DNA of 64,000 nucleotides, from the IMG/VR virus record IMGVR_UViG_3300024358_000009, positions 142,327 to 206,326 of that record; one strand, 5' to 3'. The notes under the pieces are model-generated. The model was given only the letters and a program-made list of their open reading frames with translations, was not told the DNA's origin and ran no database searches. The translations under genes and the position numbers were made by a program. Each line of letters begins with the position of its first letter. The stretch's first letter is position 1. The stretch is from a virus. Shown in pieces: positions 1-64,000 of this stretch.

Positions 1-185
1 AGGTTTTGAGGTTAGGTTATTGTCCTCCCGACCTTTTGCAATATGTCGAAAGGGCTTGCAAAGAAATTGCTGCTGACCTTGAAGCGAAAGGTTTAATAGG
101 TGATACATTAATCGAAGAAGACGAATACACATATGAGGATTATTTAGCTGACAAGGCAGACAAAGAATATTACGAAAGGAACTAA
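1..185 (+). CDS. 3' end of an unrecognised small gene
   Basis: An open frame enters from outside the window (first full codon at base 3) and stops at TAA 183-185. The visible 60 residues are acidic and helical, ending DKEYYERN. I do not recognise a family. The next gene starts 2 bases after the stop, so the two are probably co-translated. Confidence 0.6.
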   Translation, partial: VLRLGYCPPDLLQYVERACKEIAADLEAKGLIGDTLIEEDEYTYEDYLADKADKEYYERN

Positions 186-187
186 TC

Positions 188-619
188 ATGTTTAAGTTTG
201 TAGAAAAGCTATTTGGTTTTGATAGTGGTCGAATTGAGTATCTTGAATCGAAATGTTTGGAACAATCGGAGCTAATTAAAAACCTTGCAGAAGGATTTAA
301 AGAACAAACATTGTTATTGCAAAAGATAAGTGAACGAAAGCAAGATATTGACTATGACAGAATTGATATAGATTACTACGATTTGGCAAACAAGATTAAT
401 TTAAAAGCCGTAGCTAGTGGAGTAGGTCTTAAATATCTAGCAGAAGAAATTGATCTTGGCGAATTAGCCAACAATATCAGCCTAGATGATTTAAGTAGTT
501 ATTTCAATGTGGATGAAGTAGCAGCTAACTTAGACTTAAATGAGGATGATTTTGTAGATACTATTGCAGAAAAAGTTTTGGAAAAACTTGTAAATAAATA
601 TAGGGCGAAAGCCGAATAA
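188..619 (+). CDS. Hypothetical protein with nonapeptide tandem repeats
   Basis: A 143-residue protein with GAAAGGA upstream of the start as ribosome site. Residues 1-62 look like a basic tip followed by a coiled coil. Residues 64-117 are six consecutive 9-residue units of the pattern xxLAxx(I/V)xL, for example YDLANKINL, KYLAEEIDL and GELANNISL. Such a regular unit suggests a small solenoid or helical stack. No enzymatic motif is visible. The stop codon lies inside the downstream promoter-like motif. Its N-terminus resembles the 72-residue coiled-coil protein at 20496-20714 (both begin MFKF). Function unknown. Confidence 0.75.
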   Translation: MFKFVEKLFGFDSGRIEYLESKCLEQSELIKNLAEGFKEQTLLLQKISERKQDIDYDRIDIDYYDLANKINLKAVASGVGLKYLAEEIDLGELANNISLDDLSSYFNVDEVAANLDLNEDDFVDTIAEKVLEKLVNKYRAKAE

Positions 620-626
620 GTATATA
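613..626 (+). promoter_or_regulatory. Promoter-like motif CGAATAAGTATATA
   Basis: The best example of the recurrent motif. It overlaps the stop of the preceding gene and sits 15 bases before the start codon at 641. The same sequence recurs before many genes in the first 31 kb. Confidence 0.65.
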
Positions 627-640
627 GAAAGGAGATGGTC

Positions 641-784
641 ATGATTAAGTTTACTCTGACAACTAAACAATTTGAACGCAGAGGCGTTATGGCAAGAGGA
701 AGCTCACGCTTTAAGGACGAAAGAAAAAATCCTAAAGGCGGTAGAAGTGGCGACAAAGTTAGATTTAAGAAGGGAGAATACTAA
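641..784 (+). CDS. Small basic protein, unknown
   Basis: A 47-residue protein behind AAAGGAG (spacing 7). It is strongly basic and glycine-rich in its second half (RFKDERKNPKGGRSGDKVRF), which would suit nucleic-acid or ribosome binding, but I recognise no family. It follows directly on the promoter-like motif at 613. Confidence 0.6.
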   Translation: MIKFTLTTKQFERRGVMARGSSRFKDERKNPKGGRSGDKVRFKKGEY

Positions 785-785
785 A

Positions 786-986
786 ATGGATGTTGATGTA
801 ACACTAAGTTTGGTTGAAATAAAACAAATTGTAGAATCTTTGAGATACGAAGTTAGGGTAAGCAATTACATGAGAAAACATCGTAGTGAATACGCAAACC
901 ATCTTATTGAACTATCCAATAGGTTGGAAAAAATAATGATCTATCATGCAAGGAAGGATGATAAAGTTAGATGCGAACAACCTTAG
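786..986 (+). CDS. Hypothetical helical protein
   Basis: A 66-residue protein. The frame stays open upstream to 672, but ATG 786 is preferred because GGGAG lies 9 bases before it and because 672-784 is occupied by the preceding gene. It is predicted helical with many charged residues. Function unknown. Confidence 0.6.
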   Translation: MDVDVTLSLVEIKQIVESLRYEVRVSNYMRKHRSEYANHLIELSNRLEKIMIYHARKDDKVRCEQP

Positions 987-1147
987 TCAAGGTTAATGTA
1001 GAGTTTATCTTGCCAGCATATCTAAGAACTAAAGAAGAAGTGGCAAGCTATATCAACACACATCTTAAGAACAACAACAATCTTAAGTATGTAATGCTTA
1101 TCGAAGGCGATGTAGAAGATTTTAACATTCAAGCAGAAAGGTTTTAA
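971..1147 (+). CDS. Hypothetical protein, 58 aa
   Basis: It starts inside the end of the previous gene (16-base overlap), a common coupling arrangement here. The sequence alternates strand and helix (VKVNVEFILPAYLRTKEE) and resembles the 55-residue protein at 9167-9334, which also opens with a valine-rich strand followed by LPA/VPD. Both may be members of one small phage family. Function unknown. Confidence 0.55.
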   Translation: MRTTLVKVNVEFILPAYLRTKEEVASYINTHLKNNNNLKYVMLIEGDVEDFNIQAERF

Positions 1148-1149
1148 CT

Positions 1150-1242
1150 ATGATTGATTTTCTTTGCTCAATGTATTTTGCTTTGGAGTTTTACCAAATG
1201 GAAGTAATCTTTAACTTGTTCGGTGATAGGATTTTGCTTTAG
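1150..1242 (+). CDS. Possible 30-aa hydrophobic peptide
   Basis: ATG lies 2 bases after the previous stop. The 30 residues are mostly hydrophobic and aromatic. The last part coincides with the first strand of a long RNA helix (1225-1235), so this may not be a gene. Confidence 0.3.
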   Translation: MIDFLCSMYFALEFYQMEVIFNLFGDRILL

Positions 1243-1538
1243 ACTTCTTAGAGGAATATTTCCTCTGCTAAAGATTTTATCAACCCGCCCAAAATCCTGT
1301 CAAGAAAAATCCGTAAGGATTTGCAAAATAGATGAACTTTTATGAAACTTGGTTTGCTACTTTCCCAAGGGGCAAAAAAAGTAGCACTTTTAATAATGTG
1401 CTGACAGTAAGCACTTTGTTTTCATTTATTGATATAAACTCTTTGGGTTCAATGACTTATGTTTATTTTTTAAATTCTTCTTGTAAGGAATACTGGTATG
1501 TTTTCCTTACAAATATAGTGGGTAGGCTTGTCCTACCC
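1225..1538 (+). ncRNA. Structured RNA block (multi-hairpin)
   Basis: About 300 bases without a convincing gene but full of strong complementary pairs. 1225-1235 pairs with 1291-1301 (11 bp, one G-U). It encloses 1237-1242 with 1268-1273 (6 bp), which encloses 1250-1256 with 1260-1266 (7 bp, loop TAT). Further hairpins are 1355-1363 with 1378-1386 (9 bp), 1481-1490 with 1503-1512 (10 bp) and 1520-1526 with 1532-1538 (7 bp). Nested perfect helices of this kind in AT-rich DNA indicate a folded RNA, a terminator array, or both. An open frame at 1332-1550 is not believed to be coding. Strand is assumed from the neighbours. Confidence 0.5.
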
Positions 1539-1617
1539 CTTCTAAATTGACCGAAATTGGATATCTTTATCTAATTGTAATTTTAAAAAATTTTTGTAAA
1601 TAATTTTTATTAGCTGA

Positions 1618-1634
1618 CGAATAAGTATATATAG
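1618..1634 (+). promoter_or_regulatory. Promoter-like motif CGAATAAGTATATATAG
   Basis: Same motif family as 613. It is followed by AGAGAGGAGTAAC but no substantial reading frame before the next copy at 1788, so the transcript may be a short RNA. Confidence 0.55.
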
Positions 1635-1770
1635 AGAGGAGTAACTATTAAAATTTGAGTTATGAGTGGGAGTTCCTGCTTTCCAAAAGGAGAGGATGAG
1701 GGGAGCCTGGAAACTAATTAGATATGTTTATCTTATTATCTATTTAAGAATTTTTTTATTTTTATATAAA
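1635..1770 (+). ncRNA. Possible short non-coding transcript
   Basis: This interval lies between two promoter-like motifs. Only a 19-codon frame (ATG 1662) is present. It contains purine-rich stretches with several GGAG or GAGG triplets and short complementary pieces, and ends in an AT-rich run. I see no protein gene here. It could be a small RNA or merely a leader. Confidence 0.25.
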
Positions 1771-1787
1771 TAAATCTGTATGGCCAA

Positions 1788-1801
1788 CGAATAAGATTAT
1801 G
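1788..1801 (+). promoter_or_regulatory. Promoter-like motif CGAATAAGATTATG
   Basis: A copy of the recurrent motif 21 bases before the start codon at 1822, with GAGGAAAGG between them. Confidence 0.55.
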
Positions 1802-1821
1802 TAAGAGGAAAGGAAAAGAAA

Positions 1822-2001
1822 ATGAAATATGAAATAACAAGAGAATTCATCGGTGGTTTATTGAATGGGTTAATCATTACCCAAACCATGAATAGTGATT
1901 GTGGTTATTATGTTGGGCAAGTTGTGAAAAATCCATATGGTAACACTTCTCCATATAAAATTTTGGAAATTAGGAAATATTCTCCAATGGTCGGCGAATA
2001 A
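1822..2001 (+). CDS. Hypothetical protein, 59 aa
   Basis: It has its own promoter-like motif and AGGAAAGGA ribosome site. The sequence is mixed strand and turn with no family recognised. The stop codon TAA 1999-2001 is embedded in the next promoter-like motif, so the C-terminal residues VGE are effectively encoded by regulatory sequence. Confidence 0.55.
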   Translation: MKYEITREFIGGLLNGLIITQTMNSDCGYYVGQVVKNPYGNTSPYKILEIRKYSPMVGE

Positions 2002-2010
2002 GTCTATATA
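1995..2010 (+). promoter_or_regulatory. Promoter-like motif CGAATAAGTCTATATA
   Basis: It overlaps the stop of the previous gene and precedes ATG 2028. The 30 bases 1973-2002 match 2305-2334 at 27 positions, so this promoter region is a duplicated unit. Confidence 0.6.
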
Positions 2011-2027
2011 GAAGAAAGGAAAGTAAA

Positions 2028-2300
2028 ATGGAAGTTAATGTAAGGGATTCAAGAAGCGTTGCAATTGGGGTCAAATATATTGGCCCAACCAATACAAGAG
2101 GTGCAAAGGTTAAAGCCTTTGTAAGATCGGCGACAAGGATGATACATAAAATTGAAATGCCTTGGGATCATGAATTCGATAATTCTGTAAATTACTGCAA
2201 TGCAGCAAAAAAATTGGTAGAAAAGATGCATTGGAGTGGAAATTTGGTCGGCGGTTGGTTAGGCGATCAATATGTGTGCGTATTCGAAAAGTGGAATTAA
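2028..2300 (+). CDS. Hypothetical protein, 90 aa
   Basis: Ribosome site AGAAAGGAAAG. An alpha/beta-looking protein with a conserved-looking hydrophobic end (GGWLGDQYVCVFEKW). No recognised family. It lies between two duplicated promoter-like units and just upstream of the DUF932 gene. Confidence 0.6.
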   Translation: MEVNVRDSRSVAIGVKYIGPTNTRGAKVKAFVRSATRMIHKIEMPWDHEFDNSVNYCNAAKKLVEKMHWSGNLVGGWLGDQYVCVFEKWN

Positions 2301-2326
2301 TTTTGGAAATATTTGCCAATGGTTGG

Positions 2327-2339
2327 CGAATAAGTATAT
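2327..2339 (+). promoter_or_regulatory. Promoter-like motif upstream of the DUF932 gene
   Basis: CGAATAAGTATAT, the second copy of the duplicated unit at 1973-2002. It is followed by a 56-base leader with a small hairpin before the DUF932 start. Confidence 0.6.
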
Positions 2340-2364
2340 GTAAGGTTGAGAGTTTTAATTTATA

Positions 2365-2377
2365 GGGCTGAAAGCCC
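2365..2377 (+). promoter_or_regulatory. Leader hairpin GGGCT-GAA-AGCCC
   Basis: A 5-bp perfect stem with a 3-base loop in the DUF932 leader, directly before the ribosome site AAGAAAGG. It could influence transcript stability or initiation. Confidence 0.4.
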
Positions 2378-2395
2378 AAGAAAGGTTTGGTCATC

Positions 2396-3532
2396 ATGTC
2401 TAATGGTAGCATCGGTATTCGTTCTGTGCGTGGTTTTTCCGGTTCGGCTTATGCTGGTGTAATCGAAAGATTCAACAATCGTAAGGATCATTATCATGAC
2501 AGTCTTTGCACTGTTGCCGGTGAATCCGCTAGGGTTCGTCCAGTTGTAGTCGATGGTAAGTTCCAGCTTCTGGATAAGAAGAACGAAAAGTTCTATACTC
2601 CAACAAAACACGCTCTTAGTCAATTCGCTCAGAAGACTAAGTGGGGTTCTTATACAATCAATAAGTTGGCAGAGTCTAAAGATGTACGCCATCACAATAT
2701 ATTGCGTGACCTTCTTGATATTTCTTTCCAAGAGTTCGGAGGAGAATATCTCTTTAGGTTCAACGATCAGGATGATACCTGTCGGGCGTTTTTGAGTGAT
2801 CGTTACGCAATCATTAATAATGGATGGGTATTGGATGAAGTCCAGAAGTTCCTACCAGCTGAATGCAAAGATGCGGTAGCTATGGATAAGTCCGGCGAAG
2901 ACTTTATCAACTTCATGGTAGTGCTACCAAGTAGCCTTAAGTCTTCCGATGATAGCGACTATCAAGGTTTGATCAAGGTTAAGAACTCTGAGATTGGCAC
3001 TCATCGCCTTGATGTTACTGCCGGTGTCTTCCGCACTATTTGTTCTAATGGTGCAATCGGTTGGGTTAAGCATAACGATGTAAGTGTAGTCCATCGTGGT
3101 AAGGTAGACTTCGAGCTTTTGGCTAATCATATTCAGTCGGCTATTAGCTCACATATTCAGGCTATGCCTACCATGATTGAAAAGCTTTTAGGTACTAAGC
3201 AAATGGGTTGGGATGGATCAATGACCCCCCTGTTTGCCTCTGTCGCTCAAACCTATAAGTTGAGCAAGAACGAAGTGGAGTCCGTTCATACGGCATGGGG
3301 TGTAGAACGCAATGAGACTCCTCAATATGCCAAGACCCTGTTCGGCGTGGTTAATAGCCTAACAAGGGGTAGTCAACGGATGGTTGAGTCTTCTTGGGAA
3401 AAGCTTAACGACATTGGTGGTGAGTTGGCCAATTACGATGAAAGTGATTGGACTGGCCTTAAAGCCAAGGCTAGGGCAATGACCTCCAAGGATGTTGAGA
3501 ATGTCTTGGGCAAGGAACTATCCTTCGCCTAA
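2396..3532 (+). CDS. DUF932 / phage-plasmid TIGR03299-like protein
   Basis: A 378-residue protein. ATG 2396 is preferred over the in-frame TTG 2387 because AAGAAAGG sits correctly before it. The middle of the protein (residues about 120-300) shows the DUF932 pattern: FRAFLSDRYAIINN-like (here CRAFLSDRYAIINN), a QGLIKVKNSEIGTHRLDV-like strand pair, RTICSNGAIG, and a helical end. DUF932 proteins are frequent on plasmids and phages and have no established biochemical activity. The gene is visibly richer in G+C and uses more CGT, GGT and GTC codons than its AT-rich neighbours, compatible with high expression or recent acquisition. A tRNA gene begins 10 bases after the stop. Confidence 0.85.
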   Translation: MSNGSIGIRSVRGFSGSAYAGVIERFNNRKDHYHDSLCTVAGESARVRPVVVDGKFQLLDKKNEKFYTPTKHALSQFAQKTKWGSYTINKLAESKDVRHHNILRDLLDISFQEFGGEYLFRFNDQDDTCRAFLSDRYAIINNGWVLDEVQKFLPAECKDAVAMDKSGEDFINFMVVLPSSLKSSDDSDYQGLIKVKNSEIGTHRLDVTAGVFRTICSNGAIGWVKHNDVSVVHRGKVDFELLANHIQSAISSHIQAMPTMIEKLLGTKQMGWDGSMTPLFASVAQTYKLSKNEVESVHTAWGVERNETPQYAKTLFGVVNSLTRGSQRMVESSWEKLNDIGGELANYDESDWTGLKAKARAMTSKDVENVLGKELSFA

Positions 3533-3542
3533 GATAACCCAA

Positions 3543-3616
3543 GGGGATGTAGACCAACAGGCAGAGTCAAAGGACTTAAAATCCTTCCAGTATGGGTTCG
3601 ACTCCCATCATCCCTA
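3543..3616 (+). tRNA. tRNA-Leu(UAA)-like, short variable loop
   Basis: Cloverleaf: acceptor GGGGATG with CATCCCT, a 3-bp D stem GAC/GTC, anticodon stem AAGGA/TCCTT with loop CTTAAAA (anticodon UAA), 5-base variable loop CCAGT, T arm ATGGG-TTCGACT-CCCAT, discriminator A, and no encoded CCA. Anticodon and A73 say leucine (codon UUA). Bacterial leucine tRNAs normally have a long variable arm, which is missing. Nearly the same anticodon and T arms occur at 9726-9798. Confidence 0.8.
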
Positions 3617-3619
3617 ATC

Positions 3620-3719
3620 CCCGCCTTACCTTTCGGGCGGGTTCCCCCATCCAGCTTGTTTCGTTTCCTTTCAGGCTGGATGCCGTCTAGGGGTGGCCTT
3701 GACCTCTCCATCCCTAGAC
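3620..3719 (+). ncRNA. Three strong hairpins after the tRNA
   Basis: A GC-rich island in AT-rich DNA. CCCGCC 3620-3625 pairs with GGCGGG 3636-3641. CATCCAGC 3648-3655 pairs with GCTGGATG 3675-3682. GTCTAGGGGTGG 3685-3696 pairs with 3708-3719 (12 bp, one G-U). There is no reading frame. It could be a structured RNA processed away from the tRNA, or a strong terminator and processing array. Confidence 0.5.
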
Positions 3720-3747
3720 ATTCTTATAAATATTTTTACCTCTGTAT

Positions 3748-3764
3748 CGAATAAGATTATATAG
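3748..3764 (+). promoter_or_regulatory. Promoter-like motif before a non-coding RNA
   Basis: CGAATAAGATTATATAG on the plus strand. No gene follows for 245 bases. Instead a folded RNA candidate begins immediately downstream, facing a copy of the same motif on the minus strand at 3911-3924. Confidence 0.6.
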
Positions 3765-3900
3765 AGGTAACCTGCTTGTCTTAGCAATGATAAGCGGGTC
3801 GCTGGGGTATTTTACCCATATTATCTAAGTCTATATAGGCGTACCTCATCCCCAATTCCCCTTATGGAAGGCCAAGTGGGCGGGTTTTCAGCGATTCCCT
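3764..3900 (+). ncRNA. Candidate structured small RNA
   Basis: GAGGTA 3764-3769 pairs with TACCTC 3842-3847 and closes a multi-branch domain. Inside are CCTGCTT 3771-3777 with AAGCGGG 3792-3798 (one G-U) and GGGTA 3805-3809 with TACCC 3813-3817. A shorter hairpin region follows (AGCG and CGCT around 3890-3906). There is no gene in this interval. The promoter-like motif ends exactly where the closing helix begins, as expected for a dedicated small-RNA transcript. Confidence 0.5.
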
Positions 3901-3910
3901 CACGCTCCTG

Positions 3911-3924
3911 TATATACTTATTCG
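3911..3924 (-). promoter_or_regulatory. Promoter-like motif on the minus strand
   Basis: The reverse complement reads CGAATAAGTATATA, identical to the 613-626 motif. It points leftward, towards the plus-strand motif at 3748, so the two would converge across the 3764-3900 RNA candidate and could produce an antisense transcript. Confidence 0.5.
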
Positions 3925-3979
3925 TTATAGAAGCGGAAATATTTTTTTAATTTTATTTAAAATATTTTTGGTTGGTGAG

Positions 3980-3995
3980 CGAATAAGACTATATA
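3980..3995 (+). promoter_or_regulatory. Promoter-like motif CGAATAAGACTATATA
   Basis: Precedes ATG 4009 with AAAGGAGAAAG between them. Confidence 0.6.
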
Positions 3996-4008
3996 AAGGA
4001 GAAAGCAA

Positions 4009-4353
4009 ATGAAGACATATCCAAAAGAGAAAGTTATAGGCCAATTCAAGGTAAAAGCCGTGGATGGATGCATAGTTAAGCCTGAGAAATGGCCTTTTGG
4101 AAGGCTTTTGATGCCATCTAGCTGGGAACCGGCAGGGCATTACCTACAAAGAGGGTGGGGAGAACATGAAGGTAGCATAGCAGTTAATGTATATATAACA
4201 GGTAGAACCATAAAGTATAACTTTAAACATGGTCACCATATAGCTATCCTTTTAGAATTTGTCGGGGATTGTGAACCAAGTACCTACACTTACGGAATCC
4301 TAGAAGTAAGATTAAACAACGGAAGCATGGAGAGAATTGATGTAAGTCCTTGA
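4009..4353 (+). CDS. Hypothetical protein, 114 aa
   Basis: It has its own promoter-like motif and an AAAGGAG ribosome site. The sequence is rich in strands and aromatic residues (KPEKWPFGRLLMPSSWEP). No family recognised. About 140 bases of AT-rich sequence without a gene follow. Confidence 0.6.
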   Translation: MKTYPKEKVIGQFKVKAVDGCIVKPEKWPFGRLLMPSSWEPAGHYLQRGWGEHEGSIAVNVYITGRTIKYNFKHGHHIAILLEFVGDCEPSTYTYGILEVRLNNGSMERIDVSP

Positions 4354-4497
4354 GATATAAGGGTTTAAAAAATTTTAGAATTTTTATATTATGTGCGACC
4401 CAATTATATTGGAATATGCCCATAATACCCCCTTAAACCCTAGTCCTCTCTCCTCTGTATGGTATGTACTTACATATACCTTATATATAAAGGAGTT

Positions 4498-4611
4498 ATG
4501 TCAAATGCTTATATTAAGAGGAGTGTTAAAAAGTGGAGAAAAGTGGTGAAAAAGCCCAAAGAAAACCCCTCAAATAATACATCGAACAAAGTAAATAATT
4601 CACCCTCATAA
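4498..4611 (+). CDS. Small basic peptide, 37 aa
   Basis: AAAGGAG lies upstream of the ATG but only 2 bases away, a short spacing. The first 22 residues are strongly basic (KKWRKVVKKPK), followed by an Asn/Ser-rich tail. The stop abuts the next promoter-like motif. Possibly a host-takeover peptide, but no function can be inferred. Confidence 0.4.
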   Translation: MSNAYIKRSVKKWRKVVKKPKENPSNNTSNKVNNSPS

Positions 4612-4612
4612 G

Positions 4613-4626
4613 CGAATAAGTATATA
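4613..4626 (+). promoter_or_regulatory. Promoter-like motif CGAATAAGTATATA
   Basis: An exact copy of the 613 motif, 11 bases before ATG 4638. Confidence 0.6.
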
Positions 4627-4637
4627 AGGAGATAGAT

Positions 4638-4832
4638 ATGAAGGATGATTTAAAGCATAGATGTGAAGACCTATATATAGTCGAAGGGGCATCTGCTGTT
4701 TTTGACTATTGCCAGTCTATTGACCATAAAGACTATGGGGATTGTGACCAATGCCAGACTTATGTTCCTATATATAAAGATTGTTGTCTTCTTTGCGGAA
4801 CAGAATTAAAAAGAGTAAACAAAACTGTATAG
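4638..4832 (+). CDS. Small zinc-ribbon protein
   Basis: A 64-residue protein. CDQCQTY and CCLLCGTE supply two CxxC knuckles about 15 residues apart, a classical zinc ribbon. Such stand-alone ribbons are common in phages and may bind nucleic acid or RNA polymerase. Specific role unknown. Confidence 0.65.
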   Translation: MKDDLKHRCEDLYIVEGASAVFDYCQSIDHKDYGDCDQCQTYVPIYKDCCLLCGTELKRVNKTV

Positions 4833-4836
4833 ATAA

Positions 4837-4850
4837 CGAATAAGTATATA
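4837..4850 (+). promoter_or_regulatory. Promoter-like motif CGAATAAGTATATA
   Basis: A third exact copy of the core, followed by a 28-base leader with AAGGAG before ATG 4879. Confidence 0.6.
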
Positions 4851-4878
4851 AGAGAAGTTATACATAAGGAGATTAGAC

Positions 4879-5205
4879 ATGGCTTTTACTTGGAGTGCTT
4901 CAGAGTGTGATGAGAACAATATTAAAAATGTTCATAATACAGATCAGGATAGAATAGCTTGGGCTTGTTTAGATATTGGCCTGAGTGGTATTACCCTTAA
5001 GAACTATAAAGAGTTCTACAGAAGAATGAGGCTTAGGGGCGAACTGTTCAATATCTATAAGGAGTTGACGCTAAATCACATATTTAACTGTATAGGTTTG
5101 GTCACATCTGCTGCTGATTTAAGCAAGTCTGATTTTCACAAGAAGACTATAGAGCTATTTAACTATCAGGTGGAAAGAGAAATAGCTTGTGGCCGTATCC
5201 CATAG
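4879..5205 (+). CDS. Hypothetical helical protein, 108 aa
   Basis: Behind the AAGGAGATTAGAC ribosome site. Mostly helical, with no membrane segment or metal motif. I do not recognise it. Confidence 0.6.
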   Translation: MAFTWSASECDENNIKNVHNTDQDRIAWACLDIGLSGITLKNYKEFYRRMRLRGELFNIYKELTLNHIFNCIGLVTSAADLSKSDFHKKTIELFNYQVEREIACGRIP

Positions 5206-5251
5206 TGTTTTTGAATTGATATAACTTGTTATTTGATAAGGAGTTATGGAA

Positions 5252-5461
5252 ATGGTTACAAACAACACCAATACACATAGATACTTTGCCGAAGTCTTCT
5301 TCCGTTCTAAGAAGGGAAACCCCTGTGCATATCATCTGTATATGGATGGTAAAGATGAGGAGGAAGTATATGGGAATATAGTAGGGAAGGTAAAGAGACT
5401 TAAGTATTTTGACAGAGTAGATAGAGTGGACATAGTAAAAATGCAACCCCTTGATAAATAA
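5252..5461 (+). CDS. Hypothetical protein, 69 aa
   Basis: ATG 5252 is preferred to ATG 5246 because AAGGAG (5238-5243) is 8 bases away rather than 2. A beta-strand with a following helix (FAEVFFRSKKGNPCAYHLYM, then acidic helix) resembles the proteins at 5475 and 46758, which have the same strand-turn-strand-helix order. Possibly one small phage family. Confidence 0.55.
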   Translation: MVTNNTNTHRYFAEVFFRSKKGNPCAYHLYMDGKDEEEVYGNIVGKVKRLKYFDRVDRVDIVKMQPLDK

Positions 5462-5474
5462 GGACTTATATCAA

Positions 5475-5693
5475 ATGAATAATGCACAATTCGACAATGA
5501 TATTCCCCCAATGATCTTTGAATTTAGGTTCACTTCCTACAACAAACAAGGTCAAGCTTATGAATCCAATAGGATGGTCAAGGCTTGTGGTATAGATCAT
5601 GCAGTAGAGAAATTTAACGAGGAATTTACAGATTGGGGAGAAGAAGTACCAAAGTGGGATTTAATGAACATTATGGCTATTGAAAGTAAATAA
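5475..5693 (+). CDS. Hypothetical protein, 72 aa
   Basis: ATG 5475 is chosen because an in-frame ATG at 5451 lies within the preceding gene and AAGG precedes 5475. The sequence IFEFRFTSYNKQGQAYESNR matches the layout of its upstream neighbour, suggesting tandem paralogues. Confidence 0.55.
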   Translation: MNNAQFDNDIPPMIFEFRFTSYNKQGQAYESNRMVKACGIDHAVEKFNEEFTDWGEEVPKWDLMNIMAIESK

Positions 5694-5706
5694 ATAGCTG
5701 TTAGGG

Positions 5707-5722
5707 CGAATATGTAAATATA
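5707..5722 (+). promoter_or_regulatory. Promoter-like motif, variant CGAATATGTAAATATA
   Basis: Same position relative to a gene start as the other copies, with the second A of AATAA replaced. AAGGAGG follows before ATG 5754. Confidence 0.5.
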
Positions 5723-5753
5723 AGGATGTAGCAAACATAAGGAGGGTCAAACA

Positions 5754-6026
5754 ATGGATGATTTCAAATATTACATTGGTGAAATTCTAGAGATTAATTG
5801 TGGTTTTGAATACGAAACAAAGTACATATTTAAAATATATGAAGATGAATCTACAGATGAACATACAGATAGAGTAGCAATGAATTGGAGGGGCGGTAGC
5901 AAGCATGATTGGGATGTAAATGAGGGCTGTTATAGATGTAGTCATACATTTATCTTTGATTCTGGATGTAAGGAAATAAGCAAAGAAGAATTCGATGTAC
6001 TATCTGAACATCTTGCCATTGTATAG
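5754..6026 (+). CDS. Hypothetical acidic protein, 90 aa
   Basis: Strong AAGGAGG ribosome site. An acidic strand-rich protein with two cysteines in CYRCSH and one further Cys. There may be a metal site, but the spacing is incomplete. Function unknown. Confidence 0.6.
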   Translation: MDDFKYYIGEILEINCGFEYETKYIFKIYEDESTDEHTDRVAMNWRGGSKHDWDVNEGCYRCSHTFIFDSGCKEISKEEFDVLSEHLAIV

Positions 6027-6037
6027 AAAGGCAAATC

Positions 6038-6211
6038 ATGGATAAGTCTAAAAAAGAACTAATACATACTGTAATTAAACAGATAGTCGATGATACAAAA
6101 CATAACTATTATGAGGGTATAACAGCATTACTTAACCATATAGATACATACAAGCTTATAGCTTTTTTACCAGAAGAAATGCATGAGAAATGGAGGGGCG
6201 ATGACTTTTAA
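6038..6211 (+). CDS. Tandem paralogue 1 of 3, 57 aa
   Basis: ATG 6038 behind AAAGGCAAATC. The C-terminal half LLNHIDTYKLIAFLPEEM is closely similar to the next two genes (DRMDIYELVALLPKEQ and DKLDIFDLLGILPKEH). All three are short helical proteins ending in a charged EKW or KKF segment. They are tandem duplicates of unknown function. Confidence 0.6.
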   Translation: MDKSKKELIHTVIKQIVDDTKHNYYEGITALLNHIDTYKLIAFLPEEMHEKWRGDDF

Positions 6212-6380
6212 AATTTTTAGAGAAGAACTTGTACACGAAGTATTCGACATGGTTTTAAACCATATAGATAATGATGACTATTCAGTCATATGGAAGATAT
6301 TAGATCGTATGGACATATATGAGCTAGTGGCTTTATTGCCTAAAGAACAGCGTGAGAAGTGGGATAGTTCTATTGTATAA
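6201..6380 (+). CDS. Tandem paralogue 2 of 3, 59 aa
   Basis: Starts 11 bases inside the previous gene at ATG 6201 behind GGAGGGG. The in-frame ATG 6183 is possible but has no ribosome site. Shares the motif IxxxLLPKEQREKW with its neighbours. Confidence 0.6.
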   Translation: MTFKIFREELVHEVFDMVLNHIDNDDYSVIWKILDRMDIYELVALLPKEQREKWDSSIV

Positions 6381-6391
6381 AGGAGTAAACA

Positions 6392-6589
6392 ATGTCTTTG
6401 AATTTAAGACAACAAGTGACATACGACATATGGAACAAAGTATTTTCAAATGTAGGTAATGAACACTACCAAACCATATGCAACATACTGGATAAACTAG
6501 ATATCTTTGACCTGTTAGGCATCTTGCCCAAAGAACATCGTAAGAAGTTTGAAGGTTATGTTATTAATTCAGATGTAATGGAGAAATAA
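6392..6589 (+). CDS. Tandem paralogue 3 of 3, 65 aa
   Basis: AAAGGAG upstream. NEHYQTICNILDKLDIFDLL aligns with NDDYSVIWKILDRMDIYELV of paralogue 2. The following gene begins one base after the stop. Confidence 0.6.
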   Translation: MSLNLRQQVTYDIWNKVFSNVGNEHYQTICNILDKLDIFDLLGILPKEHRKKFEGYVINSDVMEK

Positions 6590-6590
6590 C

Positions 6591-6842
6591 ATGGAAAGAC
6601 AAGAAAAAATCAACATTTTGATGGCCCATGACATTATGCAAATTAGAGAAGATATAGAAAATGGAGATTATGAGCTTGTTTGTTCTATTCTACAGGGAGA
6701 AGGATGGGAGCAATACAATAAGCTTACAGACTACCAAATAGATGGTGAACTTGAGGACAGATTTGTTTATGTCAATTTAAATGACAAGATTATTGATTTG
6801 GCTAATAGATTAAACGGCAAGCCTATCAAGTTAGAAACATAA
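6591..6842 (+). CDS. Hypothetical protein, 83 aa
   Basis: It starts directly after paralogue 3. Its N-terminal part (IREDIENGDYELVCSILQ) has a faint resemblance to the tandem family, but the second half differs. The stop falls on the first base of a terminator-like hairpin. Confidence 0.55.
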   Translation: MERQEKINILMAHDIMQIREDIENGDYELVCSILQGEGWEQYNKLTDYQIDGELEDRFVYVNLNDKIIDLANRLNGKPIKLET

Positions 6843-6874
6843 TACCGCCACTTATTAAAATATGGAGGTATTTT
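6841..6874 (+). terminator. Hairpin between genes, possible terminator
   Basis: AATACCGCCA 6841-6850 pairs with TGGAGGTATT 6863-6872 (10 bp with one G-A mismatch), followed by TTTT-like bases. It directly precedes the next promoter-like motif, an arrangement suited to insulating two transcription units. Confidence 0.45.
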
Positions 6875-6876
6875 GA

Positions 6877-6892
6877 CGAATATATAAATATA
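6877..6892 (+). promoter_or_regulatory. Promoter-like motif, variant CGAATATATAAATATA
   Basis: Follows the hairpin at 6841-6874 and precedes ATG 6908 with AAGGAGG in between. Confidence 0.5.
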
Positions 6893-6907
6893 AGAAGGAG
6901 GACAGAC

Positions 6908-7084
6908 ATGAAGTTAGATATTAAAAATATGTGCGTAGTATCTGGAAAAAACAAATATCAAATTTCTTTTGATGATATAAACATCGGCGATCAAGTATAC
7001 AACCCATTATCAGATGTTCTAATTCATATAGATGAAGATGATGACATTGAATATGTAAATAATAATTATTTTAAAATCTGTTAA
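6908..7084 (+). CDS. Hypothetical acidic protein, 58 aa
   Basis: AGAAGGAGG ribosome site and own promoter-like motif. Strand-rich with a DEDDD cluster near the C-terminus. No family recognised. Confidence 0.55.
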   Translation: MKLDIKNMCVVSGKNKYQISFDDINIGDQVYNPLSDVLIHIDEDDDIEYVNNNYFKIC

Positions 7085-7101
7085 TATTTTTTAGTAAACT
7101 G

Positions 7102-7116
7102 CGAATAAATATATAG
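7102..7116 (+). promoter_or_regulatory. Promoter-like motif CGAATAAATATATAG
   Basis: Precedes ATG 7132 with GGAAAGGGG in between. Variant with A in place of G after AATAA. Confidence 0.6.
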
Positions 7117-7131
7117 GAAAGGGGATTAGCA

Positions 7132-7335
7132 ATGAATGAAAAGCTAGAAGATTTGAAATGGTTAGATGGACGAAAGGTTTTAAACTTTGTTGGTATTTTA
7201 CCAGACGATGAGCATCAAGAATGTATTGACTGCAAGTTCACAGGACAAGTTCATGCTGAGTTTGAAGTAGAAGGATTGGAAGAAGCTGAAGTAGTTTGCC
7301 CAAAGTGTGCAAGCCTACATTACTACATTGTTTAG
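7132..7335 (+). CDS. Zinc-ribbon-like protein, 67 aa
   Basis: ECIDCKFTGQ and VCPKCASLHYY give two CxxC pairs separated by about 20 residues, a zinc ribbon on an acidic scaffold. Role unknown. Confidence 0.6.
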   Translation: MNEKLEDLKWLDGRKVLNFVGILPDDEHQECIDCKFTGQVHAEFEVEGLEEAEVVCPKCASLHYYIV

Positions 7336-7360
7336 TACCTATACATGAAGGAAATCAATC

Positions 7361-7651
7361 ATGAAAATCAAAGTATCGGACAGGGCGATATATGGATATA
7401 TACCAACAGAAAATCCAAATGTATTTAATAGAAAAAGCGTAGTATTTATAAAAGACCGAGGTTATTTATTCCAAGAAAATTCAGTAAAGATCATTAAACA
7501 AATATTGGATGGCATCGTATATGAAATAGAAGAATCAACACCATATGATGCTAAAACGATTATGTTGGAAAATCCAAGAAGGTATAGCAAGAAAAGGTTG
7601 GGCGAACTTTTTGACATTCATGTAAAAGGAAATACCAATGAAGGAAATTAA
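7361..7651 (+). CDS. Hypothetical protein, 96 aa
   Basis: AAGGAAATC upstream. Strand-rich, basic C-terminus (RRYSKKRLGELF). It overlaps the next gene by 14 bases. Not recognised. Confidence 0.55.
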   Translation: MKIKVSDRAIYGYIPTENPNVFNRKSVVFIKDRGYLFQENSVKIIKQILDGIVYEIEESTPYDAKTIMLENPRRYSKKRLGELFDIHVKGNTNEGN

Positions 7652-7808
7652 GTATATCTATGTAGATGTAACAGCTAGGGTTTGTATATCTACATACGAA
7701 GACGATAAAGAGAACTCCATCCGTGGACTTAAACCAGATTTTGTTTCTACAGTTGGTGATTATGTAGAGTGGGTAAAAGTTGAAAAAGTTAATGAATTGA
7801 AAGTTTAA
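7638..7808 (+). CDS. Hypothetical protein, 56 aa
   Basis: Begins within the end of the previous gene behind AAAGGAAATACC. The sequence VYVDVTARVCIST-like (here IYVDVTARVCIST) with a valine-rich end suggests a small beta-fold. Function unknown. Confidence 0.5.
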   Translation: MKEIKYIYVDVTARVCISTYEDDKENSIRGLKPDFVSTVGDYVEWVKVEKVNELKV

Positions 7809-7817
7809 GGAGCAAAC

Positions 7818-8057
7818 ATGGAAAGTAATTTGAATGAAATCGCCCAAGGTGCAATTCATGGTGATTTTTTGGCTGATGTAAGTAAAGTTGGTGAAAACTT
7901 TGTTGTCAGCATTAAACACTATAAGCATGATGAAGACCATTGCCGTGGACAAAATCAAGTAGTTGGCGAACTACATAAGGCTATTGGGGCATTAAACCTC
8001 AATAAGCTTGAGAACATCACGCATGGTGGCGGTTTTGCTTGTGTAAAATGTAAGTAA
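7818..8057 (+). CDS. Hypothetical protein, 79 aa
   Basis: TTAAGGAGC upstream. Contains His and Cys residues (HYKHDEDHC, CVKCK) that may bind metal. Not recognised. Confidence 0.55.
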   Translation: MESNLNEIAQGAIHGDFLADVSKVGENFVVSIKHYKHDEDHCRGQNQVVGELHKAIGALNLNKLENITHGGGFACVKCK

Positions 8058-8080
8058 TAAAAGTTTAAAAGGATAGTATC

Positions 8081-8293
8081 ATGGCTAAAGTTTCTATCAA
8101 TGCTGAAAACGCTTCTAACGCTTTTTTTAATGTGGCTGATGTAATTGAGTCATTAAAAAGGTTTGACAATGTTTTGGAATCCCCTATTTCAGATGACGAT
8201 GATAATGGTTATTCCATCGGCGATTGTCTAGATGACATAAAAGCATTTCTTCAACAGCTAGATGAAGAATGTATATCATCTGACAAAAACTAA
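8081..8293 (+). CDS. Hypothetical acidic protein, 70 aa
   Basis: AAAGGATAG upstream. Acidic, with a central DDDD stretch and flanking helices. The interrupted tRNA begins 11 bases after the stop. Confidence 0.55.
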   Translation: MAKVSINAENASNAFFNVADVIESLKRFDNVLESPISDDDDNGYSIGDCLDDIKAFLQQLDEECISSDKN

Positions 8294-8341
8294 TAATAAA
8301 ATTAGGGTCTGTAGCTCAATAGGTTAGAGCAAGCGACTCAT

Positions 8342-9092
8342 CTGAGGTTGTCTTCTTGGTTCAAATGGTGTAATATAATTACAGTATTACACTATAAGGA
8401 GACAACATGAAAAGCGATGTAAGAATCTTAAATGGTTATAGACTTATATTTTTGCCAGAACACTCAAGAGCTATGAAAAATAGCAATTGGGAAGGATATG
8501 TTTATGAACATATCGTAGTTGCTGAAGAATGTGTTGGTCGTAACTTAAAAGATGAAGAAGTTGTGCATCATTTAAATGGCAAAAGAGATGATAATAGACA
8601 TCAAAATCTATTAGTTCTCGAAAGAAGCCAACACGCTAAACTTCACGCTTGGATAGACTCAGGTGCTTCTGGTTTGGAAACTGCCAGAAAGAATCGGATG
8701 AATTCAATGAAAATGTCACATAATGAACCTAAATTTTGCAAAATTTGTTTTCGGACACTACAAGATAAACAATCAAAATTTTGTGGTATTGATTGTCAAT
8801 CTTTAGGAACTCGTATTGTTAATAGACCTGAAAAAAATCAATTAAAAGAAGATATTGAAAAAATGTCTTTTGTAAAAATTGGTAAAAAGTATGGTGTTTC
8901 AGACAATACGATAAGAAAATGGGCTAAGCAATATGGAATTATGCCATCAACATTGAGCCAAGCCATTGGTACACCAATGGAAGGTGCAGAGACTAGCGGA
9001 GAGGTAAAGCCCTCTTAATAACCGCACTAGCGTCCGATATCCTTATGGGATAATGATATAGTCCATGGAGGGTAGAAATACCCACAAACATG
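8342..9092 (+). other. Group I intron in the tRNA anticodon loop
   Basis: Inserted after U of the CAU anticodon; it ends in G before the AATCGCT exon. The 3' core is recognisable: TGAGCCAAGCC (P-like, about 8954), GGAAGGTGCAGAGACTAG (P6/P7, about 8979-8996) and AATGATATAGTCC (3' half of P7, 9052-9064), followed by the hairpin GGGTAGAAATACCC. The 5' part has a strong hairpin 8368-8375 with 8385-8392. The P1 pairing with the exon was not fully resolved. A homing endonuclease gene fills the middle and its end overlaps the ribozyme core. Group I introns at this same tRNA position are known in bacteria such as Azoarcus. Confidence 0.8.
8407..9018 (+). CDS. HNH homing endonuclease in the tRNA intron
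   Basis: A 203-residue protein behind AAGGAG. Residues about 30-85 form an HNH domain (YEHIVVAEE, then VVHHLNGKRDDNRHQNLLVL, then HAKLH). Next comes a four-cysteine zinc knuckle (FCKICF ... FCGIDCQ) and a helix-turn-helix (IGKKYGVSDNTIRKWAKQYG), both typical DNA-recognition modules of intron-encoded HNH enzymes. It would cleave the intronless tRNA gene to promote intron spread. The last 20 or so codons run through the P4-P7 core of the intron, so protein and ribozyme share sequence. Confidence 0.85.
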   Translation: MKSDVRILNGYRLIFLPEHSRAMKNSNWEGYVYEHIVVAEECVGRNLKDEEVVHHLNGKRDDNRHQNLLVLERSQHAKLHAWIDSGASGLETARKNRMNSMKMSHNEPKFCKICFRTLQDKQSKFCGIDCQSLGTRIVNRPEKNQLKEDIEKMSFVKIGKKYGVSDNTIRKWAKQYGIMPSTLSQAIGTPMEGAETSGEVKPS

Positions 9093-9166
9093 AATCGCTA
9101 GGTTTTCGGTTCAAATCCGAACAGACCCATTAAATAAACATTCTTTATCAACGGAGATAAATAATA

Positions 9167-9334
9167 ATGCCCAGAACATTCCAAGCTAAGATTGTAATAT
9201 TTGTCGAAGTTGATGTTCCTGACAATATGCCAGAATTAAATGTTGAAAGCTGGGTTAATTATGAGGCTAAACTTTTGGCAAATAAAATGTTGTGGGATGA
9301 AAAAACTAAATTTGAAATAGTTCATGTGGAATAA
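9167..9334 (+). CDS. Hypothetical protein, 55 aa
   Basis: ACGGAGATAAATA upstream. Similar in layout to the 58-residue protein at 971-1147 (basic start, valine-rich strand, then WVNYEAKLLANKM helix). Function unknown. Confidence 0.55.
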   Translation: MPRTFQAKIVIFVEVDVPDNMPELNVESWVNYEAKLLANKMLWDEKTKFEIVHVE

Positions 9335-9338
9335 AAAT

Positions 9339-9506
9339 ATGACAAGAAAAGATTTCTTAGAACTGGTAGATAGATCAAGGATGACAAACAGCGAAAGAAT
9401 AAATGCTGGACTTCCTCTTGCAGAAGAAGATATTAGGCGAGTTCTAGATGAGTGTTATCCATATTTAAAGAAGTCAAAGGAATGGGAAAATGATAGAGAT
9501 GGGTAA
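9339..9506 (+). CDS. Hypothetical helical protein, 55 aa
   Basis: ATG 9339 is preferred to 9324 because GGA lies about 9 bases before it and the earlier ATG sits inside the preceding gene without a ribosome site. Charged and helical, overlapping the next gene by 17 bases. Confidence 0.5.
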   Translation: MTRKDFLELVDRSRMTNSERINAGLPLAEEDIRRVLDECYPYLKKSKEWENDRDG

Positions 9507-9735
9507 TGGCTGGACTGTTAGCTTAAAAGACAATTCGTGTTTGAATAAACTATCATATCAAGAAAAGAAAAAATGGTGGAATGATATAAAAAAAGTAACA
9601 CCAATTCAATTTTCAGTAAAGGAAAAGGCAGATACAGCGAAGATATTATTAGAGAGAAGAACGAAATTTGAGTGGATTGTTACTAACACTCTTTTTCTTG
9701 GTCACTATCACGAAAAGAGACAAAGGGGCGTGTAG
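9490..9735 (+). CDS. Hypothetical protein, paralogue of 9823 gene
   Basis: An 81-residue protein behind AAGGA. Its second half (FSVKEKADTAKILLERRTKFEW) parallels that of the 9823 gene (FETYIEAEEVVKLLKSKTTLSW). The two genes flank a tRNA. The last 10 bases are also the start of that tRNA gene, so the gene end and tRNA 5' end share sequence. Confidence 0.55.
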   Translation: MIEMGNGWTVSLKDNSCLNKLSYQEKKKWWNDIKKVTPIQFSVKEKADTAKILLERRTKFEWIVTNTLFLGHYHEKRQRGV

Positions 9736-9798
9736 ACCAATGGCAGAGTCAAAGGACTTAAAATCCTTCAAGTATGGGTTCGACTCCCATCACGCCTA
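9726..9798 (+). tRNA. Second tRNA-Leu(UAA)-like gene
   Basis: Acceptor GGGCGTG/CACGCCT (one G-U), D stem GAC/GTC, anticodon stem AAGGA/TCCTT with loop CTTAAAA, variable loop CAAGT, T arm ATGGG-TTCGACT-CCCAT, A73, no CCA. It is identical to the 3543 tRNA in the anticodon and T arms, but the acceptor stem is different, with compensating changes on both sides. That pattern argues for a functional tRNA rather than a pseudogene. The long arm of leucine tRNAs is again missing. Confidence 0.8.
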
Positions 9799-9822
9799 TC
9801 CTATTAAATGAAAGGATTAATT

Positions 9823-10041
9823 ATGGATGATTTTGTTTATGTGGTTAGACTTTCAGATCGTTACTACTTTGTGGGTTGGTGCAAAGTTGATGTTGTTAAT
9901 TTCTGGAGAGAAATAAAGAGCATTGTAAATAAATTATATTTTGAAACCTATATAGAAGCAGAGGAAGTTGTAAAGCTTTTAAAAAGTAAAACAACTTTAA
10001 GTTGGGAAGTTAAACAAGTTAATCTGGAGGTCAAGCTATGA
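9823..10041 (+). CDS. Hypothetical protein, paralogue of 9490 gene
   Basis: ATG 9823 follows AAAGGATTAATT. The in-frame ATG 9808 lacks a ribosome site. A 72-residue protein with the same F-x-A-x-x-LL-x-x-KT-x-x-W pattern as its upstream relative. Function unknown. Confidence 0.55.
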   Translation: MDDFVYVVRLSDRYYFVGWCKVDVVNFWREIKSIVNKLYFETYIEAEEVVKLLKSKTTLSWEVKQVNLEVKL

Positions 10042-10286
10042 AAATTGATGACGCTATTAAGATGTTGCAGGAAGCAAAAGCGGAAGGGAATAAAAATATT
10101 ATTTTTGCATTCTGGACAGCAGATATATTTACAAAAGTAAACGACAAGGGAGTTACTAAGAGTTATAAAGAAGGAGAAGTTTGGAAAAACTTGGTTGAGT
10201 TTATTGATAAAAATATGGATTGGGGTTATACGCACGAAGCATTACAAGAGATTATTAATGCTGTAAGAGGTGCTAAAAATGCATAA
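10038..10286 (+). CDS. Hypothetical protein, 82 aa
   Basis: Overlaps the previous stop (ATGA-type) behind GGAGG. Starts with an amphipathic helix (IDDAIKMLQEAKAEGNKNIIFAFW, written in part) seen in several small phage proteins of unknown role. Confidence 0.55.
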   Translation: MKIDDAIKMLQEAKAEGNKNIIFAFWTADIFTKVNDKGVTKSYKEGEVWKNLVEFIDKNMDWGYTHEALQEIINAVRGAKNA

Positions 10287-10596
10287 GAAACAAATTTTAG
10301 AATTTCTTGATGCAGAGACAGAGATAGAAGCTAGATCAAATATGTTTAGATATACAGAGTGCGGGGCGTTCATTGAATTCAAGGATGATCGTATTATAAT
10401 TGGCTCAATTGTTGAAGGATCGGAAAATGGAACTGAATATTTTGAATTTGAATATGGCAAATTTACTGCAAATGAATTCCTAGATGCAATACAAGAAATT
10501 GAAAGACAGGCTAGTATAATCTGGGATTGGGCAAATAAAGAAGATGAGAATGGTCTTACAAATGCCGAGAAAGGATATGATTGGCCACTACTATGA
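10279..10596 (+). CDS. Hypothetical protein, tandem paralogue A
   Basis: ATG 10279 is chosen over GTG 10270. A 105-residue protein. LEFLDAETEIEARSN, RYTECGAFIEF and EYGKFTANEFLDAI match LKYLNASNEYRASVN, SYTEYKVFLRF and EYGKFTKEQFDLLV in the next gene, so the pair arose by duplication. Acidic, with no known family. Confidence 0.6.
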   Translation: MHKKQILEFLDAETEIEARSNMFRYTECGAFIEFKDDRIIIGSIVEGSENGTEYFEFEYGKFTANEFLDAIQEIERQASIIWDWANKEDENGLTNAEKGYDWPLL

Positions 10597-10808
10597 TCAA
10601 AGAAGATTTTTTAAAATACCTGAATGCCAGTAATGAATACAGAGCTAGTGTTAATTTCAATTCTTATACAGAATATAAAGTATTCTTAAGATTTGATAAA
10701 AACTCTATTTGTTTACATACAGCAGATAATAAAAAATCTCATGTATTAGAATATGGTAAATTTACTAAAGAACAATTTGATTTGCTCGTAGATGAACTGG
10801 AGAAGTAA
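10593..10808 (+). CDS. Hypothetical protein, tandem paralogue B
   Basis: ATG 10593 overlaps the previous stop. A 71-residue copy of the upstream gene, lacking its C-terminal 30 residues. Stop overlaps the next start. Confidence 0.6.
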   Translation: MIKEDFLKYLNASNEYRASVNFNSYTEYKVFLRFDKNSICLHTADNKKSHVLEYGKFTKEQFDLLVDELEK

Positions 10809-11026
10809 TGCATACATATTATGCAATTAAACATTCAAATAAAAAACCATGCATTGTTGGTATGGTTCAAGCGTGGAGAAGGGATACAGCTAATAAAATA
10901 GCAGAGGTTTGTTTTGCAAAAAGAAACTCTGACAGAGTGTATTTATATGTACAACCAAAGGGTTTTGTAGATAAAAATACAAAAAAATATATTTGGAGTA
11001 AATTTAAAAAGGTTGCTGACGAATAA
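10808..11026 (+). CDS. Hypothetical basic protein, 72 aa
   Basis: Coupled to the preceding gene (overlap of one base). Basic, with strand-helix alternation (RVYLYVQPKGFV). The stop lies in the next promoter-like motif. Confidence 0.55.
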   Translation: MHTYYAIKHSNKKPCIVGMVQAWRRDTANKIAEVCFAKRNSDRVYLYVQPKGFVDKNTKKYIWSKFKKVADE

Positions 11027-11036
11027 ATATATATAG
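11020..11036 (+). promoter_or_regulatory. Promoter-like motif CGAATAAATATATATAG
   Basis: Overlaps the stop of the preceding gene and precedes ATG 11054 with AAAGGAG in between. Confidence 0.6.
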
Positions 11037-11053
11037 CAAGAAAGGAGTTTGAT

Positions 11054-11314
11054 ATGACCAGCATGGAAAACAAGAAAGATTCAAAAAACAAGAAACCAAG
11101 ATTATCCGATGAGGATATTCTTACTCAAGTTTTTATTCAATGTGGCCGTCCTAAAGACATAATCAAAACTGCTGTCGTTAATGTTTTTGATAATAGATAT
11201 AGAGTTAATGTATGGCAAAGCATTAACAATCCATTTCTGCCAAAAGCCGGAAAGATTGTAGCAAGTTTTTTTGTGGTTGTTACTGACGAACTAGAGGTGA
11301 AAGTAATTAAATAA
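11054..11314 (+). CDS. Hypothetical protein, 86 aa
   Basis: Lysine-rich N-terminus followed by a compact strand-rich domain (RYRVNVWQSINN, ASFFVVVTDELEVKVIK). Such short phage proteins are of unknown function. AGAAAGGAG lies upstream. Confidence 0.55.
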   Translation: MTSMENKKDSKNKKPRLSDEDILTQVFIQCGRPKDIIKTAVVNVFDNRYRVNVWQSINNPFLPKAGKIVASFFVVVTDELEVKVIK

Positions 11315-11324
11315 AGGAAATACA

Positions 11325-11585
11325 ATGATTGAATCGCATGGAATGCTTTTAAATTATTTTTGTGTTGACCCATCTAATTATAAAAACGAAGTTCAAATAA
11401 ACAACGATCTGTTTCCAGATGGCTTAACCATTAAAAAGGTTGACAATCTAACTGTTTTGTTAAAAGCAAAACACGCAATGAAAATCTTGTTTTATCCAAT
11501 TAAACTTAAAAAGTTAGAAACTGCTTGTAATAACTTAGCAAAAGAAATGAAGGAGGAATCCAATGAAATGGTTTCAAGATCATAG
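11325..11585 (+). CDS. Hypothetical protein, 86 aa
   Basis: AAAGGAAATACA upstream. Mixed alpha/beta, ending in a charged helix that overlaps the next gene by 23 bases. Not recognised. Confidence 0.55.
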   Translation: MIESHGMLLNYFCVDPSNYKNEVQINNDLFPDGLTIKKVDNLTVLLKAKHAMKILFYPIKLKKLETACNNLAKEMKEESNEMVSRS

Positions 11586-11769
11586 CAATGTTTGTGCATT
11601 AGCACGATGGCTGGCCGGACTTGGAGAGTGGGAAAATATTGGAGATATTGAACTTCCAAATGGACAAACTGTTGAGGACAATCCAGCCGATAGGCTTATT
11701 TACTTCTTTGAAAAACCTTGGAAATGGGATTCTGAATGGGAAGAATTTAAGAAATCTGGGCATTCGTAA
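11563..11769 (+). CDS. Hypothetical Trp-rich protein, 68 aa
   Basis: AAGGAGGAATCC gives a strong ribosome site inside the preceding gene. Seven tryptophans in 68 residues (WEN, PWKWDSEWEEF). Function unknown. Confidence 0.6.
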   Translation: MKWFQDHSNVCALARWLAGLGEWENIGDIELPNGQTVEDNPADRLIYFFEKPWKWDSEWEEFKKSGHS

Positions 11770-11771
11770 GA

Positions 11772-11788
11772 CGAATAATATAATATAG
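11772..11788 (+). promoter_or_regulatory. Promoter-like motif CGAATAATATAATATAG
   Basis: Variant copy. GAAGGAGG follows before ATG 11804. Confidence 0.5.
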
Positions 11789-11803
11789 GAAGGAGGATAT
11801 AAA

Positions 11804-11983
11804 ATGATTATACAAATTGATAACCAGTCTAGGCATATATTTGCTGTTGCTGCAAATTACCTTGTAGTAGACGAAGATAAGATCATTGGTGCTTTTATTA
11901 CTAAGCGTGAAGCTATTGCACAAGAAAAGGTATATAAAAATGCTAAAGATGATTGCATTGATCTTGTGTCTTATGATGCTTAA
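11804..11983 (+). CDS. Hypothetical protein, 59 aa
   Basis: Strong GAAGGAGG ribosome site. Strand-rich first half, then a helix. The last 44 bases are shared out of frame with a predicted lipoprotein gene. Confidence 0.55.
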   Translation: MIIQIDNQSRHIFAVAANYLVVDEDKIIGAFITKREAIAQEKVYKNAKDDCIDLVSYDA

Positions 11984-12095
11984 TGGGTGTGGAACTGTTG
12001 AGCAATCTGTATCAACCAGCATATCTCCCTATGATTCTAGAGAGATAGAAAAAGTAAATGTGAGTTTTAGATATACTTATACTTTTCCAAAATAA
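11940..12095 (+). CDS. Small predicted lipoprotein
   Basis: A 51-residue protein with start ATG 11940 behind GAAAAGG. Hydrophobic signal region (MIALILCLMML) ends in the lipobox LNGC, so Cys would be lipidated and the 33-residue mature part (VEQSVSTSISPYDSREIEKV) would face the periplasm. Short lipoproteins encoded in an overlapping frame recall Rz1-type spanin subunits, but the partner gene here has no membrane anchor, so that identification is not claimed. Confidence 0.55.
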   Translation: MLKMIALILCLMMLNGCGTVEQSVSTSISPYDSREIEKVNVSFRYTYTFPK

Positions 12096-12105
12096 GGAGA
12101 ATAAA

Positions 12106-12318
12106 ATGAAAATGTATCTTATTAATGGTTATAAAGATAACCAAATTCGTGCCGGACTTCTTGAAAAAGAGTGGCAAAGTAAAAATGGCACTCCTCTTGT
12201 AACATTAAAAATTATTGACCATTACAATGAACATAAGACTGTTTACAGGACTTATCATAAAAATAAATTGGCGGTAATGAAAGTTCTTGAAATGGATGAC
12301 AATCTTTTATCTAAATAA
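12106..12318 (+). CDS. Hypothetical protein, 70 aa
   Basis: AAGGAGAATAAA upstream. Strand-rich, basic. Not recognised. Confidence 0.55.
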   Translation: MKMYLINGYKDNQIRAGLLEKEWQSKNGTPLVTLKIIDHYNEHKTVYRTYHKNKLAVMKVLEMDDNLLSK

Positions 12319-12352
12319 CTGTACTACTCATACTAGAAGGGTTGAAAATTAA

Positions 12353-12616
12353 ATGGCTAACAAAGGACAAAGCTGGAAACAAAATCGCTCTATTACTCCA
12401 GAAGAATTTGTAAAGGTATTTACCGAAAAGGATTCTTTTGAAGAAGTGGCAGAATATTTTGGCCTTAGTGTTTCTTCTGTAAAGAACAGGGCGTACTCCT
12501 TAAAAAGATCTGGCGTAAACCTAGTGACAAAAAAGAAAAATGCCAAACCATTTTTTGGAACTCAGGGATTTGATGTGGATTCGCTAAATAAAATCATTCA
12601 GAAGGCGAATAAATAA
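12353..12616 (+). CDS. Helix-turn-helix protein, 87 aa
   Basis: Residues about 20-50 (FEEVAEYFGLSVSSVKNRAY) form a classical sigma-like or homeodomain-like helix-turn-helix, followed by a basic linker. Likely a small DNA-binding regulator or endonuclease-derived DNA-binding module. Targets unknown. The stop lies in a promoter-like motif. Confidence 0.65.
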   Translation: MANKGQSWKQNRSITPEEFVKVFTEKDSFEEVAEYFGLSVSSVKNRAYSLKRSGVNLVTKKKNAKPFFGTQGFDVDSLNKIIQKANK

Positions 12617-12620
12617 ATAG
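12606..12620 (+). promoter_or_regulatory. Promoter-like motif CGAATAAATAAATAG
   Basis: Overlaps the stop of the helix-turn-helix gene and lies 11 bases before ATG 12632, with GAGGAG between. Confidence 0.5.
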
Positions 12621-12631
12621 AGGAGACTAAA

Positions 12632-12730
12632 ATGCCACTAAAGCCAACTGCCGGTGCTGACTATTTTTTAATCTTTGGTTGTATCTTAACTTTTGTTATA
12701 GGTCTTTTTAGGAGTAATAGATATGTATAG
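12632..12730 (+). CDS. Single-pass membrane peptide, 32 aa
   Basis: GAGGAGACTAAA upstream. One hydrophobic segment (YFLIFGCILTFVIGLF) in 32 residues. It overlaps the next gene by 8 bases. A membrane micro-protein of unknown role. Confidence 0.5.
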   Translation: MPLKPTAGADYFLIFGCILTFVIGLFRSNRYV

Positions 12731-12959
12731 AAGGTTCTTTATTACAACTGTAGCGTCTGTTCTTACAGCTGGCTTTGCTCTTGCAAAAAAGAAGGTTAGG
12801 CAAACTGTTAGCGGTTTTGGAAAAAGCCTTTCTGAAGCTATGACTGATTGCTATAGAAATGCTAGACTTGTTTCTACTTCATATCAGACTATTACTAGAA
12901 GTTCTTCTGGTAGCGGTTCTTCTTGGACTTACACTATGGTAATCGAATATGAAGACTAA
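12723..12959 (+). CDS. Small secreted protein, 78 aa
   Basis: The N-terminus MYRRFFITTVASVLTAGFAL is a typical signal peptide with cleavage likely after FALA. The mature part is Ser/Thr-rich and basic. An exported phage protein expressed early in an operon with a membrane micro-protein. Function unknown. Confidence 0.6.
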   Translation: MYRRFFITTVASVLTAGFALAKKKVRQTVSGFGKSLSEAMTDCYRNARLVSTSYQTITRSSSGSGSSWTYTMVIEYED

Positions 12960-13164
12960 TTTTGAAAAGTGGGTTTTACCTAGATCAAACTGGACAATGT
13001 ATGTTATCCATGTTTGTTCTAGGAAAATGCCAGAACAAATCTGGATTGAAAGATGCGGAAAAGACAGGAAATTAATGTTTGCACAAGGTGGTGCAGGAAA
13101 AAGAGGTGACATATTAACGGAACAGAAATTGCGGAGTATGGGCTACACACTATTAAAAAAATAG
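12949..13164 (+). CDS. Hypothetical protein with terminal slippery site
   Basis: A 71-residue protein. The last sense codons are TTA AAA AAA followed by TAG, so the heptamer A AAA AAA sits directly before the stop. A -1 shift there would continue for 66 more codons in an otherwise uninterrupted frame (to 13361), giving a protein of about 137 residues. Either this is programmed frameshifting, or one A is missing from the homopolymer in this copy. Confidence 0.55.
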   Translation: MKTNFEKWVLPRSNWTMYVIHVCSRKMPEQIWIERCGKDRKLMFAQGGAGKRGDILTEQKLRSMGYTLLKK

Positions 13165-13361
13165 CGGTTGTAGTAGTTAATGAACACGGAGAAGTTTTTT
13201 CAAAAAAAGATAATACTCAGTTTAGCATTGACAAAAACAAGGCATTCGTATTTCATTGTTTAAATGAGGTTCATGCCGATATTGTTGTAGAAAAAACAAA
13301 GGAGCATACAGGACTTCAAAATTTGCAATGGAGGGCATATGACGAGACAGGCGAAAGCTAA
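13113..13361 (+). CDS. -1 frame extension (or AUU-started gene)
   Basis: The frame is coding-like (IAVVVVNEHGEVFSKKDNTQ) but has no ATG, GTG or TTG start. It can be reached by -1 slippage at 13155-13161 from the previous gene (shared part begins at 13161). Alternatively it could initiate at ATT 13113, which has AAGAGG 6 bases upstream. It contains a conserved-looking beta region and a C-terminal EHTGLQNLQWRAY. Function unknown. Confidence 0.45.
   Translation: MNGTEIAEYGLHTIKKIAVVVVNEHGEVFSKKDNTQFSIDKNKAFVFHCLNEVHADIVVEKTKEHTGLQNLQWRAYDETGES
13155..13161 (+). other. Candidate -1 frameshift site A AAA AAA
   Basis: Seven A residues in the phase A|AAA|AAA immediately before TAG 13162-13164. The -1 frame downstream is open for 201 bases. 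I did not identify a convincing stimulatory pseudoknot. The adjacent stop codon itself can act as a pause. Confidence 0.45.
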
Positions 13362-13524
13362 AAAGACAGCAATAAAAATAGCTAAAGTTATGGCTCGACA
13401 ACTAGGAAGAAAGATAAAAAACATAAGTTTTGACGATGCTGACACTATTCGTGAAGATTATTTTTCTATTTTTGGAACAGATAGATTGACACGAAGATAT
13501 GATTTGGTAAGTATTGTAGCTTGA
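13339..13524 (+). CDS. Hypothetical basic protein, 61 aa
   Basis: Good GGAGG ribosome site. The N-terminal 25 residues are Lys/Arg/Ala-rich (RQAKAKKTAIKIAKVMARQ), like a nucleic-acid-binding helix. Overlaps the preceding frame by 23 bases. Confidence 0.55.
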   Translation: MTRQAKAKKTAIKIAKVMARQLGRKIKNISFDDADTIREDYFSIFGTDRLTRRYDLVSIVA

Positions 13525-13551
13525 ATTTTTAACACAAACCCAAAGGAGAGA

Positions 13552-13983
13552 ATGATGGAAAGTTTTAAGAAGATTATGCCAGTTAGCCTTTTGCTTTGTT
13601 CTTTTTACATTATGGGAAGCACATTTTATATTGTGTATCAAAATGCACGATATAACTTTATGGCAAGCATTTATAGTGCAGAATCTAGGATTTTGCGTGA
13701 CGAACTAAATGAAGTTAGATACAAGCCAGATTATGAAAGTGGTTATCGTGATGCAGTAATTAAAATGGGTACTCCAACAAGCCCAGGAGCCTATACCGAT
13801 GGATTTACTGCTGCTGCAAAGATTTATCAAAACTCTAGTTATGCAGAAGGATATCACAACGCAATCAAGCAGTTTGGGTATAACGAAATTCCAAATGCTA
13901 ATACTAAATTGCCACTAGATAATATAAAAACATCTTCTATTAAAACAGAGGATGTTCCTGTGAGGTTGGCTGAAGAAAAGTAA
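13552..13983 (+). CDS. Membrane-anchored protein with GY repeats
   Basis: AAAGGAGAG upstream. One N-terminal membrane helix (VSLLLCSFYIMGSTFYIVY, residues about 12-30) anchors a 110-residue outer part. That part contains three related units of the form YxxGYxxA(I/V)xxxG (YESGYRDAVIKMG, YTDGFTAAAKIYQ, YAEGYHNAIKQFG). Last gene before the terminator at 13999. Possibly an inner-membrane tether. Function unknown. Confidence 0.6.
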   Translation: MMESFKKIMPVSLLLCSFYIMGSTFYIVYQNARYNFMASIYSAESRILRDELNEVRYKPDYESGYRDAVIKMGTPTSPGAYTDGFTAAAKIYQNSSYAEGYHNAIKQFGYNEIPNANTKLPLDNIKTSSIKTEDVPVRLAEEK

Positions 13984-13998
13984 AATATAAAGTTAATT

Positions 13999-14024
13999 AA
14001 TGCCCCTTAATTGGGGCATTTTTT
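13999..14024 (+). terminator. Bidirectional Rho-independent terminator
   Basis: AATGCCCC pairs with GGGGCATT (8 bp) around the loop TTAATT, followed by TTTTTT. It separates the rightward operon ending at 13983 from the leftward glycosyltransferase gene ending at 14023 and also has an A-rich flank serving the minus strand. Confidence 0.85.
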
Positions 14025-14646
14025 AATTATGGAACATCAATGGAAAATTAATAAAATGTATGTTAGTTTTATTTTCTTTTATAATTTTTGTTATGTATGA
14101 AAAGTCTGCTCCATATCCAAAAGATTTCCATTCAGTATTATTTACTAATTCCCTTTTTAAAAAATAACAACATAAATCAATAGTTCCATTTTTTGGAATT
14201 GGTTTTGTGGATTTTAATATTTTGTATAAATAAGGATCATTTTTTATTCTATGTATGCATTCAGATATAACTACATTGCACTCTTTTGTTAAAAATATAT
14301 TATTCAATAAGTTTAATATTTTTGGATTATAGTAATTATCTTCATTTGTAAAACCAAGTATGTCACAATCTGTTTTAAGTGCATATTCTCTTCTATATTC
14401 ATGGCCCCAATGATTTAATCTTTCATTAGACTCAAAACATTTTATTTTTTCCGATAAAAGTTCCAGTTCATAATATTTTTTTCTAATTTTTTCATCTGTT
14501 ATTTTTCCATCATGAACTATATTTAATTTCCAATTTTCATAAGATTGAGATAAAAATGAATAAACTAAACAGTATAATTTATTGATTCTATTTGGTTCAT
14601 CGTTTAAATATGAAGCTACTGAAAAACCAAAACTTAAATTTGACAT
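14023..14646 (-). CDS. Glycosyltransferase, GT-A (family 2-like)
   Basis: Leftward gene. ATG at 14646 is chosen because AAGGATGCAT precedes it, although an in-frame ATG exists 6 bases earlier. The N-terminal part FGFSVASYLNDEPNRINKLYCL resembles the start of family 2 enzymes (written as two pieces: FGFSVASYLND, EPNRINKLYCL), followed by SFLSQSYENWKLNIVHDG, which is the usual 'QSYxNWE' motif. FTNEDNYYNP is the metal-binding DxD-like region. About 208 residues, a short catalytic domain only. Likely transfers a sugar to a phage or host acceptor. Confidence 0.7.
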   Translation of the reverse strand: MSNLSFGFSVASYLNDEPNRINKLYCLVYSFLSQSYENWKLNIVHDGKITDEKIRKKYYELELLSEKIKCFESNERLNHWGHEYRREYALKTDCDILGFTNEDNYYNPKILNLLNNIFLTKECNVVISECIHRIKNDPYLYKILKSTKPIPKNGTIDLCCYFLKRELVNNTEWKSFGYGADFSYITKIIKENKTNIHFINFPLMFHN

Positions 14647-14672
14647 ATGCATCCTTGTTTTTTGGAATGTGA

Positions 14673-15332
14673 ATGATAAATCATTTTATCGAAACTAGAT
14701 TTAATTTAAAGTATTCTTTTATAAAATATAAGAAGCATTTAAATGAAAATTGGTTAAATTATAGATTAGAATTATTTAATAAATTCTGCGCCCCATCAGT
14801 TTTAGGACAAAAAAACAAAAACTTTTTTTGGATGATTAAATGTGATTCAGAAACACCAAATGAAATCTTAAACAAAATAAAAATAGATGATAGAATACAT
14901 ATTTATTTTAATAAAGATGAAAATTTAAATATAAGAAAAGAAATTTCTAATTTAAACCATCCATTTGTTTTCTCTAGATTTGACAGCGATGATATTTATA
15001 GAAATGATTTTACAGAAGAAATAAAAAATAATTCTTCAGTATATGAAGACGAATATCTTATAGATATAAATTATTCATCTTTTGATTTATCAAAAAATTT
15101 ATTTTGTCAAAAAAATATTTATCCTTCTCACTTTGTAAGTATAAAAACAAATAATATTGAAAAAGACATTTATGAAGATAAACATGTTAATTATTCAAGT
15201 AAATATAAAATATTTAAAATAAAAGAAAATTTAGCACTAGAATTAATACATGGAAAAAATATATCTAATAAATTTAATGAAAATGCAAAAAAAATAGATA
15301 TAAATTTATCTGATTATAATATACTGCTGTAA
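14673..15332 (+). CDS. Putative rhamnosyltransferase-like protein
   Basis: A 219-residue protein divergent from the 14646 gene with only about 25 bases between the starts. TRFNLKYS, the segment FNKFCAPSVLGQKNKNFFW and FSRFDSDDIYRNDF fit the putative rhamnosyltransferase family (PF11316-like). The RFDSDD segment is probably the metal and nucleotide-sugar site. It is unusually AT-rich. Confidence 0.6.
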   Translation: MINHFIETRFNLKYSFIKYKKHLNENWLNYRLELFNKFCAPSVLGQKNKNFFWMIKCDSETPNEILNKIKIDDRIHIYFNKDENLNIRKEISNLNHPFVFSRFDSDDIYRNDFTEEIKNNSSVYEDEYLIDINYSSFDLSKNLFCQKNIYPSHFVSIKTNNIEKDIYEDKHVNYSSKYKIFKIKENLALELIHGKNISNKFNENAKKIDINLSDYNILL

Positions 15333-15350
15333 ATAATTACTGACAATTGG

Positions 15351-15363
15351 CGAATAAATATTA
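15351..15363 (+). promoter_or_regulatory. Promoter-like motif CGAATAAATATTA
   Basis: Precedes ATG 15384, with AAAGGAG in the 20-base leader. Confidence 0.5.
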
Positions 15364-15383
15364 AGCAACAAAAGGAGTTTATT

Positions 15384-15773
15384 ATGAAGATAGAAATGGA
15401 TGGCGAAAAGTATCTTCTTTTTGCAAGTGAAAATGTGAAGCGTGTTTTTTTAAGCAATAAGGTAGCCATATTTGATTTAGTAAAACTTTATAAAAATAAA
15501 CCTTTTACTAAAACTGGCACATGTACAATTGTTAATGTTGGGAATACAAATGTCAGTATTTTAAATATAAAAGCTTTAGATTTTGAAACTCAGGAAAACA
15601 TTAATTGTTTTGTGTTACATTGCGTAGGAAATTATAAAGAATTAACGCCAGTAGCAGCTAATAAATGGTCAGTAACTCTTTATTGTGGACATAAAGCGAT
15701 TATTGATGAAACAGTTGATTCGATTGATAAAGATCATAAAGTTCATTGTTTTTTATGTGAGAAGAAAAATTAG
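15384..15773 (+). CDS. Hypothetical protein with Cys/His knuckle
   Basis: A 129-residue protein. The C-terminal LYCGHKAIID ... HCFLCEKK parallels LECGHTFLMD ... FCPTCMEN in the protein at 23689-24117, and both share an N-terminal strand-rich domain. This indicates a paralogous pair with a small C-terminal zinc-binding module. Function unknown. Confidence 0.6.
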   Translation: MKIEMDGEKYLLFASENVKRVFLSNKVAIFDLVKLYKNKPFTKTGTCTIVNVGNTNVSILNIKALDFETQENINCFVLHCVGNYKELTPVAANKWSVTLYCGHKAIIDETVDSIDKDHKVHCFLCEKKN

Positions 15774-15782
15774 GAATGAGCT

Positions 15783-15995
15783 ATGTCAGAACTAATTATT
15801 GAGGAATTAAAAAAAAGAATTCAAGAACTTGAAGAAAAGAATAAAAAGCTGCGTAAAGCATGTCAAAGAGCGTTTGACTTCGTTGATGACGAAGACAACA
15901 ATAAAATAGTAGTTAAAATGCCTTTCTCATTTGGTCTGCATTGTGATTTAGCCGAAGCTTTAGATATTCGTGACCTAAAAAATTTGAAGGATTAA
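15783..15995 (+). CDS. Coiled-coil protein, 70 aa
   Basis: Residues 3-30 (IEELKKRIQELEEKNKKLRK) form a heptad coiled coil. The rest is a short acidic tail. Typical of many phage open frames annotated only as coiled coil. Confidence 0.55.
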   Translation: MSELIIEELKKRIQELEEKNKKLRKACQRAFDFVDDEDNNKIVVKMPFSFGLHCDLAEALDIRDLKNLKD

Positions 15996-15996
15996 T

Positions 15997-16158
15997 ATGG
16001 AAAAGGAAATGATAAATTTAATTTTTGCGATGTATCAGTTGTCTGGTGGGAATAATGGAGAATTGTTTGCGAAGCTAACAGTAGAAGAACAAACTGTTTT
16101 AAGGTCTATCGTTTTTTCAAAGTTATTTTTTAATACAGAGATAAAAAATGGCAATTAA
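15997..16158 (+). CDS. Hypothetical protein, 53 aa
   Basis: Begins 2 bases after the previous gene. A compact helical protein (LTVEEQTVLRSIVFSKLFF). It overlaps the next gene by 11 bases. Not recognised. Confidence 0.5.
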   Translation: MEKEMINLIFAMYQLSGGNNGELFAKLTVEEQTVLRSIVFSKLFFNTEIKNGN

Positions 16159-16510
16159 AAGAAACTGCTTCTGCTGCAATAAAAAACTCAAAGGTTTATA
16201 TACTAATATAGAAGATCCTCCGTATGACGCTGTATCTTTTTCATCAGATGGAAAATATGGAAGTTCTATATTTGATCCATATGAAGAAAATGCACGAATA
16301 GAAATTTATATATGCGATGAATGTCTTAAAAAGAAAGCGAAGCTTTCTTATTATTATGAACTAGAACAAAAAATAGAGATTAAAAATATTCAGTCTTTTG
16401 ACAAGAAACTAAAACAGGATGAAGCTATTATTAAAGAAAGAACTAAAAAGTTAATAGCTGCCGTAAAGAAATTTAAGAGGATGAAGAAAAATGACAAGAG
16501 AAGAAGCTGA
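16148..16510 (+). CDS. Phage conserved zinc-binding protein
   Basis: A 120-residue protein. CFCCNKKL, then PPYDAVSFSSDGKYGSSIFD, then YICDECL match a widespread phage family of unknown function in which two CxxC pairs bracket a conserved 'DAVxFxxxGNYGSTVFDP' segment. The lysine-rich helical C-terminus is extra. Confidence 0.65.
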   Translation: MAIKRNCFCCNKKLKGLYTNIEDPPYDAVSFSSDGKYGSSIFDPYEENARIEIYICDECLKKKAKLSYYYELEQKIEIKNIQSFDKKLKQDEAIIKERTKKLIAAVKKFKRMKKNDKRRS

Positions 16511-16757
16511 AATTTATTGCGAAGAAATTGGAGCAAACCCTTTGTATGCAAATGGTTATGACGATTGTATAATTGGAGTTGGAAGAATATTTCATGATTA
16601 TAAAATAATCTATGACACTAATAAGATTTTACATAAAATGGTAGAAGAACAAGGCATGACAACTGAAGAAGCTATAGAGTTTTACGAATATAATATGGTT
16701 GGTGCATACATGGGCGAAGGCACTCCTATATTTTTGGAAAATCATAATGAACAATGA
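16491..16757 (+). CDS. Conserved phage protein of unknown function
   Basis: An 88-residue protein overlapping the preceding gene. YANGYDDCIIGVGR ... YDTNKILHKMVEEQGMTTEE ... EYNMVGAYMGEGTPIF corresponds to a family seen in many unrelated phages. No activity is established. Confidence 0.65.
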   Translation: MTREEAEIYCEEIGANPLYANGYDDCIIGVGRIFHDYKIIYDTNKILHKMVEEQGMTTEEAIEFYEYNMVGAYMGEGTPIFLENHNEQ

Positions 16758-16923
16758 GCAGTTAAACAAAATAAAAGAAACATGGAAACCAAAAGTAGAT
16801 AAGCATTATGGAGAATGCTATTTGGCAAATGCAAGATGTGCAATACATTTTCTTTTACTAGAAATAGAAAGGCTAAAAAATGACATTGCCACAAGAAAGA
16901 ACAAGGAGTGTGATACAAACTAG
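16747..16923 (+). CDS. Hypothetical helical protein, 58 aa
   Basis: ATG 16747 within the end of the preceding gene is preferred to ATG 16699, which would give an implausible hydrophobic start. Helical, ending in a coiled-coil-like segment. Confidence 0.5.
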   Translation: MNNEQLNKIKETWKPKVDKHYGECYLANARCAIHFLLLEIERLKNDIATRKNKECDTN

Positions 16924-17167
16924 AGATTTTTTAATAGATTTAATTAATCCCAAAAAAACGCCAAAAGTTCCAAAATACATAAGACTTTCAGCAAAAAGAC
17001 TTTTAAGACATTTTCCTTGGGATTATCATTTAAAACAAATATCTAAAAAAAATCCTGATGTATTCGGTGACATAAATGACATATTTACTTTTTCTATTAC
17101 TAATAATTTTAAGTTTTCTAACGATAAAAAGTATAAGAAAAAATCAAAAAATACTAAAAATCTTTGA
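16880..17167 (+). CDS. BPSL0761-like protein
   Basis: MTLPQERTRSVIQTRDFLIDL followed by VPKYIRLSAKRLLRHFPWDYHL matches the BPSL0761 family pattern (MTxPxERTRAVxxTRxFL ... LLRHYP). Those are short bacterial and phage proteins of unknown function. The Lys/Asn-rich C-terminal 25 residues overlap the next frame and are not conserved-looking. Confidence 0.6.
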   Translation: MTLPQERTRSVIQTRDFLIDLINPKKTPKVPKYIRLSAKRLLRHFPWDYHLKQISKKNPDVFGDINDIFTFSITNNFKFSNDKKYKKKSKNTKNL

Positions 17168-17261
17168 AGAAGAGGCGAATAAGATTATAGATGAAAAGTG
17201 CGGTTTAGAAATATTAAAAGTTATTTGTTCAATAGAAAATAAAATACGGAAAATAAAATGA
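17076..17261 (+). CDS. Possible single-pass membrane protein, 61 aa
   Basis: N-terminal hydrophobic helix (YLLFLLLIILSFLTI) then a charged helix. It overlaps 92 bases of the preceding gene in another frame and lacks a strong ribosome site. The sequence after 17167 is otherwise unused and the stop couples to the next gene, which favours it being real. Confidence 0.45.
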   Translation: MTYLLFLLLIILSFLTIKSIRKNQKILKIFEEEANKIIDEKCGLEILKVICSIENKIRKIK

Positions 17262-17455
17262 CAGATGAAGAAAAAATTAAATTAGTTATAGAAACAAGAG
17301 ATGTTTTTGGAGATCCAAGAAGATTGTGTTTGCTTCTTGTTGATGAGATTAAAAATCTAAGATTAGAACTGGAAAAAGCAAAAGCATATGACTACAGATC
17401 CTATGCACCGAATGTTTGGACGCAAGCAGGAGAAAAATATGTTTTCCTGCAATAA
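17258..17455 (+). CDS. Hypothetical helical protein, 65 aa
   Basis: Overlaps the previous stop by 4 bases. EIKNLRLELEKAKAYDYRSY suggests a coiled-coil tail. The frame continues 17 bases into the next gene. Confidence 0.5.
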   Translation: MTDEEKIKLVIETRDVFGDPRRLCLLLVDEIKNLRLELEKAKAYDYRSYAPNVWTQAGEKYVFLQ

Positions 17456-17717
17456 AAAAGATGGCAATGGATTTAAAATTGGTTTTAAGAATGGATATAC
17501 TTTGTCAGTAAGATTTGGAGTAAGAAACTACTGCGAAAATTTAGGCAAAGAAGATAAGAAATTTTTAAAATCAAGTGATGCAGAAATAGCCATTATTGAT
17601 CCAGCAGGAAAGCTAATGCAATTAAATGATCAAGATGCAATATTGGCAAATCAATCAGCAGAAGATTTAGTAGAAACGCTTTTTAAATATTTTATGATGA
17701 AAAATGAAACCTATTAA
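17439..17717 (+). CDS. Hypothetical protein, 92 aa
   Basis: ATG 17439 is chosen because CAGGAGAAAA precedes it. An earlier in-frame ATG (17388) has none. Strand-rich front (FKIGFKNGYTLSVRFG) then a helix with AEDLVETLFKYF. This resembles small phage proteins of unknown role. Confidence 0.55.
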   Translation: MFSCNKKDGNGFKIGFKNGYTLSVRFGVRNYCENLGKEDKKFLKSSDAEIAIIDPAGKLMQLNDQDAILANQSAEDLVETLFKYFMMKNETY

Positions 17718-17949
17718 TGTTTTTTTATTAGTGATTTTAGCATTGGTTGGAAGTTATTATAAACAATATATTTATCACAAGGAAATTGGTGAAAAATTAA
17801 TGAATAACCTTTATGAGATGGAACAAAGAGTTATACCAGACGAATCTATTAATGATGTTCCTGCTTATTCAGAAAAACAAATGATAAAGATAAAAGTAAT
17901 TCATGAGTGCCAACAACTTATTTATGAGGAGTTTAAGTTATGGAAGTAA
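17704..17949 (+). CDS. Single-pass membrane protein, 81 aa
   Basis: The N-terminal segment INVFLLVILALVGSYY forms one membrane helix, followed by an acidic helical tail. It overlaps both neighbours by 10 to 14 bases. Function unknown. Confidence 0.55.
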   Translation: MKPINVFLLVILALVGSYYKQYIYHKEIGEKLMNNLYEMEQRVIPDESINDVPAYSEKQMIKIKVIHECQQLIYEEFKLWK

Positions 17950-18101
17950 CAGAAGAATTTATTCAAGAGATTGAAAAAGACATGCAATCCAATAATGGAA
18001 ATTGGGTTTCTAATGAAAATGTTACCAAGCTTATTGCAGAAATAAGAAGATTGAAAGGGCTTATTAAGCCATGTTGTCAGAAAAAGAATTGCGTGAAATA
18101 G
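17940..18101 (+). CDS. Hypothetical protein, 53 aa
   Basis: Starts in the preceding gene behind GAGGAG. Helical with a Cys/Lys-rich end (PCCQKKNCVK). Overlaps the next gene by 31 bases. Confidence 0.45.
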   Translation: MEVTEEFIQEIEKDMQSNNGNWVSNENVTKLIAEIRRLKGLIKPCCQKKNCVK

Positions 18102-18394
18102 AAAATAGATTATACAGAGCAACTCCTGGTCCTTGGGTTTCTTCGTATTCTGAAAATGGAAAAACAAGCATATATTCAGAAAGTAAGGAGCGAGCATATT
18201 TTTATCATGGAGAATGGATTGCAGATGTATCTACGGAAGAAGACTTAAAATTTTTAGTTAATTCTATAGAAGATATACAAAAGCTTTTGAAAGAAGTTTA
18301 TAGGCTAAAGACTATTTTGGATAAAAACATGTATAAAGAAATTGTTGAAGCATTTTGTCATAAATTAAGTGGAAAAACAGATGACAAAAAGTGA
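18071..18394 (+). CDS. Ead/Ea22-type phage protein
   Basis: The start LREIENRLYRATPGPWVSS carries the 'RxxxATPGPW' signature common to Ead/Ea22-like and related phage proteins, followed by a region with IADVSTEEDLKFLV (the usual 'FIAxxRxDVPxLL' helix). These proteins are widely carried and dispensable in lambdoid phages. Role unknown. Confidence 0.6.
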   Translation: MLSEKELREIENRLYRATPGPWVSSYSENGKTSIYSESKERAYFYHGEWIADVSTEEDLKFLVNSIEDIQKLLKEVYRLKTILDKNMYKEIVEAFCHKLSGKTDDKK

Positions 18395-18695
18395 GTTATT
18401 CAAAAGATTAAATGACATTCACATATCAAAAGTATATGTAATGTTTTCTTATGAAAATAAAGAAATATCAATAATAAGTAATGTAATTATCATGCAAGAT
18501 CAAAGTTATGTTGTTGATTGGGGCGATGATGTTTATAGTGATAAATCATACATAGTAGAACCGATATATAAATATGATTTTCAAAATTATGATAGTGTAG
18601 ATGGATTATTAACATGGGATGTATTAAAGAATAAAGTTATTATAAGTGGTGAAAAAAAGATTGTTACTCTAGAAAAATTTTCTGAAGAAGTATAG
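18381..18695 (+). CDS. Hypothetical protein, 104 aa
   Basis: ATG 18381 lies inside the preceding gene. GTG 18369 is a weaker option. Strand-rich (KVYVMFSYENKEISIIS). The last gene before the RNA element at 18705. Confidence 0.55.
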   Translation: MTKSELFKRLNDIHISKVYVMFSYENKEISIISNVIIMQDQSYVVDWGDDVYSDKSYIVEPIYKYDFQNYDSVDGLLTWDVLKNKVIISGEKKIVTLEKFSEEV

Positions 18696-18704
18696 TAAAT
18701 ATAT

Positions 18705-18771
18705 GGGCGGTAGTAGTTGATTCACTAGGCAGGGAAACTTCTACTAATTAGCCTTGTTGGCTAAACCGCCC
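18705..18771 (+). promoter_or_regulatory. Three-way-junction RNA element A
   Basis: GGGCGGT 18705-18711 pairs with ACCGCCC 18765-18771 (7 bp). It encloses helix AGTAG/CTACT, whose loop contains CAGGGAAAC, and hairpin TTAGCC-TTGTT-GGCTAA. The element ends 17 bases before the methyltransferase start, just upstream of AAGGA. A second copy with the same closing stem and the same TTGTT loop but different inner stems stands before the CsrA-like gene. Stems vary while pairing is kept. The loop and the ribosome site both contain GGA, the core of CsrA-binding sites. Confidence 0.65.
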
Positions 18772-18788
18772 ACCAAACAAGGATTATC

Positions 18789-19697
18789 ATGGAAGAAACT
18801 TTAAAAGTTTATGATATGTTTGCTGGTATTGGTGGTTTTTCTCTGGCTTTTCAACAAGCTGGTAATTACGAAATAACAGCCAACGCAGAAATAGACAAAT
18901 ATCCTAGCGAAGTATTAAAAAAGAATTTTCCATCTATACCAAACTTTGGCGATGTTACAAAAATAACATATCAATCAAATCAGTTTGATGTGATCGTGGG
19001 CGGATTTCCTTGCACAGACATTTCTATAGCAAGTAAAACAAAGGACGGTATTTATGGAAAAAGATCTATTCTCTGGAAAGAATTCTTTAGAGCAGTCACA
19101 GAAGTCAGACCAAAATATTGTGTCATTGAAAATGTCTTTATGCTCCTTAGAAGAGGGCTTAACACAATTCTCTCAGACCTTGCCAAAATCGGGTACGATG
19201 CGACTTATACGACCATTGATGCACAATTCTGCGGAACACCACAAAGAAGACGCAGAGTTTACATTCTCGGAGTCCGTGATGGAATCTCCGCCAACGCCGA
19301 TATCTTCCAACTTGGAGAGCGTAGTACAACAGAATGTGAACGAAAAGTACAGTCTGTCAAAAAAAGCTTTAAGTGGTATTTTGAGCAGAGCGAAAAAAGG
19401 GAACAAGCCTTTGCCTACTTTACTCGCCAAAGAAGTGATCAATTTGATGAATGCGGAGTATCCTCCACATTAACTAAAAGAGATTATAAATCTTTTACAG
19501 ATTTAGTAGTGTCTAAAGGAAATATACGAAGAGTAACGCCAACAGAAAGACTTAGACTGATGGGTTTTCCCGATGATTGGCATTTAACTAATGCCTCAGA
19601 TACAGATAAGTATAAATATTGTGGAATGCATGTTCCTTCAGTTAAATATATTGCGGAATGCTTAAATAAATATCATAAGGAAACTATTAAGGATTGA
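18789..19697 (+). CDS. DNA (cytosine-5) methyltransferase
   Basis: A 302-residue C5 methyltransferase. Motif I DMFAGIGGFSLAF at the N-terminus binds S-adenosylmethionine. Motif IV GGFPCTDIS (residues about 76-84) holds the catalytic Cys. Motif VI is IENV, motif VIII is PQRRRRVYILG, and the C-terminal end has RRVTPTERLRLMGFPDDW and CGMHVPSVKYIAE (motifs IX and X). No restriction enzyme is nearby, so it is an orphan that probably shields phage DNA from host restriction. It is preceded by RNA element A. Between 19054 and 19473 the same DNA also encodes another protein in the +1 frame. Confidence 0.9.
   Translation: MEETLKVYDMFAGIGGFSLAFQQAGNYEITANAEIDKYPSEVLKKNFPSIPNFGDVTKITYQSNQFDVIVGGFPCTDISIASKTKDGIYGKRSILWKEFFRAVTEVRPKYCVIENVFMLLRRGLNTILSDLAKIGYDATYTTIDAQFCGTPQRRRRVYILGVRDGISANADIFQLGERSTTECERKVQSVKKSFKWYFEQSEKREQAFAYFTRQRSDQFDECGVSSTLTKRDYKSFTDLVVSKGNIRRVTPTERLRLMGFPDDWHLTNASDTDKYKYCGMHVPSVKYIAECLNKYHKETIKD
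19054..19473 (+). CDS. Overlapping gene nested in the methyltransferase
   Basis: A 139-residue frame inside the methyltransferase gene (+1 relative), starting at ATG 19054 behind AAAGGA. The product contains SLKMSLCSLEEGLTQFSQTL followed by PKSGTMR, then PPTPISS, then YSLSKKALSGILSRAKKGNK and PLPTLL. These correspond to motifs I know from stand-alone phage and bacterial proteins located beside cytosine methyltransferases ('FSGTWPKSGTMRNG', 'YYLSPKACxGILRRAxxRGKxLP'). Base composition changes exactly over this interval, with more C and G than flanking DNA, as expected when two frames are constrained. Probably a genuine dual-coding gene. Function unknown. Confidence 0.7.
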   Translation: MEKDLFSGKNSLEQSQKSDQNIVSLKMSLCSLEEGLTQFSQTLPKSGTMRLIRPLMHNSAEHHKEDAEFTFSESVMESPPTPISSNLESVVQQNVNEKYSLSKKALSGILSRAKKGNKPLPTLLAKEVINLMNAEYPPH

Positions 19698-19699
19698 TC

Positions 19700-20335
19700 A
19701 TGTTTGATTTTGCAAAAGCAGCGCCAACTTTTAATGAACACATTAAAGGTCAATTATTTTGGCATGAAGATTTTTTAAGACATTTCTTGCCAGAAATTGC
19801 ATCTGTATATATGGAACCAGATAGTGTGGTATATGATTTTGGGGCAAGTACAGGCAATGTTGGATTAGCATTAAGAGATAAAATAAAAGAAAGAAATATT
19901 GAGTTTTATGCTATTGAAAAATGTCAAGAAATGGAACCGTACTATATTGGTGATTATCAAAGTCTAATAATAGGCGACATGCTAGATATATGTATAAGAG
20001 AGTTTTCTTTCGCAACAAGTATTTTAGCATTGTGCTTTATTCATCCAAGTAAAAGAACTGACTTTATAGAAAAACTTAAACACAAATGTAAGAATGGTGG
20101 AGCATTTTTAATTTTAGAAAAAATGATGCCTCATGGTGGCTATCTTGGTACTGCCTTAAATCGTATTACTTGGAGAAATAAATTAGAAAATGGCGAGTCT
20201 CTTGAACAAGTTGTATACAAAGAACTTTCTCTCAGCGGTGTACAATATCCATTGTGCGAAAAAGAACTAGAAGGATTTAAACTTATTTGGGCGTATGGTG
20301 ATTTTCGTTCTTATATTTGGACTAATGGCTTTTAA
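19700..20335 (+). CDS. SAM-dependent methyltransferase (CmoA-like fold)
   Basis: ATG 19700 follows AAGGATTGATC. A 211-residue class I methyltransferase. VVYDFGASTGNVGLALRDK is motif I, FYAIEKCQEM the acidic loop after strand 2, and TSILALCFIHPSKRTDFIEK, GGAFLILEKM the later strands. The order resembles tRNA U34 carboxymethyl-type (CmoA) and related phage methyltransferases. The substrate cannot be inferred from sequence. Confidence 0.7.
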   Translation: MFDFAKAAPTFNEHIKGQLFWHEDFLRHFLPEIASVYMEPDSVVYDFGASTGNVGLALRDKIKERNIEFYAIEKCQEMEPYYIGDYQSLIIGDMLDICIREFSFATSILALCFIHPSKRTDFIEKLKHKCKNGGAFLILEKMMPHGGYLGTALNRITWRNKLENGESLEQVVYKELSLSGVQYPLCEKELEGFKLIWAYGDFRSYIWTNGF

Positions 20336-20358
20336 TATATGGCGTATTTATATACGCT

Positions 20359-20451
20359 ATGGAATATAGACCTTATATAGAACTGTTGATTTGGTATATA
20401 ATTTATTTTTTAATTATGTACTCTATGGAAGAAGTTCTAAATGAAAAGTAG
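20359..20451 (+). CDS. Possible 30-aa membrane peptide
   Basis: Hydrophobic micro-peptide (LLIWYIIYFLIMYSM) after a small hairpin GCGTAT/ATACGC at 20342-20356. No clear ribosome site. The rest of the 160-base gap holds only the promoter-like motif. Confidence 0.3.
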   Translation: MEYRPYIELLIWYIIYFLIMYSMEEVLNEK

Positions 20452-20458
20452 TTATTGT

Positions 20459-20474
20459 CGAATAAACTAATATA
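20459..20474 (+). promoter_or_regulatory. Promoter-like motif before the CsrA-like operon
   Basis: CGAATAAACTAATATA, a diverged copy 21 bases before ATG 20496, with CAAGGAGG between. It probably drives the coiled-coil, CsrA-like and DUF1501 genes. Confidence 0.5.
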
Positions 20475-20495
20475 ACCCTAACTCAAGGAGGATTT

Positions 20496-20714
20496 ATGTT
20501 CAAGTTTCTTAAGAATATATTTGTAAAGTCTGAAGATCAAATCAATTTAGCTATATTAAAAACAAAGTTGCAAGATCTAGAAATAGATAACAAGGATTTT
20601 GAAATAGTAAATAATAACTTAAAAGATGAAAATAAGGAACTTACTAATAGAATAAAAGAACTAAACATTAAGCTTGATTCAATTAAAATTATATTGGATT
20701 CTATTAACAAATAA
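20496..20714 (+). CDS. Coiled-coil protein, 72 aa
   Basis: AAGGAGG upstream. After a hydrophobic-basic tip MFKFLKNIF the whole protein is a heptad coiled coil (LQDLEIDNKDFEIVNNNLKD). Similar in design to the N-terminus of the repeat protein at 188-619. Function unknown. Confidence 0.6.
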   Translation: MFKFLKNIFVKSEDQINLAILKTKLQDLEIDNKDFEIVNNNLKDENKELTNRIKELNIKLDSIKIILDSINK

Positions 20715-20718
20715 TTAT

Positions 20719-20777
20719 GGGCGGTAGCAATTTACCGTGGTGGGATAAGTTGCGTGATCTTGTTGATCAAACCGCCC
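20719..20777 (+). promoter_or_regulatory. Three-way-junction RNA element B
   Basis: GGGCGGT 20719-20725 pairs with ACCGCCC 20771-20777. Inside are GCAA/TTGC and hairpin TGATC-TTGTT-GATCA. The loop between GCAA and TTGC contains TGGTGGGATAAG. TGGTGGG is exactly complementary to CCCACCA at the 3' edge of the element, offering an alternative fold. It ends 18 bases before the CsrA-like start, next to AGGAG. Related to element A at 18705. Confidence 0.65.
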
Positions 20778-20795
20778 ACCAAGATAGGAGATAAA

Positions 20796-20990
20796 ATGGA
20801 AACAGGGAATTTAGTTTTTACAAGAAATTTTGGAGAGTCTTTTACTATTTTCACTCCATCTGGAAACATAGTAATAACACTTCTTGCAGATAAGATAAGC
20901 ATAAATAAAGCAAAAGTAAAAATAAATGCTCCAAAAGATTTTAAAATTATGAGAAATGAAATTATCAATACAACGAGGGATAAAAAATGA
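20796..20990 (+). CDS. CsrA-like RNA-binding regulator
   Basis: A 64-residue protein, ATG 20796 behind ATAGGAGATAAA. The order of strands matches CsrA/RsmA. GNLVFTRNFGESFTIF corresponds to 'MLILTRRVGETLMIG', followed by IVITLL, KAKVKINAPKDFKIMRNEI ('VRIGVNAPKEVAVHREEIY'). The first-strand Arg (TR) and the second RNA-contact Arg (MRNEI) are kept, while the second Arg of TRR is Asn. CsrA proteins bind GGA in hairpin loops and ribosome sites, usually repressing translation. Its own leader contains a structured element with GGA in a loop and at the ribosome site, so autoregulation is plausible. The stop overlaps the DUF1501 start (ATGA), implying coupling. Confidence 0.7.
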   Translation: METGNLVFTRNFGESFTIFTPSGNIVITLLADKISINKAKVKINAPKDFKIMRNEIINTTRDKK

Positions 20991-22267
20991 ACAGGCGACA
21001 CTTTTTACAGCATACAACAGAATTTGCTTCTCTTGCATTAGTATCTAATCTATATGCACAGCAAGAAACCATAAAGAAAAAGGGAAAAAGACTCATTGTG
21101 CTTTGGATGAGTGGTGGCCCAAGTCATATGGATTTATGGGATTTGAAGACAGGAGAATCAACTGGTGGAGACTTTAAACAGATCAAAACTTCTGCAAACG
21201 GAGTGCAGATTAGTGAGGTATTGCCAACAGTTGCTGAACAGTTCAAACACTTGGTGGCTATTAGATCTTTGGTTACTAATGAAGGCAGTCATGAGCGTGG
21301 CACATTCTTAATGAATACGGCCAAGCAACCAAACCCAGTAGTGCAATATCCAGCTATGGGCGCAGTTGTATCTTCTATGATTGGCTCTAAAGAGTTGCCA
21401 TTACCTAATTTTATTGGAATTGGTGGAACTGCACAACGCATTGGGCCAGGATTCCTTGGCGCAATGTACACTCCTTTTGTTGTGCAAAATCCTGGCGTTC
21501 CTCCAGAAAATATAAAGCCACCATCAGAAATTGGCAATGAAGAAGAGCGTCTTAGAAGAAGGCAGAGATTATTCTACGGAATAGAAGATGAGTTTGCTGC
21601 AAAGATAATGCCTCATGTAAAAGGTGCAAAAGACAGAGAAAGTTTAGGTAATGTCGCACAATCACATGCTTCTATATATGGTAAAGCATTTGATCTAACT
21701 ATTTCGCCACTTAGAACTGTATTTGAAATAAAGAACGAAAGCCAAGCGACTATAGATGCTTATGGCGGTAGGATGAATCAGTTTGGCATGGGATGCCTTC
21801 TTGCAAGAAAATTAATTGAGAAGGGAGTTAGTTGTGTTCAAGTGGATCTCGGCGGATGGGATAATCATAATAATATCTTTTCTACTATTAGGAATGGTAA
21901 TGGCCCTCGGCTTGATAAAGGTTTTGGAAACCTTGTAAAAGAACTAAACGATATTGGTCTTTGGAAAGATACTGTAGTTTTATGGATGGGCGAATTTGGT
22001 CGTACACCTAAGATTAATCAAAATGGTGGACGAGATCATTGGGCAAGATGTTGGTCTATAGTAGTAGGCGGAGGTTCCATTAAGGGTGGACAAGCTTATG
22101 GTTCTACTAGCAAAGATGGTTTAGACATTAAGGATAAGCCATGCTCAATAGGCGATGTATATGCTACTGTTTATAAAGCTTTAGATATGGATCTATCTGC
22201 TCAAATTAGAGACAACATTGGACGACCCATGGCTATTACAGAAGGAAAACCTCTAGATATCTTTTAA
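20987..22267 (+). CDS. DUF1501 family Tat-exported protein
   Basis: A 426-residue protein. The N-terminus NRRHFLQHTTEFASLALV is a twin-arginine signal (RRxFLx then hydrophobic stretch to LYAQ). The body shows DUF1501 landmarks in order: LIVLWMSGGPSHMDLWDLK (residues about 36-54), EGSHERGTFLMNT, PNPVVQYPAMGAVVSSMIG, LPNFIGIGG, LLARKLIEKGVSCVQVDLGG WDNHNNIF (split here), VVLWMGEFGRTPK, GGRDHWARCWSIVVGGGSIKGG. DUF1501 belongs to the alkaline-phosphatase/sulfatase superfamily and is abundant in Planctomycetes beside cytochrome-type DUF1549/1553 proteins. Its presence in a phage operon, coupled to a CsrA-like gene, is unexpected and probably reflects capture from the host. Length is about normal, so it looks intact. 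Confidence 0.9.
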   Translation: MNRRHFLQHTTEFASLALVSNLYAQQETIKKKGKRLIVLWMSGGPSHMDLWDLKTGESTGGDFKQIKTSANGVQISEVLPTVAEQFKHLVAIRSLVTNEGSHERGTFLMNTAKQPNPVVQYPAMGAVVSSMIGSKELPLPNFIGIGGTAQRIGPGFLGAMYTPFVVQNPGVPPENIKPPSEIGNEEERLRRRQRLFYGIEDEFAAKIMPHVKGAKDRESLGNVAQSHASIYGKAFDLTISPLRTVFEIKNESQATIDAYGGRMNQFGMGCLLARKLIEKGVSCVQVDLGGWDNHNNIFSTIRNGNGPRLDKGFGNLVKELNDIGLWKDTVVLWMGEFGRTPKINQNGGRDHWARCWSIVVGGGSIKGGQAYGSTSKDGLDIKDKPCSIGDVYATVYKALDMDLSAQIRDNIGRPMAITEGKPLDIF

Positions 22268-22277
22268 AGGAACAATC

Positions 22278-22442
22278 ATGCTTAAAAAAAATGCAAGGAT
22301 GACAAAGTGTTTAGGGTGGTGCGATAAAGAATTTTTATCACAAAATCCAATTTATTATAGAATTTGCCCTAAGTGTAAAGATAGGTATAATAAAGCAGCA
22401 GAAATTAAATCAGTTGCTAAATATAAAAAAGAAAAAGATTAA
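22278..22442 (+). CDS. Small zinc-knuckle protein, 54 aa
   Basis: ATG 22278 behind AAAGGAACAATC. KCLGWCDKEFLSQNP and RICPKCKDRYNK give two CxxxC or CxxC pairs. The protein at 31648-31830 carries the same pattern (NCLGWCNKMFFSIDP, RFCNKCKDKRRD), so these are dispersed paralogues. Function unknown. Confidence 0.6.
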   Translation: MLKKNARMTKCLGWCDKEFLSQNPIYYRICPKCKDRYNKAAEIKSVAKYKKEKD

Positions 22443-22544
22443 CTATCTTATCAAATGTTAAGATGTGTAATATTTTTATTTTTAAAATAGTCATAGCTGA
22501 TATTGATAAAAAAAATAAATCTGTTAATTTTTTGTCTTGGTTGT

Positions 22545-22560
22545 CGAATAAAAGAGTAGA
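22545..22560 (+). promoter_or_regulatory. Promoter-like motif, variant CGAATAAAAGAGTAGA
   Basis: The CGAATAA core is retained but the TATATA half is lost. It lies 48 bases before the secreted Cys-rich gene. The preceding 100 bases are AT-rich without a plausible gene. Confidence 0.35.
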
Positions 22561-22607
22561 TGGTTAGTGTGTTGCTAATCGTTGTTTTTTCTTTAGGAGG
22601 AAGTATC

Positions 22608-22835
22608 ATGTTGAGTTTTGTTATGGCTATTGCCATTGCTACGAGTTCTGAGACTTTGGATGGTATCAGGCTTCGTGGTGGTTCTTCTTGCTCTAATGGA
22701 AGTTGCGGTGTTGCTGCTGCTCCAGTAGTAGAAAAGAAGGCTGAAACTTCAACAAAGCAGGAAGTAGTTCAGAACTCTTGTGGTTCTGGCGGATGCAGTT
22801 CAAGGCATCGTGCTTTTAAGCTTCGTTGTCGTTAA
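22608..22835 (+). CDS. Small secreted Cys/Gly/Ser-rich protein
   Basis: AGGAGGAAGTATC gives a strong start at ATG 22608. The N-terminal 15 residues are a hydrophobic signal-like stretch (LSFVMAIAIATSS). The mature part has two Cys clusters, SSCSNGSCG and NSCGSGGCSS, joined by a charged linker. Tiny exported CSxGSC proteins are frequent in planctomycetes. It may be host-derived or a surface decoration. A terminator follows directly. Confidence 0.55.
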   Translation: MLSFVMAIAIATSSETLDGIRLRGGSSCSNGSCGVAAAPVVEKKAETSTKQEVVQNSCGSGGCSSRHRAFKLRCR

Positions 22836-22845
22836 TAAATGCAAG

Positions 22846-22867
22846 AAGGGGGCGAAAGCCCCCTTTA
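22846..22867 (+). terminator. Rho-independent terminator
   Basis: AAGGGGGC pairs with GCCCCCTT around a GAAA tetraloop, followed by a weak T tract (TTAAGCTTTT). It ends the DUF1501/secreted-protein region. A GNRA loop on an 8-bp GC stem is very stable. Confidence 0.75.
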
Positions 22868-22885
22868 AGCTTTTAAGGAGCTATA

Positions 22886-23140
22886 ATGAACTGCAAAACA
22901 TGCAATGAAGAAATTCCAGACTATATTTACTTAGAAGAAAGTACCATAGAATGGCAATGTTTTGATTGTTCTTTAAAAGAAAATATGAAATGTGAAATAT
23001 GCAATGAAATTTTAAATATAAATAAGATAGATAAGGCGAATAGTATATTAGGTGACAGTTGGATAGAAATGTGTGACAGTTGTGCGGAGGAATTTAATGA
23101 AGGTAGGGAGACTTACAATATTAGAAGAAGTAGAATCTAA
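22886..23140 (+). CDS. Multi-zinc-ribbon protein, 84 aa
   Basis: AAGGAG upstream. CKTCNEEI, CFDCS, CEICNEI and CDSCAEEF provide four CxxC units, enough for two zinc sites. Probably a protein- or nucleic-acid-binding adaptor. Role unknown. Confidence 0.6.
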   Translation: MNCKTCNEEIPDYIYLEESTIEWQCFDCSLKENMKCEICNEILNINKIDKANSILGDSWIEMCDSCAEEFNEGRETYNIRRSRI

Positions 23141-23447
23141 AAAAATGCCATCTGGACAGATTTGCAAGATGGTTAAAGTTTTATGTGATTGTGGAAAAGA
23201 AAAAATTATTTATTTAAACAACATAATGAATGGAAGAACTGTAAGTTGTGGATGTTACAAAAAAGACTCTGTTATTAAACAAAACAAAGCTAATAAAGAA
23301 ACTACAATATGGGTAGAATACAAAGACGAAATAATAACATTCGTTGAATTTTGTAAAAAAAATAATCTTGATTACTTCTTTGCTAAGAATAGATATATTA
23401 TGGGGTGGGATTTGGAAAGCATCATACAAATACCAAAACTGAAATAG
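23097..23447 (+). CDS. AP2/HNH-associated-type DNA-binding protein
   Basis: ATG 23097 (in the end of the preceding gene, behind GCGGAGG). VGRLTILEEVE, VKVLCDCGKEKIIYLNNIMN and GRTVSCGCYKK match the N-terminal domain found in many phage HNH endonucleases and AP2-type proteins ('YGRLTVLEE ... CxCG ... LxxGxTxSCGC'). The usual nuclease or AP2 domain that should follow is replaced by a short acidic-aromatic segment. It is probably a remnant or stand-alone DNA-binding module. Confidence 0.6.
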   Translation: MKVGRLTILEEVESKKMPSGQICKMVKVLCDCGKEKIIYLNNIMNGRTVSCGCYKKDSVIKQNKANKETTIWVEYKDEIITFVEFCKKNNLDYFFAKNRYIMGWDLESIIQIPKLK

Positions 23448-23449
23448 CC

Positions 23450-23689
23450 ATGTCATATTTTTTTAATGTTTGGATAGAATACATCGGTTGTGATAATGTA
23501 AAGAAAAGAAAGTTTTTAAAAAAAATTAATGATTATAATGATTGTTTACCATTATTATTAGAAAGCGAGTATATAAAAGAATACCTTTTTATGCCAAAAT
23601 GCATTGTTATATTAGAGGATACATTTGGAAATGACATGAGACTAAAACCATTGTTTGAAAATGATAAGTTTTTTCTTTTGTGTGAATAA
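23450..23689 (+). CDS. Hypothetical protein, 79 aa
   Basis: ATG 23450 is used rather than an in-frame ATG at 23405 inside the previous gene. Hydrophobic and acidic alternation. It overlaps the next start by one base. Not recognised. Confidence 0.5.
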   Translation: MSYFFNVWIEYIGCDNVKKRKFLKKINDYNDCLPLLLESEYIKEYLFMPKCIVILEDTFGNDMRLKPLFENDKFFLLCE

Positions 23690-24117
23690 TGAAAAATGTT
23701 TTTTTCAAATTAAATAACGAAAAGTTTTATGTTATAGCTGGAGATACAGCTAAACGAGAAAAAGAAAAATTAAAGTGTTCTTGGAAAACATTGCTTAGTG
23801 TTTTATGTAAAGAAAATTTTCCAAATATAAAAAAGGTGACAGAAAAAACAGAAAATAATCATATTGTTACAATACCATTTTTTGAGGAGTTAATTTTTTT
23901 TGTAATGACAATTATGTATAAAGATAAAAAAATTTTTGTCGTAACAGCAAATGAAAAGGTTAAAAAGTTTAAATTAAAAAAATTTGGTAAGTGGATAGCG
24001 GAATTAGAATGTGGGCATACTTTTTTAATGGATAGCGGAGTAGATGATTACAGATTTATAAAAAGAATATTTTGTCCTACATGTATGGAGAATACCGATG
24101 GTTCAGTTTTTAAATGA
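23689..24117 (+). CDS. Hypothetical protein, paralogue of 15384 gene
   Basis: A 142-residue protein. N-terminal FKLNNEKFYVIAGDTAKREK and C-terminal LECGHTFLMD / FCPTCMEN parallel the 15384 protein, including a C-terminal Cys/His module. A paralogous pair 8 kb apart. Confidence 0.6.
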   Translation: MKNVFFKLNNEKFYVIAGDTAKREKEKLKCSWKTLLSVLCKENFPNIKKVTEKTENNHIVTIPFFEELIFFVMTIMYKDKKIFVVTANEKVKKFKLKKFGKWIAELECGHTFLMDSGVDDYRFIKRIFCPTCMENTDGSVFK

Positions 24118-24673
24118 ATTAAAAACATTTATAGAAAACAAAAGCGATGAATGCAAACTAAAACCAGAATTAAAAATTACTGAATCAAAAATTTTGTTTA
24201 TTACATCAAATAACTATTTAATATCAAAATATTTTTTAGATGTATGCGAAAAGTTTTTGAATAATAAGAATTTAATAATTACTGAAAATAAAAAAACTTG
24301 TTTGAATTTGGAAAAATCATTAGAAGATATTGTTTCTATTATAAAAGAATCGTGTCATTATGGATTTGATCATGCAATATTATTGAATAATTATGATATT
24401 TTTTTTGATGATGAAACATGTATTAGTGTTGCAAAAGAATTAATTGATTATTCTAAAAATTCAAATGATAACTTAAAAATGATTATAATTTTGACAAACA
24501 GATCAAAAACTATAGAGCCGTTTTTAATGCACAGTCCAAATCATTTAAAAGTAAATCAAGCATGGTGTCTCGGTAAATATATTTGTAGGAAAATCGAAGA
24601 AAAGAGTATGGAGCAAATACTTTCTGAAACGATTAATGCAGTTAATGATACTCTTAATTGTAAATATTATTAA
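24098..24673 (+). CDS. Hypothetical protein, 191 aa
   Basis: Overlaps the preceding gene by 20 bases. Alternating strand and helix with a central ILFITSNNYLISKYFL, HAILLNNYDIFFDDE and KMIIILTNRSK. This recalls a degenerate P-loop-type or Rossmann-type alpha/beta fold, but without a Walker motif. I cannot name a family. Confidence 0.5.
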   Translation: MVQFLNELKTFIENKSDECKLKPELKITESKILFITSNNYLISKYFLDVCEKFLNNKNLIITENKKTCLNLEKSLEDIVSIIKESCHYGFDHAILLNNYDIFFDDETCISVAKELIDYSKNSNDNLKMIIILTNRSKTIEPFLMHSPNHLKVNQAWCLGKYICRKIEEKSMEQILSETINAVNDTLNCKYY

Positions 24674-24730
24674 AGGCATTTCTATTGGTGTGTTTATTTA
24701 TTTTATGATTAAATTTTTAAGGAGAGGAAT

Positions 24731-25147
24731 ATGAAGTCTCTAAGATCTGATCTACACAGCGAAATTAGTACAACCAGCGGTTCTTTGGTTTTAATACCTC
24801 TAGAAAAATTTCAAGAACTAATAGGTTTTTCAGACGATGAAGATTTTGAAATTGTATCTGAAATAATTGATAACGGCGGAGATATTATAAACATAAATCC
24901 ATATGTAAATTTAGAGGTAAGAAAAAGATTTACTTTAAATGCAGACGGCACAAATGATACGGTTATTCAAATAGCACCAAAAAATGAATCTAAAGACTTT
25001 GTAAGACTTTTAAACAAGGATGAAGAGACATTAGAAGAATTTTCTTTGCGTAAGAAAAAAGAATTAAAAATGAATACCGAAGAAATGATTAAGTCATTTA
25101 CAGATATTAGAAACGAATACTTAGAAAAGATGGATATAAATGATTAA
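24731..25147 (+). CDS. Hypothetical acidic protein, 138 aa
   Basis: AAGGAGAGGAAT upstream. Acidic, mixed fold with a C-terminal coiled coil. It overlaps the next gene by 8 bases. Not recognised. Confidence 0.55.
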   Translation: MKSLRSDLHSEISTTSGSLVLIPLEKFQELIGFSDDEDFEIVSEIIDNGGDIININPYVNLEVRKRFTLNADGTNDTVIQIAPKNESKDFVRLLNKDEETLEEFSLRKKKELKMNTEEMIKSFTDIRNEYLEKMDIND

Positions 25148-25754
25148 CAAAGAAAAAATAATGCATAGAATAAAAAAAGGAAATGAATTAGCAGAATATG
25201 TAGCTAAGTATCTGAATCATAGATATGGATATAATTTTAAAAAAGTGGGATTACAAGAAGATAAAGAATCAATGATTGATTATAGGTGTGATAAATATAA
25301 TAAAACTGCTCAATTTAAATGTCGTGATAACCAATCTGACATAATTTATGAATGTTGGAAATTTATACCAAGAGAAAACAATCAATTTGAAAATGTTCCT
25401 GGTAGAGATGTAAGGACAAAAGCGGATTTTTATATTTGTTTAAATTCATCTAAGACAAAGATAATTGTTGCAGAAACGAGCAAGATTAAAGAAATAGCAA
25501 AAAATTCTATTAATGAAAAAACAATAGAAAGCGTTGCTAATATATACAAAGAGGCTAAATTAAAACCGACAAAAAGTAAATTTTTAAAATCAAATTCAAA
25601 TTTGTCTGAGGTTTGTTTTAAGATAGATGAAGGAAAAGATACAAATGAATATGGAAAAATATTAATTTTTATACCATTTGATTCAATAAAAGAAGCAAAA
25701 GTAATCGACTTAAAACCAAAAGAAAACATATTAGATGAACGGAGTTGGAACTAA
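25140..25754 (+). CDS. Possible PD-(D/E)XK-fold nuclease
   Basis: A 204-residue protein. An N-terminal helix GNELAEYVAKYLNHRYGY, then MIDYRCDKYNKTAQFKCRDN resembles the D-x(n)-(E/Q)xK core of Holliday-resolvase-like nucleases (D in IDYRC, QFK as ExK variant), with IIYECWKF following. Without a clear glutamate in the ExK position the assignment is tentative. Confidence 0.4.
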   Translation: MINKEKIMHRIKKGNELAEYVAKYLNHRYGYNFKKVGLQEDKESMIDYRCDKYNKTAQFKCRDNQSDIIYECWKFIPRENNQFENVPGRDVRTKADFYICLNSSKTKIIVAETSKIKEIAKNSINEKTIESVANIYKEAKLKPTKSKFLKSNSNLSEVCFKIDEGKDTNEYGKILIFIPFDSIKEAKVIDLKPKENILDERSWN

Positions 25755-26995
25755 TGCCATACTTTTCAATAGTAACACCTACGAATAATGGACAATATTT
25801 GCCAAGACTGTCTAGGTCTTTAGCAAATCAAGCTTTTAAAGATTTTGAATGGGTAGTTTTACCAAATGGCAATGCTACTATTGATTTGGATTCTTTAAGT
25901 TTAAAACCAAGAATTATAAATTCATCCAAACCAGATTCAAAACTAATAGGTTTATTTAAAAAAGAAGCGTCAATGGCTGGGAAAGGTCATGTTATTGTCG
26001 AAGTTGATCACGATGATGAATTAACTCCAGATTGTTTAGAAGAGTTGCATAAGTGTTTTAATGAATCTGAATCTATAGATTTTGTTTACTCAAATTGTGC
26101 AGAGATAGACTTTAATGGAAAACCATTTGTTTATTCTGATGTATATGGATGGAGAAATAGACCATTTGAATATAATGGAAAAAAACTTTTAGAATTGATT
26201 TCTTTTGAACCTTCAGCAGCTTGCTTTTCAAAAATATGGTTTGCACCAAATCATGTTAGAGCTTGGAAGAAATCTTTTTATGAGAAAATCGGTGGACATA
26301 ATGAAAAAATGGATGTCTTAGATGATCATGACATTCTTTGCAGAACATATATACATGGAAATGTAAAACACTTGGATAAATGTCTTTATATATATTATAG
26401 GCATAAAGGAAATACATGTTATGGAGAGAAAAACGCTTTTATTCAAGAGGAAACACTAAATATACACGATAGATATATATATCAATTAGCAGAAAAATGG
26501 TCAGACTTAAACGGTCTTTTAAAAATAGATCTATGTGGCGGTTTTAATAGTCCTGCTGGATATAAATCTGTTGATCTAGAAAACGGAAATATCGTACACG
26601 ATTTAAATAATCCTTGGCCTTTTGAAGACAATTCTGTTGGTGTTATAAGGGCGCACGATGCATTAGAGCATTTAAAAAACCCAATCCATGTTATGAAAGA
26701 AGCTTATCGTTGCTTATCTCCTTTGGGATGGTTTTTAACACAAACTCCATCAACTGACGGAAGAGGAGCTTTTCAAGATCCAACTCATATAAGTTTTTGG
26801 AATAGTAATAGTTTTTGGTATTATACTAAAGCAGAAACCGCAAAATATATTGGAACACCAGTAAGATTTCAATTAAATAGAATTAAAAATTTCTTCCCAA
26901 CAGAATGGCATAAAACTCACAACATCTTATATGTTAAAGCGGACTTATTAAAAATATCAAACGATATAAGAATACCAGGAGAAATATCTATTTAG
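25754..26995 (+). CDS. Glycosyltransferase-methyltransferase fusion
   Basis: A 413-residue protein, ATG 25754 behind CGGAG. Residues 1-255 form a GT-A family 2 glycosyltransferase: YFSIVTPTNNGQYLPRLSRS, FKDFEWVVLPNG, VIVEVDHDDELTPD (DxD metal site) and DVLDDHDILCR. Residues 260-413 form a methyltransferase of the type often fused in phages and surface-sugar loci: LLKIDLCGGFNSPAGYKSVD, the segment NGNIVHDLNNPWPFEDNSV, VIRAHDALEHLKNPIHVMKE, and PTHISFWN. It probably adds and then methylates a sugar. Confidence 0.8.
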   Translation: MPYFSIVTPTNNGQYLPRLSRSLANQAFKDFEWVVLPNGNATIDLDSLSLKPRIINSSKPDSKLIGLFKKEASMAGKGHVIVEVDHDDELTPDCLEELHKCFNESESIDFVYSNCAEIDFNGKPFVYSDVYGWRNRPFEYNGKKLLELISFEPSAACFSKIWFAPNHVRAWKKSFYEKIGGHNEKMDVLDDHDILCRTYIHGNVKHLDKCLYIYYRHKGNTCYGEKNAFIQEETLNIHDRYIYQLAEKWSDLNGLLKIDLCGGFNSPAGYKSVDLENGNIVHDLNNPWPFEDNSVGVIRAHDALEHLKNPIHVMKEAYRCLSPLGWFLTQTPSTDGRGAFQDPTHISFWNSNSFWYYTKAETAKYIGTPVRFQLNRIKNFFPTEWHKTHNILYVKADLLKISNDIRIPGEISI

Positions 26996-27431
26996 CAATT
27001 TTTAAAAATGCTTCTTGTTGTTCTTTCGGGCCAGCAAATTTAATTGAATTTGATCCATACTTCCTTATTAAAACAAGCATGTGTTTGGCTATATAATTTA
27101 TTACAGATTTTCCTAATTCTGAATCAGATGCATTTTCCCACACTTCTTGACCTAGCATGTGGGCAAAACCAAGATCATTTTGTTTTGGTGCTGGATAAAA
27201 CATTAAACCAAGATTATTGGGTCTAATGGTTTCATCGCCTGGCAAAATACCTAAAACCCAAGAACAAGACCACTTTCTACATATTTCCGGTCTTGTATCA
27301 TAAATCATACAGCCTTTGTTTTGGTGATGACAATTTGTATATTCTGGCTTGTTTAGTTCTTGAACAATTAAAATTGTGCAACAAACATCACAATCACTAC
27401 AATGTCTATCAGCCAATGGTAAATTGATCAT
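26988..27431 (-). CDS. YkgJ-type Cys-cluster protein
   Basis: A leftward 147-residue protein. HCSDCDVCCTIL, then CMIYDTRPEICRKWSCSW show the Cys cluster of the YkgJ/UPF0153 family (CxxCxxCC ... C ... RPxxCR), thought to bind zinc or iron. Last gene of the leftward operon, 3 bases from the adenosyltransferase gene. Its 3' end overlaps the convergent fusion gene by 8 bases. Confidence 0.75.
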   Translation of the reverse strand: MINLPLADRHCSDCDVCCTILIVQELNKPEYTNCHHQNKGCMIYDTRPEICRKWSCSWVLGILPGDETIRPNNLGLMFYPAPKQNDLGFAHMLGQEVWENASDSELGKSVINYIAKHMLVLIRKYGSNSIKFAGPKEQQEAFLKIAK

Positions 27432-27434
27432 ATA

Positions 27435-27947
27435 TTATCCATGCCAAATTTTTTCTTCTGGACCCAAAAGTCTAGCCAAGGTAAACAAAAAATCACTCAA
27501 TCTATTTATATATACAACTATTTTCTTTAGGTTTTGATGAACTTCCATTAATTTGACTAAATCAATTTCAACCCTTCTACATACTGCTCTTGCTAGATGA
27601 ATTTCACAATGATTAAAAGGTATTATAAAGTTTTTCAATGGCTTTAAAAGCTTAGTCATGTCGTCAATTTTGCCTTCTATTTCTTTAATATGCTTGTCAT
27701 CTATTCTTGCTTCGCCCGTAGCTATTTCAGCGCCTATATCAAATAAATGTTTTTGTATGTCTACAATAAAATCATAAGCGTTTTGAATTTTTAATTCTAA
27801 AACATATTTTTGATTTACTAAACCTATTGAAGCGTTAAGTTCATCAACACTTCCTAACAATTGAATGTGTGGGTCAGTTTTTGGAACACGCCCAACTTTA
27901 GGCAAAAAGGTTGTTCCATCATCTCCTGTTTTAGTATAAATTTTCAT
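27435..27947 (-). CDS. ATP:cob(I)alamin adenosyltransferase (PduO type)
   Basis: A 170-residue protein. KIYTKTGDDGTTFLPKVGRV is the PduO N-terminal ATP-binding signature, SVDELNASIG the next, then LARAVCRRVEIDLVKL (the 'RAVCRRAER' cobalamin/ATP helix, with the final R replaced by I) and VYINRLSDFLFTLARL. This family transfers adenosine from ATP to cob(I)alamin to make coenzyme B12. The class II ribonucleotide reductase at 42829 uses exactly that cofactor, so a phage-encoded supply route is implied. Host provides the corrin. Overlaps the upstream DUF5672 gene by 17 bases. Confidence 0.85.
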   Translation of the reverse strand: MKIYTKTGDDGTTFLPKVGRVPKTDPHIQLLGSVDELNASIGLVNQKYVLELKIQNAYDFIVDIQKHLFDIGAEIATGEARIDDKHIKEIEGKIDDMTKLLKPLKNFIIPFNHCEIHLARAVCRRVEIDLVKLMEVHQNLKKIVVYINRLSDFLFTLARLLGPEEKIWHG

Positions 27948-28587
27948 TCTTGCTCCATTCCATTATTTTTAATTTTGATTCCATACCTATTTTTGTAAAT
28001 GGAAAACCATGAAAACCAAATGGTTTATCAAAAAACTCAGGTCTTTTATGTTCGATAGAAAATTTAAAAGCTGTTTTAATGTCTGGGAATTTAAAACCAT
28101 TATCTACTAATTCATTATATGATTGATTGCATATTTCTAAATCTTCATTGAATATAATTTGTTTATCTTTATATTTATTAGATATAAACTCTAAAAGTTT
28201 TTTTGATCTTAAACTAAATCCGCCATTACCAACTTTATTTATGTATTCATCATTTTTCCAAGGTGCGCCTATATAATCATATTCTAAGAATGAATCATCC
28301 CATGAGTTTGGATTTATTATAAATCCATCGTGTTGAATCACTAAAACATACTTAGTATTAATAAATTTATTCAAATCTACTAAAATAAATTTACTATATT
28401 CTTCTTTGCTTTTTATTTTATTGACTTGTATATGTTTTATTTTGTTTGTTTTTACTTTTTGTTCATCAGATATAAAAATAGATTCTTTAAAATTAAAGAA
28501 TTGCATACTATACAACATAGCTGCAATCGCTTTTTTATGATTAACGCAATCTACAGAACAAATAGTTATGTCTTCAAAAAAATTCAT
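27931..28587 (-). CDS. DUF5672 glycosyltransferase-like protein
   Basis: A 218-residue protein. VLVIQHDGFIINPNSWDDSF followed by YDYIGAPW, then GNGGFSLRSKKLL and NEDLEICN are the hallmark strings of the DUF5672 family, a GT-A-like fold in which QxDxF is the nucleotide-sugar site. Common in phages and surface-sugar loci. Confidence 0.8.
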   Translation of the reverse strand: MNFFEDITICSVDCVNHKKAIAAMLYSMQFFNFKESIFISDEQKVKTNKIKHIQVNKIKSKEEYSKFILVDLNKFINTKYVLVIQHDGFIINPNSWDDSFLEYDYIGAPWKNDEYINKVGNGGFSLRSKKLLEFISNKYKDKQIIFNEDLEICNQSYNELVDNGFKFPDIKTAFKFSIEHKRPEFFDKPFGFHGFPFTKIGMESKLKIMEWSKNENLY

Positions 28588-29074
28588 AAAGACATATTAA
28601 TCTTTTTCTATTAGAGTCAATAGATATTTTTTCAAAAGTTGGTTTTATTTCAAACCATTTCAATAATGTATTTTCATCTATATTATGATGACAGTTATTT
28701 GGTTTATTCCACTTATATGGAACTGATATTATAGCTTTGTTAACTATTTTTTTTATTTGATTAAATACTTCTGTTTGTTTGTTTTTAAAATGTTCAAAAG
28801 TTTGTAAACATATTAATAAATCAAATCTTTCTTTAAAATCCCAAGGGGTTTTTGTGCAATCAAAAACATGATTGATTTCACTATTATATTTTGAATCTAT
28901 TCTTGTTGAATTTAAACATAGCGGAAAAGATGAGCAACCTAATTCAAGAACAGACTGAGGACTTAAACTCTTTGCTAGTTCTATAGCATCATTATAATAA
29001 TTCCATCTATTTATAAAATATTTATCTTCTAAACACTTTTTATTATAGTCTGCTTTTGTTATAAATTTAATCAT
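28574..29074 (-). CDS. Class I SAM methyltransferase
   Basis: A 166-residue protein. SVLELGCSSFPLC is motif I, DLLICLQTFEHFKN the motif around strand 4, and AIISVPYKW strand 5. The small size suggests a sugar or small-molecule methyltransferase. It sits between a sugar-transfer-like gene and a HAD phosphatase. Overlaps both neighbours. Confidence 0.7.
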   Translation of the reverse strand: MIKFITKADYNKKCLEDKYFINRWNYYNDAIELAKSLSPQSVLELGCSSFPLCLNSTRIDSKYNSEINHVFDCTKTPWDFKERFDLLICLQTFEHFKNKQTEVFNQIKKIVNKAIISVPYKWNKPNNCHHNIDENTLLKWFEIKPTFEKISIDSNRKRLICLYEFF

Positions 29075-29463
29075 TTTTTAGGAGATTTAGTTTTAATGCC
29101 TAATTTTTTATATACATTTCTAGCTTTTGGATTATCATCTATAGCTAATATAATTTTATCTTTTATTGATTGTGCATGTTTTCTTTTAGACTCTAGCTGA
29201 TCTTTTGGACTTCCACCAATGTTATTCATCATTAAGCGATTGTATTTCAATCCTGCTTTTTTTAATGATTTAACAGTTTCTGATCTATTAGATTCTGGTC
29301 TTCCAGTAATCATATATATTTTATGATCTTTTGACAATTCATTTATATAATCAACCATTTTTTTTATTGGATATATACCATTTCTTAAAACGGTATTATC
29401 TATATCTACAATAACAACAGAAGATACAGAAAAAAACTGTTTAATTTGGTTTGCAATCGACAT
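29071..29463 (-). CDS. HAD-family phosphatase
   Basis: A 130-residue protein with VIVDIDNTVLRNG (DxDxT catalytic motif), MITGRPESNRSETVKSLKKA (motif II region with Thr) and ILAIDDNPKARNVYKKLGI (motif IV DD). The layout matches small phage phosphatases of the polynucleotide kinase-3'-phosphatase type, without a kinase domain. Substrate could be a nucleotide, a DNA end or a sugar phosphate. Confidence 0.75.
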   Translation of the reverse strand: MSIANQIKQFFSVSSVVIVDIDNTVLRNGIYPIKKMVDYINELSKDHKIYMITGRPESNRSETVKSLKKAGLKYNRLMMNNIGGSPKDQLESKRKHAQSIKDKIILAIDDNPKARNVYKKLGIKTKSPKK

Positions 29464-29659
29464 TTGTTCTTCCCATAGTTATATTTTTTGTTGCAACAAC
29501 ATCCTTATTAGTAAATTCCCATATTAAGCCATTATTTAATATAACTGTAAATATTTTTTCTATCTCAGTACCATATTCAGTTACGAGCCAAATTCTTCCT
29601 CTTCCTTTAGGTGTTTCAACTTCTAATTCTTGTCTTGGCTCATATATTACAATTGACAT
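29441..29659 (-). CDS. Hypothetical protein, 72 aa
   Basis: Strand-rich, with VETPKGRGRIWLVTEYGTEI and GLIWEFTNKDVV. Resembles short SH3-like phage proteins that bind a ligand through strands. Overlaps both neighbours in the leftward operon. Function unknown. Confidence 0.5.
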   Translation of the reverse strand: MSIVIYEPRQELEVETPKGRGRIWLVTEYGTEIEKIFTVILNNGLIWEFTNKDVVATKNITMGRTNVDCKPN

Positions 29660-30320
29660 TTTTTATCTCTATTAAAGAATCTCTCCTGCATAAACTTTGA
29701 TAAAGTTCTTTATCGCTTGACCATTCTTTACCTGTCCACCATTCAAAGCCATTAAACTGATTTTTATAAAGAGAACATTCTTCATAACCGCCCATCATAT
29801 AATAATAAATACACCCAGATCTTTTTGCTAAAGTGCATTCTATTAGTGTACTTATACTTCCTAAAGATAAAGACGGTTTTTCATAATCCCAAGCAAACTG
29901 AACACCTATGAATGATTTTTTAAATAGTTTATAACAAACAAATCCTATTAGATTTGATTCATAAAAATATTGTATAGTATTTTCTAACATTAATTCATTG
30001 TCAAAAACATGTTCACTTATAAAACCTTTTTTAGATTGATATGAATTTGAAATTCTTAAAATATCTTCATTTGAAGGTTTTCCAATTTGATATTCTATTT
30101 TTTTTGCAAGTTTTTTTGTTTTTTTATGGAATTCGATTTTTGAAAGGTTGTATCTGACACTTCGAGATTGAAACCAATAATTATCCCAAGGCAACCATCC
30201 TTGCTCAAGCAAATCATCAAAGTTATCATTTATATCTGGGTAAGCAAAAATAGGTGTATAAATCAAATCTTGATTTGAAACTTTTCCAAAACCATTTATA
30301 TGATCAAATATAATTTTCAT
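29640..30320 (-). CDS. Arginyl-tRNA transferase (ATE/Bpt)-like protein
   Basis: A 226-residue protein, first gene of the leftward operon. The C-terminal half SLSLGSISTLIECTLAKRSG, then CIYYYMMGGYEECSLYKNQF and NGFEWWTGKEW follows the GNAT-like domain of ATE/Bpt aminoacyl-tRNA protein transferases ('SLGTFxxLxEIxxAxxxGLxYxYLGYxIxxCxKMxYKxxF'). The N-terminal RxxRYN region could replace the Cys-rich part of ATE. It would transfer an amino acid from tRNA to a protein N-terminus and mark it for degradation. Assignment is tentative because the N-terminal cysteines of ATE are missing. Confidence 0.5.
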   Translation of the reverse strand: MKIIFDHINGFGKVSNQDLIYTPIFAYPDINDNFDDLLEQGWLPWDNYWFQSRSVRYNLSKIEFHKKTKKLAKKIEYQIGKPSNEDILRISNSYQSKKGFISEHVFDNELMLENTIQYFYESNLIGFVCYKLFKKSFIGVQFAWDYEKPSLSLGSISTLIECTLAKRSGCIYYYMMGGYEECSLYKNQFNGFEWWTGKEWSSDKELYQSLCRRDSLIEIKNVNCNI

Positions 30321-30343
30321 AATAAATACTACACCCTAATAAG

Positions 30344-30357
30344 CGAATAAAATGTTA
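30344..30357 (+). promoter_or_regulatory. Promoter-like motif CGAATAAAATGTTA
   Basis: The last clear intergenic copy in the window. It precedes ATG 30370 with AAAGGAG and lies between divergent genes. The minus-strand leader has no copy. Confidence 0.45.
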
Positions 30358-30369
30358 AAGGAGTAAGTT

Positions 30370-30837
30370 ATGAACATATTTGTGTTAGACAAAAACCCAA
30401 GACAAGCTGCTGAATGGCATGTAAACAAACATGTTGTTAAAATGCCTTTAGAAACGGCTCAAATGCTTTGTACAGTTCTTAATCAAAATGGAGTTAAAAC
30501 ACCTTATAAATCAACTCATGTCAAACACCCATGCACTATTTGGGCAGGAGAAAGCATGGGTAATTTTGTTTGGTTATGTGAATTAGGTTTAGAACTTTGT
30601 AGAGAATATACTTATCGGTATGAAAAAGTACATAAATGCGAAGCAATAATTAAAGAATGTTTAACATATGCTTGTAAAGTTCAAAATACTGAAATGACAG
30701 AATTTGTTCAAGCTATGCCAAATGAATTAAAGCAAACAAACCCAATAGATGGATATAAGAACTATTATATAAAAGCAAAATCTCATATTGCTGAATGGAA
30801 AAATAGAAATCAACCAAATTGGTATTATTTTGCATAA
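30370..30837 (+). CDS. Conserved phage protein (HVVKM family)
   Basis: A 155-residue protein. FVLDKNPRQAAEWHVNKHVV followed by KMPLETAQMLC is a highly recurrent start in phages ('FVLDxDPxxAAxxHCDKHVVKMxLETAQML'). The conserved His and Asp residues suggest a metal site or an enzyme. I know of no proven activity. The ending NRNQPNWYYF is also characteristic. Confidence 0.75.
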   Translation: MNIFVLDKNPRQAAEWHVNKHVVKMPLETAQMLCTVLNQNGVKTPYKSTHVKHPCTIWAGESMGNFVWLCELGLELCREYTYRYEKVHKCEAIIKECLTYACKVQNTEMTEFVQAMPNELKQTNPIDGYKNYYIKAKSHIAEWKNRNQPNWYYFA

Positions 30838-30847
30838 AACCCCCATT

Positions 30848-31134
30848 ATCTCCTAGATATTCTAAGAGATTTAATTAAAACAGAGCCTTTTACCATAAGC
30901 CTCTACAGGGTGAATAGTAAATAGATTTGTAAAATCATCTAGGTTTGAGCGGACAGGGGGTAAGTCCATTCTCAATTTTTGATTTACTATTACTTCTCTG
31001 CTCCATGTTGGTTTGGCTACCAACCAGAACCCTTGGGGTATTTACCCTTCGGTGATAAGCTTATTCCGGTGTAGGAATGGTCGAAAGAACCGGACATTTG
31101 AGTTTTTATTTAACGCCATTACCTTTTGCTTATC
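30848..31134 (+). ncRNA. Large structured RNA candidate
   Basis: 347 bases between genes contain no reading frame but many complementary segments. ATCTC 30848-30852 pairs with GAGAT 30866-30870. AATAGTAAAT near 30913 pairs with ATTTACTATT near 30982 (10 bp). It encloses GATTT-GTA-AAATC and TTGAG/CTCAA with GGAC/GTCC inside. GTTGGT/ACCAAC lies near 31008-31025. TCCGGT/ACCGGA lies near 31065-31094 inside GATAAGC/GCTTATC (31053 region with 31128 region). The set looks like a multi-domain RNA. It does not carry tmRNA, RNase P or cobalamin-riboswitch signatures that I could identify. Strand assumed from neighbours. Confidence 0.5.
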
Positions 31135-31184
31135 GTCTGATAAAAGTATGTTAGAATGATACGCATTAAAAAGCGTGGTGCAAC

Positions 31185-31691
31185 ATGAAAAAAATAGCAG
31201 AAACAAAAATCGCCTTAAAAAGAAATATAGTTGATTTAGTCAGAATAGAAGAAGATTCAAATCTAATAGAAGATCCTGATTTTGGGGTTTTAAAAACAAA
31301 TAACGGCTGGAAAGAACAAGAATTTATTGATTATGTTAGAAAAAAGAATACATCTATATATATTTGTCAAGTTAGCAATACTATAATTGGATTTATTGCT
31401 TTTTCAAAAGAAGATGATTTTTTAATAATAAATAAATTAGTTATAGATCCAGTTTTAAGAAAAAACGGATTTGGTTCTACATTACTTAATTTTGTTGAAA
31501 ATTTAAACTTTTCAAAAATAATTGCTTATGTTAAAGAAAATGATATGGAAAGTATAACTTTCTTTAAAAATAGAGGTTTTAAAGGAAAATTAAAGTTTGA
31601 TTACTTTGGAAAAGATAAAGACGCAATAGTTTTTGAAAGAGAAACAAATGAAGAAAAAAAGTCAAAATCTGGCAAAAGGAAAAATGGTTAA
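31185..31691 (+). CDS. GNAT acetyltransferase
   Basis: A 168-residue protein. IIGFIAFSKEDDFLIINKLV, then IDPVLRKNGFGSTLLNFVEN (motif A, RxxGxG/S) and FFKNRGF (motif B) form the acetyl-CoA fold. The Lys-rich C-terminus overlaps the next gene. Substrate may be a protein or small molecule. No more precise assignment. Confidence 0.75.
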   Translation: MKKIAETKIALKRNIVDLVRIEEDSNLIEDPDFGVLKTNNGWKEQEFIDYVRKKNTSIYICQVSNTIIGFIAFSKEDDFLIINKLVIDPVLRKNGFGSTLLNFVENLNFSKIIAYVKENDMESITFFKNRGFKGKLKFDYFGKDKDAIVFERETNEEKKSKSGKRKNG

Positions 31692-31830
31692 TTGTCTTGG
31701 TTGGTGTAACAAAATGTTTTTTTCTATAGATCCAATAAACATAAGATTTTGCAATAAGTGTAAAGACAAAAGAAGAGATATGGTTTTATCAAAATTTGAA
31801 ACAAAAGAATTAAAAATAAACAATGATTAA
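31648..31830 (+). CDS. Small zinc-knuckle protein, 60 aa
   Basis: ATG 31648 is chosen for its similarity to the 22278 protein, though ATG 31684 has the better ribosome site (AAAAGGA). NCLGWCNKMFF and RFCNKCKDKRR give a four-Cys zinc knuckle. Coupled to its neighbours by overlaps. Confidence 0.55.
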   Translation: MKKKSQNLAKGKMVNCLGWCNKMFFSIDPINIRFCNKCKDKRRDMVLSKFETKELKINND

Positions 31831-32128
31831 TTTTTTAAAATCAATATTCTTTGGAACTCCAAGATCAGGAAAATGGTCATCGTTAAGAGATAAACTTATA
31901 AAAGAAAGCGGTGAGTGCTTGTCGTGCGGAGTAAAAAAGGAACTTACTTGTCATCACATAATACCATTTAGCATAGATAAAACTTTAGAGCTTGAAGAAT
32001 CTAATTTGGTAGTTTTATGCGAAACATGTCATTTTGTTTTTGGGCATTTGAAAAGCTGGAAATCATATAATAAAAATGTTATAAAAGACTGTAGAGATTA
32101 TAGGTTAAAAGTGGAGTATCGACCATGA
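31823..32128 (+). CDS. HNH endonuclease
   Basis: A 101-residue protein. CLSCGVKKELTCHHIIPFSI, followed by ESNLVVLCETCHFVFGH, is the HNH metal finger (CxxC, HH, N, CxxCH). Small free-standing HNH proteins of this size in phages are homing or packaging nucleases. No intron flanks it, so a packaging-type or stand-alone homing role is possible. Confidence 0.75.
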   Translation: MINFLKSIFFGTPRSGKWSSLRDKLIKESGECLSCGVKKELTCHHIIPFSIDKTLELEESNLVVLCETCHFVFGHLKSWKSYNKNVIKDCRDYRLKVEYRP

Positions 32129-32490
32129 GCGAACCAGTACCTGGTATATTTCAAAAAGCTGTTAATTTTACAAAAGCAGTTGTTAAACATGCAGCTACTG
32201 GATTTCAGCGTGTTCCATTAAATGTATTTCATGACAGAATGAATATATGTAACTCTTGCGAAAATAAAACTCCAGAAGGAACATGCAAGCTATGTGGTTG
32301 TTTTTTAAATATCAAAAATACATGGGCTTCTGAAAAATGCCCTGCTGGAAAATGGGATATATTTAATGCTCCTATTCCACAAAATATAGCAGGACAGGTT
32401 AATCAAGTTAATCAAGCACAACCAAAACAAGGTGGTTGCGGATGCAATAAAAGCGCTGTTAATTTTAGTAACCCAATAGGTCCAACTTAA
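32125..32490 (+). CDS. Phage zinc-binding protein (DUF6171-like)
   Basis: A 121-residue protein. DRMNICNSCENKTPEGTCKL, then CGCFLNIKNTWASEKCPAGK W matches a recurring phage family with CxxC...CxxCGC...C. A Gln/Asn linker and a CGCN end follow. Role unknown. A hairpin follows before the next gene. Confidence 0.65.
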   Translation: MSEPVPGIFQKAVNFTKAVVKHAATGFQRVPLNVFHDRMNICNSCENKTPEGTCKLCGCFLNIKNTWASEKCPAGKWDIFNAPIPQNIAGQVNQVNQAQPKQGGCGCNKSAVNFSNPIGPT

Positions 32491-32503
32491 ACAAGCAAAT
32501 AAT

Positions 32504-32533
32504 CCTCTAGTATAGTGTATTTAATACTAGGGG
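32504..32533 (+). promoter_or_regulatory. Hairpin sequestering the HNH ribosome site
   Basis: CCTCTAGTAT 32504-32513 pairs with ATACTAGGGG 32524-32533 (10 bp, one G-U). AGGGG, the only ribosome-binding sequence of the HNH gene (ATG 32538), is in the 3' strand. The loop and 3' strand contain AGTGTATTTAATA, repeated at 34377-34389. The arrangement recalls hairpin control of I-TevI in phage T4. Confidence 0.65.
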
Positions 32534-32537
32534 TATT

Positions 32538-32921
32538 ATGTCTAGAAAAGCATATAATAATTCAACAGTCGGAGAAATATCTGGTAAATATTGGGCTTTA
32601 GCTAAAAAAAACGCAAAAAAAAGAAATATAGAATTTAATATAACTAAAGAAGAAGCTTGGGATATTTTCCTAAAACAAAATAGAAGATGTATTTACACAG
32701 GAATAAAAATAACTCATTTAAAATATTTATGCAGAAAAAACGGTAAAGAAATTTATCATTTAGGAACTGCTTCTATGGATAGAATAGATAATGATTTAGG
32801 ATACACTAAGGAAAATATTCAATGGGTTCACAAGGATGTAAATGCGATGAAATCTAATTTTAAGGAAAAATATTTCTTAAAAATTTGTAAACTTATAGTT
32901 AGGAGATTGTTATGCCATTAA
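32538..32921 (+). CDS. HNH-type homing endonuclease
   Basis: A 127-residue protein. NRRCIYTGIKITH, TASMDRIDNDLGYTKENIQW and VHKDVNAMKSNF match a family of phage free-standing HNH endonucleases ('SIDRIDxxxGYxxxNIQWVxxxVNxMK'). The 5' hairpin hides its ribosome site, suggesting translational control. Confidence 0.75.
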   Translation: MSRKAYNNSTVGEISGKYWALAKKNAKKRNIEFNITKEEAWDIFLKQNRRCIYTGIKITHLKYLCRKNGKEIYHLGTASMDRIDNDLGYTKENIQWVHKDVNAMKSNFKEKYFLKICKLIVRRLLCH

Positions 32922-33421
32922 AAAAATGCAGCGACAATGGTAAAAACGGTTGGAAATGGGGCGATCAAGGCAAATGCTATACTGGCAAAGAGGGAAAGAA
33001 TCAAGCTATTAAACAAGGCGTGGCTATTGAAGGGCCAGAAAAGTTTGCAAAAATTATGCGTGAAAAAGCTGCTGAATGGGCTGGAAAAAGTCTTTACGAT
33101 AGTTTAAGTGATGATGAAAAGGAATTAGCTAATGCATTGCTTTCTCTTGCTGAAAAAATTGGTCCTTTAGATAAAGGCGAAGGTATTTGGGTTGGTTATG
33201 AGGGCGCTTCTACTAACTCAACAAAAGATATTGGCGTAAAATGCGGTAATTGTGCGTTACATAAATCTGAAAATGCATGTGCTATTTTAGATCAAGAAAT
33301 AGAAATGGACGGAGCATGTAGATTTGCTGTAATACCACCAGGACTTGTTAAAACTAAACAGATAAATAAAGACATAGAGGAATATTTGAATGAGGATTCT
33401 AACGGAAAATCCACTTCTTAA
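32912..33421 (+). CDS. Conserved phage protein, possible structural
   Basis: A 169-residue protein. MPLKKCSDNGKNGWKWGDQG and KCYTGKEGKN begin many phage virion-associated proteins ('CxxxGKxGWKWGxxGKCYTG'). A second Cys domain VKCGNCALHKSENACAILDQ and CRFAVIPP follows. The combination of both segments in one protein is a phage-wide theme near head genes. Exact function unknown. Confidence 0.6.
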   Translation: MPLKKCSDNGKNGWKWGDQGKCYTGKEGKNQAIKQGVAIEGPEKFAKIMREKAAEWAGKSLYDSLSDDEKELANALLSLAEKIGPLDKGEGIWVGYEGASTNSTKDIGVKCGNCALHKSENACAILDQEIEMDGACRFAVIPPGLVKTKQINKDIEEYLNEDSNGKSTS

Positions 33422-33881
33422 GACAAAATGCAATTTTATAAACATAAAAGAAGGTAGAAAAATAGCAAGAAGACTTGTTGTTTTTATACAAGATTTTAAT
33501 AAAAAAAATAAGAATAAAGCAGCTGGAATAGCTGCTAATCAGCTTGGAATTAATGCTTCTGTAGTAGTTGTTTTAATAAAAAATAAACCGCTAATTTTGA
33601 TAAATCCAGTAATTACAGATTTTTCAAAATCAAAGTTTGCTCATGAAGAAGAGTGTTTAAGTTTTCCAGATCAAAGACTCACCGTTTTTAGACATGATTG
33701 GATAAAAGTAAAATCTGATTATTCAAAAGAAGAAATGTTTTTTGGTCAACTTGAAAACATGGATATAAACAAAACAAATCTTTTTGAATCGGCTTTAATA
33801 CAACATGAAATAGCTCATCTTTTTGGTAAAACAATTCATGATTTTCAATGGGAAAATTCACCAAGTCCTAGAGAATGGTAA
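33390..33881 (+). CDS. def: Peptide deformylase
   Basis: A 163-residue protein. Motif 1 is GIAANQLGINASV (usual GxGLAAxQ), motif 2 is EECLSFPD (usual EGCLS, so the Gly is replaced by Glu), motif 3 is QHEIAHLFGK (HExxH with the usual D replaced by A). The metal ligands Cys and two His are all present. It would remove N-formyl groups from nascent proteins. Phage deformylases are mainly known from cyanophages. Overlaps the preceding gene by 32 bases. Confidence 0.85.
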   Translation: MRILTENPLLKTKCNFINIKEGRKIARRLVVFIQDFNKKNKNKAAGIAANQLGINASVVVVLIKNKPLILINPVITDFSKSKFAHEEECLSFPDQRLTVFRHDWIKVKSDYSKEEMFFGQLENMDINKTNLFESALIQHEIAHLFGKTIHDFQWENSPSPREW

Positions 33882-34057
33882 TGTTTAATTTTAAAGTAAA
33901 AACAGCAGAAGAAAATAATGACATTACTTTGTTTATAAATAAACATTCTTATAAATTAAACATAAGTGATTTATATGAGTTTATAACAGATTTAAACAAA
34001 GCAAAGTTTGATTTTTTAAGAAAAAAACAAAACACCGAAATAGACAAACCATCTTAA
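33881..34057 (+). CDS. Hypothetical protein, 58 aa
   Basis: ATG 33881 overlaps the deformylase stop. ATG 33875 is also in frame. Small, basic, with a strand-rich start. Not recognised. Confidence 0.5.
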   Translation: MFNFKVKTAEENNDITLFINKHSYKLNISDLYEFITDLNKAKFDFLRKKQNTEIDKPS

Positions 34058-34092
34058 AATTTCTATAATGACTTCATAACGGAGGCAATGTT

Positions 34093-34371
34093 ATGAAGAC
34101 ACATTATGCAAAAAGAAATGGTAGAACTGGTCAAAAGTTTGATACATCAATCGAAAGCATTTTATATCAAATACTTCCAGACGATTGCCTATTAACTAAA
34201 AATGAAATACAAGAAAAGTTAAATTTATACTTTAAGCAAAAACCATCTGAATCAATTGGTCGTTTTGGATCAAAAGAGTTAGACTCTTGTATATTCAATT
34301 TGTGTCAAAAAGGTTATCTAAAAGAAATTTTTGGCATAAAGTTAGAGAAGTTCATTAAAACATTGTCATAA
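34093..34371 (+). CDS. Hypothetical protein, winged-helix-like
   Basis: A 92-residue protein behind CGGAGG. A basic front, LLTKNEIQEKLNLYFKQ, GSKELDSCIFNLCQKGYLKE reads as a small winged-helix domain (helix, helix-turn-helix, wing). A DNA-binding role is possible. Confidence 0.55.
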   Translation: MKTHYAKRNGRTGQKFDTSIESILYQILPDDCLLTKNEIQEKLNLYFKQKPSESIGRFGSKELDSCIFNLCQKGYLKEIFGIKLEKFIKTLS

Positions 34372-34386
34372 AAAAAAGTGTATTTA

Positions 34387-34415
34387 ATAGCAGTCTCAAT
34401 ATAGGAGTCTGCTAT
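34387..34415 (+). promoter_or_regulatory. Hairpin covering a ribosome site and start codon
   Basis: ATAGCAGTCTC 34387-34397 pairs with GAGTCTGCTAT 34405-34415 (11 bp, one T-T mismatch). The ribosome site AGGAG and the first bases of ATG 34414 lie in the 3' strand. It is preceded by AGTGTATTTAATA (34377-34389), the same 13 bases as at 32514-32526. Confidence 0.6.
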
Positions 34416-34587
34416 GTCCGTATACTATGAAATATGGGGCATTCTCCCAGACAAAAAGAAAAGGTCTTTAATAATGACCTATGAAGAAGATAAATGGCAA
34501 AGAGCAGAAAAAAAAGCTGCTAGACTTATTGAAATGGAAATGTCTGGGGTTGTTTTGCTAGAAAAGAAGACGAATGAAAAAGATTAA
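34414..34587 (+). CDS. Hypothetical protein, 57 aa
   Basis: Ribosome site and start are covered by the hairpin at 34387-34415. Helical, charged, with a possible coiled coil (DKWQRAEKKAARLIEMEM). It overlaps the following glycosyltransferase by 14 bases. Confidence 0.5.
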   Translation: MSVYYEIWGILPDKKKRSLIMTYEEDKWQRAEKKAARLIEMEMSGVVLLEKKTNEKD

Positions 34588-35626
34588 TATAGTATGTCCA
34601 GTTAACCAACTTGGATATGGAATAGTATCTACGAACATAGTTAAAGAAATTGCTAAAAAGCTCGATGTTTTTTTATGGCCAATAGGACAAATAGACAAAT
34701 CTATAAATGATTATCAATTTTTTGAAGATTTAAATAAAAAGTCTGATTTTTATGATAAAGATGCTTCAAGTTTAAAAATTTGGCATCAAAATGATTTATC
34801 TATGCATCCATCTAAAGGAATTAGAACTGCATTACCAATATTTGAATTAGAGCCACTACAAAAACATGAAGTTCATCAAATGAATTGTATGGATATAATT
34901 TTTTTGCCAACTCAATGGGCTGTTGATATAGCTATAAACTCTGGTGTTAAAACAAAAATATTTAAAACTCCGTTTGGTGTTGATCATTCTATTTTTGATA
35001 AACCAAAGCAAGCATTAAACAAAAACAAATTTACATTTTTAAATGTTGGTAAATGGGAAATAAGAAAAGGTCATGACATTTTAATAAAAGCTTTTCAAAA
35101 GGCATTCCCATCTGACAATGATGTTGAACTTATAATGCATTGTGACAATCCGTTTTTAAACGAAGAAGAAAGAAATAATTGGGAAAGCTATTATTCTTCT
35201 GACAAAAGAATAAAGATTAGCCATAGATTTAAAACACAACAAGAATTATTTGAATTGATGTCATATGCAGATTGTGGTGTTTTTCCTGCTAGGGCTGAAG
35301 GATGGAATATGGAATTAGCAGAAATGCTTTCTATGGGAAAAAATTGTATAGCTACAAATGCTACTGCTCATAAAGAATTTATAAACAATGAAATATGTGA
35401 ATTGGTAAATGTAGATAAATTAGTAAAAGCATATGATAATAAATGGTTTTTTGGTCAAGGATATTGGCCAAATCTTGATGACAATTTTATAAATCAATTT
35501 GCAAGTAAAATGATCAAGGTGAAAAACCTTAAAAATAATTTTAATAAAAAGGCATACGATGAAATGAAAAAATTAACATGGGAAAAAACAGCTTCGTTAA
35601 TAACGGATTATATTTATGGAAATTAA
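34574..35626 (+). CDS. Glycosyltransferase, GT-B (family 4-like)
   Basis: A 350-residue protein. The front has VNQLGYGIVSTNIVKEIAK, the middle FLNVGKWEIRKGHDILIKAF (the 'GxxxxRKGxDxLIxAF' start of the second domain) and the end ADCGVFPARAEGWNMELAEM followed by LSMGK (ExGxxxxxxE nucleotide-sugar signature, here EGWNMELAE). It probably transfers a hexose. Overlaps the acetyltransferase gene downstream. Confidence 0.8.
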   Translation: MKKINIVCPVNQLGYGIVSTNIVKEIAKKLDVFLWPIGQIDKSINDYQFFEDLNKKSDFYDKDASSLKIWHQNDLSMHPSKGIRTALPIFELEPLQKHEVHQMNCMDIIFLPTQWAVDIAINSGVKTKIFKTPFGVDHSIFDKPKQALNKNKFTFLNVGKWEIRKGHDILIKAFQKAFPSDNDVELIMHCDNPFLNEEERNNWESYYSSDKRIKISHRFKTQQELFELMSYADCGVFPARAEGWNMELAEMLSMGKNCIATNATAHKEFINNEICELVNVDKLVKAYDNKWFFGQGYWPNLDDNFINQFASKMIKVKNLKNNFNKKAYDEMKKLTWEKTASLITDYIYGN

Positions 35627-36032
35627 AGAATTGTCATTAAATGATATATACAATGGCTATTCTGATTGCCTTAAAGAAATAGGTGTATTTTTTATAGCTA
35701 AAATAGAACTAGAAAGATTTGTTCAATATTTGTTGAAAAAGAACAGCAAAATATTTTGTTTTTATATTAATAACATAGTAGCTGGAACTATAACTATAGA
35801 TTTATTTTCTAAAAAAAATAAAAATAGTTGCTATATTACAAATCTTTGTGTTCAAAAAAAATACAGAGGACAAAATATATCTTATGAACTATTAGAACAT
35901 TGTTATAATTTTGCAAAAGATAACATGTGCCATGAATTGTGTTTACATTGTGAATCAAATATGATTTCTTTTTATGAAAAGAACGGATTTTTTTGTGAAG
36001 GAAATTGTATGAGGAGAAAAATAAATGTCTGA
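35616..36032 (+). CDS. GNAT acetyltransferase
   Basis: A 138-residue protein. VAGTITIDLF, ITNLCVQKKYRGQNISYELL (motif A, RGxNxSxxLL) and HCESNMISFYEKNGFFCEG (motif B). It may acetylate sugars or proteins. Located between a glycosyltransferase and ThyX. Confidence 0.75.
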   Translation: MEIKELSLNDIYNGYSDCLKEIGVFFIAKIELERFVQYLLKKNSKIFCFYINNIVAGTITIDLFSKKNKNSCYITNLCVQKKYRGQNISYELLEHCYNFAKDNMCHELCLHCESNMISFYEKNGFFCEGNCMRRKINV

Positions 36033-36354
36033 TTTATCTTCTATAACTTTTTTCTTAGACAAAGAAGATGTTTACTGTAAAGTTAACCTAGAAACACTAG
36101 AAAATAATAAGGACGAGCTTGATTTAATAAAAAGAACTGGCGACTTTTTTGCTTTATTAAGTGTTGGGGCTTTAAAGCCAGTTATAGTTCATGCTTTAGC
36201 AGAGTATGGAATATTAACAAACAATAAAAGAATGACAGAAAATATATTAATTTCCTTTGAACAATCTTTGAAAAGAATATCAAACCAAAACGAAACAAGG
36301 GAAAGGCCAGTAGTATTACCAACTGAAGCTTTTTTAATAAAGGAAAAACAATGA
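36025..36354 (+). CDS. Hypothetical protein, 109 aa
   Basis: Overlaps neighbours by 4 to 8 bases. Helical, with FFALLSVGALKPVIVHAL as a hydrophobic segment that may be an amphipathic or short membrane helix. Not recognised. Confidence 0.5.
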   Translation: MSDLSSITFFLDKEDVYCKVNLETLENNKDELDLIKRTGDFFALLSVGALKPVIVHALAEYGILTNNKRMTENILISFEQSLKRISNQNETRERPVVLPTEAFLIKEKQ

Positions 36355-37166
36355 TTTCTGCTGAAATAGTAGCCGATTCAATAAGCCCGTCCAATCAAAG
36401 AATAACAAGTTTTGTTTGTATTTTTCCTAGATTTATATTGTCTGAATTTAATACGCACAGAATGTTATCTAGAAATGCTGCTAGTAGTCGTGCTATTCCA
36501 ACAAAAAAGTTTTTAGAACAAATTATTAATGATCCTGTTTTTCCTGTTCATTGGGGAAAAAATCAATCTGGTATGCAAGCATTTTTAGAATTGGATGAAG
36601 AAAAAAAAGAAAACGCTAAAAAAATATGGTTAGAAGCAAGAGATAAAATGATAGATAGTGTTTCAAAATTACAAGAACTTGGCTTACATAAACAAATAAC
36701 AAATAGATTATTAGAACCTTGGTTTAATGCTACTGTAATTGTTACTGCCACAGATTATGAAAACTTTTTTAAACTTAGAATAAATAAAAATGCTCAACCA
36801 GAAATATTTGAATTAGCTACTTTAATGAAAAAAGAAATAGATAAATCAATACCAAAAAAAGTTGACATTGGATGTTGGCACATACCTTTTGCAGATAAAC
36901 ACATCAATAATGTTCCAGAGGAAAAAAATCTTTTAAAAATTGGCGTGGCAAGGTGCGCTAGAGTTAGTTATTTAAATTTTGAAGGCGTAATAGATTATGA
37001 AAAAGATTATGCGTTACACGACCAATTAAAAAACGATGGTCATTGGAGTCCATTTGAACATTGTGCAACACCGTGTTCGGAATCAAATAGATCATATGGA
37101 AATTTTTCTGGCTGGAAACAATATAGAAAGTTTTTTAAAGAAGAAAATGGAAAATGCGAAAAATAA
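36351..37166 (+). CDS. thyX: Flavin-dependent thymidylate synthase
   Basis: A 271-residue protein. The ThyX motif RHRxxSxNxxSxRY appears as THRMLSRNAASSRAIP (residues about 29-44), followed by WFNATVIVTATDYENFFKLR (the FAD/dUMP region) and GVARCARVSYLNFEG. It converts dUMP to dTMP using methylenetetrahydrofolate and FAD, which fits the dNTP-supply genes at 42829 and 53626. Length is normal for the family. Confidence 0.9.
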   Translation: MISAEIVADSISPSNQRITSFVCIFPRFILSEFNTHRMLSRNAASSRAIPTKKFLEQIINDPVFPVHWGKNQSGMQAFLELDEEKKENAKKIWLEARDKMIDSVSKLQELGLHKQITNRLLEPWFNATVIVTATDYENFFKLRINKNAQPEIFELATLMKKEIDKSIPKKVDIGCWHIPFADKHINNVPEEKNLLKIGVARCARVSYLNFEGVIDYEKDYALHDQLKNDGHWSPFEHCATPCSESNRSYGNFSGWKQYRKFFKEENGKCEK

Positions 37167-37720
37167 AATGGTTAAAATGGGAAGACCCATTAACTCCTAA
37201 AACAAATAACGATATTAAAAATTTTGAAGAGCAAGAGCAAAAAGATAGTTTTGATCAAGAAAATGATTTTATTAAACATGTTAGAGTTATATCGACTCCG
37301 CAAGGAGTAATACCTTTGGCAGAGCATGGTCTTTCCAGCAATCTTTATAAACTTTGGGTTGGCCATACAAATTTTGACATTACTGATAAAATTGTATCTG
37401 CTATTGAAAAAATTAAAGGCGTTGAAATATTAAAAGTTTGGACTAGATATAGATTTTGGATTGGCATAGGAAATATGTTTGATGTCGAGAAAGTTCAAAT
37501 AGAAATAGAAAATAAACTTTGTCATAAGTCTTTTCCTGCTAAAAACTTAGTTGTTAAATCATTATTAAAAGCCGTTAAGAACAAAGATGTTTCTTGGGCT
37601 ATATGTTCAAATAACAAAGGTGTCTTAGAAACAATAACTGGAAAAAATGATTTAGATGTTAAAAAAGAAGTGTTGAAAAACAATTTATATGTTATAAAAT
37701 GTAGTTGGCATTTTAACTAA
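37154..37720 (+). CDS. Hypothetical protein, 188 aa
   Basis: A 188-residue protein. HVRVISTPQGVIPLAEH and FDITDKIVSAIEKIKGVEIL, then KVWTRYRFWIGIG suggest a ferredoxin-like strand-helix domain found in some T4-like cyanophage proteins. I do not know its role. Overlaps ThyX by 13 bases. Confidence 0.55.
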   Translation: MRKIKWLKWEDPLTPKTNNDIKNFEEQEQKDSFDQENDFIKHVRVISTPQGVIPLAEHGLSSNLYKLWVGHTNFDITDKIVSAIEKIKGVEILKVWTRYRFWIGIGNMFDVEKVQIEIENKLCHKSFPAKNLVVKSLLKAVKNKDVSWAICSNNKGVLETITGKNDLDVKKEVLKNNLYVIKCSWHFN

Positions 37721-37731
37721 CAGGAGTAATC

Positions 37732-37992
37732 ATGTCTGATGTAAAAACTGCAATTAGTCCAGAACAAGTAGCTCGCTCTATTAGTCTTATTGTTTCCACT
37801 TTGAAGTGGATTACCACAATCATTCCTGGCGATAGCGATGACAAAATTGTTGCTGCTGTAGTCAAACTCACAGAAGAACCTTGGTTTATTTCTGCTCTAA
37901 CTTTTCTTATTAATAAATTTGATGGCGATACAAATAAGATTACTGCCGATGACTTCATTCTTGCTGTAAAGAAGGCGCAAGGACAGAATTGA
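37732..37992 (+). CDS. Hypothetical protein, 86 aa
   Basis: ACAGGAGTAATC upstream. Helical, hydrophobic (SISLIVSTLKWITTIIPG), with an acidic end. Precedes a membrane micro-protein, a secreted protein and a papain-like protease. The group could be an export or lysis-related module. Confidence 0.55.
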   Translation: MSDVKTAISPEQVARSISLIVSTLKWITTIIPGDSDDKIVAAVVKLTEEPWFISALTFLINKFDGDTNKITADDFILAVKKAQGQN

Positions 37993-38138
37993 TAAAAAAA
38001 ATATTTTGGGAAGTAATTTTTGATATTGTAACTGTAGTTATATTTGGGGCAGCAATTACTGCCCTAATTTATATTTCTAAAAATTTTCAACCACATAAAC
38101 ACACGGACAAATGTTTGATAGAGGAAAACAAAAAATGA
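37989..38138 (+). CDS. Single-pass membrane protein, 49 aa
   Basis: Starts at TTG 37989 overlapping the preceding stop and ends at the start of the secreted-protein gene (ATGA). Residues 7-28 (VIFDIVTVVIFGAAITALIY) form one membrane helix followed by a basic tail. Coupled on both sides. Confidence 0.5.
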   Translation: MIKKIFWEVIFDIVTVVIFGAAITALIYISKNFQPHKHTDKCLIEENKK

Positions 38139-38941
38139 AGATTATTTTGTCTTTTGCTTTAGCACTTGTTTTTTCCTTCAATGTTTTTGCAGAAAAATTT
38201 GTAATTCCAGATCAAAAAATTGTTGGTGCTGAAACACCAATTGCTCTTGGAGAACTTGTTGATTTATCTGTAAGCCCGATCAAAAGCCCTCCTCAATATT
38301 TAGTAGAAACTACTTATACTTGGAAAGTTCTTGATGGATATACCGAAAAAAGAGTTAGAGATTATAATGGCGGTGTTTTCTTTGGTGCTGGAATTCAGCC
38401 GAAAAGACTAAAAGCTCTTGTTGCCGTAACATATCTTTATGCAGTTAAAGAACAGGATAAAATTACCGAGACTGCTGCAAGAACAGCATTCTTATCTACC
38501 GATGTTCTTATCGGCGATGAAGCTCCTCCTGCACCAGAACCAAATCCAAACCCCAATCCTAATCCAGAACCAGAACCAAATTTTCCAGAGGGAAAGTATA
38601 ATCTTTCTCCATTTATTTATAATTTGACTAAAACGAAAATCAATTTATCTAAATCTGATAAGGCTAAACAGGCTAATGCTTTAGCCAAATCATTTGAAGG
38701 AATAGCTGCTGCTATTGCTGCTGGAACTATTGATGACCAAGAAGATATTTTGAAAAAGACAGCAGAAGCTAATCGCTCTTCAATTGCTGCTGTTGGTGGA
38801 GATAGGTCAAAATGGGAAATTGTTTTTAACGAAATCCAAGAAAAGCTTTATGGTCTTTACAAAGATAATAAGATGGTAACTAAACAAGATTTTGCTTCTG
38901 CATGGCGTGAAATTGCTGCTGGATTTAAAGCTTTTAAATAA
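38135..38941 (+). CDS. Secreted protein with Pro-rich linker
   Basis: A 268-residue protein. ATG 38135 overlaps the previous stop and gives a textbook signal peptide (IILSFALALVFSFNVFA with cleavage after VFA). A beta-rich domain (about residues 20-125) follows, then a repetitive linker (PEPNPNPNPNPEPEPN) and a helical domain with YNLSPFIYNLTKTKINLSKS. Domain plus linker organisation is typical of exported surface or virion-associated proteins. It precedes a papain-like protease. Function unknown. Confidence 0.65.
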   Translation: MKIILSFALALVFSFNVFAEKFVIPDQKIVGAETPIALGELVDLSVSPIKSPPQYLVETTYTWKVLDGYTEKRVRDYNGGVFFGAGIQPKRLKALVAVTYLYAVKEQDKITETAARTAFLSTDVLIGDEAPPAPEPNPNPNPNPEPEPNFPEGKYNLSPFIYNLTKTKINLSKSDKAKQANALAKSFEGIAAAIAAGTIDDQEDILKKTAEANRSSIAAVGGDRSKWEIVFNEIQEKLYGLYKDNKMVTKQDFASAWREIAAGFKAFK

Positions 38942-38952
38942 GGTGAATTAAC

Positions 38953-39903
38953 ATGTCAGATATTTCAAAGTTATATACAGATGGAACAGTTAATGGTTGG
39001 GCAGGAAAAAATAATCCCGATCTTGTCAAATCAGAATTTGATCTACTAAAAGATGATGGCTCTTTTAAAGATCTAAAAATTTTTAGTGCCAGCAGAGATA
39101 CTAAAGGTAAAAAGCTAATGCTTTATGATGTAGTTCGTAAAGTATTGGGCAAAGATACTGAAAATTATGGCCAAGAAATTGGTGATTGCGTTTCGTTTGG
39201 CGCTAAAAACGCAATTGAATACTTAATGGCTACAGAAAAACTAATGAAGGGCGATAGAGAAGAGTGGAATCCTATCTTTCCTCCATATTTATATGGTACG
39301 GGGCGAGTATTTATTGGGCGTGGACAACTTGATGGCAGCGATGGTTCACTCGGTAGTTGGATGGCAGATGCTGTTATTAAGTTTGGAGTATTACGATCTA
39401 ACTTCACAAATGTTCCGAAATACTCAGGAAGAGTAGCCAGTAAGTGGGGCGATAAGCCAGGCCCACCTACTGAATTCGTTAATGAAGCAAAACTCCATCC
39501 TGTAAAGTCTGCTGCTCTAATTAAGAGTTGGGATGATCTTCGTGACGCAATTGTAAATGGTTATCCATGCACTACAGCTAGCGACATTGGATATAACATG
39601 GAACCATCTTCTGATGGCTTTCATCGTCAGACAGATAGTTGGGGTCATCAAATGTGTGTCATAGGAATTGATGATGGGTATAAAAATGGTTCAGATCCTT
39701 ACGCTATTATTCTTAATAGCTGGGGAGATTGTCACGGCAATCTTAAAGATTTTGATACTGGTGATAGCTTGCCAGCTGGTGTTCTTCGTGTTCGCAGGAA
39801 AGATATGGAAAAACATATTCGACAGGAAGAAACATTTGCCTACTCGAACTTTGATGGATTCCCAGAACAATTAATTGACAAAAAACTATTTATGTTAATT
39901 TAA
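38953..39903 (+). CDS. Papain-like (C1) cysteine peptidase
   Basis: A 316-residue protein. The catalytic residues are recognisable: Cys in IGDCVSFGAKNAIEY (position about 76), His in SWGHQMCVIGIDDGY, Asn in ILNSWGD, and the oxyanion Gln in QEIGDC. No signal peptide. The catalytic domain is followed by a short C-terminal extension. C1 peptidases are unusual in phages. It may process virion proteins or degrade host proteins. It could also be a pseudo-lysin acting with the secreted protein upstream. Confidence 0.8.
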   Translation: MSDISKLYTDGTVNGWAGKNNPDLVKSEFDLLKDDGSFKDLKIFSASRDTKGKKLMLYDVVRKVLGKDTENYGQEIGDCVSFGAKNAIEYLMATEKLMKGDREEWNPIFPPYLYGTGRVFIGRGQLDGSDGSLGSWMADAVIKFGVLRSNFTNVPKYSGRVASKWGDKPGPPTEFVNEAKLHPVKSAALIKSWDDLRDAIVNGYPCTTASDIGYNMEPSSDGFHRQTDSWGHQMCVIGIDDGYKNGSDPYAIILNSWGDCHGNLKDFDTGDSLPAGVLRVRRKDMEKHIRQEETFAYSNFDGFPEQLIDKKLFMLI

Positions 39904-39904
39904 A

Positions 39905-40468
39905 ATGATAGAACAAATATATAAAAATCATTGTAACTCTGCTAGCGATATAAATGAACATCTCCCAATACTTAAAAAGTATGGAGAAAAATGCTCGCAT
40001 ATAACAGAAATGGGAGTTAGGGGTATAGTATCTACATGGGCATTTGTTGTTGCAAAACCAAAAAAGTTAACATGCATAGATATAAAACATCCGAGTTCTT
40101 TTGGAGCAGAAGAAAAATTTAATAATTTAATCAATGAATGCAATTTAAATAATATAGATTTTAAATTTATACAAGGAAATACATTAGATATAAACATTGA
40201 AAACACAGATCTTCTTTTTATAGACACTCTTCATAATTACGAACAAATAAAAACAGAATTATCAAAACATAATATAAATGTTAATAAGTTTATGATTTTT
40301 CATGATACAGTAAGTTTTGGAAAAAGAAATGAAACTGGACATGGAAAAGGTATATTGGTAGCAATTAATGAATTTTTAGATGAAAATAAAAACTGGAAAG
40401 TTGTTGAAGATTTAAAAAACAATAATGGACTAATGGTACTAGAAAAAATTGGAGATAATAATGTTTGA
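39905..40468 (+). CDS. Class I SAM methyltransferase (CmcI-like)
   Basis: A 187-residue protein. ITEMGVRGIVSTWAF is the SAM loop, LTCIDIKHPS strand 2 with acidic residue, and LLFIDTLHNYEQIKTEL with FMIFHDTVSFG match the CmcI/'MT_24' type. Substrate probably a sugar. Overlaps the next gene. Confidence 0.65.
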   Translation: MIEQIYKNHCNSASDINEHLPILKKYGEKCSHITEMGVRGIVSTWAFVVAKPKKLTCIDIKHPSSFGAEEKFNNLINECNLNNIDFKFIQGNTLDINIENTDLLFIDTLHNYEQIKTELSKHNINVNKFMIFHDTVSFGKRNETGHGKGILVAINEFLDENKNWKVVEDLKNNNGLMVLEKIGDNNV

Positions 40469-41360
40469 TCATACAGAAGGTTTGCAGTATGGCCGTCCAG
40501 ATAAAAACGATCCAAGAAAAAAACCTGCAAAACCAGAAGAAAGAAAAAGGGGTTCTAAAAAGAACCCAAAAGATTCAGCCAGTAAACCAAATAAGAATAT
40601 AGAAGTTTCTAAAGAAACTGAAGATAAAATTAGAAAATTAATGCAAGAACACAACGCAAAAAATCCAAAGTTTAAAGCTAATATGGCTCAGTTAAAAGCT
40701 GTATTTAGGCGTGGTGCTGGTGCATATTCCACAAGTCATGCCCCAGGAATGGATAGAACTAGATGGGGTCTAAATAGAATTAAAGCATTTCTTTATCTAT
40801 TAAGAAACAATCGTCCATCAAACCCAAACTATAAACAGGACAATGATCTTTTGCCTAATGGTCATCCACGAAGTTCAAAAAAGTCAAAGTCGGGGTATTT
40901 ATGGGAAGAGGTTGAACTTTCAGATGTTTTAGCAATTGTAAAAAAACAAGTTGAGGAACATTATATGTCTGAAGATAAAAAGTCAAAAGCCAAAAATGAT
41001 ATTGAAAATTATTTTTCTGAAGCTGCCGAAGGATATGATGCTCCTCAATCAGCAAGAAACAATGCTAAAAAAGTCTTAGAATGGAAGCGTAAGTACGGAA
41101 AGGAATGCAAAGGCATGACTCCTGTTGGCTGGGCTAGAGCTAGAGATTTGGCTGGTAATGCCAAGCTTTCTGCCGATACAGTAAAAAGAATGGCCCAGTT
41201 CAATCGTCATCGTGGTAATTACGAAAAAGCAAAATCTAAACCAGAATATAAAACCAAGCCTTGGACTATCCCTGCTGTAGTTGCTTGGTTGGGTTGGGGC
41301 GGAACAAGCGGAGTTGAATGGGCTATTAGAGTAAGTAATTCATTAAGCAAAAAAAAGTAA
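40461..41360 (+). CDS. Conserved phage protein (DUF5824-like)
   Basis: A 299-residue protein, ATG 40461. AVFRRGAGAYSTSHAPGMDR followed by WGLNRIKAFLYLLRN matches the 'VFRRGxxAYSxSHRPGMxxxQWxxARVxxFL' segment known from many phage virion-associated genes. A second segment AARNNAKKVLEW-like (here SARNNAKKVLEWKRKYGKEC then KGMTPVGWARARDLA) matches 'ARKALxWRxKYGxExKGMTxVGWxRA'. Low-complexity basic front. Probably head- or packaging-associated, but the role is not proven. Confidence 0.65.
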   Translation: MFDHTEGLQYGRPDKNDPRKKPAKPEERKRGSKKNPKDSASKPNKNIEVSKETEDKIRKLMQEHNAKNPKFKANMAQLKAVFRRGAGAYSTSHAPGMDRTRWGLNRIKAFLYLLRNNRPSNPNYKQDNDLLPNGHPRSSKKSKSGYLWEEVELSDVLAIVKKQVEEHYMSEDKKSKAKNDIENYFSEAAEGYDAPQSARNNAKKVLEWKRKYGKECKGMTPVGWARARDLAGNAKLSADTVKRMAQFNRHRGNYEKAKSKPEYKTKPWTIPAVVAWLGWGGTSGVEWAIRVSNSLSKKK

Positions 41361-42023
41361 ATGCATATTTATTATAGGATAAGCGATAATAGTTATAAAA
41401 AGCCAAAAATGTGTGGCAAAGATAAATGCTTGTCTAATTTTCTTTCTAAATTTAATGATTGTTCTAAAACTTTTTTAGCTGATAATGTTTCGTCAGAAGA
41501 TACTTTATCTTTAATAAAAAATATACCACATCAAAAAACATCTTTGGGCAATGCCGGTTCTTTTATGGCTTGTTTAGAGGATGCTATTAATAGATTTGAT
41601 GATGACAAAGTAATATACTTTTTAGAAGACGATTACTTACACAATGGAAATGTAATAGATGCTTTAAACGAAGGATTGCTTTTTGGAGATTATGTAACTT
41701 TATATGATCATCCAGATAAATATTCTAAATTGTATAATTTTGGAGAGGTTACTAAAGTTTTAAGAAAGAACTTTCATTGGAAATATACTATATCAACAAC
41801 AATGACTTTTGCAACAAAAGTGGCTACTTTAAAGGATGACTATTCATGTTTTTTTAAGTGGACTAGAAACTTTCATCCAGAAGATCATCAAATATTTTTA
41901 GATATAAATAAAAAAGCTAAAAAATTAGTAAGTTGTATACCAGGAATGTCAATTCATACAGACTTAACCGTGTATAATAATATAGATAAGTCTTACATTG
42001 ACAACTGGGTGCAACATGTATGA
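41361..42023 (+). CDS. Glycosyltransferase-like, GT-A
   Basis: A 220-residue protein. VIYFLEDDYLHNGNVIDALN carries an EDDY acidic motif typical of GT-A enzymes in phages, with TLYDHPDKY and SIHTDLTVYNNIDKSYIDNW further on. No clear family. A role in sugar transfer is inferred. Confidence 0.55.
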   Translation: MHIYYRISDNSYKKPKMCGKDKCLSNFLSKFNDCSKTFLADNVSSEDTLSLIKNIPHQKTSLGNAGSFMACLEDAINRFDDDKVIYFLEDDYLHNGNVIDALNEGLLFGDYVTLYDHPDKYSKLYNFGEVTKVLRKNFHWKYTISTTMTFATKVATLKDDYSCFFKWTRNFHPEDHQIFLDINKKAKKLVSCIPGMSIHTDLTVYNNIDKSYIDNWVQHV

Positions 42024-42189
42024 GTTAATATTATTTCTTGTTGTCGGTATAAATAAAGAGTGTTTCAACTTAATAGAAGATAAAAAAGTTTTTATTAAAA
42101 AAGAACAGCCGATAATTCAAAATAAAGAATGGATTTACGATAGAAATAAAAATCAATGGAAAATTTTCAGAGATAGATGTTTTACATGA
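42016..42189 (+). CDS. Hypothetical protein, 57 aa
   Basis: ATG 42016 overlaps the previous stop. The N-terminal 11 residues (YELILFLVVGI) are hydrophobic and the rest is basic (NKNQWKIFRDRC). Possibly membrane-associated. Confidence 0.45.
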   Translation: MYELILFLVVGINKECFNLIEDKKVFIKKEQPIIQNKEWIYDRNKNQWKIFRDRCFT

Positions 42190-42202
42190 AGGTAAAAAAA
42201 TC

Positions 42203-42565
42203 ATGCAGTTGCATGAAAAATTAGAAAACGAATTTAAAAAATCAGAAGTATTCAAAAAATACGAAGCGGTTGGAATTATAACTATACTAACTATAGTTAG
42301 CTTGGTTATAAACGCTATAAGGCTTTTAAAAGCTTGCCAATCACCAAAAGGAGTAGCTTTAATTATAAAAGCTGGCGGACCTTTAGTTAAATTGTATGTT
42401 AGAAGAAATATTTATAAAAAAATGTTATCAATAAATATCCCAGAAGAAGATGCAAAAATATTGTCACATAATATAATTGATTTAATTCAATCAATGCCAT
42501 TAGAAGATTTAGAAAATTTAATAGAAACAGTTTTTAATCAAAGTTCTGGTGAAGAAGATGAGTGA
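42203..42565 (+). CDS. Membrane-associated protein, 120 aa
   Basis: Residues 23-43 (VGIITILTIVSLVINAIRLL) form one membrane helix. The remainder is a helical cytoplasmic part with an acidic tail. Not recognised. Confidence 0.55.
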   Translation: MQLHEKLENEFKKSEVFKKYEAVGIITILTIVSLVINAIRLLKACQSPKGVALIIKAGGPLVKLYVRRNIYKKMLSINIPEEDAKILSHNIIDLIQSMPLEDLENLIETVFNQSSGEEDE

Positions 42566-42725
42566 TTACTATATTTTTAATCGTTATGCGCCAATTAATA
42601 ATGCAAGTGTTAAGTGTTCAAAATGTAAATTATCTTTTTTTATTTTAAAAGAAATTTTTGAAAAAAAAGAAGATGTTAGCTGTCCTCATTGTAAATCAAA
42701 TTTAATTAACACATCTAAAAAATAA
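42558..42725 (+). CDS. Zinc-ribbon protein, 55 aa
   Basis: VKCSKCKLSFF and VSCPHCKSNL form a CxxC-x(25)-CxxC ribbon. Overlaps the preceding gene. It stands directly before the ribonucleotide reductase leader. Confidence 0.55.
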   Translation: MSDYYIFNRYAPINNASVKCSKCKLSFFILKEIFEKKEDVSCPHCKSNLINTSKK

Positions 42726-42828
42726 TCTTTGAAAAATTCATATTTCTTGATTGCCATCATTCAAAAGATGGTGTAAAAATTCCAGTCCAAACATAAGATC
42801 ATAAAAAATTAAAAGGAAAAAAACTGCC

Positions 42829-45111
42829 ATGTCTATTACAGAGTTGCAGAAATATACAGCCATTTCTAAATATGCAAGATGGATCGAAAATGAAAAAAGA
42901 AGAGAAACTTGGGAAGAAAGCGTAGATCGTGTTAAAAACATGATGATAGAAGTATATCCAAGTCTTTCTGAAGACATTGAAAAGTATTATGGAATGATTA
43001 AAGATCAAAAAATACTTGGATCTCAAAGAGCATTACAGTTTGGTGGCAAGCCAATACTTAAACATAATGCAAGAATATACAATTGTTCAGCTAGCTATTG
43101 TGATCGACTTAGGTTTTTTCAAGAATGTTTTTATTTGCTTTTATGCGGTTCAGGAACTGGTTTTAGCGTACAAAAACACCATGTCGAACTTTTGCCCAGT
43201 TTTTCTGAAAACAGGCTTAAAAATCAAATTATAAGCCACAAAATACATGTTATAGATGACTCTATTGAAGGTTGGGCTGATGCTCTTGGAATACTGCTTT
43301 CTTCATATTTTGATAAACCGGTAAAAGAGTTTAAAGAATTTAAAGATTGTAATATTCATTTTGATTATTCTTCAATTAGAAAGAAGGGCGAACCTTTAGG
43401 TTTTGGCATTGGAACAGCCCCAGGTCATGAACCTCTTGAAAAAGCTTTAAAGAATATTAAAGCATTGCTTGATAAATGCGTTTCTGAAGGATTATCTAAA
43501 CTTCGTACTATTGATGCTTTTGATATAGTCATGCATTCTGCCGATGCCGTTATTAGTGGCGGTGTTCGTAGATCGGCTACTATAGCTTTATTCTCTGCTG
43601 ATGATGAATTAATGATTAATGCAAAAACAGGCGATTGGTATTTTACTAATCCACAAAGAGGCAGAGCTAATATATCTGCTCTTTTGCACAGAAAAGATTC
43701 TTCTAAAGAAGTATTTGAGAATTTATTTAAAGCTACTAAACAATTTGGTGAGCCAGGTTTTTTCTGGGCTGATCTTTATGATGCATTGTGCAATCCATGC
43801 TGCGAAATATCATGGGTAACAAGAGCTTATTATAAAAAAGATAGCGATGAATTAAAGCTTGCTTTGTTAAATTATGATGGTCCAATTACTACAAAGGAAA
43901 ACTGTAAAGACGATATGCCAGAAGATGAAGTTGGTCTTTCTGGTTGGGGATTTTGTAACCTTTCTACAATTAATGGAAAAACGGTCACATGCCCAGAAGA
44001 TTTTTATGAAAGGTGTGAAGCTGCTGCATTTATTGGAACGCTTCAAGCTTCATTTACTAATTTTTCTTATCTTGGAAAGATTACTGAACAGATAGTTAGA
44101 AAAGAAGCTTTGTTAGGTGTTTCGATCAATGGTATGCAGCATCATCCAGAAATACTTTTAAATCCAAAAATTCAACAGCATGGAGCTAAAATAGTAAGAC
44201 AAACAAATGAAAAATATGCAAAAGCATTGAAAATAAATCCAGCTGCCAGAACAACATGTATTAAACCAGAAGGAAATTCTGCTTGTTTATTAGGTTCAAC
44301 ATCTGGAATTCACCCAGACCATAGCCAAAAATATTTTCGTATAGTCCAAGCAAATACTAATGAAGCTCCGTATAAGTTTTTTAAATCTAAAAATCCACAA
44401 GCATGTGAAGAATCTGTTTGGTCAATAAACAAAACAGATGATTGCATTAGATTTTGTGTAGAAAGTCAAGAAGGCACAAGACTAAAAGAGTCTTTAAGCG
44501 CCACAGAACTATTAGATAATGTTGTGTCAACTTATAATAATTGGGTAATACCAGGAAAAAATGAACAATTATGTGTTTGCAAAGAAATCAATCACAATGT
44601 TTCTAATACAATACATGTGAATGAAAATGAATGGTCTATTGTGTGCGATTACATCTATAATAATAGATATTATTTGGCTGGAATATCTTTAATTGCTTCT
44701 AGTGGCGACAAAGATTATGAACAAGCACCTTTTACCGCTGTTTATACAATTGAACAGCAAGAAGAAATTTATGGAAAAGAATCTTTAGTTATAGCAAAAG
44801 AACTTTTTGATAAATATAAATCATACGAATTTAGTTCTTTGTGGAGTGCCTGTTCTTGTGCTTTAGGTTATTTTGAACCTAATAGTGATATGCAAAAAAT
44901 TTATAAAAATCATATTATTAACTTTTCCAAAATGTTTAATAATGACATTAAAAAAGCTACATATGCTTTAAAAGATATGTACAATATTGAATTATGGAAT
45001 AAGTTGAAAGAAAGTTATATTAACATAGATTATAAAGATATGATCGAAGAAAGTTCTACTATTGATGTGCAAAACGAACTGGCTTGCGCTGGAGGTTCTT
45101 GCATTATCTAG
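42829..45111 (+). CDS. nrdJ: B12-dependent class II ribonucleotide reductase
   Basis: A 760-residue monomeric RtpR-like enzyme (the L. leichmannii enzyme has 739). RIYNCSASYCDRL holds the first redox Cys, NPCCEISW the thiyl-radical Cys with its neighbouring Glu, GFCNLSTIN the partner redox Cys, and the end CAGGSCII the CxxxxC pair that re-reduces the active site. GCGTGFSVQ-like GSGTGFSVQKHHVELLP is a conserved loop. It reduces ribonucleoside triphosphates using coenzyme B12, oxygen independently. The adenosyltransferase at 27435 would supply the cofactor. AAAGGAAAAAAACTGCC precedes the start. No riboswitch was recognised in the leader. Confidence 0.93.
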   Translation: MSITELQKYTAISKYARWIENEKRRETWEESVDRVKNMMIEVYPSLSEDIEKYYGMIKDQKILGSQRALQFGGKPILKHNARIYNCSASYCDRLRFFQECFYLLLCGSGTGFSVQKHHVELLPSFSENRLKNQIISHKIHVIDDSIEGWADALGILLSSYFDKPVKEFKEFKDCNIHFDYSSIRKKGEPLGFGIGTAPGHEPLEKALKNIKALLDKCVSEGLSKLRTIDAFDIVMHSADAVISGGVRRSATIALFSADDELMINAKTGDWYFTNPQRGRANISALLHRKDSSKEVFENLFKATKQFGEPGFFWADLYDALCNPCCEISWVTRAYYKKDSDELKLALLNYDGPITTKENCKDDMPEDEVGLSGWGFCNLSTINGKTVTCPEDFYERCEAAAFIGTLQASFTNFSYLGKITEQIVRKEALLGVSINGMQHHPEILLNPKIQQHGAKIVRQTNEKYAKALKINPAARTTCIKPEGNSACLLGSTSGIHPDHSQKYFRIVQANTNEAPYKFFKSKNPQACEESVWSINKTDDCIRFCVESQEGTRLKESLSATELLDNVVSTYNNWVIPGKNEQLCVCKEINHNVSNTIHVNENEWSIVCDYIYNNRYYLAGISLIASSGDKDYEQAPFTAVYTIEQQEEIYGKESLVIAKELFDKYKSYEFSSLWSACSCALGYFEPNSDMQKIYKNHIINFSKMFNNDIKKATYALKDMYNIELWNKLKESYINIDYKDMIEESSTIDVQNELACAGGSCII

Positions 45112-45123
45112 AAAGATGTATTT

Positions 45124-46146
45124 ATGGAAATCAAAGAATTAATTAATAACAATTTAAAAAAATGGAAAATAGAACAAGCTCAAATAGATCCATTTGGTTA
45201 TTGCAACGCTAAGTGTTGGTTTTGTCCTGTTAGATATTCTCCAAATCCATCTGAAGGCAAAGTTCAGATGCCCATAGAATTATTTGAGAAGATAATAAAC
45301 AATATTTTAGAAGAAAGATCAAAAGAAGATGGCATAGTTTCAAAAAAGTTTAATGGTTTATATACAGCCCATTATAATGAAGTTTTATTGTATAAACACT
45401 TTGAGCAAATGTTGGAAATATTAAATAAAAATAACCTTTATACAATGATATTATCTAATGGAATAAATTTAACTCCAGACAAAACAGATATAATAAAAAA
45501 ACACCAAAGAATAATAAGCGGAATATGTTTAAATATACCAGCTTTTGAAGCTGAGTTATGGGAAAAAAGATCTGGAATTAAAAAAGAGAAATTTGGACAA
45601 CTTATAAGCAATATAAATTACGCAAGAATGACATTAAGAGATATGGTATCAAACAAGGCTTTTTCTATACAAATAAACGGCATAGATGAAACAAGCAAAT
45701 ATCAAAACAATGGCTGGTTAGAGCTTGGTTTTGAAGCTCCTGATTTTTCCCCAAATGAAAACGAAAGACAGCTTCAGTTAGCGAAGTCTATTTTTCCAGA
45801 AGTTAATTGTTTTAAAGTTCCACACCTTATTGATAGGGCTGGTAAATTACACGAATTAGGTATTATATCAAATAAAAAAGCAATTAATAAACATTTAAAA
45901 AAGAAAAGTGTAGTCGGTTGTTCTCATGGCAAAGAAATAGGCGGAAGACCATTTGGTTATTTGCATGTAAATGCAGCTGGCAAATTATTTTTGTGTTGTC
46001 ATGACTATGATTTTGATACAATATTTGGTGATATTAATGAATCTTCTTTGCGAGATATATGGTTTTCAGAAAACCATGTAAATGTTATAGAAAATTCATT
46101 TAATAAATTCTGTACAAATTGTGCTTCGTCAGAATGGTCGGAGTAA
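45124..46146 (+). CDS. Radical SAM/SPASM-type enzyme
   Basis: A 340-residue protein. IDPFGYCNAKCWFCPVRYSP contains CxxxCxxC that binds the 4Fe-4S cluster cleaving S-adenosylmethionine. The C-terminal CSHGKEIGG ... FLCCHDYDFDTIFGDINES and FCTNCASSEW form a SPASM-like extra cluster domain. Such enzymes modify peptides, proteins, sugars or tRNA. The substrate is unknown. It follows the reductase by 12 bases, so the two are co-expressed. Phage radical SAM/SPASM enzymes are rarely characterised. Confidence 0.8.
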   Translation: MEIKELINNNLKKWKIEQAQIDPFGYCNAKCWFCPVRYSPNPSEGKVQMPIELFEKIINNILEERSKEDGIVSKKFNGLYTAHYNEVLLYKHFEQMLEILNKNNLYTMILSNGINLTPDKTDIIKKHQRIISGICLNIPAFEAELWEKRSGIKKEKFGQLISNINYARMTLRDMVSNKAFSIQINGIDETSKYQNNGWLELGFEAPDFSPNENERQLQLAKSIFPEVNCFKVPHLIDRAGKLHELGIISNKKAINKHLKKKSVVGCSHGKEIGGRPFGYLHVNAAGKLFLCCHDYDFDTIFGDINESSLRDIWFSENHVNVIENSFNKFCTNCASSEWSE

Positions 46147-46148
46147 AC

Positions 46149-46385
46149 ATGGAAAAATCATTTTCTAGTGGAGACATTGTTGTTTTAAAATCTGGCGGTC
46201 TTCCAATGACGGTATTAAAAATAAATCAGAATTCAGAAGATCCAGAAGTTTTAGTAGCCTATTTTGATTTGGATGGAAATGTTATTAGGGATGGTTTTCC
46301 GCCAGAATCTTTAGAGCTTAGTGAAACTAGATGGGATATAAGTTTTTGCGTTGATATTGATGAAGATAAAAACGAATGGGAATAA
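46149..46385 (+). CDS. YodC/DUF2158-like small protein
   Basis: A 78-residue protein, ATG 46149. FSSGDIVVLKSGGLPMTVLK is the DUF2158 signature ('GDxVxLKSGGPxMTV'). Usually a 60-80-residue beta protein found near metabolic or phage genes. The acidic C-terminal tail is extra. Confidence 0.75.
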   Translation: MEKSFSSGDIVVLKSGGLPMTVLKINQNSEDPEVLVAYFDLDGNVIRDGFPPESLELSETRWDISFCVDIDEDKNEWE

Positions 46386-46386
46386 T

Positions 46387-46761
46387 ATGCCTACATTTGA
46401 ATATAAGTGTGATTCTTGTGAGTATTCTTTTGAAATAGAAAAAAGTATTCATAAAAACCACCCTAAAAAATGCCCAAAATGCAAACAAAATAAACTTTAT
46501 CAAATCTTTGGAAGTCCTTTTGTATTTTGTAATAATGTAACTACAATAGGACAATGGGCAGAAAAAAACGCAAAAACAAAAGGCAAAGGAAAAGACCAAA
46601 AATCTATGCGAGAAAAAATCGCAGACGCAGGAATTTCAAAAAAAGAAAGTAATACTCCTTGGTGGAGATCTGGCGAAGTAAAAGGTTTGCCAAAAATGGA
46701 CAAGCCTTTAAATTTAAATAAAATAAAAAATGTTAAGAAATATGTGGAGGAAGGAAAATGA
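46387..46761 (+). CDS. FmdB-type zinc-ribbon protein
   Basis: A 124-residue protein, ATG 46387. MPTFEYKCDSCEYSFEIEKS and KKCPKCKQNKLYQIFGSP are the FmdB family CxxC...CxxC with the characteristic 'PxYEYxCxxCG' start. FmdB is a proposed transcriptional regulator. The lysine-rich remainder suits nucleic-acid binding. Confidence 0.75.
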   Translation: MPTFEYKCDSCEYSFEIEKSIHKNHPKKCPKCKQNKLYQIFGSPFVFCNNVTTIGQWAEKNAKTKGKGKDQKSMREKIADAGISKKESNTPWWRSGEVKGLPKMDKPLNLNKIKNVKKYVEEGK

Positions 46762-46997
46762 ATGAAAATTTTTTTAAATCAGCAAAGCAAAACGATCCTA
46801 CAAAACCACACAAAGCTATGATTGTTGTTTACTATTCATTGCATGAAAAAGATAATCAAAATAGAGCTAATGGAAATCCGATTGAGTATGAACATAAAGA
46901 GTTTTATATTGACGGTGATGATAAATCAATATGCGAAAGAAAAGTTTTTGAACTATTAGAAATGGTAGGTAGTATATGCTCGAAAGAAAAACAGTAA
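46758..46997 (+). CDS. Hypothetical protein, 79 aa
   Basis: Overlaps the FmdB-type gene by 4 bases. MIVVYYSLHEKDNQNRANGN with EHKEFYIDGDDKSICERKVF has the strand-turn-strand-helix layout seen in the small proteins at 5252 and 5475. Function unknown. Confidence 0.5.
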   Translation: MNENFFKSAKQNDPTKPHKAMIVVYYSLHEKDNQNRANGNPIEYEHKEFYIDGDDKSICERKVFELLEMVGSICSKEKQ

Positions 46998-47311
46998 ATA
47001 TAAGCAAAGACCCTATTTTAACAGATAATGGTCATATATATCTTTCTTGTTCTTCTTGCAACAAAAAACTCGTTGATTTATTTATCGTAAAAAAAGATGA
47101 AAGTCTTAAATGGAAAGTGATGGCAAAATGTTGTTATTGTAACGATAAGTCTTTTATAACTGAAGTAAGCGGAATGTTTAGACCTTGTGGTATTATGAAA
47201 ATATCAGAGACAGATCCAGATGATTCTAAACTTATCACTCAGTTAGCAAATATTAAAAATGAAAATGATACAATAGTATTTTATACTAAAAAAGGAGATT
47301 GTAATGAATGA
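46976..47311 (+). CDS. Zinc-ribbon protein, 111 aa
   Basis: LSCSSCNKKLVDLFIVKKDE, then KCCYCNDKSFI form a four-Cys zinc knuckle on a strand-rich scaffold. Likely a replication or transcription accessory protein by position. Exact function unknown. Confidence 0.55.
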   Translation: MLERKTVNISKDPILTDNGHIYLSCSSCNKKLVDLFIVKKDESLKWKVMAKCCYCNDKSFITEVSGMFRPCGIMKISETDPDDSKLITQLANIKNENDTIVFYTKKGDCNE

Positions 47312-47654
47312 TGAATACATAGATCATAAAACCACAGTAAAAGGTCTTGATTTTAATAACAAAGAAATCAGTCCACAAGATTGGTCTTGCATAGCAAAAA
47401 CATCTATTACTGAGCCAAGTAATTTACAAAGATATTTTGTTCGTGTTTGCACAGATGGTCCTGACAATGGACTTTTCTATAATCCTATGGTTCATCAACC
47501 ATCAGACCTTAAGAGATTTGATGCTTTTAAAGGAAGAAAAAGGTTTGATTTTAAGTCGGTGAATAAGGAATGCTATGATTTGTACCTTCAATTTATAGAA
47601 ACAAAAAATCCAAGTTTGTTAAAAAACGCAGAAAGGATAAGCATAAATGTCTAA
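47304..47654 (+). CDS. Hypothetical protein, 116 aa
   Basis: Behind AAAGGAG. Mixed alpha/beta, with RYFVRVCTDGPDNGLFYNPM as a central segment seen in a few phage proteins. Not recognised. Confidence 0.55.
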   Translation: MNDEYIDHKTTVKGLDFNNKEISPQDWSCIAKTSITEPSNLQRYFVRVCTDGPDNGLFYNPMVHQPSDLKRFDAFKGRKRFDFKSVNKECYDLYLQFIETKNPSLLKNAERISINV

Positions 47655-47934
47655 GAAAAAATTGGTTTTAACAGATGAACATAAAATAATTATAGATAAA
47701 TGCTGTCAATTATTAAGCATTGATCAATTATGTAAAGCTTTAAATCTTTCAAAAGATTTGATAAATAATTATTACGAAATGGCGAATAAAAAAGCAGGAT
47801 TAAAATTTGATCAAAGACCCGGATCTGTATCTATGACACAAGCCCAGTCTATGATAGATGACACTATAAAATATGAACAAAAAAATATTTATGATTCTCC
47901 AAAATATAAAGATTGCATACATAGGACAGAATAA
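47647..47934 (+). CDS. Helix-turn-helix-like protein, 95 aa
   Basis: Residues about 10-45 (IIIDKCCQLLSIDQLCKALN followed by LSKDLINNYYEMA) look like a helix-turn-helix DNA-binding module. Located before the recA gene cluster. Confidence 0.5.
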   Translation: MSKKKLVLTDEHKIIIDKCCQLLSIDQLCKALNLSKDLINNYYEMANKKAGLKFDQRPGSVSMTQAQSMIDDTIKYEQKNIYDSPKYKDCIHRTE

Positions 47935-48365
47935 TGATAACGCTTATAGAAGATGATTATATACAACACCAAAATGTATTTTCTGCTCAATGGATAGCAG
48001 AATTAAACGATGGAACTACTGCTTATCAAGATGATGGTCATCCAGAAAGAGATAATATCCCTTCTTGGCTTAGATTAAAGTTATATCTATTACAAAATAG
48101 ATTGAACATTGTATCATTAAAAATTAGATATAGATCTAATATTGCAGATACTTTGCCAAAAAATGCAGAGGGGTATTTTTTTTCCAATCTGGCATTTTCC
48201 ATTTTTGGTTCTCATAGCGGAAGTTGTTATGTAATAGGATATAAAGATGGAGACATAATAAAAACTGAAGAATGGCTAGTTCCAAATTTAACTCTTCTCA
48301 AGCAAGATGAAAGGCCAGTCATTATTAATGACTTTTTAATATTAAATCATGGAAGACAAATATAG
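47934..48365 (+). CDS. Hypothetical protein, 143 aa
   Basis: A one-base overlap with the preceding gene. Strand-rich, IGYKDGDIIKTEEWLVPNLT. Not recognised. It precedes a basic protein and recA. Confidence 0.5.
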   Translation: MITLIEDDYIQHQNVFSAQWIAELNDGTTAYQDDGHPERDNIPSWLRLKLYLLQNRLNIVSLKIRYRSNIADTLPKNAEGYFFSNLAFSIFGSHSGSCYVIGYKDGDIIKTEEWLVPNLTLLKQDERPVIINDFLILNHGRQI

Positions 48366-48789
48366 CAAAAAATCTGAAACGAGAACATTTGAGTCAAGAT
48401 TTGGTGGTGGTTGGATTTCTGCTGCTCAATATTTAGCAGAAACAATGTGTGCTAGAAATGCTAAGTTTAATAAAACAGAACTTCCTCCGAAGTTTTGGAA
48501 TCACAAGCCTTGGAAAGATTATTATCTTTATCAAATAAAGCTTGCAAATAGTTTGCTTAAAAAGTATTCTCAGTCCATAATTTTTCAATCTTTGAGAACT
48601 CCAAATGGAGTTAAAGTTATTTCTTTGAAATCTCCATTTCTTCAAAAAGAAATAGCTATCATAGAAAAGAAAAGCGCTCAACAGGAAATAAAAACCACAC
48701 AAGTAGAAAACTTGGATCAAAGACCTAATTTTGTGCAGAACAAAAGTTTAAAAAGAAAGCTAGAGGAATTAGATGGCCAAGAAATCTGA
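48349..48789 (+). CDS. Hypothetical basic protein, 146 aa
   Basis: Overlaps both neighbours. TFESRFGGGWISAAQYLAET and PPKFWNHKPWKDYYLYQIKL match a conserved phage pattern of unknown activity near recombination genes. Basic C-terminus may bind DNA. Confidence 0.5.
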   Translation: MEDKYSKKSETRTFESRFGGGWISAAQYLAETMCARNAKFNKTELPPKFWNHKPWKDYYLYQIKLANSLLKKYSQSIIFQSLRTPNGVKVISLKSPFLQKEIAIIEKKSAQQEIKTTQVENLDQRPNFVQNKSLKRKLEELDGQEI

Positions 48790-49825
48790 CAAGTCAGAAT
48801 CTAAAAGTAGTGACTATTTAGAAAGAGTTATGTCTGAAGTTAATAAGCAATATGCAGAAGGAGTTGCTATTACGGCAGACAATTTATTAGATAATCCACC
48901 AGAAATTATACCTATTAGCCCTGCTTTAGATTTAGGTTTACATGGAGGGATACCAGAAGGTTCTTGGGTAACATGTAGTGGTCATCCCAAAACAGGAAAA
49001 ACATTAACATCTTTATCATTTGCTGCTGAGTGTCAAAAACAAGGCCGTCATGTTTATTACTTAAATATTGAAGGTCGTTTAAAGTCCATGAATATTCATG
49101 GTATAGAAGGTTTAGATCCTAAAAAACTAACAATTTATAGATCTGTTCCAGAAAAAATATTAACTGCTAAAGATTATTTAAATTTAGCAATGAAAGCTAT
49201 TCAGACGCATCCAAGGTCTTTAATCATTATTGATTCGGTAAGCTCTCTTTGTGATGAAAGAGAAATGGATGAAGGTATAGGTTATGAAAATCGTGGTTCT
49301 GGCAACAAGATGTTTGCTGGTTTTTGTAGGCAAGCGTCCAATCTAGTTCCCATTCAAAAAGTTATAGTTTGGTCTATTATGCACTTGGCTCAAAACCAAG
49401 GCATGTATGGTGGCTTTATTGAAAAGGGATCAAGGGCTTTACAATATCAGGCCGATGTTCAACTAAGAGTGAAATATGATAAAGCATGGACTGCTAATCA
49501 AGATGGAAAAGAAGTTCAAGTCGGTCAACAAGTTCATTGGCTTATAGAATCTTGCGCTCTTGGATCTCCAGGCATGGAAGTTGATAGTTATATTAGGTAC
49601 GGTGTCGGCATTGATAAAACATTTGAAATCATAAACCTAGGCATGGAGTTAGGTTTAATTATAAAATCTGGTGCTTGGATGAATCTTGACTATTTAAAAC
49701 GGCACATAGAAGAATCAGAAATACCAAAAGTGCAAGGTTCTGAAAAGCTTTATAAACTATTAAAAGAAAAGCCAGAATGGATAGCTCTTTTGCAAAAAGA
49801 AATAGATGATATACTAAGACCATGA
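48773..49825 (+). CDS. recA: RecA/UvsX-type recombinase
   Basis: A 350-residue protein. The N-terminus has a short charged leader. Walker A is GHPKTGKT (residues about 64-71), Walker B is SLIIIDSVS, and a glycine-rich MYGGFIEKGSRALQYQADVQ region corresponds to RecA loop L2. It forms ATP-dependent filaments on single-stranded DNA for recombination-dependent replication. It differs from E. coli RecA in lacking the usual GPESSGKT sequence, which is frequent in phage RecA homologues. Confidence 0.85.
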   Translation: MAKKSDKSESKSSDYLERVMSEVNKQYAEGVAITADNLLDNPPEIIPISPALDLGLHGGIPEGSWVTCSGHPKTGKTLTSLSFAAECQKQGRHVYYLNIEGRLKSMNIHGIEGLDPKKLTIYRSVPEKILTAKDYLNLAMKAIQTHPRSLIIIDSVSSLCDEREMDEGIGYENRGSGNKMFAGFCRQASNLVPIQKVIVWSIMHLAQNQGMYGGFIEKGSRALQYQADVQLRVKYDKAWTANQDGKEVQVGQQVHWLIESCALGSPGMEVDSYIRYGVGIDKTFEIINLGMELGLIIKSGAWMNLDYLKRHIEESEIPKVQGSEKLYKLLKEKPEWIALLQKEIDDILRP

Positions 49826-50223
49826 AAGTAACAGGATTAGACAACAAAGAATATTCTTGGTCTATTTGGGGAAAATCCTCAGATTCGGAACAAAAATCTT
49901 CTTATCATTTAAAAGCTAGGGCATTGTTAAAAAAGTTATTTCCAATAGATAGAATTTTGGAAGAAGTTTATTTGCCGGGTTGTGATAGTTTATATGCTGA
50001 CTTTTTCTTGCCTTTGAGGAAAATAATTGTTGAGGTTCATGGAGAACAGCATTATAAATACATACCGTTTTTTCATGGCAATAAATTAAATTTTGCTAAA
50101 GCGCAAGCTAGAGATAGAAACAAAAGGCTTTTTTGTGAAAAAAATGGAATATTATATATAGATTTACCATGTAGTGAGAGTGAAGATGAGTGGAGAAACA
50201 GAATTTTGGAATGTAAATTGTAA
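49822..50223 (+). CDS. Vsr/DUF559-like endonuclease
   Basis: A 133-residue protein. YADFFLPLRKIIVEVHGEQH followed by a variable loop, then QARDRNKRLFCEKNGILYID L is the Vsr-like fold: Asp in the first strand, EVHGxxH in the next, and a D...K pair on the helix. This is the same core as in the intein-associated endonuclease at 59810. Placed between recA and the helicase it may resolve branched DNA. Overlaps recA by 4 bases. Confidence 0.65.
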   Translation: MKVTGLDNKEYSWSIWGKSSDSEQKSSYHLKARALLKKLFPIDRILEEVYLPGCDSLYADFFLPLRKIIVEVHGEQHYKYIPFFHGNKLNFAKAQARDRNKRLFCEKNGILYIDLPCSESEDEWRNRILECKL

Positions 50224-50695
50224 TAAAGATTTTTTTGAGTCTTTGCATAGCCCATTTGAAAATAATCTAGGCTTAACTTTTACTCCAGAAAATCCAAATG
50301 AATGTATGCGATTATTAAATTTATCGCATGATCAATTAAAAGTAATGACTTCTGACCAATGTGGCGAAGCAGCATTGTTGCTTCATAATTTTTCATTTAG
50401 ACTGACTAAAGAAATAAGTTCTAAAAAAGCATTACTTAATTATTATAGAGAATGTTTTTATAAAACTATTAGCAAATATGTATCAGACATAAAATATCTT
50501 TCGGCAGAAGAAAGAATTGCTATAGCTGCTGAACAAGATGATTATGCTAAAAAGTTAAAATTTAGCATTGTTAAACTTCAATATATTATTGATCGTGTTG
50601 AGTATTTGCCCATGAAAGTAGATAAAGTAGCAGATATGTTTAACAGTTTACAAATAGCTAGGAGAGTTAGAAATGACAATAGTAGAATTGCTTAA
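50186..50695 (+). CDS. Hypothetical protein in the recombination operon
   Basis: A 169-residue protein (ATG 50186; GTG 50174 is also in frame). Mostly helical with LSHDQLKVMTSDQCGEAALL and AEERIAIAAEQDDYAKKL. Located between nuclease and helicase genes, so a replication accessory such as a loader is plausible, but no signature supports it. Confidence 0.5.
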   Translation: MSGETEFWNVNCNKDFFESLHSPFENNLGLTFTPENPNECMRLLNLSHDQLKVMTSDQCGEAALLLHNFSFRLTKEISSKKALLNYYRECFYKTISKYVSDIKYLSAEERIAIAAEQDDYAKKLKFSIVKLQYIIDRVEYLPMKVDKVADMFNSLQIARRVRNDNSRIA

Positions 50696-51077
50696 CAAGG
50701 CTTTAGAAGAACAAAGTTTTTCTTATGTAGAAGAAGCTTTATTTAATTTAACTGGTATTAAACCAGAATCTAAAAAATCGACTAAAAAAAGAGTAAATAA
50801 AAAGAAAGAACTGGCGAATAAAACTATAGACTCTGATTTTGTAAATAATTTTGTTGATGATTTATCAATACATCCAGAGCTTGTTGAAAAAAATATAAAA
50901 AAGGTTAAAAAAAATTACAGACCAGAATATACCGAATCCTTAATTGATGTTAGTTGTTCAAAGTGCGGTTCTAAAGAAAGGGTTGAAAAAGAAGAGTTTT
51001 ATTCATTGGCTAGGTTATCAGAAGGATCTTATCTATATACTTGCCCAAAATGTATTAAAAGGAATTTATCAAGATGA
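50673..51077 (+). CDS. Zinc-ribbon replication-operon protein
   Basis: A 134-residue protein. The first half is lysine-rich and coiled-coil-like, then VSCSKCGSKERVEKEEFYSL and YTCPKCIKRN form a CxxC...CxxC ribbon. Overlaps both neighbours. It may assist helicase or primase binding to DNA. Confidence 0.6.
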   Translation: MTIVELLNKALEEQSFSYVEEALFNLTGIKPESKKSTKKRVNKKKELANKTIDSDFVNNFVDDLSIHPELVEKNIKKVKKNYRPEYTESLIDVSCSKCGSKERVEKEEFYSLARLSEGSYLYTCPKCIKRNLSR

Positions 51078-52558
51078 TGCATGACCCAGCAGCTGAAAGA
51101 GCAGTTTTATCTTCTTACTTTCAACATGGTAAAGATGCATACATTGAATCTTCAGATATTTTAAATGAAGATTGTTTTTTTATAGACTCAAATAAAATAG
51201 TTTACAAATGTTTAAGACATTATTATCAAGATGAAAATGAAAAAATAGATATTCCAACATTTTTATCCATAGCAAACTCGCTTGGTTATAAAGAATTTTT
51301 TGAATCTAAAGATGAAAAAAAATATCTTAATAGCTTAACCATTCTCCCTGTTGAGTTAAAAAATACACGAAAGCTTTCTGCAAAACTTGTAAAATTAAAG
51401 ATTGCAAATTCATTAAAAAAAGAAATAGATCTAGCAAGCGGTGAATTAAACTCAGTTACTGGAGATGAAACGCTATCAAATATACTTGGGATAGCAGAAC
51501 AACGAATATTTGATTTTACACTTAATTTATCAAATAGTGAAGATTCTGCTCCAAAATTCATTGGCGATGGCATAGATGAATATATACAACACTTGGAAAA
51601 TAATCCTATTACTCAGATAGGTATTCCGAGTGGTTTTCCTATTTATGATCAATGTATTGGCGGTGGTTTTAGACCTGGCACAGTAAACATCATTGGCGCA
51701 AGAATGAAAACCGGAAAGTCATTCTTTGGAGATGCCGTAGCACTAAACATTTCTGAAAAACTAAACATACCAGTTTTAGTATTAGATACTGAAATGTCTA
51801 ACAAAGATCATTGGCATAGAATGTTAGCGTCAATATCTGGAGTTAAAATTAACGACATAGAAACTGGTAAATATATATCATTGCCAGATGGTAAAAATAA
51901 AATAAACAACGCTAAAGAAAAGCTTAAATCAATACCTTATTATTATAAATCAATAGCCGGACAACCTTTTGAAGAAACATCAGGCATTATGCGAAGATGG
52001 ATAATGCAAAAAGTAGGTCTTAATGAAAGCGGTCAAGCCAATCCATGTTTAATAGTATTTGATTACATTAAGCTAATGAGTGATGATTCTATAAGTAAAA
52101 ACATGGCTGAATATCAAGCATTAGGCTTTCTGATGACTTCTTTGCATAATTTTTGTGTAAAATACGGAGTGCCATGTCTTGCATTCACTCAATTAAATCG
52201 TGATGGTATAAATCGTGAAGATACAGATGTAGCGTCTGGTTCTGATAGAATTCTTTGGTTATGCAGTAATTTTTCTATATATAAAAGAAAATCAGAGGAG
52301 GAATTAGCAGAAGAAGTTCCAGCAGCTAATGGCAAAAGATATAATTTAAAGTTAATACCAATTATTAGTAGGCATGGAAATGGCTTATCACAAGGTGATT
52401 ATATCAACATTTGTGGCGAATATGAGATAGGTAGGATTTCTGAAGGGCCTACAAGAAATAATTTTCACTCACTAAGAAATACTAATAGCGGTTTTACTAT
52501 TTCAGAAGAGGTGTCAAGAAATGAGCCAATTGACTTCTTTGGATCAGACGAAGATTAG
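51074..52558 (+). CDS. dnaB: DnaB-like replicative helicase
   Basis: A 494-residue protein. The N-terminal domain (about 1-160) is helical with PAAERAVLSSYFQ, as in DnaB. The C-terminal domain has Walker A ARMKTGKS (in NIIGARMKTGKSFFGDAVAL), the arginine/switch region LVLDTEMSNKDHWHRMLASI, Walker B PCLIVFDYIKLM, and CLAFTQLNRDG. It forms a hexamer that unwinds DNA at the fork. Followed immediately by the primase. Confidence 0.88.
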   Translation: MMHDPAAERAVLSSYFQHGKDAYIESSDILNEDCFFIDSNKIVYKCLRHYYQDENEKIDIPTFLSIANSLGYKEFFESKDEKKYLNSLTILPVELKNTRKLSAKLVKLKIANSLKKEIDLASGELNSVTGDETLSNILGIAEQRIFDFTLNLSNSEDSAPKFIGDGIDEYIQHLENNPITQIGIPSGFPIYDQCIGGGFRPGTVNIIGARMKTGKSFFGDAVALNISEKLNIPVLVLDTEMSNKDHWHRMLASISGVKINDIETGKYISLPDGKNKINNAKEKLKSIPYYYKSIAGQPFEETSGIMRRWIMQKVGLNESGQANPCLIVFDYIKLMSDDSISKNMAEYQALGFLMTSLHNFCVKYGVPCLAFTQLNRDGINREDTDVASGSDRILWLCSNFSIYKRKSEEELAEEVPAANGKRYNLKLIPIISRHGNGLSQGDYINICGEYEIGRISEGPTRNNFHSLRNTNSGFTISEEVSRNEPIDFFGSDED

Positions 52559-53633
52559 TTTTATGTCTGAAAAAATATTTGAGAATATTCAAATATTCTT
52601 AGATATGTTTGACATTAAATATAAAAATGTACAGAATTATATTTCTGCTCCATGTCCAATACATGGTGGAGATAATCCTACTGCTTTTTGTATGTATCTA
52701 GATGGGAATACTTTAAAAGGTAACTGGTGTTGTTATACACATCATTGTGAAGAAATATTTAGGCCAACACCATTTGGTTTTATTAGAGGTGTTCTTTCTA
52801 ACAAATACAATAATTGGACAGGGCAACTTAAAGATATAAAATACGGTTTTTTAAAAACATATGACTTTTGTCAATCAATACTGAAAATTGATGAATCTAA
52901 TATTCCAGAGTTAAATAATATAGAAAAAAGAAAGTTTTGTAATGATATTAAAATATTTACAAAAACTAAAAAATTCTTTAAAGGTTGGAATTTACATAAT
53001 GTTATTTCAAGTATGGATATACCATCACAATATTTTTTAAATAGAGGTTATAAAAGAGAAACCTTGGAACATTTTTGTGTTGGCACTTCAAAGAAAAATG
53101 ACGGCATTTTTAGAGATAGGTCTATAGTTCCAGTCATAGCACAAGACGGAATTCATGTTGTCGGTTTTACTGGAAGATCAAATTATGAAAAATGTTTAAA
53201 GTGCAATCAATATCACGAAGGATCATGTGAATCTAAAAACAAAAATTATATATATTCAAAATGGGTAAATAACAAAGGTTTTGCAAAAGAAAGATACTTA
53301 TATAACTTACACAATGCTATAGAAGCTGCTAAATACAGTAAAAAAATAATTTTATGTGAAGGTCCAGCTGATGTTTGGTCTTTATATGAAAAAGGTATTG
53401 AAAATGCCGTTGCTATATTTGGAACATCTTTAACTGATTCTCAACAAATTATATTAGAGACTTGCGATATACATAAGATAATCTTATTATTAGACAATGA
53501 TGAAGCTGGCATTGAAGCAAGAGAAAAAATCAAGTCATCTTTATGTAGGTTTTTTAACATAGCAGTACCAAAATATGAAGGTAAAGATCCTGGATCATCC
53601 AATTCAAATTTGAAGGACATATGCAATGTGTAA
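52521..53633 (+). CDS. dnaG: DnaG-like primase
   Basis: A 370-residue protein. ATG 52521 (AGAGG at 9 bases) is used; ATG 52563 is also possible. A CHC2-type zinc finger (APCPIHGGDNPTAFCMYLDG, then NWCCYTHHCEEIF) precedes a TOPRIM domain (KKIILCEGPADVWSLYEKGI, then IILLLDNDEAGIEAREKIKS). The acidic E and DxD are kept. It synthesises RNA primers. Shorter than bacterial DnaG (about 580), lacking its C-terminal helicase-binding domain, as in T7- and T4-like phages. Confidence 0.85.
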   Translation: MSQLTSLDQTKISFMSEKIFENIQIFLDMFDIKYKNVQNYISAPCPIHGGDNPTAFCMYLDGNTLKGNWCCYTHHCEEIFRPTPFGFIRGVLSNKYNNWTGQLKDIKYGFLKTYDFCQSILKIDESNIPELNNIEKRKFCNDIKIFTKTKKFFKGWNLHNVISSMDIPSQYFLNRGYKRETLEHFCVGTSKKNDGIFRDRSIVPVIAQDGIHVVGFTGRSNYEKCLKCNQYHEGSCESKNKNYIYSKWVNNKGFAKERYLYNLHNAIEAAKYSKKIILCEGPADVWSLYEKGIENAVAIFGTSLTDSQQIILETCDIHKIILLLDNDEAGIEAREKIKSSLCRFFNIAVPKYEGKDPGSSNSNLKDICNV

Positions 53634-54288
53634 AATATTAGGAATAAGTGGTAAAAAAAGTGCTGGAAAAGACACGCTAGCTAATGCATTTTTTAATCAT
53701 TGTAGATTTTTTTTAAATAAAAAAGTAGAAATTATACCTTTTGCACTAGCTTTAAAAGATACATGTCAAAATTTATTCAGTATAAAAAAGAAATCTATTT
53801 ATGGAACCGAAGAACAAAAAAATGAATTAACTTATTATAAATGGTCTGATATGCCTAATTTTGTATCTGAAAGTATTTATGAAAAAATAAAATCTTCTGG
53901 CATTGATCCAAAAGATATAGGTTTGTTTACAAAAAATGATTCATATATGACTGGTAGAGAATTTTTACAATTTTTTGGAACTGAAATTTGTAGAAAAATA
54001 AGCGATAACATACATATACAAGCAACATTTACAAAAATTAATTCTTTAAAAAGAGATTTTTTTATTATTCCAGATGTAAGATTTGTAAACGAAGTTAAAT
54101 CAATTCAAGAAAACGGTGGATATGTAGTAAGATTAAACAGGGGTATTTCAAGTGATACACACTCTTCAGAAAAAGAATTGGACGATTTTAAAAACTTTGA
54201 TTTAATAATAGACAATTCAAAATTATCTGTAGATAAAGAATTATCTTTGTTAAATAAATTTTTAACCAAAAAAGGTTGGTTTAAATGA
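53626..54288 (+). CDS. Deoxynucleoside monophosphate kinase (T4 gp1-like)
   Basis: A 220-residue protein. ILGISGKKSAGKDTLANAFF is the P-loop (GKKSAGKDT), followed by IIPFALALKDTCQNLF, GREFLQFFGTEICR (the DNK substrate loop) and IPDVRFVNEVKSIQENGGYV. It phosphorylates dNMPs, including modified ones, to dNDPs and works with ThyX and the reductase to feed the replisome. Confidence 0.8.
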   Translation: MCKILGISGKKSAGKDTLANAFFNHCRFFLNKKVEIIPFALALKDTCQNLFSIKKKSIYGTEEQKNELTYYKWSDMPNFVSESIYEKIKSSGIDPKDIGLFTKNDSYMTGREFLQFFGTEICRKISDNIHIQATFTKINSLKRDFFIIPDVRFVNEVKSIQENGGYVVRLNRGISSDTHSSEKELDDFKNFDLIIDNSKLSVDKELSLLNKFLTKKGWFK

Positions 54289-55304
54289 TAATAACCTATT
54301 TAAGGTCTTCTTCAGCTGGCTCGTTTGAATGGTGTCAGCATAAATATTTTTTAACATATTGTTTAGGTTTTAAAGATGATTCTAATAAAAAAGCTGTAAA
54401 AGGAAATATAGTTCATAAAGCACTAGAGTTACTAGCTAATAAACAGCTTTGTTTGCAAACAAAGACCAAAAATTTTCGTGATGATGAATTAGATAAAGAG
54501 TTTGATACCTTGCTTATTTGTCCAGAGCAAGCTATTAAGTCAGCTTTTGAATTTTATAGCAAAAAAGAAAATGCTTTTGAGTGGACAGATAAAGATTTTG
54601 AGGAATGCGACAAATGGTTATGGGATACTTTATTATTTAAAGACGGAATGTTTTCCCCATTGAATAGAGTAATAGTTGAGCCAGAAAAATATTTTGATAT
54701 AGAGCTAGATAAACCTTGGGCTAAATACGATTTTAGACTTATGAACGGAGAAACCGTTTCTGGTAATTTAAGATTAAAAGGAACTATGGATCTTATAACC
54801 AGAATAGATTCAAAAACAATTGAATACATAGATTGGAAAACAGGAGAAAGAAAAAATTGGTCTACTGGAAAAGAAAAGGGTTATGACGATCTATTTGATG
54901 ATTTTCAACTTAGACTTTATCATTATGCTTTAAGCAAAGTCTATCCAAATGAAGAAAATATAATAGTTACAATATTTTTTGTTAAAGCTGGCGGACCATT
55001 TTCTATATGTTTTCACAAGGAAGATCTTATAGAAACAGAAGAAATGATAAGAAAGAAGTTTGAATCAATAAAAAAATGCAAAACTCCAATGAGAATTATG
55101 GATTTGGGTAGAGATAAATGGAAATGCAGTAAATTATGCAAGTTTTATAAAGACGATTTTCAAGATGGAGTATCAACTTGTAGAAAAATTCATGAGGAAA
55201 TAGTTGAGTTGGGATTAGAAAAAGTTTATACTAAATATGCTGACTTCACAGCGGTTAAACAGTATGGTAGTGGTGGCGGTAAAACTAACAGGGAATCAAC
55301 ATGA
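54285..55304 (+). CDS. Cas4/RecB-like Fe-S nuclease
   Basis: A 339-residue PD-(D/E)XK protein. An N-terminal WCQHKYFLTYCLGF has Cys residues. The core is VHKALELLAN (H), GTMDLITRIDSKTIEYIDWK TG (D...DxK). The C-terminus KWKCSKLCKFYK ... STC adds three cysteines, so a 4Fe-4S cluster is likely. Cas4/AddB-type nucleases degrade single-stranded ends. Here it may process DNA ends for recombination with RecA. Confidence 0.75.
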   Translation: MIITYLRSSSAGSFEWCQHKYFLTYCLGFKDDSNKKAVKGNIVHKALELLANKQLCLQTKTKNFRDDELDKEFDTLLICPEQAIKSAFEFYSKKENAFEWTDKDFEECDKWLWDTLLFKDGMFSPLNRVIVEPEKYFDIELDKPWAKYDFRLMNGETVSGNLRLKGTMDLITRIDSKTIEYIDWKTGERKNWSTGKEKGYDDLFDDFQLRLYHYALSKVYPNEENIIVTIFFVKAGGPFSICFHKEDLIETEEMIRKKFESIKKCKTPMRIMDLGRDKWKCSKLCKFYKDDFQDGVSTCRKIHEEIVELGLEKVYTKYADFTAVKQYGSGGGKTNREST

Positions 55305-56008
55305 GCGAAGAAAAAATTAGCAGCTTAAACGAACTTTTAAACTTATTTTCTTTTAAAGAAAAATCAGATATTCCAGAACAAAAAGAAGAAAATTCAAAAA
55401 ATATTTTGGTTTTTAAAACATCTCTGCTTGATTCTTTGGGTAAATTTCAAGGAATTTTAACAGGTGAAGATTGTCAACTTTATTTACAAGAAATACTTAT
55501 TCCAGAAAATTTATTATGGATTCCGAGAAATATTGCTGAAAAAAGTCCTGAGTACAAACAAGTAATTCCTTACTGCGTTATTACATCTGCAAATAAAACA
55601 TTTTCTTATCGAAGAAATAAAAAGGGCAATGAATCTAGATTACATAACATGAAGTCTATAGGCATTGGCGGTCATATTGAGCAATCAGATTTAGACAATG
55701 TTGATGACTTGTATAATAGTGCTATGTGGAGAGAGATAGACGAAGAAATTGCCCTAAATAAAGGTTTGGTAAAATCGAATAAAATTATAGGCATCATTAA
55801 TGATGATAGTGATGATGTTGGAAAAGTTCATTTTGGAATTGTTCATAACCTTAAGATGAAGACGACTGATTGTATGGGTCTGTTAGAAAATAAACTATCT
55901 GATGGTGGTTGGGAATTTACTGGATATTTGAAAAATGATATTGATCAATGGGAAAATTGGTCAGTATTTGTAATCAATGAATTAATGAGCGAATTAAAGT
56001 CTAAGTAA
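55301..56008 (+). CDS. NUDIX-like hydrolase
   Basis: A 235-residue protein. SIGIGGHIEQSDLDNVDDLY followed by AMWREIDEEIALN corresponds to the NUDIX box (GGHxE...WREIxEE), though the spacing between the glycine part and RE is longer than the usual 23-residue box. It may hydrolyse nucleotide derivatives. Overlaps the nuclease gene. Confidence 0.6.
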   Translation: MSEEKISSLNELLNLFSFKEKSDIPEQKEENSKNILVFKTSLLDSLGKFQGILTGEDCQLYLQEILIPENLLWIPRNIAEKSPEYKQVIPYCVITSANKTFSYRRNKKGNESRLHNMKSIGIGGHIEQSDLDNVDDLYNSAMWREIDEEIALNKGLVKSNKIIGIINDDSDDVGKVHFGIVHNLKMKTTDCMGLLENKLSDGGWEFTGYLKNDIDQWENWSVFVINELMSELKSK

Positions 56009-56043
56009 TTTTTATTTATGGAAGTTTTTTTAGAAAGAATTAA

Positions 56044-57957
56044 ATGTCAAATTGGATTCCGTTGCATGTTCACTCGCAATATTCATTGCTTGATGGACTT
56101 CCTTCTGCTGAAAGAATAGCAGATAGGATATCAGAACTTGGATTAAAAGGTTGTGCATTAACAGATCATGGATCTTTATCTGGTTCTATTTCATTTTATA
56201 AAAAGTTAAAATCCAAATCTATTGATCCAATACTTGGTTGTGAATTTTATATATGTGAAAATGAACCTACAATAAAGAATGAAGATAATAAAAAACTAAG
56301 TCATTTATGTGTTCTTGCAAAACAAGATATTGGATGGAAGAACTTAGTAAAAGCTAGTTCTATTTCTAGTTCTCCAGAAAACTTTTATAGAAAACCAAGA
56401 CTTGACCTTAAAACTCTTGCGTCTATTTCAAATGGTTCCTTTATTGTTTTTTCTGGTCACCCAGGTTCTGACTTGGGAAATTGTTTATTTACAAACTTAA
56501 CAGAAGCATATAGAGCAGAAACATTTGAACACGCCAAGTCATTAATTGATCCTAATTGGGAAAAGAAAGCTACTGATCTAGCATATAAATACGCAGACTT
56601 ATTTGGAAAAGAAAACTTTTACTTAGAAATACAGTTAATAGATTCTGAAAACATACCAGCGACTAAAATAATAGCTAAAGCTTTAAGACATATAGCAAAA
56701 AAGCACGGTTTCAAAACCGTTGCTACACCAGATGCTCATTATGCAAGAAAAGAAGATGCTGTTGACCAAAGAGTTTTGTTAGCTTGTTCGATGAAAAAGA
56801 CATTAAATGATATTAGAAATCATATTCAAAACGATGAAGACTTTGGTTTTTCTGGTTTTTTTAAATCAAATAATTATCATATACCGTCTTTTGAAGAAAT
56901 TTCTAAATTAAACTCTAATGAAGAGATAGAAAATACATTTGAAATATTTAACAGGTGCAAAGATTATAGTATTTTGAAATCTCCTATGTTGCCAAAAATA
57001 ACTGGAGATAGTTCATCGTCATCAGAAATAAAAAGACTCTGTAGAGAAGGTTGGAAAAAAAGATTTTCTTTTAAAAAAGAAGACCCAAAATTTAATCAAT
57101 ATGGAGATAGAGTCACTAAAGAATTAGAAGTTATAACTTCTGCTGGCTTAGAAGACTATTTCCTAATTGTTTATGATTATTGCAATTGGGCGAGAGAACA
57201 GGGGTGGCTTATTGGCAAAGGTCGTGGATCTGGCGCTGGATGTATGGTTAGTTATTTATTGGGAATTACTGAAATAAATCCAATTGAAAACGGATTATTG
57301 TTTGAAAGATTTTATAATTCTGGTCGTAATGCTCCAGGAAGAATTAGTTTGCCAGATATTGATTGTGATTTCCCAATATCAAAAAGAGAAGAGATTATTA
57401 ACTATATTAAAAACAAATATGGTAATGATAAAGTTTCTCAAATATCTGTTTTTACAAGAATGCAAGGCCGAGGTGCTTTAAAAGATGTTTTGCGTATTCA
57501 CGCTGCTTGTAGCTTTGAAGAAAGCAATCTAATAACAAAACATATTCCAGATGAAGCTGAAATAACCGAAGAATTACAAGAAATGAGAGATGAAGGACAA
57601 GAACCTTCTATAATTAGATGGGCCTTAGAAAATTGCCAAAAAGATTTAGATCCATATTGTAAACTAAAAGATGACGGAACATTAGAAGGTCAATATGCAA
57701 AATACTTTGCCCAAGCAATAAGGATGGAAGGAACTAAAAGATCACAAAGCAAACATGCTGCTGGAATAGTAATTGCCTCTGAGAATTTACAAAATATATG
57801 CCCTATGATTTATGATAAAACATCTCATGAAAATATAGCTGGATTAGAAATGTCTGATCTTGAATCTATTGGGCTTGTTAAATTTGATATTCTTGGGGTT
57901 GCAGTTTTGGATAAAATGATGGGCGTTCAAAAACTTCTTGCTGGAGAAAGTTTATGA
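56044..57957 (+). CDS. dnaE: DNA polymerase III alpha, fragment 1 (PHP and palm)
   Basis: A 637-residue protein. PHP domain: HVHSQYSLLDG, ALTDHGSLSG, HLCVLAK, VATPDAHYARKED keep the metal ligands. Palm: GKGRGSGAGCMVSYLLGI, then LPDIDCDFPISKREEI with the two catalytic Asp (E. coli D401/D403), and GLVKFDILGVAVLDKM with the third (E. coli D555). The frame stops just after this, about 20 residues into the region that in E. coli continues to the fingers. The rest is encoded from 58880. There is no intein sequence at this break, so the fragments must associate non-covalently. TGTCAAATTGG start at 56044 is preceded by AGAAAG. Confidence 0.9.
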   Translation: MSNWIPLHVHSQYSLLDGLPSAERIADRISELGLKGCALTDHGSLSGSISFYKKLKSKSIDPILGCEFYICENEPTIKNEDNKKLSHLCVLAKQDIGWKNLVKASSISSSPENFYRKPRLDLKTLASISNGSFIVFSGHPGSDLGNCLFTNLTEAYRAETFEHAKSLIDPNWEKKATDLAYKYADLFGKENFYLEIQLIDSENIPATKIIAKALRHIAKKHGFKTVATPDAHYARKEDAVDQRVLLACSMKKTLNDIRNHIQNDEDFGFSGFFKSNNYHIPSFEEISKLNSNEEIENTFEIFNRCKDYSILKSPMLPKITGDSSSSSEIKRLCREGWKKRFSFKKEDPKFNQYGDRVTKELEVITSAGLEDYFLIVYDYCNWAREQGWLIGKGRGSGAGCMVSYLLGITEINPIENGLLFERFYNSGRNAPGRISLPDIDCDFPISKREEIINYIKNKYGNDKVSQISVFTRMQGRGALKDVLRIHAACSFEESNLITKHIPDEAEITEELQEMRDEGQEPSIIRWALENCQKDLDPYCKLKDDGTLEGQYAKYFAQAIRMEGTKRSQSKHAAGIVIASENLQNICPMIYDKTSHENIAGLEMSDLESIGLVKFDILGVAVLDKMMGVQKLLAGESL

Positions 57958-58199
57958 AACGAAAAGGCGATCTACAAGATGAACTTGTTTCTTTGCATGA
58001 AAAAATTAAAACAAAAGATGTTGTTATAAAAGAAACATTGATGTTAATGAAAGCTTTGGTTTTTAAATTAGGACGAAAAGTTAATCTTAAATCTGAATTT
58101 TTAGAAGCTGCAAAAAGCAATGAGTTTTATGTAGATTTAAAATATGATGAAGAAGGCACATTGAAACTTGAAATTAAAAAAACCTTAGATCTAGAATAG
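57954..58199 (+). CDS. Small protein inserted between polymerase fragments
   Basis: An 81-residue protein overlapping the polymerase stop by 4 bases. Charged helical (DELVSLHEKIKTKDVVIKET). It sits between polymerase halves and could help assemble them, but no evidence besides position supports this. Confidence 0.5.
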   Translation: MKRKGDLQDELVSLHEKIKTKDVVIKETLMLMKALVFKLGRKVNLKSEFLEAAKSNEFYVDLKYDEEGTLKLEIKKTLDLE

Positions 58200-58206
58200 G
58201 AAGAAA

Positions 58207-58872
58207 ATGAATAATTCAACTATAGTTGTTTTTGATTTTGAAACTGGTAGTGTAAACCCAGAAACTTGTGAAGTTATACAAGTTGCAGCGATGGCTTTGC
58301 ATCCAAGAAGTTTAACTGAGCTTGGTCAATATAGCAGCTTGATTAAACCAAGGGATTTTTCAAAATTGGAAAAAGAAGCTCTTGAAATAAACAAGAAAAG
58401 CATTGAAGAATTAGAAAAGGCTCCAGATCTTTCTATTGTTTGGAAATCTTTTACATCGTTTATTAAAAAATATAATCCAAAACCAGGAAACACTTTCTTT
58501 GCTCCAATAGCAGCTGGAAAAAACATTAGGCATTTTGACTTAATTATTATTAATCGTTTAGCAAAAGAATTTGGCGATTGTGATAAAAACGGAAAACAAA
58601 ACTTATTTAATAAAAGAAGCGTTTTTGATTTAGATGATTTTATTTTTCAATGGTTTGATAATTCTAATGAACTCCGTGATCATAAAATGGATACTTTAAG
58701 AGAATTTTTCGGTCTTTCTACAGCAAATGCTCACGATGCATTAGTAGATGTTAAACAAACAGCTTTACTATTGAAAAGTTTTATTCAACTACATAGAAAA
58801 GTAGCTACGAGAGTTAACTTTAAAAACTCTTTAAATGAAAACTCTGGTACTGCAAAGGGCTTTATATCTTGA
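58207..58872 (+). CDS. dnaQ: DEDDh 3'-5' exonuclease (DnaQ-like)
   Basis: A 221-residue protein. ExoI VVFDFETGS, ExoII GKNIRHFDLIII and ExoIII ANAHDALVDVKQT contain the four acidic residues and the His of DEDDh exonucleases. It is probably the proofreading subunit, encoded between the two fragments of the polymerase it serves. GGAAGA precedes the start. Confidence 0.85.
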   Translation: MNNSTIVVFDFETGSVNPETCEVIQVAAMALHPRSLTELGQYSSLIKPRDFSKLEKEALEINKKSIEELEKAPDLSIVWKSFTSFIKKYNPKPGNTFFAPIAAGKNIRHFDLIIINRLAKEFGDCDKNGKQNLFNKRSVFDLDDFIFQWFDNSNELRDHKMDTLREFFGLSTANAHDALVDVKQTALLLKSFIQLHRKVATRVNFKNSLNENSGTAKGFIS

Positions 58873-58879
58873 GGTAATA

Positions 58880-59782
58880 ATGGAAGATTTTTATAAATTT
58901 GATTGTGGTTGTAAGTGGCCAATTTTAGAACCATCTAAAAATGGAAAAATACCAAAGCTTAAAATAAATTTACACAACTTACCATATTGTGATTTAGCTT
59001 GGAAAATTTTTTCAAATGGTGATACCAAGGGCATTTTTCAATTGGAATCTCATCTTGGTAAACAATGGTCAAAGAAATTAAAACCCAAAAATATGGAGCA
59101 TTTATCTGCTCTTGGCGCACTTTTAAGGCCGGGTTGTCTTCGTGCATTAGACGAAGATGGAATTTCTATGACAGAACATTATTGCAAAAGAGTTAATGGC
59201 TTAGAAAAAGTTCCTAGTTATCATGAATCCGTTGATGAAATATTAAAACCAACTTATGGCGCTTTAGTTTTTCAAGAACAAGCTATGCAAATAGCACAAG
59301 CTGTTGCTGGATTTAACTTGCAAGAAGCTGATGTTTTGAGAAAAGCTATTGGTAAAAAAAATACCCAAGAAATGGCTAACTGCAAAAAGATGTTTATTGA
59401 CGGTGCTAAAAAAGCAAAGATTATTTCTGACGAACAAGCAGAAGAGTTATTTGGTTGGATACAAGCAAGTCAAAGATATTCATTTAATAAATGTTTGTCT
59501 CCAGATTCTGTAGTAGAAACAAAAGAAGGCTTTAAAACACTTAAAGAATTAAATATTAATGATTATGTTTTAGCTCCATCTATCAAATATAAAAAAAATA
59601 TTTTTATTAAAGTAAAAGATAAAATAAATAATGGAAAACAAGAAGTTTATGAAATAACAACATCAAGTGGCAAAAAGTTAAAATGCACATTAAATCACAA
59701 AATATTATGTTCTGATGGTAAAAAAAGAACGCTTTATGATATTTTAGAAAAAAACTATAGTATTATGTGTGACCTAGAATAA
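58880..59782 (+). CDS. dnaE: DNA polymerase III alpha, fragment 2 with N-intein
   Basis: A 300-residue protein. ATG 58880 behind GAGGTAATA. Residues 1-204 continue DnaE (ASNGDTKGIFQLES-like: NGDTKGIFQLESHLGKQWSK; then GALLRPGCLRALDEDG; AGFNLQEADVLRKAIGKK; SQRYSFNK). At residue 205 the sequence becomes an intein N-half: CLSPDSVVETKEGFKTLKEL, with strand pair and TLNHKILCSDGKKRTLYDIL (block B, TxNH). It ends at residue 300 without endonuclease. Cys1 and the block B His are intact. The insertion lies between FNK and SHS of the polymerase, 3 residues after the site used by cyanobacterial DnaE split inteins. Confidence 0.9.
   Translation: MEDFYKFDCGCKWPILEPSKNGKIPKLKINLHNLPYCDLAWKIFSNGDTKGIFQLESHLGKQWSKKLKPKNMEHLSALGALLRPGCLRALDEDGISMTEHYCKRVNGLEKVPSYHESVDEILKPTYGALVFQEQAMQIAQAVAGFNLQEADVLRKAIGKKNTQEMANCKKMFIDGAKKAKIISDEQAEELFGWIQASQRYSFNKCLSPDSVVETKEGFKTLKELNINDYVLAPSIKYKKNIFIKVKDKINNGKQEVYEITTSSGKKLKCTLNHKILCSDGKKRTLYDILEKNYSIMCDLE
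59492..59782 (+). other. Split intein, N-terminal half
   Basis: Residues 205-300 of the fragment 2 protein. Cys1 at 59492-59494. It has the features of a class 1 intein N-part of about 96 residues, the usual length for split inteins. The half-intein ends with its own stop, so it must pair with the C-half encoded at 60703-60816. Confidence 0.85.
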
Positions 59783-59809
59783 TCGGTGTAATAAGTCATA
59801 GGTGATACT

Positions 59810-60739
59810 ATGAAAATAGAAAAGAATTTTTGGAATAAATGTTTTCTATGTAATAAAAACTTACATGAAATTAAAAAATTTTATGGAGGCTCTAATGTTT
59901 ATTTTTCTAAAGCCATGGCTCAACATATAGTTTCTCATAAAATCTCTTTAGAAGACTATTTTGAAAAAATAGTTAAAATAATAAGACCTATTTGTAAATG
60001 CGGAGAATGCAATAAAAAAACAAAAATAATTTTAAGAAATAAAAATAAAAACGGTTTTTTCTGGAAAGAATATGCATGTGGTAGATACGAAGGATCAAAA
60101 AAATGGTCTAAAGATGCAAAAATTTCTAGAATTGGTAAAAACAATCCAATGTTTGGCAAAAAACCTTGGAACTTAGGGATGAATAAGAAAAATTCAGAAT
60201 ATGGTAAAAAGATGTCTTTGTATAGGATTGGTAAAAAAACATCAAAAGAATCTAAAAACAAACAATCAATATCTGCTAAAAAAAGATTGATTCATGGTCA
60301 TACAGGAATTAAACATTCAGAGTTTTCAAAAAAATTAATGTCTATAGCTACTTTAAACAGAATTAAAAAAGGAGCTTTTAAACATACAAAAACCAAGCCT
60401 CATTTATTAATGAAAAGTATTTTACAAAAATTAAAATTAAATTTTGAAGAAGAAAAGATTATAGAATGTTGGATTTTTGATTTTTGGTTAAAAGATTATA
60501 ATTTATTTATTGAAGTAGACGGAGATTATTTTCATGTTAATCCAAAGATTTATCCAAATGGGCCAAAAACGAATACTCAAAAGATTAATTTTTATAGAGA
60601 CAAAGTAAAAAATAAGTTTTGTCTTGATAATAAACTAAAACTTATTAGATTTTGGGAAAGCGATATTTTAAATAACGAAGGCATTATAATAAAGGAAATA
60701 CAATGCAGCCTGAATCAATCGTGTCAATTAAAAAAATAG
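59810..60739 (+). CDS. EDxHD-type homing endonuclease between intein halves
   Basis: A 309-residue protein. An N-terminal zinc-like finger (CFLCNKNL, CKCGECNKK) is followed by NUMOD3-type repeats (IGKNNPMFGKKPWNLGMNKK). The C-terminal Vsr-like nuclease FIEVDGDYFHVNPKIY, RDKVKNKFCLDNKLKLIRFW has the E, D, H and D residues. This matches the family described with fractured genes in environmental phage data. It lies between the two split-intein halves, as expected for an element that spreads the interrupted gene. The C-half frame starts within its last 37 bases. Confidence 0.85.
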   Translation: MKIEKNFWNKCFLCNKNLHEIKKFYGGSNVYFSKAMAQHIVSHKISLEDYFEKIVKIIRPICKCGECNKKTKIILRNKNKNGFFWKEYACGRYEGSKKWSKDAKISRIGKNNPMFGKKPWNLGMNKKNSEYGKKMSLYRIGKKTSKESKNKQSISAKKRLIHGHTGIKHSEFSKKLMSIATLNRIKKGAFKHTKTKPHLLMKSILQKLKLNFEEEKIIECWIFDFWLKDYNLFIEVDGDYFHVNPKIYPNGPKTNTQKINFYRDKVKNKFCLDNKLKLIRFWESDILNNEGIIIKEIQCSLNQSCQLKK

Positions 60740-60816
60740 GAATTATTGAAACATTAGATATTGAAGTTGATAATGAAGAACATATCTTTTATGCGAATGG
60801 AATTGCGGTATCAAAC
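60703..60816 (+). other. Split intein, C-terminal half
   Basis: 38 residues ending in Asn with Ser+1 (bases 60817-60819) as the C-extein nucleophile. Length equals the typical 35-40-residue IntC of cyanobacterial and phage split inteins. The pair should splice in trans to join residues 1-204 of fragment 2 to the 337-residue C-extein. Confidence 0.85.
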
Positions 60817-61830
60817 AGTCACAGTTCCGCCTATGGCTTTACTGGATATGATACAGCTTATTTAAAAAGTCATTTCCCAGTACAATTTTTTACGAGTTGG
60901 CTTTTTTACGCAAAAGATAAAGCTGATAGCTCTCAAGAAGTTGCCGATCTAATAGACAATGCAAAGCTTTATAATATAAATGTATATCCTCCAGATATCA
61001 GAATGTTAAAGTCAAACTTTTATACTGATGGGGAATCTATTTGGTTTGGCTTGTCCGATATAAAAGGAATAGGTACTTCACAAATAAGTAAACTTATTTC
61101 TTGCTTCAATTCTCAATCTGAAAAAATAGATAGTTGGATTAAATTTTTAATTTATTGTTCAGACTCTATTTCTTCTACATCAGTAGCAAAAGTTATTGCT
61201 GTCGGCGGTTTTGATTGGTGTGGCGAGTATAGACAAAAACTTATATCTGAATTAGAAACTTGGAATCAATTAACAGAAAAAGAAAAAGAATGGATTAAAG
61301 AAAATTGCAAAGAAACAAAAAATCTTAAAGAATGCATTTTAGCTTTATCAAAACCTAAAAAAGAAGGTGGTGGATGCAGTAATAAAAATCGTATTTCATT
61401 AACATCTGATTTATATAATATGTTAGAAAATCCTCCAACTGAATATAATGATCCAATATCTTGGAAAGTTTGGTCAGAAAGAGAAAATCTTGGCATAGCA
61501 CTATCATGTTCATTAACGGATGGAATAGAAAATCAATCTGCTAATACAACATGCAAAGAATTTTATTTTGGTAAAACTGGATTTATGGTATTGTCAGTTG
61601 AAATATTAGATGTTAAAGAAATAGTTACAAAAAATGGAAAAGATCCTGGTAGAAGAATGGCTAGATTAACTGTATCCGATTCTTCTTGTAAAATAGACAA
61701 TGCTATAATATTTCCAGATGCTTACGAAATGCATCTAGATAAAGTATTTGTAGGAAATACTGTTTTGATTCGTGTTGATCGTGATCGCAAAACAGATGCT
61801 ATGGTTTTAAAGGACATTAACCAACTTTAA
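60703..61830 (+). CDS. dnaE: DNA polymerase III alpha, fragment 3 with C-intein
   Basis: A 375-residue protein. Residues 1-38 are an intein C-half (IGIIETLDIEVDNEEHIFYA then NGIAVSN: blocks F and G with terminal Asn, His in block F and +1 Ser). From residue 39 the polymerase continues with SHSSAYGFTGYDTAYLKSHF (fingers), then helix-hairpin-helix and an OB-fold (FMVLSVEILDVKEIV, RMARLTVSDSSCKIDNAIIF). Extein lengths add up: 637 + 204 + 337 residues, close to full-length DnaE (about 1160). The C-terminal tau-binding tail is not apparent. ATG 60703 behind AAGGAAATACA. Confidence 0.9.
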   Translation: MQPESIVSIKKIGIIETLDIEVDNEEHIFYANGIAVSNSHSSAYGFTGYDTAYLKSHFPVQFFTSWLFYAKDKADSSQEVADLIDNAKLYNINVYPPDIRMLKSNFYTDGESIWFGLSDIKGIGTSQISKLISCFNSQSEKIDSWIKFLIYCSDSISSTSVAKVIAVGGFDWCGEYRQKLISELETWNQLTEKEKEWIKENCKETKNLKECILALSKPKKEGGGCSNKNRISLTSDLYNMLENPPTEYNDPISWKVWSERENLGIALSCSLTDGIENQSANTTCKEFYFGKTGFMVLSVEILDVKEIVTKNGKDPGRRMARLTVSDSSCKIDNAIIFPDAYEMHLDKVFVGNTVLIRVDRDRKTDAMVLKDINQL

Positions 61831-61840
61831 GGAGTTTTTG

Positions 61841-62221
61841 ATGAACGAGTGTATTTTTCTTGGCAATTTTGTTCGTGATCCAAAGCTTGTGCAAACAAGT
61901 AGCGGTGAAGTAGTTGTAAACTTTACATTGGCGGTTAATCCTCCATACAAAAGAGAAAAAGGCGATAAAAAGGGAACTGCCTATATTGATTGTGAAGCTT
62001 GGGATAAAACAGCTGAATTAATTAATAAGAACTTTTCTAAAGGTTCTAGAATTCTAGTTCAAACATTTGCCAAGAGTGATTCATGGAAAGATGAAACTAC
62101 TGGCATGAAAAGAAATAGAATTAAATTTGTAGTAACTAGGTTTCATTGGCCAGCACCAACTAATAAGCACGAAAAAGAAGAAGACTCTTTCTTTCAAGAT
62201 CCAGTAGGATACCCAATCTAA
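61841..62221 (+). CDS. ssb: Single-stranded DNA-binding protein
   Basis: A 126-residue protein. ATG 61841 is used; TTG 61838 is in frame but weaker. CIFLGNFVRDPKLVQTSSGE, VVVNFTLAVNPPYKR and KGTAYIDCEAWDKTAELINK match the bacterial SSB OB-fold. The short acidic tail ends FFQDPVGYPI rather than the usual DDDIPF, so protein partners may differ. AAGGAGTTTTTG upstream. Confidence 0.85.
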   Translation: MNECIFLGNFVRDPKLVQTSSGEVVVNFTLAVNPPYKREKGDKKGTAYIDCEAWDKTAELINKNFSKGSRILVQTFAKSDSWKDETTGMKRNRIKFVVTRFHWPAPTNKHEKEEDSFFQDPVGYPI

Positions 62222-62222
62222 A

Positions 62223-63782
62223 ATGTCAAAATATAAGATTCTCCTTGTCAATGATAGCACATCTTTAAACACGGGATATTCTGTTTATGGCAAGGAGATT
62301 CTTACTCGTTTGTATAGTACAAATCAATTTGAAATAGCAGAAATATCTAGCTATACAGACAAGGTAGATGAAACTGTACCTTGGAAAATATATCCAGCTG
62401 TTCCTGCTAATATGTCAGATGAACAATTATCTGTATTTTTATCCGATCAAGAAAATGTTTTTGGTAAATATGTTTTTGAAAATGTTCTTTTAGACTTTAA
62501 ACCAAACACGGTTATTTCTTTTAGAGATCCGTGGATGGATTCTTTTATATCTGATTCTCCATTACGAGAATACTATAATTGGGTATATATGCCACCAGTT
62601 GATGGCATTGGACAAACAAAAGAGTGGATATCTTTATATTCTTGTGCCGATGCTATACTTACATATTCTATATGGGCAAAAAAACTATTATCTAATTATC
62701 CAGAAATCAATGTTATTGATATAGCATCTCCTTCAGCAGATGACTGTTTTGTTCCTTTTGATAATCCAAAAGAATTAAAGCTTGAATTAGGTTTACCAGA
62801 AGATTCTTTTGTAATTGGTTCTGTAATGAGGAACCAAAAAAGAAAACTTTTTCCAGATCTGGTTTTTGCATTTAATAGACTGTTATCTCTATTACCTATA
62901 GAGATCGCATCTAAAACATATTTATATCTACATACATCTTATCCAGACCTTGGTTGGAACATACCAAGAATGTTGATAGAGTCAGGAGTTTCAAACAGAA
63001 TATTTTTTACATATCTTTGTGAGGAATGTAATTATTTTTTCCCATCTGTATGGAAGGGTAATTGTATTTATTGTTTAAATTGTAAAAATCAGTCATGTTT
63101 TACAGCAGGAACAAAAAATGGAATCTCTAAAGAATCTATGGCAAAAATATACAATGGATTTGATTGCTTAGTTCAATATTCTATATGCGAAGGTTTTGGA
63201 ATGCCACAGGTAGAAGCTGCATATTGTGGTGTGCCAGTTTTTTGCGTTAACTACTCTGCAATGCAAGATATGCCAGAAACTATATTAGCAACACCAATAA
63301 ACTATTCTTTAAGCGTTGAAAGTGAAACACATCGTGGAATAGCTAATCCAGATAAAATAGATTTAGCAAATAAACTAAAAGATCTAATTCTTTTGCCAGA
63401 GTTCTTAAGAAGTAGAAAGCGATTTGAGATAGCATCTACAGCAAGAGATAATTACAGTTATAATAAATCCGCTAATGTTTGGATAAACACTATATCAAAG
63501 TTAAAACCAGCAAAAAATTGGAATTCGCCAAAGATAAATATAGTGGCAAAAAATTTTAATTACTCTAAATTAGAAGATAACGAATTTATTGACGCAGCAT
63601 TTGAAAACATTTTATCAGTAAAATCAAAAAAAATTGAAAAAGTAAAATTTGATTTTAAAAGAAAATTATTTAACAAATTTGAAAAGAACAGAATGAAAAC
63701 AGATAGAGAATCAATAATTGCTTTTTTAAATAAATTAAGAGAATCTATTAATCATTGGGAAGAAATGAGAGTTTCTAAATGA
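62223..63782 (+). CDS. Glycosyltransferase, GT-B, with zinc-like insertion
   Basis: A 519-residue protein. Front: ILLVNDSTSLNTGYSVYGKE as in GT-4 enzymes. Middle: SVMRNQKRKLFPDLVFAFNR, then ICEGFGMPQVEAAYCGVPVF (EGFGMPQxEAxxxGxPV). Between them is an unusual Cys segment, YLCEECNYFFPSVWKGNCIY and CLNCKNQSC, five to six cysteines in CxxC steps, resembling a zinc ribbon inserted in the nucleotide-sugar domain. A basic tail of about 80 residues follows. Confidence 0.75.
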   Translation: MSKYKILLVNDSTSLNTGYSVYGKEILTRLYSTNQFEIAEISSYTDKVDETVPWKIYPAVPANMSDEQLSVFLSDQENVFGKYVFENVLLDFKPNTVISFRDPWMDSFISDSPLREYYNWVYMPPVDGIGQTKEWISLYSCADAILTYSIWAKKLLSNYPEINVIDIASPSADDCFVPFDNPKELKLELGLPEDSFVIGSVMRNQKRKLFPDLVFAFNRLLSLLPIEIASKTYLYLHTSYPDLGWNIPRMLIESGVSNRIFFTYLCEECNYFFPSVWKGNCIYCLNCKNQSCFTAGTKNGISKESMAKIYNGFDCLVQYSICEGFGMPQVEAAYCGVPVFCVNYSAMQDMPETILATPINYSLSVESETHRGIANPDKIDLANKLKDLILLPEFLRSRKRFEIASTARDNYSYNKSANVWINTISKLKPAKNWNSPKINIVAKNFNYSKLEDNEFIDAAFENILSVKSKKIEKVKFDFKRKLFNKFEKNRMKTDRESIIAFLNKLRESINHWEEMRVSK

Positions 63783-64000
63783 ATGTTCTGTATATTAGTG
63801 ATTATAGATCCGCTACTGGTTATGCAAAAGCTGCTATTGAATATATTAGAAGCCTAAATACTATTGGTATAAATACTTTTTGTAGACCATTGATTTTTGA
63901 TAAAAGAAACTTAGAAAAAATACCAGAAGATATAGAAAACATAGAAAAAAAAGAACCTAATAATATTGATGTAATTATTCAGCATACACTACCAAATCAT
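63779..64000 (+). CDS. Glycosyltransferase, 5' part (runs off the window)
   Basis: ATG 63779 overlaps the previous stop. NVLYISDYRSATGYAKAAIE followed by YIRSLNTIGIN is the N-terminal start of a GT-B glycosyltransferase. The 74 residues present include HTLPNH at the right edge. Incomplete here. Confidence 0.6.
   Translation, partial: MNVLYISDYRSATGYAKAAIEYIRSLNTIGINTFCRPLIFDKRNLEKIPEDIENIEKKEPNNIDVIIQHTLPNH

Follow-up and report, generated by a model that had tools for sequence, protein, structure and literature searches.

The origin and persistence of split inteins are hard to trace, since the best-known ones, those of cyanobacterial DnaE, no longer retain the intermediates. In an uncultured phage, known from metagenomes only, DnaE is encoded in pieces: two of them carry the halves of a split intein, and a gene for a predicted DNA-cutting enzyme lies between. 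The locus belongs to the window analysed here, a stretch of 64,000 nucleotides (positions 142,327 to 206,326 of IMG/VR record IMGVR_UViG_3300024358_000009). We read the arrangement as a mobile 'fractured gene' cassette at FNK|S of the phage dnaE, consisting of trans-splicing intein halves and a homing endonuclease, and put the probability of this reading at about 0.9.

Gene layout and empty sites

The features of the locus are as follows (window coordinates and strand).

56044-57957, +: DnaE fragment 1, PHP and palm, 637 aa (Pfam PHP, E=4e-35; DNA_pol3_alpha, E=3e-73)
57954-58199, +: small ORF, 81 aa, overlapping the fragment 1 stop
58207-58872, +: DnaQ-like 3'-5' exonuclease gene between DnaE fragments 1 and 2 (RNase_T, E=1.4e-15)
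58880-59782, +: DnaE fragment 2 (extein and N-intein)
58880-59491, +: fragment 2 extein, fingers, 204 aa, ending in RYSFNK (DNA_pol3_finger, E=1.1e-42)
59492-59782, +: N-intein, 96 aa and stop, with Cys1 and block B CTLNH (Hint, E=1.3e-7)
59800-59805, +: putative Shine-Dalgarno-like AGGTGA upstream of the endonuclease start
59810-60739, +: homing endonuclease of the EDxHD (Vsr-like) type in a gene of its own, 309 aa (DUF559, E=8e-5)
60691-60696, +: putative Shine-Dalgarno-like AAAGGA within the endonuclease gene, upstream of the C-intein start
60703-60816, +: C-intein, 38 aa, ending in AVSN
60703-61830, +: fragment 3 (C-intein and extein)
60817-61830, +: fragment 3 extein, 337 aa, starting with SHSSAYG (Ser+1), HhH and OB-like domains (HHH_6, E=3e-7)
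59492-60816, no strand: whole cassette (N-intein, endonuclease and C-intein), 1,325 bp, absent in close relatives

An ORF finder starts fragment 2 at 58835; in homologues the first residue is the Met that corresponds to 58880, and with this start the intein Cys is residue 205 of the fragment, as the preliminary description had placed it. Its 96-residue N-half and its 38-residue C-half, ending in Asn before Ser+1, are likewise borne out, and the extein pieces, expected to approach a full-length DnaE, total 637+204+337 = 1,178 aa. Fragment 1 is a separate polypeptide without an intein half and contains the catalytic Asp motifs LPDIDCDF and VKFDILG. The 81-aa ORF has homologues of approximately 58% identity in close relatives (L002, L014-L017), and the DnaQ-like exonuclease gene is conserved in relatives. 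The C-intein shares its first 37 nt with the 3' end of the endonuclease gene.

In five contigs from close relatives (L005, here called copy A, and L014-L017), the cassette is missing and fragments 2 and 3 form a single ORF of 541 aa, whose junction reads precisely FNK|SHS; the arrangement in the window is therefore not a product of chance. The extein proteins are 91% and 80% identical to those of empty-site relatives. Nor is the fracture a local sequencing error, since three more contigs from other samples (L011-L013) have it in identical form. A co-conversion scar was looked for beside the insertion, and comparison of the window with copy A revealed no dip in identity at the junction. The nearest empty-site relative co-occurs with the window phage, so homing would have to be incomplete, recent or resisted.

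The preliminary description spoke of a DnaE in three pieces, which suggests that splicing restores the entire enzyme. There are indeed three gene pieces, but the intein would rejoin fragments 2 and 3 only. The break between fragments 1 and 2 separates palm from fingers (palm|fingers) and holds the inserted DnaQ-like exonuclease gene; intein sequence was found at neither end of it, and both the break and the inserted gene recur in the relatives that lack the intein and in the majority of the extein clade. A second intein, or the relic of one, was rejected on these grounds. Because intein-free relatives have the same break, splicing would leave a polymerase of two polypeptides, in which the spliced chain of fingers and C-terminal part would have to pair non-covalently with fragment 1 (PHP and palm), the palm|fingers break having no intein.

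The source record joins two genomes that are 80% identical; the joint, at window 6992-7118, is a run of exactly 127 shared bases with which the record also opens. This is the mark of a k-mer join and makes an assembly chimera, which is what the record looks like, likelier than a single 206-kb phage that carries dnaE twice; the latter was rejected as the less likely reading.

The endonuclease and the occupants of FNK|S

The cassette in the window is one case among many. Dozens of other phage contigs have the order N-half, endonuclease and C-half at this very residue. The comparison with 'fractured genes' drawn earlier is supported, and FNK|S is occupied by 52 distinct inteins of one family (43 split, 9 contiguous) in many environmental phages. 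A bacterial source was rejected: a scan of genome contigs returned one locus, in a Verrucomicrobiales MAG (L174). The gaps between split halves contain EDxHD or LAGLIDADG genes, GIY-YIG genes on the minus strand, decayed genes or no gene at all, and in two inteins the N-half carries a fused HNH domain.

That a separate EDxHD-type endonuclease lies between the halves in the window is upheld by a fold model, which has a catalytic domain of the Vsr-like type, and by an alignment of eight homologues, in which acidic and His residues are conserved. The model matches I-Bth0305I (3R3P; TM 0.87 by target), with Vsr next, and D224, E235, H242, R263-D264 and W282-E283 are invariant in the alignment. The nuclease domain is C-terminal, following a NUMOD3-like stretch in mid-protein. 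In the locus pairs that allow computation, dN/dS is 0.05-0.15, and the endonuclease is under purifying selection. We infer that the endonuclease cuts intein-less dnaE near FNK|SHS in co-infecting relatives, after which repair would copy the entire cassette into the cut gene.

In two of eight locus pairs the cassette is clearly younger than the sequence around it. For L150 and L065, dS is 2.9 (near saturation) in the extein vs 0.57 in the N-half, 0.51 in the endonuclease and 0.38 in the C-half; for L100 and L101, the respective values are 2.4 vs 0.63, 0.31 and 0.56. These two pairs suggest whole-cassette homing; in the remaining pairs dS is saturated or similar. Between the window and L098, the inteins are 55% and the exteins 41% identical; between the window and L109, the figures are 47% and 28%.

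A rival reading gives the endonuclease a different role, namely that the halves do splice in trans and the enzyme is a non-homing passenger, retained for translation of the C-half through a ribosome binding site in its 3' end. In 30 of 31 loci the last part of the endonuclease gene overlaps the beginning of the C-intein, and three endonuclease-free split loci retain a short piece of the lost gene's 3' end. The spacer of L110 matches the endonuclease tail of L112 at 23 of 27 nt (0 of 500 shuffles), the last 45 nt of L114 match an endonuclease tail weakly (40 of 500 shuffles), and in the 13-nt spacer of L132 the shuffle test detected no tail. In our own reading, to which the overlap and the remnants equally belong, the endonuclease gene extends into the C-intein, and so its 3' end probably also holds the C-intein ribosome binding site and could not be removed cleanly. 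A mere passenger, however, is hard to reconcile with a full-length gene under purifying selection, with invariant nuclease motif residues in eight homologues, with cassettes younger than their flanks in two pairs or with empty sites in close relatives, and we regard it as unlikely.

The variety at FNK|S may reflect a reversible cycle with a fixed split point: an endonuclease would split a contiguous intein, the cassette would home, endonucleases would be swapped or lost (leaving a 3' remnant before the C-half) and deletion would re-fuse the halves. We offer this cycle tentatively, at a little less than even odds. The contiguous inteins do not form a single clade (AU p=4e-6), and L119 has an in-frame Met exactly 38 codons upstream of the splice junction, the position at which a free C-half starts. 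Re-fusion as a proven direction was dropped: the AU test did not reject split-only clades from which L119, L126 or L144/L153/L161 were left out (p=0.43, 0.51 and 0.42, respectively), so only interconversion is claimed. Across many phages, one site in one gene presents contiguous, endonuclease-split, endonuclease-swapped, decayed, endonuclease-free split and empty alleles, a range that makes the steps of split-intein origin orderable and testable.

Predicted splicing by the two halves

The N-intein of fragment 2 and the C-intein of fragment 3 are predicted to come together and carry out trans-splicing by the class 1 route (acyl shift at Cys1, transfer to Ser+1 and Asn cyclisation). The product would be a 541-aa chain of the fingers and the C-terminal part of DnaE, as in the intein-free relatives. 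The residues on which this prediction rests are in place. The preliminary description had held that absence of the conserved Thr/His and Asn would speak against splicing; block B reads CTLNH and the C-half ends in Asn, and with Cys1, the C-terminal SN and Ser+1 the window has the class 1 set. Among the 52 distinct inteins, position 1 is Cys in 45 and Ser in 7, block B has [T/S]xxH in all, and C-terminal Ser-Asn and the +1 Ser are universal (52/52). The common, non-obligatory penultimate His is replaced by Ser in all 52. With Ser at this position, Asn cyclisation may be slower in some inteins; Npu DnaE, in which this residue is also Ser, splices fast, and the missing His therefore leaves class 1 membership open to the window intein.

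A decaying gene, i.e. a dead, non-splicing intein disrupted by the insertion of an endonuclease, with a non-functional or redundant polymerase, would account for the three gene pieces and for the low G+C of the insert (22.7% in the N-half and 24.3% in the endonuclease vs 30-33% in the flanking exteins). It is very improbable given that all splicing residues are retained in the 52 inteins, that dN/dS, where computable, lies at about 0.06-0.22 for the N-half and 0.03-0.35 for the C-half, that the extein is 91% identical to that of an intein-free relative and that the adjacent replisome genes (DnaB-like helicase and primase-like) are intact; purifying selection and conserved residues led us to reject it. 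The idea that the gap is an RNA intron (e.g. group I) with its endonuclease, the halves being joined in RNA by cis splicing, is scarcely credible and was also rejected: EDxHD endonucleases have been described among those of group I introns (PMC3943268), but Rfam matches in 57500-61200 include no intron family, the N-half is closed by a stop codon, the C-half begins with an ATG of its own behind a Shine-Dalgarno-like site and has a fixed length, 38 aa in 33 of the 43 split loci, and gaps of just 13-27 nt, far below intron size, occur at some loci with an identical stop/start layout.

As regards kinship of the intein halves, the contiguous homologue L126 yields a model with a Hint fold (pLDDT 96), whose best PDB matches are inteins and whose nearest is Npu DnaE (4KL5, TM 0.91). 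Compared with solved inteins, a profile of the N-half (eight homologues) ranks Npu DnaE first (E=3e-13; gp41-1, 7e-9), and the C-half profile ranks gp41-1 first. The intein tree places Npu DnaE outside the phage family, without firm support. Though the N-half profile and fold rankings are suggestive, descent of the cyanobacterial intein from the phage DnaE family is, in view of this tree and the C-half ranking, not claimed. The family offers about 40 apparently uncharacterised, Npu DnaE-like split inteins with Ser+1 and a uniform short C-half (mostly 38 aa), which may find use in protein ligation, as has the widely used Npu DnaE.

Relation to known systems

Dassa and colleagues reportedly described in 2009 'fractured genes' of gp41, NrdA, NrdJ and IMPDH types, in which split inteins are accompanied by EDxHD endonucleases with genes of their own. 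The locus in the window resembles them in its phage origin, in interrupting a conserved DNA-synthesis gene, in being split at the canonical endonuclease position and in the free-standing EDxHD/Vsr-like nuclease gene in the gap. It differs in its host gene, DnaE, and its junction, FNK|S (DnaE may itself be one of the 2009 enzyme types), in the second, intein-free break of that gene and in its relatives, whose split point may hold a LAGLIDADG, minus-strand GIY-YIG or fused HNH endonuclease, a decayed one or none, or a contiguous intein.

With the cyanobacterial DnaE split inteins (Npu and Ssp), the window intein shares the DnaE host, the same region of that protein and the C-terminal Ser-Asn. 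In cyanobacteria, the dnaE pieces lie far apart in the genome with no endonuclease between them; in the window they are adjacent and flank one. The +1 residue is Ser in the window and Cys in cyanobacteria. The cyanobacterial junction is Y|CFNKSHS, and YSFNK|SHS in the window accordingly lies four residues downstream, rather than the three first counted, and is not the Y|CFN allele. The split point within the Hint fold is also similar (96+38 aa in the window vs 102+36 aa in Npu DnaE; PMC2664965). Of the earlier suggestion of a distinct lineage, the different insertion site stands; against it, Npu DnaE is the nearest solved intein by N-half profile and L126 fold.

The likeness to I-Bth0305I concerns the fold of the catalytic domain, sequence identity being low (21%), and the settings differ: I-Bth0305I belongs to a group I intron, the window enzyme to a split intein. 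Finally, Rhodococcus phages Weasels2 and Grayson and gut phage record MT835601 have contiguous mini-inteins at FNK|S of their DnaE. They share the +1 Ser and Hint-type sequence with the window intein and, unlike it, are contiguous and lack an endonuclease; in the two annotated records they are not named as inteins.

The fractured dnaE locus

The preliminary description had DnaE polymerase in three pieces with a split intein and a homing endonuclease between the halves, and re-reading of the sequence bears out its coordinates and lengths. The locus comprises:

56044-57957, + strand, dnaE fragment 1
57954-58199, + strand, small open reading frame (ORF)
58207-58872, + strand, DnaQ-like exonuclease gene
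58880-59782, + strand, dnaE fragment 2 (fingers domain of 204 aa, then N-intein of 96 aa)
59810-60739, + strand, endonuclease gene
60703-61830, + strand, dnaE fragment 3 (C-intein of 38 aa, then extein of 337 aa)

The N-intein begins with Cys1 and has CTLNH as its block B; the C-intein ends in AVSN, and the following extein opens with SHS. The insertion site, FNK|SHS, had been placed three residues downstream of the cyanobacterial DnaE intein site; the distance is four residues, because the latter site is Y|CFNKSHS.

At the break between fragments 1 and 2 (palm/fingers), intein-like sequence was sought at both ends and none was seen; intein splicing would thus bring together fragments 2 and 3 but not fragment 1, and the DnaE polymerase should act as two chains. 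Intein-free relatives have the same order of fragment 1, small ORF, exonuclease gene, and fragment 2, and 19 of the 20 loci examined in the window's extein clade have a separate fragment 1 ORF and an exonuclease gene before fragment 2; the front part of dnaE is unbroken in L103 (identical to L061). A whole phage clade apparently has a two-chain replicative polymerase with a proofreading gene between its pieces. The intein-less palm/fingers break enclosing a DnaQ-like exonuclease gene was noted in the window (56044-58880) and in contigs L098-L119, L123, L148, and L152; in L098, L101, L105, and L108, an additional 1-3 kb lies on one side of the exonuclease gene, towards either fragment 2 or fragment 1.

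Assembly of the virus record

The record that includes the window (G000; 206,326 bp) holds a second tract, copy A, which is about 80% identical. The 127 bases that open copy A (G000 1-127) are found again, identical over exactly that length, at window 6992-7118, the point at which the sequence passes into the other tract. K-mer assembly of a circular genome leaves such an exact 127-base overlap at its ends. Another virus record, G001, has the same joint and stops at the same base. The record is probably a phage A (about 149.3 kb, closed and circular) wrongly joined to part of a phage B; window 1-7118 would be phage A and 7119-64000 phage B, and the split-intein locus probably belongs to phage B, the version also carried by contigs L012 and L013.

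Insertion and probable homing of the cassette, and loss of the endonuclease gene

Copy A and contigs L014-L017 have both flanks of the cassette (N-intein, endonuclease gene, and C-intein) joined in a single 541-aa ORF with YSFNKSHSSAY intact (extein protein identity to the window 91% for copy A and 80% for L017); the cassette, at 59492-60816, is therefore a precise insertion. The G+C content of the window N-half (22.7%) and endonuclease gene (24.3%) is below that of the flanking exteins (30-33%).

In Pfam, the window endonuclease matches only DUF559 and, weakly, NUMOD3. A model based on eight homologues resembles the catalytic domain of I-Bth0305I (TM 0.87 by target) and, at lower rank, Vsr, and on this ground the enzyme is placed in the EDxHD family (background in PMC3943268); the full model is of moderate confidence (pLDDT 77, pTM 0.41), with the nuclease domain well predicted. 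Those locus pairs that allow the calculation give dN/dS values of 0.05-0.15 for the endonuclease.

Between loci L150 and L065, dS is 2.9 (near saturation) for the extein, 0.57 for the N-half, 0.51 for the endonuclease, and 0.38 for the C-half; between L100 and L101, the values are 2.4, 0.63, 0.31, and 0.56, respectively. In both pairs, the last common ancestor of all three cassette parts is younger than that of their flanks, which is what homing of the whole cassette would predict; a clearly younger cassette was not seen in the other six locus pairs, in which dS was saturated or similar. With several other loci the window shares a higher identity in the intein than in the extein (55% vs 41% for L098; 47% vs 28% for L109), which fits recent acquisition, with the proviso that intein and extein rates may differ.

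Three loci, L109, L110, and L174, have spacers of only 21-27 nt between the intein halves, and these match, in register, the endonuclease 3' ends of other loci (20/27, 23/27, and 17/21 nt, respectively), at levels reached by 0 of 500 shuffles; in the endonuclease frame, the L110 spacer reads DGTFKEDLKCKL and L112 reads DGSFKEDLKCKL. The matches indicate that the three loci formerly had an endonuclease gene, the 3'-end piece surviving because the end of that gene doubles as the leader of the C-half. In 30 of 31 loci, the endonuclease gene overlaps the start of the C-intein gene, by 4-67 nt.

Diversity and kinship of inteins at the FNK|S site

Viral contigs were scanned from endonuclease and N-intein alignments. 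The final scan gave 104 relatives, of which the best 80 yielded, once both junctions were resolved, 67 loci with 52 distinct inteins. Among these best 80 of 104 relatives, the distinct inteins are split with an EDxHD-type gene (27/52, including L145 and L155, which match EDxHD-related profiles weakly), with LAGLIDADG (5/52), with a GIY-YIG gene on the strand opposite to dnaE (2/52), with decayed remnants (3/52), or without an endonuclease (4/52); carry an HNH domain as an in-frame fusion on the N-half, the C-half being separate (2/52); or are contiguous (eight mini-inteins and one with an insert). All 52 have C-terminal Ser-Asn and Ser+1, residue 1 is Cys in 45 and Ser in seven, and the C-half is 38 aa long in 33 of the 43 split inteins. 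The Ser1 variants L111, L113, L115, L118, and L119 comprise split ones with LAGLIDADG and the contiguous L119 without an endonuclease. The opposite-strand GIY-YIG genes lie in the gap between the halves in L124 and L141. At L128:6031-6971 and L142:6031-6962, fused NUMOD4 and HNH domains extend the N-intein reading frame up to a stop, with the C-intein encoded separately beyond it; this layout may be a stage between the contiguous and the fully fractured ones.

Such variety at one site makes the evolution of split inteins testable. On a tree of 56 inteins (131 columns), the split and contiguous states must have changed into one another at least seven times, and a single clade of five contiguous members, a group picked after viewing the tree, is rejected (p=4e-6; 131 columns). 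Constrained trees holding split members together without nested contiguous ones were not rejected, so the changes may have run either way. In the contiguous L119 intein, an in-frame Met lies 38 aa ahead of the junction, exactly where a free C-half starts, a hint of re-fusion.

By N-half profile, the solved inteins rank as Npu DnaE (cyanobacterial; 3e-13), gp41-1 (7e-9), and Ssp DnaE (1.5e-7), and the predicted fold of the contiguous L126 is nearest Npu DnaE (TM 0.91, 28% identity); by C-half alone, gp41-1 ranks first. The intein tree, which included provisional Npu and gp41-1 sequences, gives firm support to neither kinship. Dassa 2009, the founding paper, lay outside the literature searched, in which no description of split inteins in phage DnaE at FNK|S was found.

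The bacterial genome scan returned one locus, in a Verrucomicrobiales MAG (L174). In the annotated phage records inspected, inteins at the FNK|S junction are contiguous only (Weasels2, Grayson, and MT835601), and none of these records has a close match to the window N-half or endonuclease. The mini-inteins of the Rhodococcus phages Weasels2 (L053) and Grayson (L055) and of MT835601 (L052), cultured or gut phages, are not annotated as inteins. The DnaE intein of Gordonia phage Wojtek gp72 (L057) seems to hold an HNH-like insert and lies at a nearby but slightly different junction, YSF|C. Another fractured gene, at L081:2053-3981, encodes an RNA-ligase-like nucleotidyltransferase split just past its EKVDG motif, with an N-half beginning CLDENT, a C-half ending in LVHN before S, and a relative of the endonuclease between them.
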